A stretch of DNA of 64,000 bases. Source: Liolophura sinensis. Taxonomy: Eukaryota > Mollusca > Polyplacophora > Chitonida > Chitonidae. The DNA lies in contig NC_088301.1 in assembly GCF_032854445.1 (NCBI RefSeq), positions 28,318,402 to 28,382,401 on the forward strand. The letters run 5' to 3'. Made by a program: the position numbers and the translations under genes. Positions 1-64,000 of the stretch are shown here, piece after piece. The notes below the pieces were generated by a model. That model did no database searches, was not told the origin of the DNA, and saw only the letters and a list, made by a program, of their open reading frames with translations. The number at the start of each line of letters is the position of its first letter. Within the stretch, counting starts at the first letter, position 1.

Positions 1-60
1 TTGTATAAGTGAAATATTCTTGAGTACAGCGTAAAACACCAATCAAAAAAAACAAAAAAA
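1..60 (+). repeat. SINE-A 3' end fragment
   Basis: The stretch reads 'agtgaaatattcttgagtac' followed by 'gcgtaaaacaccaatcaaa' and an A-rich tail. This is the 3' end of the common SINE of this window (SINE-A), in the orientation where the tRNA-like head would lie to the left. The head is outside the window. Confidence 0.7.
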
Positions 61-201
61 CTATATATGGTATTACTGATATACACAGGTAATTTCTTTA
101 TGTTCATTTTTGGTCGTAAAACCGAATAGTGGAGTAATCTTTAGATTGGCTCAAAGCGCTGAAAACACTGCCCTACTGACAGCATGTGTATATGTTGTTA
201 T

Positions 202-1022
202 AGAGCCTTCTGCTACTGATGGGTTGATGGTGCAAGAGGGGGATTCCCCACCCATGGACCTGGACTTGGACGAGGACAGCCTAAATAAGATCAAACCAGG
301 AGACCATGACTACATGGCTTGGGACAAGCCAAACTCGGCACAGGTATGTATGCATTGGTTAAAATGGATCACCTCTTAGTGTCTTAGTTCTAATGTGGAG
401 AAATGTGCATAAGTCTGACCACAAATCCTCTTTCACCCCTGTTGTGAGTTCTGGAAATCTGGTTCGACTGTAAGGGCGTCTAACTTTCAGTTGTAATCTA
501 TCTTAGTCATGTACGAACGGTCAAAAACAAACAAAAGTTGGGAGAACAGACGCCTCCTTGGACATCAAATGGTCCTTTGAGAAAATCACTTTGCTTGGAG
601 TGACTCTTAGTGTGCTCAGCAAACGCAACGGCTGCCGAGAAAAAGAGACTTGCCAGTCACTGTGGAGCACGGCCCCAGATGCAGCTCTGGACACCATTCA
701 TCTGGATAAGGATGTGGTGACAGCTTGGGATTCTGGGGATGATGACATGCCTGTTCCAAAGGAGGACACTCTGAAACGGGGGACTCCGTCATCTGCGATA
801 CTCCAGTGGAAGCTTTTTCGGCTTTCATGCATGGACAGGGCGAGGCTTTGGTGCACGTCACCACTTTCCTTTGGGTACATTATTGTGCCATGCGGAAGGA
901 TTCTAAGATTGATAAGGAAGCATAGGCCATTTATCTTATGTGTCTGGACAAGACTGCTGGGAAAAGGTTTACATTGTAGTCCAGGGAGTCCACCCCTTAC
1001 ATTACTTCACATTGTCCAGTGA
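202..1022 (+). pseudogene. Decayed coding-like region, family not recognised
   Basis: An exon-like block at 202-343 follows an acceptor-like ttatag and ends at cag/gtatgt. It encodes an acidic segment with LDLDEDSL and PGDHDYMAWDKPN. A second block from about 610 reads AAEKKRLAS in one frame, then DTIHLDKDVVTAWD and DDDMPVPKEDTL in a second. Near 806 it continues as EAFSAFMHGQGEALVHVTTF and WVHYCAMRKDSKIDKEA in a third frame, before a stop near 925. The changes of frame between protein-like stretches suggest a decayed gene or a mobile-element gene. I do not recognise the family and infer no function. Chance ORFs remain possible. Confidence 0.3.
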
Positions 1023-1304
1023 CAATGAGGGTCAAAGTTGAAACGTTTAAAACGTTTTGCTGACCAGCAGTCCACAATAGGTAAAATGTTTGAAGATCTA
1101 CCAGCGGCAGTTTTGTTTCTTCCGTTAGTTTCAGCTAGCATGAATATGGCTTCCTTTATCTCGTGTGGCTCAGTTCTGCCCTTAGTGATTGGAGCGTTCA
1201 TATGGTGGAAATCGCGAAATTTCCACGGGCGAATGAAAAAAAGTCTTGTAAGGCGGCTGGGTGTTTTACGCCATGCCCAAAATATTTTAGTTAAACGAGG
1301 GCGG

Positions 1305-1382
1305 CCAGGATTATGGTAGGAGGAAACCGGGCAAAGCCCGTGGGGAACCCATGGCCATGTGCAGGCTGTTGGCAGACCTCCC
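1305..1382 (-). repeat. SINE-A internal fragment
   Basis: Matches the middle of SINE-A: 'ttatggtaggaggaaaccgg', then 'gcaaagcccgtggggaaccc' and 'ggcagacctccccacgta'. Both ends are missing and the non-LTR relic follows at once, so the two may have been joined by insertion or rearrangement. Confidence 0.6.
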
Positions 1383-1830
1383 CACGTATTTGGATAATGA
1401 GAAGGCTTTTAATAGGCTGGAATGGTCTTTCATCGTGGATGTCCTGATCTTGGGTTTCGGTTCCGATTTCAGGAGATGGGTAGAGACCACCTAACGATAT
1501 CCCATTATTCCAGTGATGCTGAACGGGTTCATGGCTAATTTCATTTACCTAGAACGGGCTGTCCGGCAGAGGTGTCTAATACCGGACATTTTGCTGTCTG
1601 CAAGCGTTTTGGGGTCTGCCATTAGGTAGTCCGATTACATGGGCGTCCAAACTTCATTCGTTGATGAGCCTGTTAATCTTTCCCAGGGACCGACAATGGA
1701 TCCCTCTTTGCAGGCTGCGAGGAGGACTAAAAGTTGCACCCTATTCTGGACACTTAAGAGCGGGCATCAAATGATAGAGGCGAGAAAAAGGTCTAGCGGA
1801 CTTTTGGGGGCCCTGGAGAGCCATTAGCCA
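1383..1830 (+). mobile_element. Non-LTR retrotransposon reverse transcriptase relic (L1-like)
   Basis: Translation gives fragments that follow the order of an L1-group reverse transcriptase: YLDNEKAFNRLEWSFI (the F-D-x-x-KAFD-x-x-EW block), LGFGSDFRRWVET, then NGFMANFIYLERAVRQRC (normally NG..S..F.L.RGVRQGCPLS), and further on ARRTKSCTLFWTLKSG in another frame. Several stops and frame changes separate the blocks and the YADD motif is lost. It is therefore an old inactive relic. The L1-group assignment rests on recalled motif spacing only. Confidence 0.65.
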
Positions 1831-2364
1831 AGCTGAGCTGAGATTCAAAACTTCAGCATGAATCCAGTCCACTAGTGGGCAAAGTCGCCCCTCTGGAGAA
1901 GGTGTCCTGAACCAGGAATGCCCACTGCATCTGCAGGTGATTTAAACTGGGTCACAGGTCAACCCATCCCCAGTGGGTATACATGTTACCGCACATTCCA
2001 ACCGAGGTTCCTGCGGTGAATTCACAGATACTGAGCTGGCAACCCGTATAAACGGTAGTAGGCCTGCACCAACAGTTATTTATCTTTGATCTTTGATCGA
2101 GAGCTTTATGCAGTAATATGCGGTCTGGCCAGATGTACAAGTGATAAGAAACTCGTAAAACTTGTTCCAACGGACACAGCCTGGACAGCAGGGGATTGTT
2201 GGACAGCGTATAAATATCTCTGGTCGAAAGGACATGCCATATCTGAATTTGTCAGCTGTGGAATAAATACATGTATATCGATCCTTAGTCCAGCAGTTCC
2301 TGTGTTGTTCAGTTTCAGAAAGGTCTTAAGGATATTAAGTCTTACTTGATACTATAGAGAAGAT

Positions 2365-2500
2365 ATTGGCAGAGCCCGTGGGAAACCCACGACCATCTGC
2401 AGGTTGCTGTCAGACCTTCCCGCATACGGCCGGAGAGGAAGCCGGCATGAGCTGGACTTGAACTCACAGCGACCGCATTGGTGAGAGGCTCTAACTGAAA
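2365..2500 (-). repeat. SINE-A copy, truncated
   Basis: Contains 'gcagagcccgtgggaaaccc', the 'gcatgagctggacttgaact' B-box side and 'ccgcattggtgagaggctc'. The TTTATTTA end is missing. Confidence 0.7.
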
Positions 2501-2509
2501 ATAGCGGTT

Positions 2510-5130
2510 AGCGAAGATTGGCTTCCTGCCGAAGAAACAGATACATTTGTGTTAATTGTGACGTTGTGGTCTTTATTCACGAATATCTGGGTGATATGAA
2601 ATAGGAATTACTGAAGGATTGCAGGCAACATGTTTTTGTAGTGTACAGCTTTGACATGTTGAGGACAGCATACTCGTAAACATCGAGATTCAGTTTAGTG
2701 AATGGAAGAGTACAGATCTGTATTCCTGAAAGCTAAGCTGGGAAGAATGAAACAGATCTCAGATCTTTGACGTCACATAAGGTGACAAATACAGTCTGCT
2801 AAACTACTACATAAAAATGCATACTTGTACAGAGCCATAAATGCATTAGCTGAATAGACTTTAAAACAAATTATTTCCTAACGGATATATCATTCGTTGA
2901 TGAAGACACTACCGTGCAGCCAGGCATCATTCATTGCTTTGATAATGACTCTGAATCCTTGATATTGCGAGAAGATTCAGTACATGGAACATTCTACGAG
3001 CGGCAACAGAACTTGAACACGGACAATGTCAAAAGTGTAACGATAGCTGGTTCAGTAGCATTTTCACCATGACAAAGATTTGACTGTACTATGCAAACGT
3101 ACTTGTAATTTACCAGTAACTACTAGTATCACTTCTAGATTTTCTAGAGATACACCAACTGCATCCAGAGCGTCCCTTGAAAAGCGATGTTTGATAGATC
3201 TGAAGATATTCACTCTTTATAGATGAAGATGTGCGCGTACTCTCTCCTAGCAGTAAAGGTTACAAAGATGTTTCAAAGATTATCATGCAGGTGCAGTTGC
3301 TCTTTCATGGATGAAAACAAAGCAGCCTCCTATCCAGTTTGCTTAGCTTGGTGCAGATGACAACAGACTTAGAACAGCAATCTAAAAACTTGACCACAAA
3401 ATCTTTACCCAACACCAGGCGGACCTCGATGCTGCTGCTGTGCTTCAGAAGCTCTAGATAGTACGCAAGTAAGAGTCCTCAAGAAATACTTGTGTTAATC
3501 CATAATCATTTTATTCCTCCAAGTAGTGCAGGGGAGGAACAGAAACAGACTGTAGAGTTAATGGAAACGTACAATGAAAAGCTGTTCTTATAACGAATGT
3601 TCTTCTAAATCGAAAAGTGCTACGCTTGACAAATTTAGCATCAAGGTCAACACGTCCAGAAACAAAATCATCTTTCAGAGTGAGTTGGATGAATCACTTT
3701 ACTTTGTTTTTCGGATGAGAAGAGAAATCTTCTCCTTTATCCAGACAGCTTGTCCACACAACGAACCAAAGACTGCCAACACCCAGGGTTCCGTAATTAA
3801 AAGCAACATGCAGTTAAGATGTCAAATTAAGGAGCAACATTTTGATTAAACATCCATGGCGTCCGCTGACAGATAAATGAGAGTATGAATGTCCCTCTGA
3901 AAGAATTAAAAGCCTTGCAGTTTCCATTGGTGTTTGGGGTTATGGAAAAAAAAGACTCCTACTGTGTGCCATTTGGAATTTACCATTCGGATATTTAGAC
4001 CTGAAGTCAACAGTTAATTGTTAAAACAACCATGATAGAGAGCTATAAAATGTTTAAACTTTGTCTTTCGTTTTAAACTTTGCCTTCAGTCCAAAACTGC
4101 TAATGCAGCCCTTTTTGCCCCTGTAGCAGCCTTCTCTCAACCCATAGAAGGCTAAAATGTGATCTTTCAACAAATCTGCCATTATGTTTGAGAAGATGAG
4201 CTTGGTTAAGGAAGTATTTCTAAAGGTAAACACTTTGTTCCTGAGTTGATTGTGGATTCAGATAGCGCTGTTATTGTGTGATGGTTGGCAGTGCAAGAGC
4301 ACATTGAACAATAAGTATGTTTATTAAAGGGGGAATAACCCACTCAAAGCTGCTCATCTATGAGGACTGTTATATTGAAGCATGGATTACCAACTTTTGT
4401 ACATGTACCAACTTTTTTGGCCACCCTGGGTGGTACCAATATGTGAAATTTTTGGCCTTGGCCCATGGACTAGTGGACTTTGAGGTAGTGGGGTTGTGAA
4501 ACAGGGTGGTCATTTGGCCAACATATGGGACGCCATCCCGAAGGCTTGGTTTCAGGTGCAATACACTGATGCGGCCAATCAGCTAAGGTCTCGCGTGTCC
4601 CTCGGAATTCTTCTGAATGTCACCGTAGGCTTGGCAAATTAATGGATTTAGAGGCGACCTGTATGGTGTTGTATCTTGGTTCTGGCAGTCATTCGGACCG
4701 GCAATGTTTTAAAACTGTAATATGATTTTACGGTGTATGTATGATGCTTTCCGTTAAACCTCAGCTCGTATCTATCTATCGGTCGTGACATTTTAGTCCG
4801 GTAACGATGAGCAGGTCGTGTAGACAATGAGTAGGTGGTTTTCTTCCACCGGTTTTCCCGCAGACTAAATTGCTCTGGTGTATTAATAAAAAGAAAAAGA
4901 TTGAGAGATGAAGGAAATCAATATATTTAATCTAGTGATTAAATAGATTCAAATGTCTATGGCAACTGATCATTGAGTAATTATGACAATTTTGTCTTTC
5001 ACAGCTGCTTTATGGAAACAAAAGATTTGCTCCACAACCCAGAACCACAAGTCTTAATGGTAAGACCAGTCGATAAGGGGCACGGAAGTGAAGTAATCAT
5101 ATTTGGGCAAGACACCTGTGAAAACATGCG
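2510..5130. other. No gene recognised; possible old mobile-element debris
   Basis: No convincing gene. Short open stretches occur, for example about 58 codons near 2890-3071 containing HCFDNDSESL and a 91-codon stretch at 3574-3849. Neither has a motif I recognise. A block at about 2735-2772 is repeated in inverted orientation near 49,230-49,275, so part of this stretch is dispersed repeat. Confidence 0.4.
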
Positions 5131-5134
5131 AACT

Positions 5135-5262
5135 ATTTGATTGATTTATTTATTTGATTGGTGTTTTATGCCGTACTCAATAATATTTCACTTATATGAC
5201 GGCGACCAGCGTTATGGTGGAAAGAAACTGGGCAGAGCCCGTGGGAAACAGGCTAGGCCGAC
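5135..5262 (-). repeat. SINE-A copy, truncated
   Basis: Starts with 'ttgatttatttatttgattg' and 'gtgttttatgccgtactcaa', then 'ggcagagcccgtgggaaac', and breaks off where non-LTR sequence begins. Confidence 0.75.
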
Positions 5263-5264
5263 AC

Positions 5265-6670
5265 AAGTACCATTTCCATGTTGCCGCGGATGCGTGTCGC
5301 CCGGCTGTGGCTTTTTCTGAAACAAGTACATTGTGTTCGGTTTACATTCCCCCTTATTCTCCTTTGTCAGTTTCTGAGTTCCATAAGTTAACAGAACAGT
5401 TGCCCTTGCAAACTGATATAATGGGGGATTTTGATACCCATAACCCTCTTTGGGACAGTAATAATATAAATGATGAGGGCAGGAAAAACTTTTGTATCTA
5501 AGGAGGATCTGGAAACGAAGGTGTTTTGCATCAAGGTAACTTTGTTCGATTTCAGATTTTCGTTCGAGATGGTTTTATTAATAATGAACATATGGGACCT
5601 ATCTTCTACCATCTTGACAAGGTATACACCGCCTGGAAACAGTGAATCTTTAAAGACCTTTCACATTTTTGAAGATTGCTTGCCATTATTTATGTCAGAA
5701 AGCACGGGTGGGATCCACTGTCTGAGTGATGAGCAAGAAATGGGTGTACGCCAGGGCAGTATACTGTCACTAACTTAGCATCAAAATAAATAGCCTAGCC
5801 AAAACATTAACATCAGGTACAGAGGATTCTTTATTTGTTGATGATTTCTTTAAATGCTACCGTGTTAAAAATATGGATAACATCGAACGTCAGTTGCGAC
5901 TTTGTCTCAATAAGATTGAGAAATGGGCAACTGAAAATGCTTTTAGATTTTCAATGCATTTTTGTCGTGAACGGTCATTTTAGACCCTGGGCTTAAATTT
6001 TGTGGCGAACCAGTATGTAAAAAGGATATCTGTATGATTAAGGTCGCTTGGGGTGCTAACCGTTCTGTTGTAATAAATTTGCATCCATCTTTGGTGAGGT
6101 GTAAATTGGACTATGGGTCCATCATTTCAAGCTAGGAAATCGTACCTAAAAATTTCGGATCCTGTCCACCACAAAGGTTTGACACTCAGTCTTGGTGCAT
6201 TCAGAACCTCACCAGTTGAGGCTGATGAGCCTTCAATAATTACCACAGGCGTATAAAACTCAGCCCTCAATACGCTTAAAAGCTTAAACCTCATTCAACA
6301 AATCCTCCCTGTGACTGCTTTTTTTTTCCGATCCATTATACGTTACAGTAGAGAAATATAATAAATCTAACAAGATTCCTTCGTTCGGTCTGCGTGTTCG
6401 AGACTATATTGTGTGGAAGCTAACATCAAGCTAGAGGAGATTGCTCCTGTGCCTTTCCGGTGTCTCCTTCCTGGCTTCTTCCACAACCTAAATTAATATG
6501 TGATAGACGTAAACTTAAGAAAGCAGATACGAACCGTGTTATAATTCAGAACATCCATTTTTTCAGAATATATACGCCTTATTATATTTTAAATGCTCTC
6601 ATTATCACATCGAATACCATTCACTGCTTCTTGATTTGAACGTGTTCGTGCCACTATAGAGCTGAAATAT
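5265..6670 (+). mobile_element. Non-LTR retrotransposon relic (endonuclease and RT, Jockey/I-like)
   Basis: A decayed non-LTR element read left to right. At 5330-5500 there is an AP-endonuclease-like segment, CSVYIPPYSPLSVSEF and IMGDFDTHNPLWDS (family motif GDFNAHNPLWG). At 5740-5770 is GVRQGSILS (RT GVPQGSVLS block). At 5790-5960 are KINSLAKTL, SLFVDDFFKCYR (FVDDF catalytic block) and QLRLCLNKIEKWATENAF. Around 6050-6260 are WGANRSVV, CKLDYGS and RRIKLSPQYA, typical of the post-RT region. Several stops and frameshifts make it inactive. The Jockey/I-like label is from recalled motifs. Confidence 0.75.
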
Positions 6671-7631
6671 AGCAGGAGTTTTATGATTGTTATTACAGAC
6701 TCGTTTGCAAGGAATGCGGCAGATGAATCCGGCATGCTGTCACTGATCCCGTCTAAGAGAAAGCGGCTGGGCTTGGAGAGAATGCCAGGCGCTAAAGATG
6801 GCCAGACCCGTCTGTCTTTTTCCTAGCTTTATGACTTCATTTATCCTGGTGTAGTTTTGAAGCTAAAGATATTCATTATGTAAATGTATTGCACTGTTAG
6901 TGTTTTCTACAAATGTTGCTTACAGATGGTTTCTATCCGAGATATAACTTCTTCTTCTAGTCATGAAGAATATACTGAGATTGCTTAAAATAAAATGCTT
7001 TGAAATTCACGTAAGGTAAAATCTGTATATTGTCAGATGAGAACCACCACAGGTAGAAAACTCGCGTTGATTAGCGAGATTTCACTTTTACATGAACTGT
7101 ATCCCCAGTCACACAACGTTAGCAAGTACATATGAAAAACACGTTCTTAAACCGAAACACAACGTTATTTAGGAAGGGTAAATCAACTACACTACACTTA
7201 CTGGAATTGGACAGCAGTCGTCCAGAGCCCTGAAACACAGAGAGACTTCTCCAGAGACCTAGACATCTGTCTGGTCTTCAAAAAGAGTAAGGTCATTTTA
7301 TTTCTGGAGACAAACACTTGCTTTGCCATTCCAGGTCACATTATCTTCATGTCATAATGCATTTATGGCAGTGTGAACTCACTGACCTGGAACTGTACTT
7401 TGGAATGAGGCATGTTTGTAGAAATACCCCAATGAAACAGAATACAAATTGGTAAGAAAAACTGTTTTTTTTTTAATGTGTTTGATATACAGGAAAGGAA
7501 TCTCCTGCATGAGCTTTCCTTACCATGACAACTGAACATTCTTGTTTTAGTTTTGTCTGTATAACCTACCATTCATTCATTTACATGCAACACCCCTTGA
7601 ATATGTGTCATAGTGAGTTCTTCCACATTTC

Positions 7632-8830
7632 GTGCTTCTACCGATGCTGCTATCTTTAGCAATAGGTAGAGAGTACAGACTACTATTAATTCTATCCCGT
7701 CGTTCGTTGCGGGCCGTGCGCAAATATACATATTACATGGAGATGACCTTTCAGACAACATCGAATGTGTCATTTGATGCTGTTTATGGCTACAAACAAA
7801 AAAATTTGAGTTTGTTTACTTGTTAGATTTGCTTGAATGATTTATATAGAAGTCATGTACTGAAATTTCCTTCAGTGATAAAAGTGTTATTTTGCACGTT
7901 CATTATATCGCTTTTGTTTTTACGAAACTTTCTATCTCTTTTTGTCTTAAACTTTACATTCCTACATCATGCACCAATGAGACACGTTGTCATACATATG
8001 CAGCTTCAGATGAAATATATACGTCAACTGCACTGGCCTAAGCTTGTCGCTGATTGGGTCTAAAATGCCAGACTTCTGTGGATGGGGGGAAAGAGAATGT
8101 CAGCATGAAATATGCCATTTTTGCCCCATTTTCATCTTTTTTTTTGGATATGATACACTTTAACTCCTTTGTATTGGTGTTTGGTGTGTAACTGCTGAAT
8201 CGGCATCGGGTTTAACACCGCCGTAGTGGTGTTTGTGTGTCGGGTTTCACGCTGCCATTCTGTTTTACTTCCTCCACAGAAATCATGCATTTTAGGCCAA
8301 TCAACGCCAAGCTTAGGCCATAGCAGTAGACCTAGATACGTCAAAGCTACGTATGTATGACGTCATGTCTTATTGTTGCGTGACGTAGAAATGTAAAAGG
8401 TTACTGTACATGCATTATGACATACCACTGAGCTCAGGTTGGAATGTCTTGAAACAAGTGTTTCTTTTTTAGCGTCATGGGTGGGTCTGGGTGTAAAAAA
8501 AAAACAAAAAAAAAAAAAACGATTTCCATAAACTGTGCAAAATAACACTTTTCACTGAAGGAAATACCGATTGTTTGCCTTTATATAAATCATGAAGCAG
8601 ATCTAACGAGTTTTAACTCAAATTCTATTATCTGTAGTCATTAACGGCATGAAATGATATTACTCGGGGAGGTAAACGTACAGGCCAATTTGTTACATGA
8701 CACACTTGATGTTGTTTGATAGGTCATCTGTATTTAATATGTATATCTGCCCACGGCCTGCAACTCACAGCGGGGAAGAATACACAACAAACACCGCGGT
8801 GTTAAACCCTTAAACAGATGATGAATTAGG
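7632..8830. repeat. Large palindromic (foldback-like) interspersed repeat
   Basis: The left part (about 7690-8095) and right part (about 8270-8790) are imperfect inverted copies. For example 'gcgggccgtgcgcaaatata' on the left pairs with the complement of 'tatatctgcccacggcctgc' on the right, and 'ttcagtgataaaagtgttat' pairs with the complement of 'ataacacttttcactgaagg'. The centre (8100-8260) carries T-rich and A-rich tracts. Related sequence occurs at about 19,455-20,120 and 25,250-25,950, so this is a repeat family with long terminal inverted repeats and no visible coding. A non-autonomous DNA transposon or foldback element is the simplest reading. Confidence 0.65.
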
Positions 8831-9206
8831 CCAGTACTAATGCATTATCGTTTGGAGGGGAGGTGTATCCCTCTGTAAAGAGCAATCATGTCTGAGACTG
8901 TAATGCATTCTCAGGTGTGCAATTGTATCTGAATTTTCCTGTGACTCATATTTATTGCCAAAGCTTTATAGATATGCGTTCCACATCTTGCTAGTGATGT
9001 CAGTTTTGGTCTGAAATACCAAAAAGAAAGTCTACATCAGCTTCAGTCAGTACGCAAACTGTTAGAGGCAAATCAAGTTCTCTGTAAGCATACTGCTGTC
9101 TGATGGTTATTGTGAAGCATTACATCCAGGTGATGGACTTGAGAATAATTAGGGCACTCTCGTTTTGTGGACAGAACAACAAAATCGTTTATGCACAACC
9201 ATGGCA

Positions 9207-12200
9207 TCATGTCTCCAATTTGTGCTCGTCTTCCACAGCCGGTGGGTGCTCCAGGACAGAGTCTATAAGACCAAACTCCTTAGCTTCTTGCGGGGACATA
9301 AAGCGATCTCTTTCAATATTTTTCTCTGAAACAAGAAGTGTAGTTGCAGCTGAAAGTTCCACTAGTACACTGCACACCACAACACATACACTTTTTACTT
9401 GATTCGGAGAGGCTACCTGAAATTTATTTATTTATTTATTTGACTGGTGTTTTACAGCGTACTCAAGAATATTTCACTTATGCGAAGGCGACAAGCATAA
9501 TGGAGGGAGGAAACCGGGCAAAGCCCGGGGGAAAACCACGACGATCCGCAGGTTGCCGGCTACCTGAAATACTCCATCTTGCACCATATTTAAAAAAAGG
9601 ACCTTTTTCCATAGGAGAGTCAAGTGATATTTGACGACTTGGTATGTTATTACTGCAAGGAATAAATGCTTTCTCGAAATATTTCTCAAAAGAAAATATA
9701 ATCCGTAAGGCGACAACTTTATGAAATGGTTAAGCAGAAAAACACAAAACCTAGTAGTTTAGCAAGGAAGACAGTAGTATGGCATGCAGCCAATCAGAAT
9801 TGAGTAGTAAATGTAAATGGACTTGGTTTGTGGTAGAATTTTCAGCTTCATCTGTCTTATTATACATTTACCACCCAAATAACATTTTATACACATACCT
9901 GCAATTAAAATCAAAAGTCAACGGAGGAAAAAAGAGTTACTGAGCCATAATCATTTCTCAACAACGAACTTGAGTATCAACAAAGGTTTCCCCTTGCTCC
10001 CCTTACCTATTGTCTCCAGAGCCTGTTTTGTATGTTTTACATACAGCCGGTTTATCTGAGACTTCAGTTTCAGGATTTCCTCAGCTTGTATTTGTATATC
10101 AGTGGCTTGTCCCTGAAAATTATATAAACCCAGTCAAATGTTGTTTAACGCAATACTTGAGATACCCGAGTTTCTCAATGTTTTTGGCATATGAAAGATC
10201 AACCTTCTTAGCTATTTTATGCATCTTTTTAATACCATTTTGGGGTAATTGGTTGGATTGGCAAATTTTAGGGCTTAACAAAAAGTATAATTTTCCCATT
10301 TATCTTGCAAACTCGCAAAAAAAAACTGAAGAACTACAGTAAGATGCTAATCTTGTTCAAGGGCGAACATTGTCATTTGAACTATTCTTGGTTAACAAGA
10401 AAGGTGATTTGATTAGGAAATATGGATTTTATTTTGCCAAAAATCTGTTGTATTACCTATTTAACATGCTATGGACGAATTGTTCCATGACTACCGAGTA
10501 CTCACAGATGCCTGTCCTGAAGGCTGATGTATCATAATCCTTGAGTTAGGTAGGGAATGCCTCATGCCTGGGCTCCCTGCACACAGAAGTAGCGAGGCCA
10601 TACTACATGCCTGTCCAACACACCACGTGGCTATAGGGGGCAGCACATACTGCATGGTGTCGTATATGCCTAACCCTGCAGTCACCGAACCACCTGTACA
10701 AATATAATATTAACAAAGATCCAATGCATTTTGTTGTGGCTAAACCTGCCAAGCACGACACTTAGGCTTTTCTGGCAAACTTACAGTTGTGGCACAAATC
10801 TTTTCAGCATGTATACTGAACAAAAAAAAATTATATTGAAAATGGGTACTACAAAGTAGTTAATATGGGCAAATACGATAATGGCCAATCGTAATTGTGG
10901 TGAACCATGTGTTGGAAAGGAGGGAACGGGTCATGCCGCATGATCTTTTGTCAAAACGCGATTTTGGACTTGTGCGAGGTCACATGACCACAATTTCATG
11001 TGGCTGAACACGTAGGTGTGAGGAGAATTTGCTGGCGATTAGAAAAAACACGCCAACAATCCTTGAGAGAGAATTGGCAACAATTGTCATGCCACACCTT
11101 ACTAGCGCTGAACGTGCAGTCAGCATGCTCCAGGATTACCAGTCTACTGCAGCTTTTGCACGTGCCATGAGATGCAGTACACGGACAATTCACAACCTCA
11201 GGACACATGTTCACTGTTAAGGGTCGCGTAACTGCCCAGACCAGACCAGACCAGACCATCATTATTACCTAACTGCTGGTGCGCTGCTCATCTTCATGCC
11301 AAACTTCCTCATGTTAGGCCGAATCTGACACAGGTGACTGTAATAAAGGTCTATACTGGGAATAGCTTCACCTGCGCTGGAACCAGAGACAATGGACTAA
11401 GGTTGTGTTTAACGGGTGTTGACGTCATGGAGTGTGCCATCGTGATCACCTGACCTCAATCCCATCAAACATAAATGAGATGCGTTTCAAAGACGACAAC
11501 CTCAGAATGTTCAACGTTGCCTTGTTGTGAACGCGAAAGCTGCAATACAGATGGCTAGTCCTTGTGAAATTGAAATGTGACCACATCATGCTCCTGTTGA
11601 CTGTGGAGGGTGCACCAAGCGCACCTTAATGTTTAATCCTGTTTTAGTGCATGCTCAATATGTCCATAAACCAAATTTGTCCAGCAGCAACACACTGTCT
11701 TCTATATGTGGGTATTTGGAACATAAAGTAATACATGTGAAGCTTCTTTTTTTGTTCAGTATACATGTAACAATGATGATAATTATCAAATGCAGATGGC
11801 ATTTGGAGAAAACACAAAATCATCGGAAAAAATGTGTTAACACTGAAACAACAATATACATAAATAAAAATCAAGTGTTTTCACAGACTGATTCTAAAAT
11901 ATTCTATCCGCTTTTTATGGACATTCATGGTCTTGAAAACCTTTCAGTTCATTTACCTTACTTGACTGAATGTTAAAACAGTATACTCGGAAAGTTTTTG
12001 CTTACATGTATTTGACAGCTGTCTCGTTTACAGAGGGGGGAAACCAGAGTGTCCAGTAATAAACCACCCGCTTCTCCTGACATAAAGCCACAGACAAAGC
12101 ACAATAACTCAGGAAAATCTCATGATTCTGAAGGCAGATGAAGTTAGACAACCAACCTGGACTGTTTATGTACATGTGAATGGGCTTCTTATTACTCTCA

Positions 12201-15200
12201 GACTGCAGAAACAACAACTGGGCAACCACCAGGCTGGATAAATCATCCGATATCTAAAACAACATGAGAGTGCCTTTTTACATGAATTTCAGTTCGTATG
12301 AAACCGTGTTCATACAGTGGGATTTGCCACTGTGACAAGTCACAGGACAAGTCAGACTATTTCATATTAAAGCTATGACAAAGCTGTGACTTCTGACAAA
12401 GCGATTCGCTGAAAGCCACAATCGCATGAAATAGCACTCTCTCATTCAAATGACAAGTTGAATATGGTAATCGGCAGCTCACGTGCCTCATGATTGAAAT
12501 CTTAGAACTGCTCACTGAGCTAAGTCCCATTCTTGGCATCACAGATTTATTAATTTGTCTGATTGGTGCCTAAGGATATGGTGAAGAATTTTATGGCTCA
12601 AAGAAAGTATAATGTTTGTGAAAAACAATTAACCAATTTTGACAAGTTACATGTTGGCCTACTGACAATCTCTCCCGCAGATGTACAGAAGACTAGACGT
12701 CTTCAATGCCCACATCACAGAATGACGCGGACTAAGAACACTTGGGCTACATTGATGTGAAATAACACCAGCTTGGCCTCAAAACGACAGAAACCATTAT
12801 GCTCTTTTCACGGAGGACTATGATGACTCTCTCTTGAGATTACAAATGAATTTAATTCATTTTCACTTATTGTGGCACCCTTCCCTGCGTAAATTCTAAC
12901 TGAAAATAAATGTTTCTTTGCCAAATTGTGTATTTCCTAAGTTAAATATGGGAAAAGGTGTTCCATCTTAATATACAGTCATACAATGCATTTTTGGCAA
13001 CTGTCCAAAGTACCAGTAATAGAGTTTACCTTTTTTGTTTTTTAAAGCTGTTTCAATCCATGTAACTGCTGCTTGAGTGAGTGAGTGAGTTAGTGTTTGG
13101 GGCTTAACGTCGTACTTAACAATTTTTCAGTCATATGACGAGGAAGGAATCCTTAAAGTGTGCCTCCTTGTTGCAGGGCGGATTTGCACCCGTCTATCTA
13201 GTGCTGCTTTACTGAGGCGCCTTACCAAAGGCAAGTAAGCTGCCCCGCCCGAGCCATAATACTGATACCACTAGTTGCACTATCCCCTTCATGCCGAACG
13301 CCAAGCGACGAAGTTACAACTTCTTTTTTTAAAGTCTTAGGGGTGACTCGACCCAGGATGGACCCTGGATCTACTACTCCCAAAGGGGACGCTCTACCGC
13401 TGCTTGAAGCTTTAAGCAAACAAATGTCAGTAACTCAGACTGGGCAAGGTGTTGGGAACTCCCCTTTTGAGGGCCTCAGAGAAAATCAACCTCTGGCTGA
13501 CTGAGTTTGCATATCCATGTATACTACCCTCTTGAAATAAAGTTATTTTTTGTTTTTATTTTTTTTATTTTTTGAAATAAAAAACTTTATTATGATTCAC
13601 ATGGGATTTAATCCCCGATGAAATTCAGCTGGTAAAAGACATATCACACGCAAAATATGTTCTTGGTACAAGGCATAAATTCACACATGTTATTTAATCC
13701 CTGATGATCTTGGCAAAAGACATATCACATACGGGATATAAATCCCCAATGATCTGGGTACAAGACATATCACACACAGGACATAAATCCCCAATCACTG
13801 TGGTAAAAGACATATCACATAAAGGATATAAATCCCCAATGATCTGGGTACAAGACATATCACACACAGGACATAAATCCCCAATCACTGTGGTAAAAGA
13901 CATATCACATAAAGGATATAAATCCCCAATGATCTGGGTACAAGACATATCACACACAGGACATAAATCCCCAATGATCTGGGTACAAGATGTATCACAC
14001 ACAGGATATAGGTCCCCAATGATCTTGGTATATACATCACACATATAACCTCCAATGAATTTGTCTACTTACAGGACCCATTACACATATAATCCTCTCT
14101 TTGAGCAGTCGTGAGTAGATGTCGTAAGCTCGCTCTCCCCTTCCCGTCTGCTCGATAACGATGGGCACCATAGGGAGCAGTCTTTTACTGGACTGATGAA
14201 AACTTCTCCTACAGGCCAACTTGGTTGTCTGATGAATTAAATGCTGAAAGATCAACCAGTCAAAAAAATATGATGAAATATCAAATAGCATAAGAGCCAT
14301 AAAAAGATGTTAAATCCCTTAGGGGCCATTCTCAACACACTGATTGTATAATGAAATGATCACCTGTTAGCATGGGCTTAATAAACATAGGATCAGATTT
14401 GGTGGAAGATGGGGCGTTTATATTTCCCATACATGCACAGCATACAGATGTGCTATATATAAACGTATTATCAGACATGTCCACAAACCTAAGAAATGTC
14501 AGCACACATGCATGGCACACAGCAATGATAAGTCAAATAAGAGAATGCTAATAAGTACTAATGTTCTTAAGGACTCAGAATTATACCCAAATAAATATAT
14601 TTATTTATTTATTTATTTGATTGGTGTTTTACGCCGTACTCAAGAATATTTCAATTATATGACTGCGGCCAGCATTATGGTGGGAGGAAACTGGGGCAGA
14701 GCCCGGGGGAAACCCACGAGCAAAGAGGAAGGTCGTTGGCAGACTTTCCCACTTATGGCTGGAGAGGAAGCCAGCAAGAGCTAGACTTAAACTCACAGTG
14801 ACCGCATTGGTGAGAGGCTCCTGGGTCTTTACGCTGCGCTAGTGCGCTAAACAACTGAGTGATGGAGGCCCCCGCAGGTACTGAGATCAGGGCTTGCACA
14901 GATGTACGCTACAATAACATGAGGGGGATATTCCATCATTGCTTCAGTATGTACGTATTAAATACCGTAAATTACCAAATTCCTGACTTTGTGTATTGTG
15001 TATTGCAATCAAAGTTAAACAAGATGTCAGGGGCGGTATCTAAAAAAGTACAGTATGTAATGACTGAAGTTTCACATGGATATAAAGCATGATGTCACAA
15101 CAGAGATGTTCCATTGCTGATGTTCTGTGTGCATATTAAATACTGAAAATTACCAAATTCACCATTTCAGTACTTTATGTATTGAGTTGAAGTTTTGCAT

Positions 15201-17087
15201 TCTTGTGCCTCCTACAGATGATCAATTTGGTACCCTTGCTATCATTTCTAAGTCATATATACATTTTTTACATTGAATATTATATGTGGTACAAAGCTTA
15301 CAGATTTATTTATTTCATTTGGGTTTAATACATACCCAAAATTACTTCCTAATACAGCGGTCAGTTATACGGAAGAAATTGGAATGTCTAGTGTAAATAC
15401 ACCATTGGCAACTAACTGTATCAATTCTTTTCCACACATAACATTCAAGAAAATTTCTTTACGACTGTCAAAACAATTACAGGTGTTGTCCACTACTTAC
15501 TTCCACTAAGGCCCAGAGAACAGGGCAGTGTGCTTACTTCCACCAAAGCCCTGAGAACAGGGCAGTGTGCTTACTTCCACCAACGCCCTGAGAACAGGGA
15601 GGTGAGCTTACTTCCACCGAGGCCCTGAAAACAGGGCGGTGAGCTTACTTCCACTTTGGCCCGGAGAACAGGGCAGTGAGCTTACTTCCACCAAGGCCCT
15701 GAGAACAGGGCGGTGAGCTTACTTCCACCAAGGCCCTGAGAACAGGGCGGTGAGCTTACTTCCACCGAGGCCCTGAAAACAGGGCGGTGAGCTTACTTCC
15801 ACCGAGGCCCTGAGAACAAAGCGGTCAGACCATTTCCAGCAGTATAGATTGATTGGTGTTTTACACCATACTCAAGAGTGCCAGCATCATGGTGAGTCGG
15901 GACCATGCTCTTCCTGGCAGACCTTCACACCAGCATGAGATGGACTTGAACACGTAATTAAAATCATAGGAAACAGCTCCTGTGTGACTTTCAGCTATAA
16001 CTTGTCAGATTAGTGCTACCTTACTGATAAACGTACACTATCTCATGTTTTACAGCTCAATCTTTTCCATAAGCTTGAAACCTCCATACTTCTCATATTG
16101 TCCTCGCTATACAAATTTCGTGTCTGTCTGTACTCATAGTCGCCTCAGCTATCAATTCCAGGTGGGTGTACCCATATGTCATCACTGCCAAATTCAACAC
16201 AAATGAAACATGACAAACCTGAAACCCGCGGAAACTGGACAAATTCCATCCCTAATCACCATCAATAAACATGTTTCTTACAGAAATCATTTTCATAATG
16301 GAAGTTGATTATTTATATTGGTAATTACAAGCTAACGTAGATCATTATACTGGCTGGACTGATGACTAATAAAATAGCCCATGAGTGTGAAAAGTTCAAA
16401 CTTGACAGTAAATTTGCGGTCGATGTGAGTTCAAATCCAGCTCATGCTGGCTTCCTGTCCGGTTGTAAATGAGAAGGTTTGCCAGCAACCTGTGGATGGT
16501 TGTGGGTTTCCCCTGGGCTCTGCCTGGTTTCTGCCCACCATAATGCTGGCCGCCATTGTATAAGTTAAATATTCTTGAGTACGACGTAAAACACCAGTCA
16601 AATAAATAAATAACAGTAAATTTACATGATTCCTTCACGTGACGAGTAAGTTCAAGATGGTGAGAGACGGTACCAGTTTCGTCTCTAAGCATGATGACAC
16701 TATTTACACTGACAACTACGCTATATAGGCTTAATGGATGATGAATACTATATAGCAGTGGATCGTTTGACTTCTGGTCAATTAGTAATGGCACATCTGG
16801 ATACCTACCTAGAATTAATAGTTGAGGCGACTGTGAGTATGGACAGACACAATATTTGGCGGACAACATTAGTATATTGAAGACAACACCGGAAGCAGAT
16901 GTGCTTACGACAAGCTTATGGGCCAAGGCAGGGTTGATGCTCAAAATATACGTAATGACAGGCTACAGAGTTTTAGTGTCTGCTCAACACATAGGCCTAC
17001 ATGTAAATTGTCATTGTATCCCGATAAAACACGCATTCATAAAGATAATGCTATTCTGTAATCTGTTACCTTTGTAAACACGAACAT
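9207..17087 (-). CDS. CLPP: Mitochondrial ATP-dependent Clp protease proteolytic subunit (ClpP), six exons
   Basis: ClpP is the serine peptidase of the mitochondrial matrix; it forms heptameric rings and works with the ClpX unfoldase. Minus-strand exons are 17087-17070, 14243-14073, 12253-12157, 10693-10506, 10112-10007 and 9325-9207. All have AG/GT borders and matching phase, giving 232 aa. Residues 1-45 are basic and hydroxylated ([16 protein letters not shown]), as expected of a targeting peptide. The mature part opens with [16 protein letters not shown]. Catalytic residues are Ser126 in VGQACSMAS, His151 in RIMIHQPSG and Asp200 in [29 protein letters not shown] and [12 protein letters not shown] are near-identical to animal CLPP as I recall it. 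The C-terminal tail is short (ends EDEHKLET). Exon 1 (ATG then AAG/GTAACA) is short and rests on phase and the donor only; the other five exons are very secure. A poly(A) signal (tttatt on plus) lies at about 8950. Confidence 0.95.
9422..9561 (-). repeat. SINE-A copy, truncated
   Basis: Begins 'tttatttatttatttgactg', continues 'gtgttttacagcgtactcaa' and 'ggcaaagcccgggggaaaac', and breaks after 'atccgcaggttgc'. It lies in the last intron of clpP, about 100 bp from the final exon. Confidence 0.85.
10808..11767 (+). mobile_element. Tc1/mariner-like DNA transposon relic with terminal inverted repeats
   Basis: The ends are inverted repeats: 'catgtatactgaacaaaaaa' at 10,808 and 'ttttttgttcagtatacatg' ending at 11,767. 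Between them is a degenerate transposase reading left to right. A helix-turn-helix-like segment ([15 protein letters not shown], 11,159-11,203) is followed after frame changes by [10 protein letters not shown] near 11,455. That matches the SPDLNPIEHLW block around the last acidic residue of Tc1-type DDE transposases. A segment with [12 protein letters not shown] follows. Stops and frame changes make it inactive. It lies inside a clpP intron (between the 10,693 and 12,157 exon edges). Confidence 0.7.
13075..13415 (-). repeat. SINE-B copy (second tRNA-derived SINE family)
   Basis: Read on the minus strand it has a tRNA-like head ('gcggtagagcgtcc' type A box, 'ggatccagggtccatcc' type B box). A body follows with 'tcgtcatatgactgaaaa', and a TCAC-type tail shows here as 'gagtgagtgagt'. 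Related copies are at 21,370-21,602, 29,463-29,760 and 37,295-37,636. Confidence 0.7.
13610..14050. repeat. 45-bp minisatellite in a clpP intron
   Basis: Tandem units of 45 bp contain 'aaatccccaatgatctgggt' and 'acaagacatatcacacacag' (unit starts 13,741 and 13,786). A roughly 90-bp alternation of two variants ('aatgatctgggtac' and 'aatcactgtggtaa') is visible. Because 45 is divisible by 3 and no stop occurs in the unit, both strands stay open for over 110 codons. The array ends about 25 bp from the splice donor of clpP exon 2. Confidence 0.9.
14594..14872 (-). repeat. SINE-A copy, near full length
   Basis: Runs from 'tttatttatttatttgattg' to 'aacaactgagtgatggaggc'. On the minus strand the right end is the tRNA-like head, so it was inserted in minus orientation, upstream of clpP exon 2. 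Confidence 0.9.
15487..15832. repeat. 37-bp minisatellite with internal palindrome
   Basis: About nine tandem units of 37 bp (starts 15,499 and 15,536). They contain 'acttccaccaaggccctgag' followed by 'aacagggcggtgagctt'. Each unit has the small hairpin GCCCTGAGAACAGGGC. The array is in the first clpP intron. Confidence 0.9.
15845..15962 (-). repeat. SINE-A copy, internally deleted
   Basis: Contains 'gattggtgttttacaccata', 'ctcaagagtgccagcatcat' and 'ccagcatgagatggacttga', with most of the middle missing. Confidence 0.7.
16412..16612 (+). repeat. SINE-A copy, 5' truncated
   Basis: Plus orientation: 'tgagttcaaatccagctcat' (B box), 'ccctgggctctgcctggttt', 'ttcttgagtacgacgtaaaa' and a 'caaataaataaataac' tail. 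The 182-codon minus-strand ORF across it is a by-product. Confidence 0.85.
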
Positions 17088-17348
17088 GATGGATATTACG
17101 CAAACAGAACAGATAGAGGAACGAAGAGAAACCTCTAACCATTTGCTTTCTCATCTAAGGTCATTTCACGTGGGTTTGCCTATGGCGACTGGAGTTATGC
17201 GCCCCTTTTCCTCACTTCCGGTAGTTGTAGCGCGAGTGGCAGACGCGCGATAGATACATGGCGACAAGATAAACAACTTCGTGCACACCGTTATAACGGT
17301 TAAAAAGTAAATTAATGAACTGTTATTTTACATCTAGAATTATTTGAA
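17088..17348. promoter_or_regulatory. Probable bidirectional promoter of CLPP and the CARD gene
   Basis: This 261-bp interval separates the predicted start codons of two divergent genes. It holds a CACGTG E-box at 17,167-17,172, an ETS-type site ACTTCCGG at 17,214-17,221 (CCGGAAGT on minus) and a GC-richer stretch with several CpGs at 17,200-17,260. No TATA box is evident. A tiny upstream ORF (ATG GCG ACA AGA TAA, 17,258-17,272) lies ahead of the CARD gene. The transcription starts are not known; the shared-promoter role is inferred from geometry and motifs. Confidence 0.55.
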
Positions 17349-17508
17349 ATGACCACTGTACGGAGAAACACCTATGTTCTCAACAGGTAGGATTTATTTT
17401 CAGTGACATTCTGCAGGAAAAAAGATTATATACTTCAATTGTTTTTTTTTTGCTCTCTGACTGTGACGCGTTTGGCAGTGCACTGAATTCACTCTTTACG
17501 CTGCTATT

Positions 17509-17569
<61 letters not shown>

Positions 17570-20500
17570 TTAAAGTGATATGTTTCTTGTAATGTGTACG
17601 GAGTTGACCTTGTGTTGCATAAGCCCATCAGAGAGGTCACGTGTTCAAATCCAGCGCCCACTGGTTCAAGGCCCTGCGGGGATGTCTGTCTGGTACCAGG
17701 TGCCATAAAACTGATTGTCTTCATATCAGCCTAAATGAATCAGTCAGTCAATCAATTAAAACTGTTCATAATACTATCATCTGTAAAAAGGGCTAATTAT
17801 GGAAAAGTAAAATGGTGTCCGGGGTATGAAAATAGCACATAGAATCTCTATCCAACGAATTGTCCTCCACCATTGATACTTGGTGTAACAGGGGTTATTT
17901 TTCACAAATAAAGTCACATAATTATTAAATTGATCAACTGACTGGTACACCTGACCTTTATACCTGCAGGAGACCATTAACAATATCCCATCCTGGAAGT
18001 GCTTCAGGCCTGGACCGTCAGAACTTGATGAGAATCAAAGTGAACAGGATTGCCCTGATACAGGAGTTACATGTGGAGCACATTGTACAGTATCTTGTGA
18101 AGACGGGTGTGTTAAATGGAGCCGACCTAAAGCACATTGAGAGAGGAAGTATGCCGCCAGACAGAACTAGGCTTCTTCTGGACTTGCTAGCTTCAAAGGG
18201 CAAAGATACAGAGTGGTACAAACACTTCAGGTGGGCATGGAAATGATTCATGTGTGCATGTATTAGTGGCAGGTTTTGTCTTCGCATTTAAGTTCGTTTT
18301 TTGTTTTCTGCGAAACATTTAATTATGATGTGTTGGGTGGAGGGTCAGATTTCTGCTCCTGTAAAGTGGTCACAGCTATACTTATTATTACTCATTATTA
18401 TTACTCATTATTATTATCATTATGAGCCCTGGAATGAGAAAAATAAGAATAAAATCCATATTTATATGTGATTATTATCATTATACTCATTTTAGGAACT
18501 CCCTACTAAACCCTGATGCCAGCCCCATCCTATCTAAAAGGTACAGATGTCTTGTGGAGTTCCTGGATAACACTATCATCCACAGACCAACCTCACAGGG
18601 CAATCTATTCCGGGACTTCACTTCTCTGCCAGCCTCCAAACTGCCAAACCCAAGTTCCTTTCACCACTACAACACCCTGCCTCCCATACAAAGGAATGGA
18701 GATGCCGTCAACCCTGCCAAACATGAGAGGAAAGTCTCACCAGACATCCTCAAAATCCACGATGGCGATAGCAGCGATTTTCTCAGTCCTAGAGATCCAC
18801 AGGGAGATTCTAAAGATGAGGCCATGGACCATGAAGAGGAAGGCATTGTAAACCCAAGCAGTTCCCCAATAGTTAAAGGTGACATATATGTATAGCCATT
18901 CAGTATACTACGTGTGCTCGCCATAATACTTAAAGTAAAAATTAAATATGTCATCACCAAAATATCCTTAAAAATAAATAATATAGCCTGAAATATCGCC
19001 GATGTGGCCTCAAGCCATATTTATTCATTGATTTAAAGTAAAAGACAGTCTGAGGATTATTAAATTCATTAAAACAGATCACAAGTAATAAAGTCACAGC
19101 CACGTCCTGAAATAGTAAGTTCATGCATACCATATATGTCTCAGTTGATATTTTTGACCAATCATATTGCCTCACTTCTCAAACTTCCAAATAATACTAT
19201 GTACTGTTTCCAATTGGGTATTTGGGCCTAACCCATTTAGTTTTCCTGAAGCATGAGAGAGCTCAGGCCCATGGGTGATAATCCACTGACACAATGGGTA
19301 CTCCCACAACTTTCCATGATTCAGGCTTAGACATTTCTGTTTTCTTTTTTTTTTAAAAGTACTGCTCCATTCACAAGAGAAATCAGGAAGAATATTAAAA
19401 TGATATGAAAGATACCCCAAGGAACAACATGGTTCAAAAATGAATAATACTTAAAGTTTTAATACCTTCGTCTTGAGTTTGTTGTGTATTCTTGGGATGT
19501 GACTTGGTAAGAAACATGGTTCAGCGATATCGGGTCTCACAGCAAACGTCAAGACAGTACTGAAGTCTATTCTGCCCCCAGAAATGAAGAAAATGAGGCT
19601 AACACTGCCTGTTACATGCGTCTTAAATTTTGCTGCCATCCTCTTGCACTCCCTCCTCAGAGGTCATGCATTTTACACCAATCAGTGGCAAGCTTAGTCC
19701 ACTGCAGTTGACCTAGATACTTTATATTGAGTCGTATCTTACTGTTGTGTGACATAGGAACGTAAAAATTTACTGTATTATGAGGTCTATAAATTGGTAT
19801 GAAGTAACACTTTTATCACTGAAGGAAATTCCGATAGTTCGTCTTGTATATATTAAATGATAAAAGCAAATCTAACAAGCAAACAAATTTAAAATCTTAT
19901 ATTTGTAGAAATAAACAACTATAGCATGAACTGTTATTATTCAGGGAGGTAAATGTACCGGCCAGTGTGTTGCTTGACACAGACTGTCACGTTGCTTGAA
20001 AGGTCATCTCTGTCTTATATGTATATCTGCACACGGCCTACAACTAACAGCGTCGTAGAATGTTTAACCTCTGTTAACGTGATAATATTCCCCATGTGAC
20101 GATGAATCAGGCAAATATGACGTCGAGTCTGGCGTTTATTCTGGAATATCATGCAAGCTGGAATATGTGATGTCATTTTCTGCTGCATGTCAATGATGGG
20201 TGATACCAGATGTTCTAGCATAACATCACACCAGGCAAAATTGCAAACGACAGAAAACTGTTTTGGGATAAAAAAAAAATTGTTTTCATTTTGTCCTATA
20301 AAACTAACAACAGCGGTTTTAATGCCGTATTACAATCTTTTTACAGTAACTGTTTAGGAAAGCAGTTCCGATTTTTATCATTTAACCATGCTTTTAAAAC
20401 ATACAGCCCTTGACACTCGAGTAGCTCTTTGAACAGACATGCTGTAAATGTTATGTTTCACAGATTTTTGTTAGGTAATATGCTGTACTGTGGAAATCGT

Positions 20501-23500
20501 CCATCTATACTGAGGTAATTGGTCAGATGTTTAAAATCAATGCTGGTTAATCAATTAATCAATCAATTAGTTAATCATTCAGATCAAACTTTTCCCGGCA
20601 GGTTACATCCACCACTGGGTGCCAGTTCCTGCAAACTTCAGTCACTCTCTTATCCCAGAGCCTGATGACTTGTTTAGGTCTCTGGGGGATTCTCCTCTGG
20701 CTGAGGACAAAGCACAACTGCACCTGGAGCGTCAGGCTCTGAAGACAGCGCGCAGCTTGGAGCTGATGCATCAGCTGCAGCGTAAGAAGATGCTTCCTCA
20801 CAACATGGAGATTATTCAGAGCGAACCCGCCCATGACCTTTTGGCCAGCCCTGACCAATTTCACCTCTATGCCAAACACTTCACGCTGCTCCTGCATAAC
20901 CACGGTGTCAATCTTCTCCATGACCTTGCCAACTCTTTCCTCGTCGTCCTTAAGGCGCTCCAGCCCAGTGACAATATCAACAAGATAGGGGCGACAATCA
21001 AGCAAGGACTCGACCTAACTGACCTTTTTTCAGAGCTTAACCAGAGCAAGGAGGCAGAGCAAACCCTGATCTCTGTGCTTGGTTTTCTGAACAGACATCC
21101 CAGGCTTGAAACTGTGATGGCTACATATAAAGGTGTGCACTTTCGTTTGTTTGATTTGGCATTCATTCGGGTTTGCTGCTTTTAGTTTTAGTTTGGCTGT
21201 ATCATGGTGCAGGACTGTCATGCTGGCACTGGGTTGACCAGTACTTTGCCTATTTACAAGCCCGAAAAGCAACTTCATGTAGTAGACAGCAGATTTAAAA
21301 TTCTTGTGTTTGGTTGATGCAAAGTGTTTGTATAGTCTCAAATGGGATCATGGTGTGCAGCATGAAGGGGATAGCGCAACGACTGGTTGACCCGTATAAG
21401 TATAATGGCTCAGGCGGGGCGGCTTACTTGCCTTCGGTAAGTCCTCTCAGTGAAGCAGCACTAGATAAAAGAGCGGTGGAAATCCGTCCTGCAACAAGGA
21501 GGTACATTCCATGCACCCTAAGGGTTCCTTCGTCGTCATATGACTGAGAAATTGTTGAGCACGACATTAAACCCCAAACACTCACTCACTCACTCACTCA
21601 CTTTAAATTTACCAAAAGCGAAAGACGTCACCAATGTTTGGGAGGATCCTGTGTTAGTTTTACAGTATTAAACATACATGTATAATTTACATGTAGCTAA
21701 TAATTCTAATTATTAAAGGTTAATTACACAGTGTTCTCTGGATCGACACCAATTTTGTTCAGTGTTGTATGGGCTGAGACCAAAAATCCACAACCCCAGT
21801 TTTTATTTTCTCGCTGTTTTATGAATTTCAATTTTTTTTTTTTTACCCATTCCAGTCATGTACATATTTCTTCCACAGGAAAAATTGTAAGAATAGTCAC
21901 ATTTTCCACCATTTAAAAATGGTGGAAAATTTTCAAAATTTTCAAATGGCTTTTTTAAATTTTTTTATTTTCTCCTCTGACTTTGAAAAAATTAACAACA
22001 ATTGAGATTGTTGGGGCCTGTAATAATACCTATAATGGGCTTATATGTCACATTTACTGAACATATAAAAATCACGTGGCATTTTCTCCCACCAGGTTAT
22101 ATAAAGTTAATGCATCTTATGAACAAGGAATACAATTTGAGGAGTACAAGCATCGCCTACTTCCGGATCACAGAGGTGATTTGGCAGATCGAGAAGATGT
22201 CCTTTGGTCAAGATCTTGTGGAGAAAGGAGAGATGTATTTGGAGCTAAGTCACATGATGCTTGAGAGTGGAAGTGTTAATTCTGCTTACAGCTGGGCGTT
22301 CAAATCTTTACAGGTTAGTGTCGAAATTACACTTTCTTGAATCTTGGCTGTCCCTGCATTACAATATTGTGTGATAGGGTAGGTTCCTTTGTGACGCGAT
22401 ATACCTTGACTTTACAGGACAGTCCAGCAAATCATGTACCATGTGACTTGTGAAAAATGTTAGACAACTTTTGTTGACATTGATTTATTTATTTATTTAT
22501 TTGATTGGTGTTTTACGCCATACTCAAGAGTATTTCACTTATACGACAGCGGCCAGAAATATGGTGGGAGGAAACCGGGCAGAGCCCGGGGGAAACCCAC
22601 GACCATCCGCAGGTTGCTGACATACCTTTCCACGTACGGCCCGACAGGAAGCCAGCATGAGCTGGACTTGAACTCACAGCAATCGCATTGGTGAGAGACT
22701 GCTGGGTCATTACACTGCGCTAGCGCACTGACCGACTGAGCCACGGAGGCCCTCATTTGTTGTTGACATTGAACGTTTAGAATGATTGTAATGGGAGACT
22801 GGAGAAGGAGCTACACGGACAGTCCAAATGACAGTAGAACGCATCATTTTCTCCTGAGACGTTGCAGTGCATGTGTATTTTGTATCTGTTTTATTAGCAC
22901 ATATATGCCAATAATTGTGATGTAATAAAGGAAAGAACAAATGAGTCCACACCTTGGACCATCTGGATACAGGTGAGAAGGAATTATATGAGTTCCCCGT
23001 TATTAATATACTCGGTTTAAAAAAGTTACTGTGCCATGGAGTTAAGCAAAAGTTAAGAAAACATGTGAACGAAAAAGATTACACAAGTTCCATTCTTTGC
23101 AGCTTAGCTTTCATAAATACTTTAATATAAATGTATATTTTATTTACTTAGTTATTTGATCGATGTTTTATGCTATACTCAAGAATATTTCACTCATACG
23201 ACGGCGGACAGCATTATGGTTGGGAGGAAACTAAGCAGAGCTCGAGGTGGAAACCCATGACCATCCGGAGGTTGCTGGCAGACCTCCCCACGTACGGCCG
23301 CAGAGGATACCAGCATGAGCTGGACTTGAACTCACAGTGACCACGTTGATGAGAGGCTCCCGGGTCATTATGCTGCGCTAGCGCGCTAACCAACTGAGCC
23401 AAAGACCTTTGAAATTACTTTATATACTGCTGTCTAAAGTAGAGCGTATCATCCTGCCATCCCGATCAGAATTTGCCAGTGTTTATGCTATGTTTGTTAT

Positions 23501-26500
23501 GGACTTATTTATGGCAAATCCATAGTGTCTTTATGTATTGATGAGAATTATTTTAAATTTCCTGCTCAACAATTTCAGGCAAAATTTGATAGCCCCGATA
23601 TATGATTGTAGCCTACTACCAGGAATGTGCATGCACACTCAGAGTACATATAATTCATTGTAGATTTTAACATAGGCGAATCATTAGCTGCAGTAAATCA
23701 TCCGCAGACATCCAACTAGATACATTGTTGTGGAGTTTTCACGCTCCAAGAACATACACATGGAGCAGTTATATTGATGTTGCGGAATGTCTTAAAATCA
23801 TGCTCGTATCATCCGCCCTCGTTGGTACCATGCATGGTGTCATGCATGAATCCTGTTTGGTTTGTGTGCCCATCATACGCATGTAATGGAACATGATCCA
23901 ACCTTGGTGCGCCCACCATGCGCCAACCATGGAGCCATGCGCCAACTATGGAGCCATGCGTCAACCATGGAGCCATGTGCCAACCATGGAGCCATGTGCC
24001 AACCATGGAGCCATGCACCAGCCATGGAGCCATGTGCCAACCATGGAGCCATGCGTCAACCATGGAGCCATGTGCCAACCATGGAGCCATGCGTCAACCA
24101 TGGAGCCATGTGCCAACCATGAAGCAATGTGCCAACCATGGAGCCATGCGCCAGCCATGGAGCCATGCTCCAGCCATGGAGCCATGCTCCAACCATGGAG
24201 CCATGCGCCAACCATGGAGGAATGTGCCAACCATGGAGCCATGATGGGCGTATGATATTCGGCTGGAATACGGCTGTACTGTTTACGTTAAAGACTGAAA
24301 GTTCAACAAGTTAGGGTCATTTTACATTCATTTAAGCTGGTATAATGATCAAAGAAGAATATCTATTTCATGTAGCTTGAAAAATATTAATTTTGGGCCA
24401 GGAAAGTCACAGAAATTTGAAATCTGTGAAGTGTTCAAACTCCGAAAATGGCTCGCAGCACATTAAAAAAAAATTATCACAATACATCTAACATAGTCTA
24501 ATACATAGGGATTTATTTCAAATTTAATAACATTTTTGTAATATACACTGTACATGTATTTTATGAATATTTGTCTGATTTTGATGTCCTGGAAGTTATA
24601 TTAACTTTTTTTGTTTTTTTTCTGATCGATTGAACAAATTTAATATTTAAATGATTTCAGCATGTGTCTGCCGAGGAGAAGACGAGTGTAATTAATGTGT
24701 TGTGCAATGCTGTCATGGCATACTGCAGTAAGTGGAACATTAAGAGGGCTGAACAGTTAGCTGTACAGGCCGTTCAGCTATCCAGGTACAGTATCTCTTT
24801 AGGACAGACTAAGTAATCAGAAAACCACCAAGCTAAGAAACTACATTGTTTTTGTCTACAATACTTCATCAGTTGTTACATTATTATCACCTGCTGCTGA
24901 AACTGTGAAAGTATATCGATATAAGTACAGCTGGCTGGCCAGCGTTTACTGATTAATGATGCGGGAGAGCCATGTATAGAATGCATATTTTACACAGTGG
25001 ACATTTTAACTGAGAGTCACAATGGGGGAAACTTTAAATTAATCCCCAATAGGTCAGTGGTTGGAACATTGTGAAACTCTAGTAATTTTCTGACAGTGAG
25101 GGGTACACAGAAGAACATTGACCCAATGAATAATGCGAAAGTAAGGATAACAGAAGATGTCACTGTGACAGTTTTCAGGGATGTACAAAAAATATGCTCC
25201 CCCCGCCCCCACTTACAGACGGCACTGGTCTTTTTTACTTTAATCTACATTCCTACCCTAACAACTTAGAGTATGTCACGCAAAACACTGGCCAGTAGGT
25301 TTACCTCTCCGAATAATATCAGTTCATGGTATTTATTTCTACAAATGAAAGAATCTGAGTTTGTTTACTTGTTAGATTTGCTTTTATGATTTATGTAAAG
25401 GTGAACTATAGGGATTTATTTCAGCGATAAAACTGTTAGTTTGTACAATTTATAGATATTGAGCTTTGGTTTTTATATTTTTTAAATAATTGACACCCAG
25501 TCACCATGGAAAAAGAAACATTTGTTTCATGACGTTCCAGTCTGAACCCATTGGTATGATGTCGTAATGCATGTACAGTAAACGCTCACATTTCTATATC
25601 ACAAAGTAAGACACGATGTCATACATACGCAGTTGGGAAGTATCTAGGTTATCTGCAATGGCCTAAACTTGTCGTTGATTGGTCTAAAATGCATGACGTG
25701 TGCAAAGGGAGTATAAGAGAACAGCAGCAAAAAGCTGCAGGAAATATACGTTTTTTTTTGCCTCATTATCTTCATTTTTTTTTTTTTTGGTAGAATATAC
25801 TTTAACACCTTCATCATGGTGTAACCGGCCGATAACGCTGAACTTTGTTTCGTACCTCGTCAAATCCCTCAAATGCTGCTCATTCTCGGGATTTGACTCG
25901 ATACCAAGCAAGGTTCAGCGATATCGCATTATATAACAAAGACCGCTACAACAGTGTTAAACCCCTAAATAATATTACAATTCTAAAATTAAGCTTTATT
26001 TACTCTAAAATTAATGCACTCATTTTCTCTCAGGGAATACTTTGGCAGCCGGCATCCCATGTACCTGAAGGCTTTGTTGACATACTGTTACTACTCTAAT
26101 GAGTTTCGTCAGGATGATTCTGGTGTGGAAATAGCTCGGGTAAGCATGTATAGTGTGTTGATTTTGCACATCTGGTACACTGCAACTGCACACCACAGTA
26201 ACTGAAAGAGGCTGGAAATGGAGAACACTGTGTCTATAATTTAGATGTAGAGATTGGTCTCACTGCAAATGAATGGCATGAGTACATGTAGGCCATTATA
26301 AATATTTATTTATTTGACTGGTGTGTCAAGTCGTACTCAAGAATATTTCACTTATACGACGGCGGCCAGTATTATGGTGGGTGGAAACCGGGCAGAGCCT
26401 GGGGGGAAACCCACGACCATCCGCAGGTTGCTGGCAGACCTTCCCACGTACGGCCAGAGAGGTCATTACAAATAAATCTAATAGACTAAATATATAGCTA

Positions 26501-29500
26501 TAAAGCTCCACAAACACCTAAACACTGTTGCTCTGGTGGGTCCATTTCCACAAAGCTTTTGTCGACTATGTAATGGAATTAATGTACTAGTTACCTTGCG
26601 CAGTAGTGTACAGTCTTTGTGTAAGTTTGAAGTGCCAATAATTAGTTATGCCGATTAAGAGTTAGCTTTCAAATTTCGAGGACCAAATGTTTTGACAACC
26701 TGTGAGAGATTCTATTGGCCGACGTTTGGTTGAACACAAGTAATCAATACATATGTCACAAGTGCAATGTACCCACATGGTGAAAGTGAGAAGTTCTGGG
26801 AATATCAGAACACAACTAATCAATACATATGTCTCAAGTGCAGTGTGCCCACATGGAAAGAGTGAGAACTTCTGTGAATGTCAGAACACAGCTAATCAAT
26901 ACATATGTCACAAGTGCAATGTGCCCACATGGAAAGAGTGAGAAGTTTTGGGAATGTCAGAACACAACTAATCAATACATATGTCTCAAGTGCAATGTGC
27001 CCACATGGAAAGAGTGAGAACTTCTGTGAATGTCAGAACACAGCTAATCAATACATATGTCACAAATGGAATGTACCCACATGGTGAAAGTGAGAAGTTG
27101 TGGCAATGTCAAAACACAACTAATCAATACTTAAGTCACAAATGCAATGTACCCACATGGTGGAACTGAGAAGTTTTGGGAATGTCAGAACACAACTAAT
27201 CAATACTTAAGTCACAAATGCAATGTACCCACATGGTGAAAGTGAGAAGTTGTGGGAATGTCAGAACACAACTAATCAGTACATAGGTCACAAATGCAAT
27301 GTACCCACATGGTGAAAGTGAGAAGTTGTGGGAATGTCAGAACACAACTAATCAATACATATGTCACAAGTGCAATGTACCCACATGGAAAGAGTGAGAA
27401 GTTCTGGGAATGTCAGAACACAACTAATCAATACATATGTCACAAATGCAGTGTACCCACATGGTGAAATTCAGAACTTCTGGGAATGTCAGAACACAAC
27501 TAATCAATACATCTGTCACAAATGCAATGTACCCACATGGAAAGAGTGAGAAGTTCTGGGAATGTCAGAACACAACTAATCAATACATATGTCACAAGTG
27601 CAATGTACCCACATGGTGAAAGTGAGAACTTCTGGGAATGTCAGAACACAACTAATCAATACATATGTCACAAATGCAGTGTACCCACATGGTGAAATTC
27701 AGAACTTCTGGGAATGTCAGAACACAACTAATCAATACATCTGTCACAAATGCAATGTACCCACATGGAAAGAGTGAGAAGTTCTGGGAATGTCAGAACA
27801 CAACTAATCAATACATATGTCACAAGTGCAATGTACCCACATGGTGAAAGTGAGAACTTCTGGGAATGTCAGAACACAACTAATCAATACATATGTCACA
27901 AATGCAGTGTACCCACATGGTGAAATTCAGAACTTCTGGGAATGTCAGAACACAACTAATCAATACATCTGTCACAAATGCAATGTACCCACATGGAAAG
28001 AGTGAGAAGTTCTGGGAATGTCAGAACACAACTAATCAATACATATGTCACAAGTGCAATGTACCCACATGGTGAAATTCAGAACTTCTGGGAATGTCAG
28101 TTTCTACATGATCTTGCAGTTTATATAGGCCTACCAACCAGTGTTAATTCAACTCCACAAACATTTGAATCGTTTCAAAACCTCTGAATGAGGTGCGAGG
28201 GAGGTGTAAACTACTGTCACTGATCGACTACCAGTAATCCCCTATTCCCTCCAGAGGGTTTACGACTTAAAAACAGCAGCCCCTACAGGGCACCATGGTT
28301 TATAGTTATACCCAGAAATTGTCTCAGGTTATTGAAAAGGTATGGTATGTGCCATGGGGACTGCCACTTGAACATGTCCCTCTGGAATCAAGGTTTAATA
28401 GTGACATATTATTATTTTGACAGCATACCCTACAGGTGGCCAGAATAACATACGGAATAGAGACGCCCCAGCAGGCGCATGCGCATCGTGCTCTCTGCAA
28501 GGCTCTCATTGTGGCACAGAATTTCAAGGAGGAAGAATATCTAGATCATGCACAACGCGCCTTCAGCATCAGTCAGGCCTGTTACCCTCCAGCCCACCCA
28601 GCCAAGTACCTGTTCCACTTTACGCTGGGTAAGAGGGGCCTCTGGGGCCAAGGTGGTTAGCATGTGAGAAGGGTACAATGACCCAGGAGCCTCTAACCAA
28701 TGCAGTCGCTGTGAGTTCAAGTCATATGCTGGCTTCCTCTCTGGCTGTACATGGGAAGATTTGGCAGCAACCTGCGGATGGCCATAGGTTTCCCCTGGGG
28801 AAACTTAGACTTAGGTTTCAGCATTAGTCAAGCCTATTAACTACCCCGCAATGCCCCCCTCCCCAAGCCCAACCCCAAACCCTCATAAGCCCATCCAGCC
28901 ATACACTGGTTCCACTTTACAATATGTATAAAGATCTTGACTTGAGTTTTAGCATCAGCCAGGCCTGTTACCTCTCAGCCCATACACCATGCACCTTTTG
29001 TCCTTCTTTTAAGATAGCTTTTAAATGTAAAACTCAAATACTTGTGTAAAACACCAATCAAATAAACAAATAAATAGAATACTTATGACTGGAGACACCA
29101 ATACTTGGTTAATTATGCCAGGGTGTGAATTTTTTGTTGTTGTGGTTTTCAGCCTATGCCCAGTACTGGAAAGCTCTGCAGCTTCCACCCAGTGAGCAGG
29201 AGGCTACGTTGAGCTTAGCCCTCCAGGAGATCTCTCATGCACACTCACAGGTGTTACAGCATTTCGGGGACCTCTGTCTGCGGCATGCCCAGGTCCTTGC
29301 TCTAATGGCACAGATCTCCATCAAGATGAACAAGTAGGTTGGAAAGGGATGTGCCCAAAGTGTCATGATAGTTTTCAATGTTAAAGTGAATATAACATTG
29401 GACATACAATGTGGTTAAAATGAAAAACCATTAAAACTATATGTGCATACACATTTTAAATTCTGGTGAGTGAGAGAGTGCTAGAGGTTTAACATCATAA

Positions 29501-32500
29501 TTGTTTTTCAGTCATATGACGACAAAGGAGTCCTTAGACTGCTCTTTTATCTAGTGCTGCTTCACTGAGATGCCTTACCAAAGGCAAGTGAGACGCTCCG
29601 CCTGATCCATTTACTGAGACGTGTCAACCAGTCGTTGCACTATCCCCTTCATGCTGAGCGCCAAGCGAGGAAGTGACAACTTCCTCTTTTAAAGTCTTAG
29701 GTGTGGCCCAACTCTGGATTGACCACTGACCCTCTACGAACTGAGCCATCTGGGCCGGTCTTGTTATGTCCTGCCTCTTAATGAAGGGGAACATACAGCA
29801 ATTGCTCTTTTCATCTGTCTGTCCTTCCCACTCAAATTTATGTAGAGGATATCTTGGCTATTATTATTTATTTGTTTATTTTTTTGATTGGTGTTTTACG
29901 CCGTACTCAAGAATATTTCACTTATATGATGGCGGTCAGCATTATGGTGGGTGGAAACCGAGCAGAGCCCAGGGGAAACCCACGACCATCAGCAGGCTTG
30001 ACTATTATTAGGCAAAGGATTCTCAAACTCACAAGGTATGCAAAATCACCTTAAGTTGTGCATTGTCATGCTATTTTTTCACATTTTTGATCTGTTGTAG
30101 TCATATATCTTTGTGCATATTTTGAATATTATATGGCATATGTTTGTTAAACTCACACAAAGTGTGCAAGATGACCTGAAGTGATGCATTGTCAAATTAT
30201 TTTTTCACATTTTGATTTTTTAAATTGTTGTCTGCACTTGCCCATGTGTCAAAATATATTTGCATCTGGGTATGACATAGCATACTTGTGCATGTAGGAT
30301 ACTGTTAGTTACATGGTTACTCAGGGATAGGACACACAAATATACGGTGTCAGTAATCCTGATAATGGGCTCAGCATTAGCTATATGGTTACTCAGTGAT
30401 AGGACATGCAAATATACAGTGTCAGTAATCCTCATAATGGGCTTGGCCTCAGTTACAAGGTTACTCAATGATAGGACACACAAATATACAGTGTCAGTAA
30501 TCCTCATAATGGGCTCAGCCTTAGCTACAAGGTTACTCAGAGATAAGACATGCAAATATATGGTGTCAGTAATCCTGATAATGGGCTCAGCATTAGCTAT
30601 ATGGTTACTCAGAAATAAGACATGGAAATATACGGTGTCAGTAATCCTCATAATGAGCTCAGCATCAGTTACATGGTTACTCAGGGATAAGACATGCAAA
30701 TATACGGTGTCAGTAATCCTCATAATGAGCTCAGCATCAGTTACATGGTTACTCAGGGATAAGACATGGAAATATACGGTGTCAGTAATCCTCATAATGA
30801 GCTCAGCATCAGTTACATGGTTACTCAGGGATAGGACATGCAAATATACAGTGTCAGTAATCCTCATAATGAGCTCAGCATCAGTTACATGGTTACTCAG
30901 GGATAAGACATGCAAATATACGGTGTCAGTAATCCTCATAATGAGCTCAGCATCAGTTACATGGTTACTCAGGGATAGGACATGCAAATATACGGTGTCA
31001 GTAATCCTCATAATGAGCTCAGCATCAGTTACATGGTTACTCAGGGATAGGACATGCAAATATACAGTGTCAGTAATCCTCATAATGAGCTCAGCATCAG
31101 TTACATGGTTACTCAGGGATAAGACATGCAAATATACGGTGTCAGTAATCCTCATAATGAGCTCAGCATCAGTTACATGGTTACTCAGGGATAGGACATG
31201 CAAATATACAGTGTCAGTAATCCTCATAATGAGCTCAGCATCAGTTACATGGTTACTCAGAGAGAAGACATGCAAATATACGGTGTCAATAATCCTCATA
31301 TTGAGCTCAGCATCAGTTACATGGTTACTCAGAAATAAGACATGCAAATATACAGTGTCAGTAATCCTCATAATGAGCTCAGCATCAGTTACATGGTTAC
31401 TCAGAGAGAAGACATGCAAATATACGGTGTCAGTAATCCTCATAATGAGCTCAGCATCAGTTACATGGTTACTCAGGGATAGGACACACACAAACATGGT
31501 GTCAATAATCCTCATATTGAGCTCAGCATCAGTTACATGGTTACTCAGGGATAAGACATGCAAATATACAGTGTCAGTAATCCTCATAATGAGCTCAGCA
31601 TCAGTTACATGGTTACTCAGGGATAAGACATGGAAATATACGGTGTCAGTAATCCTCATAATGAGCTCAGCATCAGTTACATGGTTACTCAGAGAGAAGA
31701 CATGCAAATATACGGTGTCAATAATCCTCATATTGAGCTCAGCATCAGTTACATCGTTACTCAGAAATAAGACATGGAAATATACGGTGTCAGTAATCCT
31801 CATAATGAGCTCAGCATCAGTTACATGGTTACTCGGGGATAGGACACGCACAAACACGGTGTCAATAATCCTCATATTGAGCTCAGCGTCAGTTACATGG
31901 TTACTCAGAAATAAGACATGGAAATATACGGTGTCAGTAATCCTCATAATGAGCTCAGCATCAGTTACATGGTTACTCGGGGATAGGACACGCACAAACA
32001 CGGTGTCAATAATCCTCATATTGAGCTCAGCATCAGTTACATGGTTACTCAGGGATAAGACATGGAAATATACGGTGTCAATAATCCTCATGATGGGCTC
32101 AGCATCAGTTACATGGTTGCTCAGTGATAGGACATGCAAATATGTCCTTGCACTCTCACTTGACTTTCAACATTTATGAATTATACATTCAGTCATATTG
32201 TAACAGTCCTGCGCAGTTGATCATATATGGAGTACCTTATTGCCAGTTAATAGGCAGTTAGCAAGAGATTTTAGAAACCACTTTTCACAAGATCTTTCCT
32301 GGGTTGTAGAGCCATTGATTTTATATGAGAAGTTAAGAAAAAATTTATTTACAAAGTTTTATGATAAAAGGCCCTGGGTTCAAGCCAAAGTTGTGTCATT
32401 TCTTAAGACTTGATTTTGGCTGTTTTAGTTCCACTTCACATGGGGCTGTAACAAAACGGATCAAGTATGGGTTTTTCTAGTGTGGGCATGTAACCTCAGG

Positions 32501-34795
32501 AGTAATATCTTCTGATATCATGGCATTTCTGTCAATTCTACATTGAAATACAATGCCGACAATATGGTTGTGTGATTATGGAAATGGTATCTACACTTTT
32601 TCTCTCACTTTTTAGAGAATGGCATCTGTTCCATGTGCACGAGCCATATTTTTGACCCATGCACATTAAGGCATGTTATAAACTTGAACCCTCCTTTATT
32701 TTTTATTTCGTTGTTGTTTAACGCCATGGTAAAGAGTTTTTCACTTATGCGATGACCGTCAGGTTTATAAGAAAACTGCAGTGCTCGGTGCGAAGGAGGT
32801 ACTTTTAGCAAGTGACTGATGAACTTTCCCATATACACACCATACTGGTAGAAGACAAGTGGTCATCAACGAATATTAGACTTTGCAAACAGCCACACAA
32901 GCTTTATTGACTACTTGTTGTCACCATGGCCCCATTGACAGCAAGAGTGGTGGAATTCCCTGTTCAAGACTGGGTTTGAACCTGAAACCAGCTCCCTCCA
33001 GCACAGTTCAAATTAAGGAAGCCATGACGATGTTATGATTTGGGCTGAGCATGGCCCCATGTCGTAGTCGTAACTGACATTAGCTTTACGATTCATTTTT
33101 CTTTTGCAGATTTAAGACAGCGGAGTCACTGCTGGTTACCAGTGACAAAATCCTGAGCCTGTGTTTGCCATCTCATAGTAACTACTTGCTGGTTACCCAG
33201 GCAACACTGGCTATGTTTTATGCTATGGATCCAGTTGGAAAGGTGGAAGATGCCAAAATTCTTCTTCAAAAGGTCATCAAAGAATTAGGTAAGAAAATCA
33301 ACCCAGAATTTACTCAGCTATCTTGATATTTTTATGCTCAGTGTTGAAGAACTATTGGATGGTGAATGGCTTTTGGGTTAGAGAGTGCAAGCCAGTGTCC
33401 TGTCATACATTTGGTATAAATTCTATGGCTTGGCATTAAGACTAAGGGGATAAGCTTAGTACAGCTCAGCATGACATCAAATTGCTGTGACTGGGTGGAT
33501 ATCATGGATGGTTGGTTTTTGGCATGTCAGTCCACTCAGATAGCGTTGTAATACTCTGTGATCTAGCTGATTGCATGCTAATGCAGCAGAATTACTCAGG
33601 AGCCTCTCGCCAATGAGTCCAGCTCATGCTGGACTTTCTCTCCAGTTGTACATGGGAAGGTCTTCCAGAAACCTGTTAATGGTTGTGTTCCTCTGTCCAG
33701 TTTCCTTCCACCATAATGCTGGTTACCATTGAATAAAGTGAGATATTCATGAGTATGGCATAAAATACCAATGAAATATATTTATTTATTTATTTGATTG
33801 GTGTTTTATGCCGTACTCAAGAATATTTCACTTATACAACAGCGGCCAGCATTATGGTGGGAGGAAACCCATGACAGAGCCCAGGGGAAACCCATGACCA
33901 TCCGCAGGTTGCTGAAAGACATTCCCACATACGGCCGGAGATGAAGCCAGCATGAGCTGGACTTGAACTCGAATCGACCGCATTGGTTAGAGACTCCTGG
34001 GTCATTATGATGCGCTGGTGCGCTAACCAACTGAGCCACCGCGCCCCCACCCCCCCAGTGAAATATATAAATCAATAAATAATATGTTTATAGGTCCACC
34101 ATGGTGTGAGATTACCATAAAAATGTTAAAAATGTTAAAAATGAAAAACTAAGGCTGTCCGTACCACAGATAAGGTAACCCCCAAAGTCTGTGTTTTCAA
34201 GGCTATTGTTTAATGCTGGAGTTAAATAACTAGCTGGAGGAGGGGTTTACTGGGTTATTCGTCTTACTCAATGTCATTACATTTCACTGTAAATCTCAGC
34301 AACAAACATATAGGCCTGGTCTGGAATTCCAGGTTTTGTTTCTTTGGACCAAATGTATGATTTAAAAGCTGGAAGAGATGAAAGTGCCAGAAATAGTATG
34401 AGCAAGTCAAATCCAGAAGTCATCTGAATTATTTCCACCCACAACTGTCGATAAAATTGTATTCAATGATGCATCTGTTCGGTCAACCTCACAAACTTTG
34501 AACAATCTGTTTTTCAGACTCTCCTGGTGTACTGGTTAACTGGGTCGTATTTGCATTTGATCATCTAGTTGCTCTCCACCAATCAGCTGGTGAGCAAAAG
34601 GAAGCTGCCATAATAGAGGCTCAGAAGGAGGAATGGGTGGCCAACAATCCTCCACACACTTCGAAGATCACCCTCCCAGTACTAATGGAACCTCCCAGGC
34701 CATATGCAGAATTCCTGGCCGATTTTAACATTTGGCAGAAACGGGTAGACAGGTGGAAAGAAGCAAAAGAAAGCGAAGAGTGTTGCCATTTGTGA
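17349..34795 (+). CDS. CARD-containing APPBP2-like (TPR/helical repeat) protein, eleven exons
   Basis: Exons are 17349-17386, 17970-18230, 18496-18878, 20602-21132, 22096-22313, 24661-24785, 26034-26139, 28436-28628, 29153-29333, 33110-33288 and 34518-34795. All borders are AG/GT, phases agree, and the sum of 2493 nt codes 830 aa plus stop. The ATG at 17,349 has an in-frame stop at 17,316. Residues about 30-120 look like a CARD: NRIALIQELHVEHIVQYLVK, TGVLNGADL, LLLDLLASKG, KRYRCLVEFLDNT. Residues 130-226 are an acidic, Ser/Pro-rich linker. From about 290 the order of helical segments follows APPBP2 as I recall it: LLHNHGVNLLHDLANSF, LVEKGEMYLELSHMML, KRAEQLAVQAVQLSREYFGS, RHPMYLKALLTYCYYS, MNKFKTAESLLVTSDKIL. 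APPBP2 is a TPR protein and CUL2 substrate receptor of about 585 aa without a CARD. Adaptor or ubiquitin-ligase roles here are inference. The first exon is short and least certain; the divergent C-terminal homology needs profile confirmation. Confidence 0.8.
17512..17567. repeat. (TA)n microsatellite
   Basis: About 28 uninterrupted TA dinucleotides, in intron 1 of the CARD gene. Confidence 0.97.
19455..20120. repeat. Copy of the foldback-like repeat family (one arm plus part of the centre)
   Basis: 'tgacctagatactttatatt', 'aaggaaattccgatagttcg' and 'tatgtatatctgcacacggc' correspond to the right arm of the 7.7-8.8 kb palindrome. The 5' part holds 'ggttcagcgatatcgggtct', shared with the copy at 25,915. 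It lies in intron 3 of the CARD gene. Confidence 0.6.
21370..21602 (+). repeat. SINE-B copy, 5' truncated
   Basis: Contains 'ggatagcgcaacgactggtt', 'gcttacttgccttcggtaag', 'gcaacaaggaggtacattcc', 'tcgtcatatgactgagaaat' and a 'cactcactcactcactcac' tail. It lies in intron 4 of the CARD gene. Confidence 0.75.
22481..22753 (-). repeat. SINE-A, full length
   Basis: A complete copy from 'tttatttatttatttgattg' to 'accgactgagccacggaggc'. Minus-strand reading gives the tRNA-like head (A box 'gtggctcagtcggt', B box 'gagttcaagtccagc'). It is a good reference copy for the family and lies in intron 5 of the CARD gene. Confidence 0.93.
23140..23404 (-). repeat. SINE-A, near full length, diverged
   Basis: From 'tttacttagttatttgatcg' to 'accaactgagccaaagacc'. 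More substitutions than the copy at 22.5 kb. Confidence 0.88.
23915..24246. repeat. 19-bp minisatellite
   Basis: About 17 tandem units of 19 bp, ccaaccatggagccatgtg with gcg/gtg and tct/cag variants. Three units make 57 bp, so translated peptides repeat every 19 aa. Several frames on both strands are free of stops. It is in intron 5 of the CARD gene; the ORFs are repeat by-products. Confidence 0.95.
25250..25955. repeat. Copy of the foldback-like repeat family
   Basis: The sequence from 'ttacctctccgaataatatc' to 'ggtctaaaatgcatgacgtg' is the reverse orientation of the arm at 8.27-8.7 kb. The centre has the same T-rich tract. The end at 25,835-25,930 is itself a hairpin in which the two halves carry 'gctgaactttgtttcgtacc' and 'ggttcagcgatatcg'. 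It lies in intron 6 of the CARD gene, ending about 80 bp before exon 7. Confidence 0.6.
26302..26464 (-). repeat. SINE-A copy, tRNA head truncated
   Basis: From 'tatttatttatttgactggt' through 'ggcagacctt' to 'cccacgtacggccagagagg'. The tRNA-related part is missing. Confidence 0.85.
26738..28105. repeat. 76-bp minisatellite with 228-bp higher-order repeat
   Basis: About 18 tandem units of 76 bp, each with 'caatacatatgtcacaagtg', 'caatgtacccacatgg' and 'gaatgtcagaacacaac'. From about 27,361 to 28,090 a three-unit block (228 bp) is repeated three times almost exactly; equivalent positions are 27,437, 27,665 and 27,893. It lies in intron 7 of the CARD gene. The overlapping short ORFs starting with MSQVQC are one unit read in successive copies. 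Confidence 0.95.
28655..28800 (+). repeat. SINE-A copy, 3' truncated
   Basis: 'aatgcagtcgctgtgagttc', 'gctggcttcctctctggctg' and 'tttcccctgg' mark the head and middle. The 3' end is missing. It begins within 30 bp of the exon 8 donor of the CARD gene. Confidence 0.7.
29463..29760 (-). repeat. SINE-B copy
   Basis: 'gtgagtgagagagtgctaga', 'cagtcatatgacgacaaagg', 'ccttaccaaaggcaagtgag', 'gcactatccccttcatgctg' and 'ctacgaactgagccatctgg' match the family. Intron 9 of the CARD gene. Confidence 0.75.
29866..29998 (-). repeat. SINE-A copy, truncated
   Basis: From 'tatttgtttatttttttgat' through 'gcagagcccaggggaaaccc' to 'acgaccatcagcaggc'. Confidence 0.85.
30300..32145. repeat. 72-bp minisatellite open on both strands
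   Basis: About 25 units of 72 bp, for example with 'cagtaatcctcataatgagc', 'tcagcatcagttacatggtt' and 'actcagggataagacatgca' (unit starts 30,709 and 30,781). The period is a multiple of three and the unit lacks stops in one frame on each strand. This leaves a 610-codon ORF on plus and a 639-codon ORF on minus, each a 24-aa repeat. Variants (aggacac/aagacatg, ttgagc/atgagc) are interspersed. It is in intron 9 of the CARD gene. I treat both ORFs as non-coding because the array is intronic and has no flanking gene structure of its own. Confidence 0.95.
32700..33055. repeat. Interspersed repeat related to that at 36.67-36.94 kb (SINE-C)
   Basis: 'ttgttgtttaacgccatggt', 'tttttcacttatgcgatgac', 'ccatatacacaccatactgg', 'tagaagacaagtggtcatca' and 'gcaaacagcc' correspond to blocks near 36,680-36,900 ('gatgttcaacacaataatca', 'tggtagaagaccagtggttt'). 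It is a third, more degenerate family. Confidence 0.5.
33590..33778 (+). repeat. SINE-A copy, truncated, plus orientation
   Basis: 'cagctcatgctggactttct', 'gtccagtttccttccaccat' and 'gagtatggcataaaatacc' with a tail 'aatgaaatat'. It abuts a minus-oriented copy tail to tail. Confidence 0.75.
33778..34046 (-). repeat. SINE-A, full length
   Basis: From 'atatttatttatttatttga' to 'accaactgagccaccgcgcc'. With the preceding plus copy it forms an inverted pair with the tails in the middle, in intron 10 of the CARD gene. Confidence 0.92.
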
Positions 34796-36365
34796 AATAT
34801 ATTTTTGTACAGTTTGAGAAAAGCTCTGTCGAGAGTTATTTTTTTTTAGAGTAACTACTTGATTTTTGTGCACACAGCTTGGTAATGTATTAAAGAGCAA
34901 TGCATAGAAGTAATACAGGTTTGTCAAACAATACATGTATTTGAATGGTTCCATCGGTCAGACTCCGTTGCTGATAAAAAAAAAAAACGATAAAGGCAAC
35001 AGCTATAGTTCAGTTGGATTTTTGACTCCACATTGTGTTACAGTATGTCCCCGTCTGTGTTGGAAAGAATGCGATCTGTCAGTTGTGGCGCTTACACGTG
35101 TATGATACCAATAAAAAAATAAAATATAGCTCTCAGGGACAGCGATGCCGGGGTTCAAGTCAGTATATAGGTGCCTGTCTGTATTCTTTCGTTACATTTG
35201 ATGTCCTCTGCTTTTTAACACACTTCAACAAGTTTCAGCAAACATACAGATATAGTGCATATACAGCACTTTGAACTCTGAGATTTTCAGGGTTCACACA
35301 ACTCGCTGGTGTAAATTATTATTAGTGAGTTGAAGGGGATAGGAAATATTAACATGGTGGCTGTGGAAATTGACTTAAACAACCAATAGCAAGCTACTGC
35401 ATTTCTCAACCAATTTGCAGGAAAATTGCAAACATGATATCCCCAGTTGTCTTATATATGCGTATCGATTGTTAATGCAATCGGATCAGCGGCTCTGGAG
35501 AAGACCTCTTTTTTTTTTAAATTTCCATACTTCCCCAATATGGCTGTTGAGTGAGTCTCAAGTAGGTAAAGTTTTTTACTCCAGCAAGTCTAGGTCAAGC
35601 GATTTGGTGATGAACGTGTGTAAAAAAATTAACAACTGCAGTGCACAGTTTTCTCACCAAAACTAAAGGCCTAGTGCAGTAGGGATTCAACACATACAGT
35701 AGGGATTCAAGCCTAAATGATTTGATGGCCTAATGAATAAATATACATGCATACCCTAATGCCTCAACCTTTTCACATTTGAAAGAGAGAGAGCAACTTT
35801 TAGAGCAATTTACACACATTTATAATTTGATTTGGGAGACAAAAGTACATTAGTTGGATTGGCCGGTATTTGGGCTTCAACAAAAAGCATAATTTGACTC
35901 AGTCTACTCATTTGACTCAGTCTACTCATTTGACTCAGTCTACTCGGAATAATGACTTCATAGTATGCTTGAATAAACACTTTGCAAACACGCAAGAAGG
36001 TTGAAGAATTCCAGAACCAGAATCATTTTGGAAGGTTTTTACAAATTTTTTTGTGATTTTTGAAGGACCACTATCTAATATAAAGATTATTATTTTGTCT
36101 GTATGCAATGGAGCCATAAATTAGTTTAAATTATAACAAAAAAAAAACTTTTACAGAGCTGGTTTAGCCTGTTATGGTTGTTGACGGCTATTGATGACTA
36201 TTGATGTACTGGTAACCAATAAACTAGTCTTGTTTTGTATTGAAATATAATTTTTCTTAATTGGTGACTGTTGATGATAAAGTTCTGATATAGTTTCTGT
36301 CCCTTGGCCAGATTTGACGAACAACTGCTTTTTTGAACAAACTGAACCTGATTTGTATTCCATCA

Positions 36366-36390
36366 ACACACGCACACGCACATGCACACG

Positions 36391-36442
<52 letters not shown>
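36366..36442. repeat. Compound (CA)n(TA)n microsatellite
   Basis: Runs of CA with CG interruptions, followed directly by a TA run. Confidence 0.95.
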
Positions 36443-36446
<4 letters not shown>

Positions 36447-36671
36447 CACGTCATGTATGAGAAAGGTCGTCAGTAACTGGCCAAAACTTGCTTCAGTCTG
36501 GTTACTCTGATTTCATACATCCCTAGATATAAGTGAGTAAAGCACTAATTAATTAAAGAACAATTAATAAATAAATAAATCAGTAGCAAGAAGACTGCAT
36601 TCTTGATAAAGGAATCACACTGAAGGTATGATAGATATCATGTTTTGTCATATGAAACTGACTCCGGGATG

Positions 36672-36940
36672 TATTTATTTGATGTTCAACACAATAATCA
36701 AGAATGTTTCATTTATGCTAGGGCGGTCGGTTTAATGAGTGTAGGAAACCGGGGCGACGCGCATTAACCACACATCTTTGGTTAAGTTAGAGATCAACAT
36801 TCTCACGTGATGTATGCACACAGGCTTGGTAGAAGACCAGTGGTTTTCAACAAATCATTAGGCAGCGTAAATGGTCACGTGAGCCTCACAGACCTGTCGT
36901 TGTCACTCCATTCCAGTACCTGGGGCCGATGTGATTTAAG
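36672..36940. repeat. SINE-C-like repeat
   Basis: Shares 'tttatgctagggcggtcggt'-type and 'tggtagaagaccagtggttt' blocks with 32.7-33.05 kb. Confidence 0.5.
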
Positions 36941-37294
36941 TCGAACATAATACCTCGTAACAATGCATAGTTTTTAGTACTGGAAGCTGAAATTTTAATA
37001 TGTTTGTCTTAGGATCAAACTCATCAAATGGTCAAAGTTTTAATTTCAAGGGCCCAATAATAAGCTCTAAAATGATACATCATATTTTGACTCAAGTCAG
37101 AAATGGCTTTGTGCTCTCGGCTTCTGGAACCTTGTTACCTCTCCAGTTCTAACAGTGTGTGATAACAACATAGGGTCCGGTACTGGTTACTGCACCACAG
37201 CTCAACTTGCTACCGTTTCATTGGCAGAGATATTCTCAACGCAAAAACAATGAATTCAAAATTGTTAACCGCAAGGGACAGCACAATCGCTTGA

Positions 37295-37636
37295 GTGAGA
37301 GAGTCAGTCCTTGGGTGTTTAATGTGGTAATTGACAATTTTTCAGTCATATAACGACAAAGGGAAGGAGTCCTTAGAGTGCAGGTAATGTGCCTCCTTGT
37401 TGCAGGACGAATTTCCACCGCTCTTTTATTTAGTGCCGCTTCTTTGAGACGACTTACCGAAGACAAGTAAGGTGCCCCGCCATTACACTGAGTCAACCAG
37501 TCGATGCACCATCCGCCAGGTGGGGAAGTTTCAACTTCCTCTATTAACGGCTTTGGTGTGACCCGACCCAGGATTGACCCAGGGTCTACCGCCTCCGAAG
37601 CGGACGCTCTACCAACTGTGCTATCGGGGCCGGTCG
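37295..37636 (-). repeat. SINE-B, near full length
   Basis: On minus it begins with a recognisable tRNA-like head ('gatagcacagttggtagagc' A box region, 'tgggtcaatcctgggtcg' B box region). It then has the family body with 'ccttgttgcaggacgaattt' on plus. It is the best copy of this family in the window. Confidence 0.8.
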
Positions 37637-38461
37637 CAATTGTTTGAGAATTCTCCTCTCAGAAAAAATACTATGCTTTGATGGAACCTGTGCTGGGAGC
37701 GTGCATCTCATTTTCACGGTGAGGAATCCTTTTCAAGTATGCCACATCGCGGATGTGTAGTTCAAAACGAAGACGGGCAACACAACTATTAATTAGGCCT
37801 ACAACCGTGCAAAATACAATTCAGCCAGTCTTTTCAAAAAGGAGAGCTTTTCAGTATCCCGATGGCAAAACTACAATATTACCCAAACGATCCTTCCATC
37901 AATCCACTGGTTTGGGTTGAAGGAAATAATGCACTCATCACGCTTATTTCATTTTAAGGATAAATGTTAGCTATAGTGATAGAAAAGTGATAGCTATACG
38001 GCCATGTCAGCATGGTCTTTGAGGAATTCCCCATGCCCCGATCCATAAATAGCGGACCTGTTCGAATCAAGCGTCTGGACAAGGAATCCCGAAACAGTGA
38101 GAACAGGGGAATCCACAATTTCCTGTCCAAGATTGGATTTGAATCTGCACTGTTTGTGCTCTTGTGATTGAAAGACAAATACCTTTAACCATTTGACCAC
38201 GACCAGCTCCTTGACACTGTGAAAAATTCCCACTTTGGATTACGTGACTAGAAATTCTTGTGATCCGAGATTTCCAGGTTAACCTGTGTACACATGTAAA
38301 TGTATGCTACCATGATTTTGAACAAAATTCATGTTGAAAAGCGATTTTTCGCATGATATGAATTATATACTTCAAAATCAAATGTATTACTGCTTACACA
38401 GGAAACCTAGGTGGGGAATCAACGTGTTTTAACATGTGGCAGAATATTACAACTTAGGACG

Positions 38462-38595
38462 ATCGGCACGTATGACCCCAGTCGGTTAGCGCGCTAATGG
38501 CCCAGGAGCCTCTCACCACTAATGCGGTCGCTGTAAGTCCGACCGTAAGTGGGAAGATCTTCCACCAACCTGCGGATGTTCGTGGGTTTCTGATA
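38462..38595 (+). repeat. SINE-A copy, truncated
   Basis: 'ccagtcggttagcgcgctaa', 'tggcccaggagcctctcacc', 'aatgcggtcgctgtaagtcc' and 'aacctgcggatgttcgtggg' mark the tRNA-like head and middle. The tail is missing. Confidence 0.8.
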
Positions 38596-39441
38596 AGATC
38601 AGAATGTAAGTAATGAAATAGACAGCAGGATCTCATTCAGCAATGACACCAGGTCACAAGATGGTGTTCATTGTGAGAGTTGGTGATGTATGGTGTCATG
38701 AATACTGTATGGTGTTTCGGAGAGTGTATTATGTAACTTGGGGTGCTGAATGGTTTTGGTATCACAAAATTTGTCATCTGCACCAAGCAGTAATAGTTAT
38801 TTTTATTATATTTCTTTCAGTTGTGCTATTACATTGATAAGTCTCTCATCAAGTTTATTAGTTTTTGCTTTCATTTCGTGATGACATGTACATGGTTCTC
38901 AAGCATACACATGCCGTTATACTGATAGTGTGTGATGGTACAATGCTTTTGAGAAACAAGTCTGTCTTAGCGACAACGAACACTGTGATACCCCACCCAG
39001 TGAGGCGACAATACAGGTGACTAAAGGACAATTGCCTATTGGTCATCTGGGGGACTAGGAGCCATAGAGCGTTTCACACTACGTACATTCCATAAGAATT
39101 ACACACTCATAGCTTTGTCTTAATTTTTTGATAAGAAGATTGGTCACAATTCCAATCCATTGCCGGGTGTAATTATAAATTAATGTAAAGTATAAATTCT
39201 TTCATGCACTGCCTTGATTTCTTATCTGAGAATTGTGATAAATCCAGGCATACGTATGTTGTATTAGTTTTTCACTGACAGAAAAAGGAGAGTTATTCAG
39301 TTTACAGAGAGGGAGCTTGATCAGAGTCAGCTGGAGGAAGACTGAAAGAAAGCATTCACGCAGGCTCCAACTTAAACTCCACTTTCGGTTATATCAGATT
39401 TTTTTTTCTTTTGAGGAGCCAGTGCTTGTGGTGAATGTTAG

Positions 39442-41748
39442 AGGACAGTAACTGAAATAAAGACAAAATGGCAAGATTTGAAGAAAACAACGAAATCTAT
39501 GGAAGCTAAGAGAAAGAGACAGCTTCGGCCCAAAGGTGGTGGACCACCACCACTGGAGATCCCAGCCATCAACCAAAGGGTAGGCCAAATCAGTTCACCA
39601 TTCACTTTTTTTACTGCGTATGGAGTATACAAAATATTATTTGCTAATGTACTCCTGCACTTGCCACAACCGATACACATTCAGCAAAATGCTGACAACC
39701 AGAATTTTAGTGGCGGAAAACTGGGCAGAGCCCGGGAGAAACGCATGACCATACGCAGGTTGCTGCAGACTTTCCCCACATATGACAGGAGAGGAAGCCA
39801 GTATGAAATGGACTTGAACTCACAGCCAACGCATTGATGAGAGGATCCTGGGTTATTGTACTGCACTAAATGTTGGAGTTCTTCCCTTGGCGACAGTAAC
39901 CAGATGCCAAAGCTCATGAGGCTATTACTGTTTGTCAAAGACAGTTTGTCTTTAAACAATATAGTGGGCGTATCTCTTTGTCACATGTAAGAAAGTTGGC
40001 AATAAGATGTTGAAGGTTTACCCAGGCTGCTCTGATGTGTTTCACCCTTGAAACTTTCTGACACAATTTAAGTGAAACAACAATCAAATAATAAACATGT
40101 TACGTAAAGTAAAAGGTCTTCTTCCTTCTAAGATATCTTATATTTATGTATGATTGGATTATCATTTCGTATTTGAGGATTTCACTGTGTGCACACTTGG
40201 TGTGCACACAATCAAATATAGAGCTAATATTGTATGCAGGAGACAATAATAGTTCCAATATTCAAACTAGAGTTAACACAAAACCTTGTTGTGCCAATTA
40301 ATGTATTAAAGGATATTGTGTTATTTGCGATACAGTAATAGCTGTACCCTTACACATCACTTCACAAACATGTAGGTCATGTGAGTTTCAGGTGACATAC
40401 CATTCACTTGAATACCAGTGGTTAAAGCGATAGAAACTCAGTGTACAAATGAACTTAGCATAAGAAAAATATCTTTTACAATTTCCTTTTCCTGACCGAA
40501 TTACAGATGATACCAGAACTCTGCTTAAGTAAAATTATGCATTCTGTCCTGTGAAGCTCAAAATATTGATCATACAGTCGTATTATTGTTCTGAGTGATC
40601 ATTTAAAGTTAAAACTTCCAAATTTTTACAAGTTTTGGAGACTGTGTTATTCTTCTGTTTATATCTTTTAAACGAGAAAATATATCATACATTTGTGGGC
40701 GCATTCTTCAGCTTGGATAATTAGCTACATATGTTGGAAATTTCAAAACTTTATGCTTCTTAAATAAGCAAGAAATGACCATCTTAACTATGGACAAATT
40801 GTTAAAAGGGGATGATTCAAATGTCTACTACACTTATCTCATATGTAATAAAATTAGCTATGCAAAATATAGAAGCCAGTAATAGGTTTTGTTAGTGTTT
40901 ACCTAAAATGTGCTCTATCCATATTGTGATAGCTCTCAGCTTTGGTTTCCTTCTTTTCAGTTCCGTTCTGCTCCTTTATTTATCATATATCGTATGTTTG
41001 CCACAATCGCCGATGCTGATTCTTTCTTTTTTTGCTTTTTGTATTTTAATCTACTGTTACCATATCATCACATCTGAAATAAAGGCTTAAAATTTTTCCT
41101 TATTTAGAGAAACAGATTAGTAAGTTTTTTTAGAACTTGTTGCCAACCCCAATGTGTACTACGTAATTAAATGTGTTCATTTCAATGCAGATCTTGAGAA
41201 GGAGCAGGCAGAGCATGGAGGAATCTCAGTTGTCCCTTGCGACCAGTCATGCTCGTCTGACCTCCATGCCTTGTCAAAGGCTGATGTTGCTCCATCTGCA
41301 GGCATCATGCCCTCTTCCACCAATCCATCAGGTAACAGTGATAAAAATATCAAACAATAAAACTGATTAAAAAAGGAAAGAAAATCCACCCTGAAGTTGT
41401 TCCTTAAGCAGGTAGAGAGCCAGAAAATATTAAAATAATAACCATTGATATTAAATAATAATGCCAGATATTTATTTTCCACGCTTGTATTTTTGTGATA
41501 TTTTAATTGTAATCGCATATGTTGATAAATATGTGTTTCATTTTGACTGTTGTTTAGAGATGAAGAGGAAAAGGCCTCAGACTGCTGTCCCTTTTGAGGA
41601 GAGGCTTTTGAGGATTGAAGAAGAGAAGCTCCAGGTTCATAAGGAGATTGCCGCAGGCCCAAAGGAGCTTGTGGCAGAGCCTTTTACAAGCCTCAGAAAG
41701 GGTGCATCAAAGCCCAGATACCTTAAATTGACTGATCTGTTAAGCTAA
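39442..41748 (+). CDS. Partial MYB/SANT-like DNA-binding protein gene (three exons seen)
   Basis: Exon 39442-39579 (acceptor ttag, donor agg/gtaggc) encodes RTVTEIKTKWQDLKKTTKSM and AKRKRQLRPKGGGPPPLE. This matches the last helix of a MYB_DNA-bind_5/SANT-like domain and the GGGPPP linker that usually follows it. Exon 41191-41331 joins exon 41558-41748 in phase and encodes an acidic stretch, then MKRKRPQTAVPFEERLLRIE, EEKLQVHKEI and a stop. Such proteins are DNA-binding and often derive from, or accompany, PIF/Harbinger transposons. The first helices of the domain are not found upstream. The phases of 39,579 (0) and 41,191 (needs one base before) do not match, so at least one internal exon is missing or unseen. 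It may be a live gene with undetected exons or a relic. Confidence 0.5.
39700..39862 (-). repeat. SINE-A copy, truncated at the tail end
   Basis: 'tggcggaaaactgggcagag' followed by 'cccgggagaaacgcatgacc' and 'gacttgaactcacagccaac'. It lies in the intron of the MYB/SANT gene just after its first seen exon. Confidence 0.75.
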
Positions 41749-41769
41749 CATAATAACTAATCGTTTGCA

Positions 41770-41806
41770 AAAAAAAAAAAACCAAAAAAAAAAAAAAAAA
41801 AAACGA
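41770..41806. repeat. Poly(A) tract
   Basis: Interrupted A run just after the MYB/SANT stop codon. It could be a retro-insertion tail or a simple repeat. Confidence 0.8.
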
Positions 41807-42099
41807 ATCTGGCGAGTATTTTTACTTGTAAAAAAAAATACACATAACACAGAAAAAATTTCAAGCAGAAAACTTTCTCTGCCTTTTAATGGCGCTAGTG
41901 TGCCATACATACATGATGTAATTGTGGCATTTTCGGTTTTGAGGTGCAATTTTATACGTCTCTGAGATGCATTGCGATAATTTTTGCTCGGAAAAAAAAA
42001 ATCATCACAACTGTGTATACTATTACTAGACAGTAGTCTAGGCCTAAACCCAATGTTAAAAGCTATGAGTTCCACATAGCAAAAAAGTAGATGAGCTCT

Positions 42100-43880
42100 A
42101 AAAACTCGAACAATAACATTTTTTTACATCTTGACATCTGGGCAATGCATCTGCAAGTAACATTTTTTTTCTTTCTCAAAATGTTGACCTGTATTATTAA
42201 GTCACATTAACACTGTATTATGTCAGTAAGACAGCATGCCTATCACCGCAGTTTATTGTGGTAGCCAGAATAATACCTGCAACAGTATATTCCTTTTTTG
42301 CCTTTTGCTGTCAGCTATAAACCAAAGATCAAAGCTGCAATGTTTCGAAGCCGGAATTTTGTTCTAGGTCTATTGTATATGATAATGAATAGCTATGATA
42401 TTGTATATAGATGTTTGCATCTATTTACAACTGTTTCAAAATGCTACTCCTTCAACAGATTTAATCTGTTATCATTGAAGCTTGGTACATGTATATTAAA
42501 ACTACATTAAGATACATATATTGTTGTGCTGATCTTCAATTTTGATTTTTCTTGGCCTGCTATAATGCCTGTCTGCCCAGGTTTTGGTAGCACTTGTTTC
42601 AATATGCTATTTCTCCTGCATTTTATGTCTGATGTCAGTTAAACTTGGTATATGTACAACTAACATGTCTGAGTTATACATAATTGGTAACAAAAAACAT
42701 CAGAGTTATTGCCTCTTGAATTCATAGTACACACCTCGAATTGGCATTGACTATAGCCTGGATGTTGAACGAGTGAAAGCCCTGCCGACACAAAAACGCA
42801 GGGTCGTCAATCGCAGACATGTGCGATGATGGGGATCTGTGTCTCGTCGACAACACCAAGCACGTTTGGAAATGCTGATATTTTATAAAAAGTCAGTCTT
42901 CACTTTAACAACGTCTTGGGGTGACTGGGGGAAGCGGAGGTCGCCGGTGTCGCTTTCGCAAATAACCTTTATAACAGCTAACAAGCAAACACCCGCCGAC
43001 GCCTTACTTATGCCGTGAATATCGGTTTATTTCCGTAAGAAAAGATCCTGTTGCCAGGAATCGCAGAGAGACACAAAACTGAATGACAACAGGAATGGCG
43101 TTCGATCTCAAAGTCACAGCTTATCTACGAACTGCGCAATAACATGACGAGGCAGCCGATATCGTGAAATTACTCCACGGTCAGTGTGCAGTTCAAGTGG
43201 TGAAAACACACTGCTTTCTTAAAGTGTGCCTACGGAACACCACAAGCGCCGCCATATTTAGTATACTTACGGAATTTACGTCTGCCCAAGGGTAGGTGTA
43301 AATTTGCACCAAACTTTACACCCAGTCGCAGCCTTACTCCAGCTTTGTAAGACGAGCCCCAGGAGCGTGTTCCACAACGTAGTGCTTTTTAATGCCTACA
43401 GTGCTGGTTGCCGTGGAAGTTAAGTGCGCGCAACCCTGAGCGTCAAATCGTCTGAAAACTTTTCATGGTGAAATTCGATGTGCTTGTTGTCACTCTTATA
43501 GCTTTTATTAACACTGAACTAAATTGCAAAGCTCTGACGGCTCGTGGAGGTTTGACTTGTATGGCGTAATTCGGCGGAAAAAATGTATAAAACCAGCCTC
43601 ATTATCTAGTGATAATAGTGAAGTGCCATATTACTTAGATTAATGTGCCCTTTGTAAATATTTTTTACATTCACCTTAACAATATATACAGGGCTATATA
43701 CAGTAGCTGATTATGAATAAATAATAAATCTGGACACTAATCTTTTAAAAATCACTGCTGTCATACAATTAAGTACGAAATTAAACAGCAGTCAAATTAA
43801 AATATGCTGTTATCTTAATTATGTATGTATGTATGCTTGGGGCTTTTATGTCGTACTTTTCAAACATATGACGACGAAGA
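42100..43880. other. No gene recognised; GC-richer CpG-containing stretch at 42.75-43.45 kb
   Basis: 42,750-43,450 is richer in GC and CpG than its surroundings and includes 'gcgccgccatattta' (YY1-like) near 43,250. This is the kind of sequence found at promoters. No exon I trust starts on either side. Short inverted and duplicated bits at 43,355-43,440 ('gtgttccacaacgtagtgc') resemble the MITE at 58.6-58.8 kb. Confidence 0.35.
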
Positions 43881-43881
43881 G

Positions 43882-44048
43882 TTATTATTTACTTGATTGG
43901 TGTTTTATACCGTACTCAAGAATATTTCACTCATAGCACGGCGGCCAGCCTTATGGTGGGAGGAAACCGAGTAAAGCCCGGTGGAAACCCGGGACTATCT
44001 GCAGGTTGCTGCAGACCTTCTCATGTACGGCCGGAGAGGAAATCAGAA
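43882..44048 (-). repeat. SINE-A copy, truncated
   Basis: From 'attatttacttgattggtgt' through 'ggtggaaacccgggactatc' to 'cggccggagaggaaatcaga'. A SINE-B-like scrap ('gcttggggcttttatgtcgt') precedes it at 43,833. Confidence 0.85.
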
Positions 44049-45535
44049 GGGCCAGAAGGGTGTTTGTATATCTATATATAATGTGTCTTCTTATTGGAGT
44101 CCATGCTGCCAAAGTGCTACTGCTACTGGAGTATCATGCCGAAAACACCAGACGTGACACCCCACCTTGAGTTATCTCCCCTGTCCGAAGCATATGACCA
44201 CTTCCACATTCGGGTTTGATCTCTGTCTCCCGACTTCGACGGGAACACTAACCATTAGGCCACAGAATCGGTCTATCTTCATTCTGATTGCATTGACTAG
44301 CTGACTGCTATATGAGGCGAGCTGGTTGAATTTAGTGAATACCTTATTTTCATTACCCATCAATACATGCCCATAGGTTTCGTTTGTTAGAATGTGATCA
44401 CCACAGAGCAATGTAGCTTACATCTACTGAGCTACACAGTAACACACATAATTCAAAATAGAAATTTATTAATTCATATTGTGCAACAGATATACTATTA
44501 AATAGATTATGCAATTTTTAGCTTTAACCCATTTTAACATGCACTAGGACCCATTTCAAAACCATTCATGCAATGTAATTTCTACCTCAGACAGTAATAT
44601 GTGGTTCTGATGTTGTCTCAACTGTAGCCAAGACAGACAATAACAACCTCCTGCATGTACTTCTGAGAGACCGATATACTGAATCTGGCAACACAATGGT
44701 TGCTTGCAACTGAACAGGTTACTGCATTTCAGCGAAAACTTTTTTCAAGTAACACACTTTGTTAAACAAATTCTGCCTGATTCATTCACCTTATAGGGTC
44801 ACCTGTGAGGAAAAATTAAGTGTTGGCATCACAAGTGTAATTTTTAAGACTTCTGTGCTTCTTAAAGTGCATTTTCACACACCAAACTTTAGGTGAAACA
44901 CAGTATATTGTCAATGTGCAATGTCTAAAGCTTAGGTGTGTTTATCTTTAAGCAGGAGGTTGACAGCCACATCACTAATACCACAATAAGAAATAAATCA
45001 TGTGAAAATAGTATTCAGTCGAGTGTACAATATTTATTCAGGAAAATCTATACAAAAAAAAAAACATGACTACACGGAACTGCACTCTGTCTTCAGCATT
45101 CCCACGTCAAAAGCACTGTTAAAATCTGCAAATGTAAATAATTATGTCCAAAAATAAAGCCAAACACTGTTCGCAAATAAAAGTTTAGATGAAGCAGTAA
45201 CAAATATGAGCAACTGTTCACTATGACAGACCAAAACGTGCTTGCTGGTAACAACAGATGTGGAATTTCTGACATTTTAAATATTATGACATTTATTATA
45301 ATAATGATGACTTTTCCTCATCATTAGCAGTAAATGATGCTGCTTGATCACATGTACAAATATGTACAGTTTAAAATCATACGCACATTTAAAGGAATCT
45401 TATAATATTTTTTAGTTCATGACCGTCTTAAGTTTTCAAAATTTTTGACCATCTTATTGCAGTAAGATATAAATACATTCTACAACTTACTCTGTCAGAT
45501 ATATGGTCCTTCGAGTCCAAATTATAGCTAGATGT

Positions 45536-48500
45536 CTACCATTCTCCTACTTTGCCGTCTGGTGTTACTGACTGGAAAACACCCTCTTTCTTCATCCTCT
45601 CGAAATCTGCCTGGGCATCATAGGTCCTAATAGACAAAACAACGAAATAACCAAACTACTCTTTTGATGATGTTTCAGATATTATTTGAACTCAAGAATT
45701 ATTCACTGGCTGTCACCGGCTCAGAAAGACTCTCCAAAACAGGGCCTGAATTTCTTATTGGGCTATTAATGCTCTTTATTTTTGTCTCCATAGGATTTAT
45801 TTAAAACAATAATCTCTTTCATTAGCCAAAATGAAAGAAATTTCCCTACCGACCGAGTGACTATTTTCTCTGTTAGGGTAGTGTTACCCCTAACAAAGAA
45901 TCGCTGAAGGATGGCCTGGTTACCTACAGTTAAACCAATATTTCAGCTGAATGCTTCAGTTAAAACCATTGACAGTTATTTTAATATTCAGAATGTTGCC
46001 ACAGTTTTTCTGAATCTTGTGACAAAATGCCCGGGTTAACCCACTGACCTTTGACAAGTTACTGACAAACTGACTACAGACTTTTACATTCACACAATCA
46101 ATTGGGTGATGTAACATATACATGTAGGTGTCGACGTAGAACAGCAAACCTGGTCTTCAATGAGGTTGCGTGAAGTACTCTTAACTTGCAATTCAATATT
46201 TGGAGAAGGTTTAAAACTCGAACTTGAAGGGCTTCCTTCATCTAAGTAGTTTATTGAATTTTTTCTATTATTCACTGAACAGATCAGTAAAAGAAAATTA
46301 GCATCACCAGAAAGTATAGAAACATCAAAGTGAAACTTCACACATCCACATGCTTCCTGCCAGTTAAATTCAGCGTTTAATGGCGAGAGGAAACATAACA
46401 AGTACAACATGTTTTTTATCGCTGATATTTCCATATTTGATGAGCCAACAGTCGCCATCACGTGACTTCCCTTTTTGCTTTACAAGTCTTGCAAAATAAT
46501 CTGACTTGACTCTCTGACCGGGACAACAAATCACCCCTGTAGTTCCCATACTGAACAAGAAGCCAGGGATCAGTGTTCAGCTGCTACACTTGGGTCACAT
46601 CTGTCAGCAACTTTCCCCTGTGTCTTTTTGTTCACTTGAGATCTTCAGATTGAGCAATAACATTATCAATTAGCGTCTTTATTAGTGAAAGAACTATACT
46701 TGTCAAACTATCTTGGATTTTGGCTTGGAGAAAAGGACGCAATTTTGCACCTGTCTGTTATGATTGCATTTCGAGTAAGAGTACCGAGTCACCCTTTGCA
46801 TAGTTTCACTCATACTTCTTACAGCGCATGTGTCACTCCCTACAAAGAAATGTTTTTTTTTTTTTTTTTCTGATGGCGTTTTACACCGTACTCAAGAATA
46901 TTTCACTTATTCGACAGCGGCCAGCATTATGGTGGGTGGAAACCGGGCAGAACCCGGGGGGAAACCCACGACCATCCGCTGGTAGCTGACAGACCTTCCC
47001 ACAAACGGCCGGGAGAGAAAGCCAGCATGAGCTGGACTTGAACTCAGCTACCGCATTGGTGAAAGACTCCTGGGTCATTACGCTGCGCTAGAGCTCTAAC
47101 CAACTGAGCCACGGAGGCCCCTACAAAGAAATCATGAACAACATCGATGAGGTGGGGTCACGGTGATGAGACAGGAAGTGATGTCAGAAAATACAAAATC
47201 GCGGTCTGAACTTTTGTTTCTATTATTACTTGATGCACATGCATTCTCTTTATCTAAATTACGTTCAAAGTGATTCTAATGATCTCCTGACACAGTTTTA
47301 TTGACGAATGCCAAGTACATGTCCCCGCAAGGACACCAGTGATGAGGCTCACACAAGATCCAAAGGTTAAGCCTGTCACGTGGCAGGGTTGGATGCAGAT
47401 ATTTTTGTGGAGTCCTTATTTGTTTTTTCAGAAAAATTGTTGCAGAGCTCCGTGAGGCAAATTTGATCAAAGTAGCTGGTGGATTATCTCAATGTCTAAA
47501 ATGCATTTTAGGCCGCATTAAGATGTTTCTTATCAACACACAAGACTTGTTGCCAAGCAATACACCAGAACTGGTTACCGTCTCAGAACCCAGAGCTTCC
47601 AGGGTCCTTAGACCCCTGCCTGAGTGGGCTGGGATAGTTAACTGGCACCTTTTCAGTCATGGCTAAGCCGCAGCTCTGTGTCCAACCCAGAGTGATGGCA
47701 GTGATGTACACAAGCATAGAAAGTGGCATATGCCATGTCAGGAGTAGGAGTTTTACCTATACAGAGTGTATCTCCCATATTCTGCTTGCAAGCGATAAGG
47801 TCTATCACCACTGTCAGGGATAGAAATTTGAAGTAGAGCCAGCACGACAATAGTCCTGTTTATCCCTAAAAGTTACCGGACATTTTTGCGACTCACAGGA
47901 CAAAATTTCTTTGAACTGCTGATATATGATTAAATGCACTGTGTACTTAGTTTTAACATCCATCTGTTTTATTAACTGACCAGTTGGGTTATTTGTGGGC
48001 ACTGTAATTTTCACACATTGTGCAATAGATCACTTCCAATCTTCCTTGAAATATCGTCACGCAGCTGACTTTGTTGTTGCATCAGCTTCATTGCTTGGGT
48101 CGGTCCATTAGGCGATTGCTTGGTAAACCCGAATTTAAGTAGGCTGGTCATTTTGAACGATCAATATTTTTCGTTGAAAAATGTGTATCTTAATTACCAA
48201 ATATTCCTCTATTCAACTTATATGCATAATGGGCATTTTCATAGGCGTAAATGACGCCAATACATTCCTTATTTGCAGCACTGAAGGCCTGTAAGGTCTC
48301 AACCGTTATCAAAGTTTCAGCGATTTTTCAGATCAAATTGGGTTATGTTTTTTGGGCCAAAGAATTTTTTGTAAAATTTTTTGCACAAAGAATTAAGATA
48401 GGTACTTACTTATAGAACTCTGCATATTTTGCTTTCCTGGGTTCATTCACCAAGAACTTGTAGGCAACCGTACACACTGCTGAGAAGGCAAAGGCAATAC

Positions 48501-48570
48501 CAAAGTCCCTCTTCACTCGGGACTTCAGCAAGCCTCTCAGCTGAGGCTTGGCTAGCTGAGATGCAGACAT
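45536..48570 (-). CDS. COX6C: Cytochrome c oxidase subunit 6C, two coding exons
   Basis: A small single-span subunit of respiratory complex IV in the inner mitochondrial membrane. Coding exons are 48570-48410 and 45626-45536 on minus. The first begins at the ATG directly after a splice acceptor (ttgcag/ATG), so a non-coding exon lies further upstream. The join is phase 2 and gives 83 aa. Seen: MSASQLAKPQLRGLLKSRVK (matrix side), a hydrophobic helix at about 23-41 (FGIAFAFSAVCTVAYKFLV), EPRKAKYAEFYKTYDA, then DFERMKKEGVFQSV. The order and spacing match animal COX6C of about 75 aa (FYRNYD, MRKAGIFQSV in vertebrates as recalled). The extra C-terminal tail TPDGKVGEW is typical of invertebrate forms as far as I recall. 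A poly(A) signal (tttatt on plus) lies at about 45,033. Confidence 0.92.
46858..47121 (-). repeat. SINE-A, full length
   Basis: From a T run and 'tctgatggcgttttacaccg' to 'taaccaactgagccacggag'. It lies in the single seen intron of COX6C. Confidence 0.92.
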
Positions 48571-50817
48571 CTGCAACAAACAAATTACACAACAGAGTAG
48601 TATGGATAGAAGACACAGATGCCATATTGCTTTGTAGCATAAAACCACATGCAGCCATATACCATGTCATCTTATTTACTGTTCAGATAAAGCATTCTTT
48701 GCTGAACATAGCCACACAATATCAGAAGAAAAAAGGGTCTGTCAATAGGTAATTTTTTGTTTTTTTTTTGTTTTTCATTCTGGCTTATGAAAAAACACAT
48801 GGGTATGAAACTGACATAAGATATCTTAAAAAAGAAACCTGAACATATAATTACGAACTTTGGTCGAGTTATGGCCAACTAACAAATTCTTAATGATGGC
48901 CCCAGCTGACAATGTGCAAGCAAAAACTGGTATACGTTAAAGATAACATCTTGATAACAACTTCAAGGGAAAAGTGACTTCTGTGTGCCCATACCAAGAA
49001 AATAATTCAAGTAACACCAGATATATGATCTAAAGTGCATTAATTTATGCCAGTGTACATTTGTTCAGCTAACTGAGGGTATGACAACAAAACCTTTTAT
49101 TGAATTGCTTGATGAACTCACTTCATAGAAATGTGGTCAGTGTGCCACTATTTCAACTTTTTACAGAAGTCTTATCAAAGCTTTAAGTCACGTTTGCAAC
49201 AGTAGTCCATAATTAAAGTAGTAGTTCCTGTAGATCTGAGATCTGTTTCATTCTTCCCAGCTTGGCTCTCAGAAATACATAATGTGGAAGCTAGGAACAT
49301 GGCCAACCGATCTCAGAGCTATAGTTCTAATACTGTTGTAGCAGTCACGTCTAAATCATACAATTTGAGGTGTACAAAAAAATCACACACATTAAAAGCC
49401 ACAGGCTAGTGGGTTAATTTGAAAATGGAGGCAACCTGGCAGATGGAGACGACTGATTTATTTATATGATTTACTTAAACAATGGCAGCCTGTTTTTGGA
49501 GGGAAAGCTCTGGGGTATCCTGGGTGAAATAGTTGAACTGAACATTGATTGTGGCCATATTTGGCCATATTATAGTTGATAACAAAATGAACATTTAATG
49601 AAATAACTCCCAACCCAGATAGTGGAAAGAATCTCAAATAAAATTGACTCAAAATCCACATGCCACCCTAGCAATCTCTTACCTTTCCCTGTCCACAATG
49701 ATTTTTCCATAGAAATCTGATCACCACAGAGCATATGGCTGAGTGGGAAAGTAGCAACAGTAGAGTTTTGGTGCGGAATGGTATGTGGGTGGGTGTGTGT
49801 TCGTTTGGTGGGTGATTAAGGTAGAATTTGACGTTTTTCTACAGTAGATGTGGGATACCAATGTCAAAGCAGAGCCAAACATGGCGATGGAGGAATACCT
49901 CAAACCTCACATATTGAACAAACAATATGTTGGTTTTACTAAGATAAGCCAAATTGGCATTAAGATTTCAGGAGTCTTGCAAGTTCACTCAAACTAACGC
50001 AGCTAAAAGGTGAAATTTTATGGTACTTAAGACTGAATACACATACAGCATTCAAAGAAATTTTCGAGGTGACATTTTAATCGTTAACTGTTGAGAGGAT
50101 TTTATATCTACATGGTAGGTAATTGCATTCAAATGACACTTTTTCATCCCAGTTTTGACATATCTCATGTTTATAGCAGATATGGCAAATGTGTAGGTAC
50201 ATGGAGGCTGGTTCCTATTCTTTCGCTGTTTCACACCCCTCTCAAAATGGGAGGGTTGGAAAATTTGTGCACATTTCTATGGCCTTAAAGCATAGCTATT
50301 TGGTATGGCTACACTACTACAAATCTAGCATACAGCTGTGTTACTGAAGCTGTCAAACTTTTAACAGGGAAGAATTTACGACGATAGCATGTATGTTAGT
50401 TTAATAACCGTCAGAGCGCTCAGCGCAGACTTTGCGGCTAGAAATCCAGGTACTCGAAAAGTTGTTGAACAAAGAGGTCCACGTTCAATTTAATTAACTG
50501 AACTAAAATATCCTAAAGCCGTAACTCAGACCCACAGTTATCTGAATCGCTGTGCAACACAACATGGTGCATTAAATCAAAGCAGAATGTTAGCAACGTG
50601 ACCACTCGAAGTTGTTGTTGTTTGCATATTCACTTCCATCCTTGATTGCTGCCATTTTTTCCTCGAGCCCCCGGAAATGTCTCGGCTGTCTTTTCGCTAG
50701 AAGTGAAAAACAAAATTACTTGACCCTCCACATATCTTGAACAAAACATACGTACGTTTTATAACTATGGGGTTGTCCAATATGAGCTGACCTTCAAACC
50801 AACAGTACTCGTCAGCC
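48571..50817. other. COX6C upstream intron/leader and candidate promoter
   Basis: No coding exon seen. It should contain the non-coding first exon of COX6C. A candidate promoter lies at about 50,640-50,700, where the minus strand has 'gacatttccgggggctcgag' (an ETS-like TTTCCGG) close to a GC-rich patch. A dispersed repeat shared with about 2,735 lies at 49,230-49,275. The exact first exon cannot be placed from sequence alone. Confidence 0.4.
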
Positions 50818-50885
50818 TACATCCACCAGGGGAACGGAAGTACATCCACCAGGAGAACGGACATCCATCAGGAGGACGTTGCAGT
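50818..50885. repeat. Short array related to the 53-bp satellite
   Basis: Three imperfect units, 'acatccaccaggggaacgga', 'agtacatccaccaggagaac' and 'acatccatcaggaggacg', share the acatccacgaggaggacgg core of the large array that starts about 400 bp further on. It may be a degenerate edge or seed of that array. Confidence 0.6.
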
Positions 50886-51254
50886 GCGCATGACCATACA
50901 TATGGCGCGAAATGCAAAGTAGTGGGGTATAGTTACACATTTGTGTTCAGTAAAAAGACATTCGGATTATATCACTGTATATCTGACACCATTAATTTAA
51001 ATTTTATTTACTACAGTGCTTCCCCAAATTATCGAACTATCGACAACAGATGATGAGTAAGACAAGGTATGTTATAAATTATTGGTATAAATTATCAAAC
51101 TATCGACGACAGATAATGAATAAGACAAGGTATTCTATATGATAAGGATACAACAGCCCAAGGCCTCTCCAGACCCGTTTTCCCGACATGGGGTTCATAG
51201 GCCTATATGACTATACAATATATAGGTACTTGGTATTTAACTTATTTAACTTCC

Positions 51255-54200
51255 TGCAGGTATAAAATACAACATCCACGAGGAGGATGGTGGCCTATTT
51301 AATTTCCTGCAGGTATAAAATACAACATCCACGAGGAGGACGGTGGCTTATTTAACTTCCTGCAGGTATAAAATACAACATCCACGAGGAGGACGGTGGC
51401 TAATTTAACTTCCTGTAGGTATAAAGTACAACATCCACGAGGAGGACGGTGGCTTATTTAACTTCCTGCAGGTATAAAAAAAAACATTCACGAGGAGGAC
51501 GGTGGCTAATTTAACTTTCAGCAGGTTTAAAGTACAACATCCACGAGGAGGACGGTGGCTAATTTAACTTTCTCCAGGTATAAAGTACAACATCCACGAG
51601 GAAGACGGTGGCTAATTTAACTTCCTGCAGGTATAAAGTACAACATCCACGAGGAGGACGGTGGCTAATTTACATTCCTGCAGGTATAAAGTACAACATC
51701 CATGAGGAGGACGGTGGCTAATTTACCTTCATATAGGTATAAAGTACAACATCCACGAAGAGGACGGCGGCTACTTTACCTTTCTCCAGGTATGAAGTAC
51801 AGCATCCACGAGGAGGACGGTGGCTAATCTACCTTTCTCCAGGTATAAAGTACAGCATCAACGAGGAGAACGGTGGCTAAATTAACTTCCTGCAAGTATA
51901 AAGTACAACATCCACGAGGAGGACGGTGGCTAATTTACCTTTCTCCAGGTATAATGTACAACATCCACGAGGAGGACGGTGGCTAATTTACCTTCATATA
52001 GGTATAAAGTACAACATCCACGAAGAGGACGGCGGCTAATTTAACTTCCTGCAGGTATAAAGTACAACATCCACGAGGAGGACGGTGGCTAATTTACCTT
52101 TCTCCAGGTATGAAGTACAACATCCACGAGGAGAACGGTGGCTAATTTAACTTCCTGCAGGTATAAAGTACAACATCCACGGCGGCTACTTTACCTTTCT
52201 CCAGGTATGAAGTACAACATCCACGAGGAGGACGGTGGCTAATTTACCTTTCTCCAGGTATGAAGTACAACATCCACGAGGAGAACGGTGGCTAATTTAA
52301 CTTCCTGCAGGTATAAAGTACAACATCCATGAGGAGGACGGTGGCTAATTTACCTTTCTCCAGGTATAATGTACAACATCCATGAGGAGGACGGTGGCTA
52401 ATTTACCTTTCTCCAGGTATAGAGTACAACATCCACGAGGAGGACGGTGGCTAATTTACATTCCTGCAGGTATAAAGTACAACATCCACGAGGAGGACGG
52501 TGGCTAATTTAACTTCCTGTAGGTATAAAATACAACATCCACGAGGAAGACGGTGGCCAATTTAACTTCCTGCAGGTATAAAGTACAACATCCACGAGGA
52601 GGACGGTGGCTAATTTACCTTCATATAGGTATAAAGTACAACATCCACGAAGAGGACGGCGGCTACTTTACCTTTCTCCAGGTGTGAAGTACAACATCCA
52701 CGAGGAAGACGGTGGTTAATCTACCTTTCCCAAGGTATAAAGTACAGCATCCACGAGGAGGACGGTGGCTAATTTAACTTCCTGCAGGTATAAAGTACAA
52801 CATCCACGAGGAGGACGGTGGCTAATTTACCTTTCTCCAGGTATAATGTACAACATCCACGAGGAGGACGATGGTTAATTTAACTTCCTGCAGGTATAAA
52901 GTACAACATCCACGAAGGGGACGGCGGCTAATTTACATTCCTGCAGGTATAAAGTACAACATCCACGAGGAGGACAGTGGCTAATCTACCTTTCCCCAGG
53001 TATAAAATACAACATCCACGAGGAGGACGGTGGCTAATTTAACTTCCTGTAGGTATAAAGTACAACATCCACGAGGAGGACGGTGGCTAATTTACCTTCC
53101 TGCAGGTACAGAGTACAACATCCACGAGGAGGACAGTGGCTAATTTAACTTTCTCCAGGTATAAAGTACAACATCCACGAGGAGGACGGTGGCTAATTTA
53201 ACTTCCTGCAGGTATAAAGTACAACATCCACGAGGAGGACGGTGGCTAATTTACATTCCTGCAGGTATAAAGTACAACATCCATGAGGAGGACGGTGGCT
53301 AATTTACCTTCATATAGGTATAAAGTACAACATCCACGAAGAGGACGGTGGCTACTTTACCTTTCTCCAGGTATGAAGTACAGCATCCACGAGGAGGACG
53401 GTGGCTAATCTACCTTTCTCTAGGTATAAAGTACAGCATCAACGAGGAGAACGGTGGCTAATTTAACTTCCTGCAGGTATAAAGTACAACATCCACGAGG
53501 AGGACGGTGGCTAATTTACCTTTCTCCAGGTATAATGTACAACATCCACGAGGAGGACGGTGGCTAATTTACATTCCTGCAGGTATAAAGTACAACATCC
53601 ACGAGGAGGACGGTGGCTACTTTAACTTCCTGCGGGTATAAAGTACAACATCCACGAGGAGGACGGTGGCTAATTTACCTTTCTGCAGGTATAAAGTACA
53701 AATCCACGAGGAGGACGGTGGCTAATTTAACTTCCTGTAGGTATAAAATACAACATCCACGAGGAGGACGGTGGCTAATTTACATTCCTGCAGGTATAAA
53801 GTTCAACATCCACGAGGAGGACGGTGGCTAATTTACCTTCATATAGGTATAAAGTACAACATCCACGAAGAGGACGGCGGCTACTTTACCTTTCTCCAGC
53901 TATGAAATACAGCATCCACGAGGAGGGCGGTGGCTAATCTACCTTTCTCCAGGTATAAAGTACAGCATCAACGAGGAGAACGGTGGCTAATTTAACTTCC
54001 TGCAGGTATAAAGTACAACATCCACGAGGAGGACGATGGCTAATTTACCTTCATATAGGTATAAAGTACAACATCCACGAAGAGGACGGTGGCTACTTTA
54101 CCTTTCTCCAGCTATGAAGTACAGCATCCACGAGGAGGACGGTGGCTAATCTACCTTTCTCCAGGTATAAAGTACAGCATCAACGAGGAGAACGGTGGCT

Positions 54201-55372
54201 AATTTAACTTCCTGCAGGTATAAAGTACAACATCCACGAGGAGGACGGTGGCTAATTTACCTTTCTGCAGGTATAAAGTACAAATCCACGAGGAGGACGG
54301 TGGCTAATTTAACTTCCTGTAGGTATAAAATACAACATTCACGAGGAGGACGGTGGCTAATTTAACTTTCTCCAGGTATAAAGTACAACATCCACGAAGA
54401 GGACGGTGGCTAATTTAACTTTCTCCAGGTATAAAGTACAACATCCACGGCGGCTACTTTACCTTTCTCCAGGTATGAAGTACAACATCCACGAGGAGGA
54501 CGGTGGCTAATTTAACTTCCTGCAGGTATAAAGTACAACATCCACGAGGAGGACGGTGGCTAATTTACCTTCATATAGGTATAAAGTACAACATCCACGA
54601 AGAGGACGGCGGCTACTTTACCTTTCTCCAGGTGTGAAGTACAACATCCACGAGGAGGACGGTGGTTAATCTACCTTTCCCCAGGTATAAAGTACAGCAT
54701 CCACGAGGAGGACGGTGGCTAATTTAACTTCCTGCAGGTATAAAGTACAACATCCACGAGGAGGACGGTGGCTAATTTACCTTTCTCCAGGTATAATGTA
54801 CAACATCCACGAGGAGGACGATGGTTAATTTAACTTTCTGCAGGTATAAAGTACAACATCCACGAAGAGGACGGCGGCTAATTTACATTCCTGTAGGTAT
54901 AAAGTACAACATCCACGAGGAGGACGGTGGCTAATCTACCTTTCCCCAGGTATAAAACACAACATCCACGAGGAGGACGGTGGCTAATTTACCTTCCTGT
55001 AGGTACAGAGTACAACATCCACGAGGAGGACAGTGGCTAATTTAACTTTCTCCAGGTATAAAGTACAACATCCACGAGGAGGACGGTGGCTAATTTAACT
55101 TCCTGCAGGTATAAAGTACAACATCCACGAGGAGGACGGTGACTAATTTAAGTTCCTATAAGTTTAAAGTACAAAATCCATGAGGAGGACGGTGGCTAAT
55201 TTACCTTCCTGCAGGTATAAAGTACAACATCAATGAGGAGGACGATGACTAATTTATGTTCCTATAGGTATAAAGTACAACATCCATAAGGAGGGCGGTG
55301 GTTGATTGACGTTCCTACAGGTATCAGGTACAAAATCCACGAGGAGGACGGTGACTAATTTACCATCCTTTT
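51255..55372. repeat. 53-bp satellite-like array, about 77 units
   Basis: Tandem units of 53 bp (starts 51,364 and 51,417) contain 'aggtataaagtacaacatcc' and 'acgaggaggacggtggctaa', then a variable spacer (tttaacttcctgc, tttacctttctcc, tttaccttcatat). Spacer types recur in a shared order, indicating multi-unit duplication. A few shortened units occur (52,180 and 54,450: 'acatccacggcggctacttt'). 53 is not a multiple of three and stops are frequent, so no ORF spans it. The last units at 55,140-55,370 are the most diverged. Confidence 0.96.
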
Positions 55373-57985
55373 TCTCCGCAGATGGGAAAAGCCCAACACG
55401 AACGAGGACAAACTGATTTTGCCTTTCTCTACATGTACGTAGATGAGAAAATTTTTACAGAGCCTTAGAATATAATCCTCGAATCACAGAATATGAGAAA
55501 TCCATAGACCACCAATTCCGGACAGTTGAATAAAAAAGTCAAGAACCACATTCTATTTTAAATATATGTATTTTAAGGAGCCCTCGAGCAGTGCCATAAC
55601 CCATCCCCATGGAGAGTTTGCCAACAGAAACTCTAATTCAACAAGTTCCATTCCCTAAAACTGGTTACAACATTGTATTCATCTGGTTTGCAAAAACCTT
55701 TACAGAAAAACTATTATAAACTGAAGAACGCTTTACTGAGATGTAAGGATAAAAGTTGTGTTTTAATACATATGCTGCAGTACCCTAGGCAAGTTTATTA
55801 GTGTATTAACTCTCTTGTACATTCTAAGATTCTATACATGTGTAAGTGAGGCAATGAATGGTATGGCGGTGGAATGGAAAATACATTATAGGTGTAGGCT
55901 ATATGTACAAGGCATATAGCCATGATACAATGATAACAATGATATAAAATATACATTGTCAACTCATCAGTCATCTATTATTTACATACACAGCATGCCA
56001 GTTACGATTCAGTACTGCTGATTAAGCGGTGTGCTCTTAATTGTTGACTTTTTTTAAGTGCCGTGTGAAACGATGAATGTTCAGTTTGACAGCATCTTCG
56101 TCTTGCTTCTGTGCCAGATATGTGCAGTTTGTTGGATACAAGTAGTGCGACTACATCCCGAACCAAAGCTTCCTTACATCTCCTATTCCTGAATGTCCCT
56201 TCGTACCTACAAAGAAAAAATGTGAACAGAATGCAATCCTGTTAAAGGCTTCCTATTCATTTGTAAAACACTGAAATCTGGAAATGTATATAGATTGCTA
56301 CTGATTAAACATATATGCCTGCACACTTTTTAGCAAGTCATGCGCGGAACAAAATTATGAAATTATAATGATAAATAATTAAACACACATCTACATGTAA
56401 ATGACTATTTGATGACTGCAATATTCTTAGTTACTTTCCTCCTTTTTTATGGCTTTAGTCTTGTCAAATGTTTATACACATTTGAACAGTCTGTATATAG
56501 ATAACTTGAAAGCTGGAAAGCCATTCCGATACTACTCCATGCATAACTGGAACCAAAATAGCCATATCTAATTATACCAAAAAATAAAAACAAACAGATA
56601 AAATACAAGGTAAATACAAACCCATCCACATTTAAAATCTTCTGAATTCGCTCGGTTCCTGATAGCTGGACTAGCTTGTGTACAAGTGCTTTAACTCTGA
56701 TAGAGTGGAGCCCAAAAGTATGTTCTCTTGGACTTTAGGCTGATGGTTCCCCACGTCCACTTTCAGAAGTATTGGCGATCTCTTCATTCGTCTCGCCATG
56801 TTCATACTCCCAGTCGACAACAATTTCAGATCGAACAGGCGTCTGGATGGTGTCATCCGTCAGTGTGGGTTGCACAACTTCGGTTAGATATTTCTGACAG
56901 ACCTGTCCAAATTGATTGTAGAACAATCCCTGTCCAAATCTTGTCGTTTGTTTACGAAGGAGTTCTCCGTTTCATCTGACGTTTCTGAGCTGTATAATGA
57001 GTCGAAAAAGAAAAATATGTTTGACCGGGGACATGTTATTTAAATAATAGATGTCCCGTTTCAGAGAGCTGAAGAGTTGCTCCACCGCTTGGGTGTCAAT
57101 GATTCCACTAAGCTCAGGTAGCAGGGAACACCGTCGAAGTATCTCTTGCCTGCTCTTACAGTTTTCTTGGTGGGACCAGTCTATGAGCGCATAGTGTACG
57201 TCAGATCCTGTGACGGGGATTTTGTTCGATTCGACACAGTCGGGGGAAAAAATGGGATTTGTCAGAAATTCGGCCCCGCAATCCAGCTCTCTTTTTTTTC
57301 GGCTCTTGCAATGTTTAAATCTGTATCAGGTGCCAGTCTTCCTTCGTTTGGGGAATAAAAATGTGGAATTATTTTGTGGGCCTGTCTTGCCAGTAGATAC
57401 GCTATGTCGCAGATGGTGATATTAGGTCGATGTTTCATAGATCTTTCAATGTCGAGATAATCCCTTGAACTTTCAGATCGCAACACCGTGATGGCAACAA
57501 CCAACCGCCCATCCTCCTAGAAGAATAAAGAACGTATTTAAGGATAATAAACTTCTTGATGGCTGAGTGATTTTAAGCGTCACAGCCAAAGAGAACGATT
57601 TAATAAATACAATGACAGTTTAACTGATGTTGTATCACCTAAAAATGCTCATGTGAGGAAACCTGCCATGTTTATACTTGGCCATATCTAATTGAGTTTA
57701 TGCGGTTCACTCCAGGTGTCCAAGTTAAGAAATAATTAGGCGGTATTGCGTCTTCTCACCAGAGCATCCAAATAATTTCTCTAAGCCTTGTCGAATGAAC
57801 CACGTGAAATCGACAAGTCTCTCAACCTCCTGATCACATCAACAGAGGACCCTTCTGCTTTAACACCCACTTCACGACACATTTTTCGGATTGTCGACAC
57901 CTGTCAAAAGATATGAGAATTTTTTGGTTTGAGCTGTGTTGAAGCTTTTGTGTTCATCATTATTTCTTTACAGTCTTTATAAATA

Positions 57986-58085
57986 TGGTCGTGGGTTTCC
58001 CCCGGGCTCTGCCCATAATGCTGGCCGCCGTCAGCATAAGTGAAATATTCTTGAGTACGGCGTAAAAAAACCAATCAAATAAATA
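57986..58085 (+). repeat. SINE-A 3' fragment
   Basis: 'tggtcgtgggtttcccccgg', 'gctctgcccataatgctggc', 'ttcttgagtacggcgtaaaa' and 'ccaatcaaataaataac'. It sits in an intron of the broken transposase-like gene. Confidence 0.88.
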
Positions 58086-58597
58086 ACTAAATCTTCATAG
58101 TACTATTCCACCCTATATATCCGCGAAATTTAAATCCAGCGAATTTGTTTTCGAAGCAAATCACCGAAAATTAATGTCAGAGAAAAAAGGCATTTGCATT
58201 ATACAGATAAACGTTGAGAGAATATAGGATAAAATATCCCCAGATAAGTACATGCACTTTGAAGTAAGTGCAAATACCCTTAACTCTTAAACGTTCTCTT
58301 TTCACTTGAGTGCATACAGTAAATTGTTATTACATCCTACACTGGAAATACCTTTTCATCCTTTAACATCTTCATGATGGTTTCTTCTGGCATCGGTTCG
58401 GACACGGGGTCTTCATTATCCTTGTTTATACTTTGAGAACATTTCTTTATTTCCGTGTTGTAAATCAAGTCACCACTGCGAGAGTTTTCGCCAATCCAAG
58501 GACTCCAAAACTCGTAGGACGGAGTTATGGTATTTTGTTCTAAAGCAAGGGAGAACAACCTGTTAGTAGTTAACCTCATTTGCTAATCACCTGGCCT

Positions 58598-58836
58598 CTG
58601 TTCCACAAAGCAGTCGTAAACTAGGTTGATTGTAACTACCATGACAACTCATGTTAAAGAGATAGGTAGCTATGGTGGTTACAATCAGCTTAGCCTACGT
58701 TTGCTTTCGGCCCTGTTCCACAAAGCAGCCTTATTCTAAGCTGATTATAACTACCATGACAACCCATGTAAAAGAGATGGGCAGCCATGTTAGTTACAAT
58801 AACCTTCGCCTACGATTGCTTTGTGGGACAGGGTCG
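58598..58836. repeat. Tandem pair of MITE-like palindromic elements
   Basis: Two adjacent units of about 115-125 bp. Each begins with 'gttccacaaagcag', carries 'taactaccatgacaac' and 'aaagagat', and ends in the inverted counterpart (TGCTTT..GG). The outer ends 'ccctgttccacaaagcag' (58,713) and 'attgctttgtgggacaggg' (58,817) are inverted repeats. There is no coding, and a hairpin-forming MITE is likely. It is intronic in the broken gene. Confidence 0.6.
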
Positions 58837-61800
58837 AGATCAATCATTGCTTTCAGTTGAAAATACACACTGTCCTACATTTTCGGACTGGAAGATTGTA
58901 TCGTGAAAGGTCTTTAAATTTAGACGTAGAGCTTCACTAGTTGTGCAGTAAATTTTGTAGTCAATTGCCAAAACAATAATTAAAATTTGACTACTTTTAG
59001 CATATTGATATCTTACCCGGTCGAGTGCCAGGGTTTCTTACGCTGTTCTCAACTGCAGACCAGAAAGCCTTAGCATCCACCGTGTCAGAAACTTCGCCAG
59101 ACGGAATGGACAAATCAGACACTGAAAGATAACAAAGTGACGTCGTTATTGACTTATAGTTGAGTGTGTAGCATTTTCATGTGACCACAAAACTTTCCCC
59201 ATAACAGGTGTATATCATTGAATAACTTGTACTTCATTTGCGTGTTGGTACATATATACATCTACCTCCACCTTCATGACGTGTAAAGTATCTGCCCTTA
59301 CTTATGGCAAGCCATTTCGGCCTAATTCAGATATCTTGAATTAATTTTCAGATATCTACAATTCATTTCTAGATTTCTTAAATAGCAGTCTTGTGTTAAT
59401 ATATAGATTATGTATTTCACATATCTGCAAATCCTTTCCAGACATCAAAAATTCTTTTGAACATATCTCGGAATAAAAAACAAGGATGCAGATAACCGTA
59501 AAAGAGCCACAGAAATTGCGCCAAAATGTACAAAATGCAATAACTGCTCCCTGAGAATAGTACACTTTCAAATTTATGCCTTTGGCATGAAAGTTGACAT
59601 GTATGGGTAGGTAATCGAATATGTATTTATGGTTTTGCTGTTGGGGTGTTAATGTTAATATTGCTGGATATCTAGAGCGCTTTTCAACCACGTTTATACA
59701 TGTCATTAAATCTAATCTTCTGATTCAGAATATTCAGAAATGTATATCATCCAATTACATGTCTTGTCATATACATATGTCCACAAAGGACACAATGGAA
59801 ACTGTAATCGTGGTCAGTACATGCCTCGAAATGTAGGTATGCTTGATGTAAAGTGTAGGTATCAACATTCTCTCCGATCATTTCTTGAAGCATGGCAACA
59901 GACCGCCCTATTGCAACGTGGTTCTGAAAACAATTAAACGTCAAAATTTTATCTTCAATATTGATAACTGAAGTTTTAGTAAGTATATCCTGACTTGAGA
60001 TAACATTAAACTGGAAGGTTTGTTGATGTTAAATTTTCTGTATAAATCTACATGCTGCATGCTCAATAGAGTAAATAAATAAAATAGAGTAAATCTGACA
60101 TTTTATCATTAATAAACATAAAATACTTCAGAGTACCTGTAGTCCAGCTCTGATGAAAAGACATACATCAAGCCCAAGGATATGACATCATTGAAGTTAT
60201 GAATGCTCTCGTTCCATTCTTTATATTGATACAACAGTTGGCATGGTTTGCATACCTTGTTGTATACGGTTATATCTGACAGAGAAGGCGTTTGATAATT
60301 CTAAAATTTTATACTTAATTATATTAACTATTATTAATTATATAACGGCGAACCATTAGGATATCCAGACATGGTCTAATTTCAGATAAATGTAACCAAA
60401 TAGAAAATCAAGGAACTATGAGAACTGCCATGCTAAACCATTCCATGCTGAATCATTAATACACTACATCATATTTACGTATATCACTCTCTCCAAAAGC
60501 TTTTGTGTTTTTTTATGAGAACATTTCCACCGTTGATGTATATTTGACGAAATATCCACATAATCTTTTCAATTATCGGACAGCTTTGCTCGCGATGCCG
60601 TGAGCGTATGATATATAGGATCAGACATAAAGGCTTAATATGATTATTTAACAGTGAATATATTACAATGTCATGTTTAATATTAAGCCAAGCTGGTTTT
60701 TTCATTGTTCAGTTCTCCTTGGTGTCCTGAATATGGACCTAGCTTGTGCCAGGATACCGTATGACAAGAATATTGTCGATATATCATGTCCATAACCATT
60801 CATTCCTTCAGTTGTTCTGAGCACAGTGACCTAAAGTTCTTGATAGTTGGAGACCTTACCTTTTACCACTAGTTGTAAATGTATTATTTCCGACTTGTTG
60901 GAAACAAGACGAACATCGAGTGGTCCTTGGCATTGAACACATGATGTTTCTCTTGGAGTGATTTCGAGGATACCGTCTCTTTTGTGATTTCTGATAATTT
61001 GCCTGACTTCCAGAGGGATATCCGTTGGTATACTCCTTGGTAATGATCGGAAATGTTGGCTATTATTTCTCAGTGGAACTTGCCTTTGGCTCCCGTTTAC
61101 CTATTCGGTGTAAGATTCTTGTTGGTAGCTCTTGTTTTAAATACCATTTGCAGATGAGTTTATGGAGGCATGTGTGAATGCTTTTTGTGCACCTGCATAT
61201 TGTGGTGTTTCTTTGTTTATCGTACGTTACTATAGTCCGTTGTAGTTTGCACCAGAACCTTTTTTCCCCGTGTACACAGACAGATGAATATGTCTAGGAT
61301 AATAGGTCGACTGATGGGGTGGAATGAGTACTACAAATGGGCGTCCTGAGCTTTCAGCTGTTTCTTGGCACTGCTTTAGTTCATTGTATCTACTTTCGGT
61401 GATGAAATTTTCACTCCGCATGCATTCAAGCGTGTCTTGTCTAAGAATCGTTTCTTTTCCAGGAATGGCATAAGGAACGGAACGAACGTGATCACACTCA
61501 AAGGAACTATTCCCACCTCTTCTTGCCGCCGATTTCAACTCAATACATGAGTTGTTTTCACAAATGCTGATCGGAGCATTTGTGAGCGTATTTTTCTGCA
61601 GATGTATCGGGATCTGAGGACCACTTCTTGATTTGGACGAACAATACACTCCTTTGGCTGGATCGATTACAACAGTATGGTGATGATTGTGGACATTAAC
61701 ATCATGCTGTAGAGACTGGTGAGATTTCAAGTGCGATTTCATCCATTTCACTGTTATAATTTTACCACATAGTGTACAACTTGCTCGAAGGGATGACGTC

Positions 61801-62192
61801 TTTGTTGAAATCTGGGAATCCAATGATCTAGAACAAGTCGTCTTCAGATTAATACTCTGGGTGGCATAGCAATGGTCTTTGTCACTTGTCACCGCGTCAC
61901 TTTCCTGTGCCTCTACTGCGTTATTCTGATGGTTTTCTGATCTGTGTTTTGCACGCGACGAATAAGAATTTTTCGCTGTACGGGTAGAGGGGATTAATTT
62001 GGATGCAACAGGCGTGTTAAGACTATTAACACATGTTTGAACGTGGTGCTTGAAGTTCTCTTTGCGAATAATTATCCTTGAACATGACGTGCAGTGGAAA
62101 TGCCGTGAAGAACTGTGTTCAGTTAGATGGCAAAGAACGACACTTTTACCTACAAAAATAAACACGTCTTTTGAACATTGTGATAATTTAGT

Positions 62193-62282
62193 TATTTATT
62201 TCAATGGTCTTTTACGCCTCAAAAACAGCTCGATTTACAGCCCATGTGATGGCGGTCAGTTTTATGGACTTATGTGCATGGA
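62193..62282 (-). repeat. Degenerate SINE-A-like fragment
   Basis: 'ttatttatttcaatggtctt' and 'ttacgcctcaaaaa', followed by 'gatggcggtcagttttatgg', resembles the tail side of SINE-A or SINE-C. It is weak. Confidence 0.4.
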
Positions 62283-62289
62283 CTGTAAT

Positions 62290-63340
62290 ATATAGCGCAG
62301 ACTTAAAGCCTAATTAGATTGCTCGCGCAGTGAAGCCTTTGGAAAGAAGATTAAACCCGTGCAGAGCTGATCCGATTTTTTGTGTGAATATATACAGTGT
62401 AATTTGACAAATAGATTATGAATCTGGCTTTGCTTTTGTTCTAGCTTTGTTCTAGCTTCAAAAGTTTGGCCACAATTTACCTACTGTTCATGCATTAGGC
62501 ATAAAGAGCTAACCACGAATGTGGCTTTGTTTTGGTTCTAAAGACGTTTTCGCTTTTAGGCACACTTTATTCTGATTTTTGAGACACGATGAGAAAAGCA
62601 GTAATGGTGCAATGTTGAAAGTTGGTCAGCAGAACAAATTGTGCTCTTCTCTCGTATCAAATTATTTCAGATGAATAGTTTTCCAGTGATTGGCATAAAA
62701 ATTTTTGCCACCATTCATGCATTATGTAAGAAAAACATCTGTTGGCTTTCAAGTTACGGTTAGCGCAGCGGGAGCGTTCTTTACATTGTGTGGTATTAAA
62801 ACATACACGCCAAATGACTAATCTGTTGGTCTAATAGAGAGAATATGTAAACAAACACTACGCAACTACTATTTACATGAAGCCATTGAGTAGAAGTTCA
62901 ATTGCAGGTATAGATGATCTGATCTATTTGTGTTAGTTATTTTTTCCCTTGCAAATTAGACACTTGCATTTGTCCGACCGGAAGTTGATGGCATCTTTTT
63001 GTTTTACATCCATCGCCGGGGCCAATCACGAAAATAAGATCTGTAAGTTTAGATTTGCTTTGATACCTATTTTACTCTGCCTCATCACTGGAAGAATATT
63101 TTAAATTGGCGTCACCTACAGAGCCGATAAATCTGCATTTACGTCTGGATGACCACTAGGAGTATACATTTCGAAAAAAGATGTAGAAAAATAATTTAAG
63201 AACATATCATCTCATTGACAGGGAATGTATCTATTTTTTTAACATGAAAAGTTAATCAAAAAGCTCGCCTATCATATAAAGCCGCAGACGATAACTATAT
63301 ATGTACACAGTATTTTAGATGAAAACGTATTGATGCTTAA
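62290..63340. other. Intron of the broken gene, nothing recognised
   Basis: AT-rich, with no convincing exon or known repeat. Short palindromic AT stretches only. Confidence 0.5.
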
Positions 63341-64000
63341 TTTTACGTATCGTTTTGTCCCTCAACGCGTGCTTTCCACTGTACAGCTCTCAAATGGTTC
63401 TCTACTTTCTTCTTCCTTGTTGGCTTGAACTTTGACGGTGGACATAACGGACAATGGAATGAAATATAGTCTCCTTTGCAACAATCCTTGCAACTTTTTA
63501 CACAACTTAACAATTCATCCACAGATTGAATCACGACAGGTCGGTGTGCTGTCATTGTTACATTGCAGCGTCCAGAAATAAACTCGTCGGAAAAGTGGAA
63601 AGCTTTTATAAAAGCTATGTACTACATTAGCCAAACTGCAAAGCTAACAAGTCAGCCTGAGATAGTATTACTTCAGCAGACATGCGATGGGAAACTGTGT
63701 TTACAAACACACCGCCACCTCAGCTTTCCACGGTCCAGACACACGAAAGTTACCCATAAATTTGTTTTGTTTAGACATTGTGCCAAGTGATGCACGGAGG
63801 TATAAAAGTGTAGAAAGAGCAGGCCTATACACTGAATGTTCTTAGAAACTCCACGCTTTTAACTTTAACTGGAAATGTTTTATCCTATAATCGAATTAGA
63901 AAATCATTTATACCTCTATCAACATCGAGTTTTTCCAAATATTGTATTGCTCTGGCGTCCGAAATACATAAACAAACTCGTACATGATAGAACTCGTTAA

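Follow-up and report, generated by a model that had tools for sequence, protein, structure and literature searches.

A predicted Liolophura sinensis gene that joins a CARD to a diverged APPBP2-like solenoid

APAF1 and NOD1 are death-fold proteins with repeat solenoids, and the joining of a CARD to repeat domains is a known kind of architecture. The TIR-TPR proteins likewise combine a signalling domain with repeats, as described in two reports (PMC9334734, PMC4346834), and grafting of RLR domains in lophotrochozoans is the subject of a third (PMC8998645). APPBP2 is a CUL2 receptor, bridged via Elongin B and C, which reads RxxG-type C-terminal degrons, as set out in PMC7458402; the first-pass annotation of the locus described here, in which APPBP2 was named as a CUL2 ubiquitin-ligase receptor, agrees with this source. 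A pairing of APPBP2 with a CARD was not found in our full-text search of 5.39 million papers, and neither was amyloid protein-binding protein 2 together with molluscs, nor the letters of the interspersed repeat. A CARD-APPBP2 fusion may be on record in UniProt or nr under an automatic name.

The window, by which we mean the whole 64,000-nucleotide stretch of DNA analysed (C7:28318402-28382401 of a 609-Mb assembly), contains a gene that we rebuilt from the splice sites and reading frames of the genomic DNA alone. The model occupies 17349-34795 of the window (+ strand) and has 11 exons; all ten introns are GT-AG with consistent phase, and the frame is open from an ATG at 17349 to a stop codon ending at 34795. 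Eleven in-phase exons over this interval had been claimed in the first-pass annotation, with a product of 830 amino acids; our reconstruction recovers them with GT-AG junctions and gives 834 amino acids, and the CARD and the APPBP2-like region, which had been placed together in one open model, do share a single frame of 834 codons.

Exon 1 (17349-17386; residues 1-13) carries the start codon and the donor CAG/GTAGGA in phase 2. With 38 bases and 13 codons it is the least certain of the exons, and its basis is the ATG, the phase, the donor and a CpG peak. The peak belongs to a CpG-rich stretch at 17001-17600, which spans the start of exon 1 and is a possible promoter or transcription start; two overlapping 400-base windows at exon 1 have observed/expected ratios of 1.25 and 1.34, the top two of 318 (mean 0.56, sd 0.26). 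The same measure gave a mixed result as a control at the animal's ordinary APPBP2 locus (see below), where the start is locally raised (0.97 vs a mean of 0.46) and higher windows are found elsewhere. Exon 2 (17970-18230; residues 13-100) encodes the bulk of the CARD, from 18034, and in exon 3 (18496-18878; residues 100-228) the CARD match ends, at 18517, and a linker rich in serine, proline and acidic residues follows. In alignments with the animal's own APPBP2 the APPBP2-like region begins in exon 4 (20602-21132) with HHWVP, comparable to LEWVP in APPBP2. The solenoid then runs through exons 5 (22096-22313), 6 (24661-24785), 7 (26034-26139), 8 (28424-28628, with an alternative acceptor at 28436), 9 (29153-29333) and 10 (33110-33288); it ends in exon 11 (34518-34795), where the phmmer match stops at 34594 and is followed by the C-terminal tail and the stop codon. 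A Pfam TPR_10 match at residues 490-527 falls mostly in exon 6, and both borders of exon 7 are exact APPBP2 introns (phase 2 and phase 0) in a MAFFT alignment.

A nine-exon model that lacked exons 6 and 7 scored 40 bits (E 1.2e-9) against APPBP2, compared with 85 bits for the 11-exon model; since it left about 77 APPBP2 residues unmatched, these two exons were added. Splice-site scores came from a leave-one-out matrix built on 23 introns (10 from this gene and 13 from the animal's own APPBP2) and were compared with those of 892 GT and 854 AG decoys within the introns of the gene, for which the 95th percentiles were 5.1 (donor) and 5.3 (acceptor). Nine of ten donors and eight of ten acceptors lie above these thresholds. 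Exon 6 falls short at its donor (3.3 bits), and exons 3 and 11 at their acceptors (3.2 and 5.2 bits). At the junction of exons 3 and 4, which connects the CARD portion to the solenoid, the donor scores 7.0 bits and the acceptor 8.2 bits, with decoy 99th percentiles of 7.3 and 7.5.

The CARD was identified by Pfam (PF00619) at residues 35-107 with 33.9 bits, above the curated cut-off of 23.9 (E 3.1e-8), in keeping with the death-fold CARD proposed at residues of about 30-120, and a genome-wide search with the CARD profile recovers exon 2 at 32.7 bits. That search listed 20 matches, the one in the window included, and of the 19 others the closest to the window CARD is L033 (31.3 bits), followed by L040 (22.0) and L031 (19.8). 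L033 matches human RAIDD (E 2.2e-12) and has a Death domain match that starts 314 bases downstream, and is therefore CRADD-like. In searches of the PDB, NOD1 (E 0.009) came marginally ahead of RAIDD (E 0.017), and a kinship of the window CARD to CARDs of the CRADD/RAIDD type is a lead from sequence resemblance. The predicted protein differs from CRADD/RAIDD in having a solenoid and in the CARD-then-Death arrangement, which was not found: Pfam reported no Death domain match in the 834 residues at E up to 5. It resembles APAF1, NOD1 and the TIR-TPR proteins in combining a signalling domain with a protein-binding repeat, and is unlike them in that no NTPase domain match was found and in the APPBP2 descent of its repeats. 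The 29 listed Peptidase_C14 matches all lie more than 20 kb from the 20 listed CARDs (compared by eye; CARDs split by introns may escape this comparison), and so we name no CARD-caspase partner.

The helical repeat region had been described as tracking APPBP2, and this is borne out by phmmer against the PDB, in which residues 290-768 match residues 52-529 of human APPBP2 in one collinear stretch of 479 residues that continues past exon 4 (E 4.5e-23, 85 bits). All three distinct APPBP2 sequences in the PDB are matched at E 4.5e-23. Kinesin light chains are TPR relatives of APPBP2, and the best of them reaches only E 0.21 in the same search; a kinesin light chain identity for the solenoid was dropped on this comparison. 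Against the animal's own APPBP2 the match has E 5e-20, with 124 of 575 positions identical (22%). Seven introns of the gene lie within the homologous part, and two of these coincide exactly with introns of the own APPBP2 in the MAFFT alignment, at 519/278 (phase 2) and 555/314 (phase 0); by a simple Poisson estimate 0.05 coincidences are expected by chance and two or more have a probability of about 0.001. A third, at 623/384 (phase 1), lines up in the phmmer alignment, which is ungapped, and not in MAFFT, a fourth has the same phase two codons away, and the remaining three differ. The protein thus has in common with APPBP2 (PAT1) a collinear solenoid, two to three exact introns and an N-terminal W-[VI]-P start; it differs in its low identity, its added CARD and linker, the docking pair not found in it (see below) and the ordinary copy that is present elsewhere. 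Its N-terminal alignment to APPBP2 is poor. Of the residues common to human and own APPBP2, it keeps 8 of 45 in human 1-75, 14 of 29 in 76-126 and 4 of 27 in 127-170.

A separate, ordinary APPBP2 gene is found on C10, with 14 exons and 576 amino acids, beginning MASACALEWVP and 68.8% identical to human APPBP2 over 478 residues (human 52-529). Pfam reported TPR families in it, and no CARD at E up to 1. The window gene thus counts as a paralogue of the animal's APPBP2 proper, and the idea that it is the only APPBP2 of the animal is ruled out; in a closest-copy test of orthology, it is the C10 gene that stands closer to human APPBP2. When human APPBP2 52-529 was used to query the genome, there were nine exon matches in the C10 gene, plus a single weak hit on C4; the own APPBP2 gave 21 matches, 19 of them within the C10 locus and the other two weak and on C4 (E 0.0099 and 0.019), of which the latter holds three stops. 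With the window solenoid as query, eight matches fell in the exons of the gene itself and a further one, at E 0.15, on C8. As a separate observation, C8 carries eight consecutive molluscan hemocyanin beta-sandwich domains (107.7-148.2 bits), a series characteristic of molluscan hemocyanins with eight units, and this gives good support for Mollusca as the lineage. Since none of these queries recovers the other gene, exon-wise searching misses homologues at 22% identity; the genome search found no close second copy of the window solenoid, and copies as diverged as these two would escape it. Among viral contigs the solenoid had one pattern match, and no relative was found there. Judged by its sequence, the window gene is an old, strongly diverged APPBP2 paralogue with a CARD in front.

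The ligase dock of APPBP2 is presumably a BC-box with a CUL2-box after it, both defined here by a loose consensus; the scan for the pair by regular expression is a small and fallible test. A strict BC-box and then a CUL2-box occur at positions 12 and 35 of human APPBP2 and at 13 and 36 of the own APPBP2. When the sequences are shuffled, a pair spaced within 40 residues appears in just 20 of 2000 cases for human APPBP2 and 25 of 2000 for the own, so that chance is an unlikely source of the pairs observed. By the same consensus the pair is absent from residues 228-834 of the window protein, of which 144 of 2000 shuffles have one; a lone strict BC-box-like match at 689 and a CUL2-box-like match at 236 stand in reversed order and occur as often as in shuffles. 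Hence the link to ubiquitin-dependent turnover that had been drawn for this protein found no support: the pair that is seen in both APPBP2 proteins was not found here. Divergence of the N-terminus is not unique, since the segment equivalent to human 127-170 has diverged equally, and the loss of ELOB/ELOC-CUL2 docking is for this reason rated as likely only.

Could the eleven exons instead be split between two genes or transcripts, with exons 1-3, read on into intron 3, giving a CARD-only product and exons 4-11 an APPBP2-like one? Reading through intron 3 would meet an in-frame stop at 18893-18895, ending 17 bases into the intron; eight AATAAA/ATTAAA hexamers lie in 18880-20600, and there is a minor CpG rise (0.88-0.90) at 19801-20400. 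Against this, exon 4 has no in-frame ATG before residue 283, which lies beyond the conserved APPBP2-like N-terminal start. As exon 4 carries that start without its ATG, an upstream coding exon is needed, and exon 3 provides the right phase; the sole alternative ATG exon in 18900-20500 with the right phase and a donor of at least 6 bits has seven codons. The donor of the exon 3-4 junction is just below the 99th percentile of decoys and its acceptor is above it. We consider two transcripts improbable, and infer that the eleven exons form one. We give almost no credence to a copy in decay or an error of assembly, for which the gene's strong divergence and the large tandem arrays in introns 7 and 9 might speak: its 834 codons are free of stops and frameshifts despite 22% identity, and the window contains zero N.

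Two further readings accept the single protein and differ in what its solenoid would do. In one, the protein is a CARD-carrying CUL2 substrate receptor whose solenoid docks ELOB/ELOC-CUL2 and whose CARD either delivers death-fold proteins to be ubiquitinated or directs the ligase towards them. The collinear APPBP2 homology over most of its length fits this reading, as does the role of APPBP2 as a CUL2 receptor for RxxG-type C-degrons (PMC7458402); the missing BC-box/CUL2-box pair and the few conserved residues retained in human 1-75 stand against it and make it unlikely. In the other, a solenoid akin to that of kinesin light chains would carry or anchor CARD assemblies, so that the protein serves in transport or as a scaffold. 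The own APPBP2 shows similarity to kinesin light chains (best E 4e-16), and APPBP2 (PAT1) has a transport role, but the similarity of the window protein itself to kinesin light chains is weak, and this reading is distinctly doubtful. Over a working CUL2 receptor we favour a CARD adaptor that would re-use the APPBP2 solenoid.

On the favoured reading, APPBP2 would have been duplicated and one copy would have diverged; this duplicate would have gained exons for the CARD and linker ahead of what had been its first coding exon, and the Elongin/CUL2 docking box of the parent would have been lost. The TPR-like solenoid, a reader of C-terminal degrons in APPBP2, may then bind a protein partner or tail, and the CARD may recruit another CARD protein by homotypic assembly, the first candidate being a CRADD-like adaptor or an initiator caspase. 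With the docking box seemingly lost, the output would be assembly through the CARD and not CUL2 ubiquitin transfer. We give about even credence to this account as a whole, of an old APPBP2 duplicate that gained a CARD and linker, lost its Elongin/CUL2 dock and acts as a CARD adaptor or sensor. All that follows the acquisition of the CARD, the loss of the dock and the adaptor role alike, we infer from sequence, and the partner of the CARD is a guess from its resemblance to other CARDs.

More tentatively, and at a good deal less than even credence, the protein could be a ligase receptor rewired to death-fold signalling, in which the dock has decayed, a CARD of the CRADD type has been added, and the tail-reading solenoid triggers CARD assembly in place of degradation. 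If true, such a receptor would detect exposed protein ends and signal their presence to caspases. The sequence suggests that a degradation receptor has been re-used as a cell-death or immune adaptor; if real, the gene would be a test case of ubiquitin-ligase substrate receptors being converted to adaptors in cell death or innate immunity.

Two large tandem arrays lie within the introns of the 11-exon gene that joins a CARD to an APPBP2-like region: 18 copies of a 76-bp unit in intron 7 (26732-28100) and 25.5 copies of a 72-bp unit in intron 9 (30307-32143). The 72-bp array accounts for extended open frames on both strands, 632 and 648 aa in length. A further array, with 78 copies of a 53-bp unit, occupies positions 51244-55369, and a tRNA-like match (38.3 bits) was found on the minus strand at 37559-37630. 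An interspersed repeat was also spotted by eye at about 22500, 23150, 29870 and 33780.

Other coding sequence in the window includes two minus-strand exons of a ClpP-type protease, at 9954-10133 and 10494-10709 (Pfam CLP_protease, E 1.1e-9 and 3.1e-29, respectively). Additional frames near these exons on the same strand resemble exons by eye, but a Pfam scan of three of them gave no match. A cytochrome c oxidase subunit 6C exon is also encoded on the minus strand, at 48409-48666 (Pfam E 1.4e-17).

Elsewhere in the genome, the introns of the separate, ordinary APPBP2 gene (C10:4625676-4635845) hold additional near copies of APPBP2 exon pieces: one of residues 17-48 (91%; C10:4626617-4626712) and several short ones of residues 291-316 (C10:4635033-4635845). 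Seven COX1 matches, one of them shorter, are spaced about 15.5 kb apart on the single contig C99, which is likely a concatenated mitochondrial genome. Eight consecutive molluscan hemocyanin beta-sandwich domains are located at C8:37880506-37891931. Finally, at C7:41544095-41545159, on the minus strand, a further CARD match, L034, is followed, 612 bases on, by a Death domain match; this locus is possibly a second CRADD-like gene.
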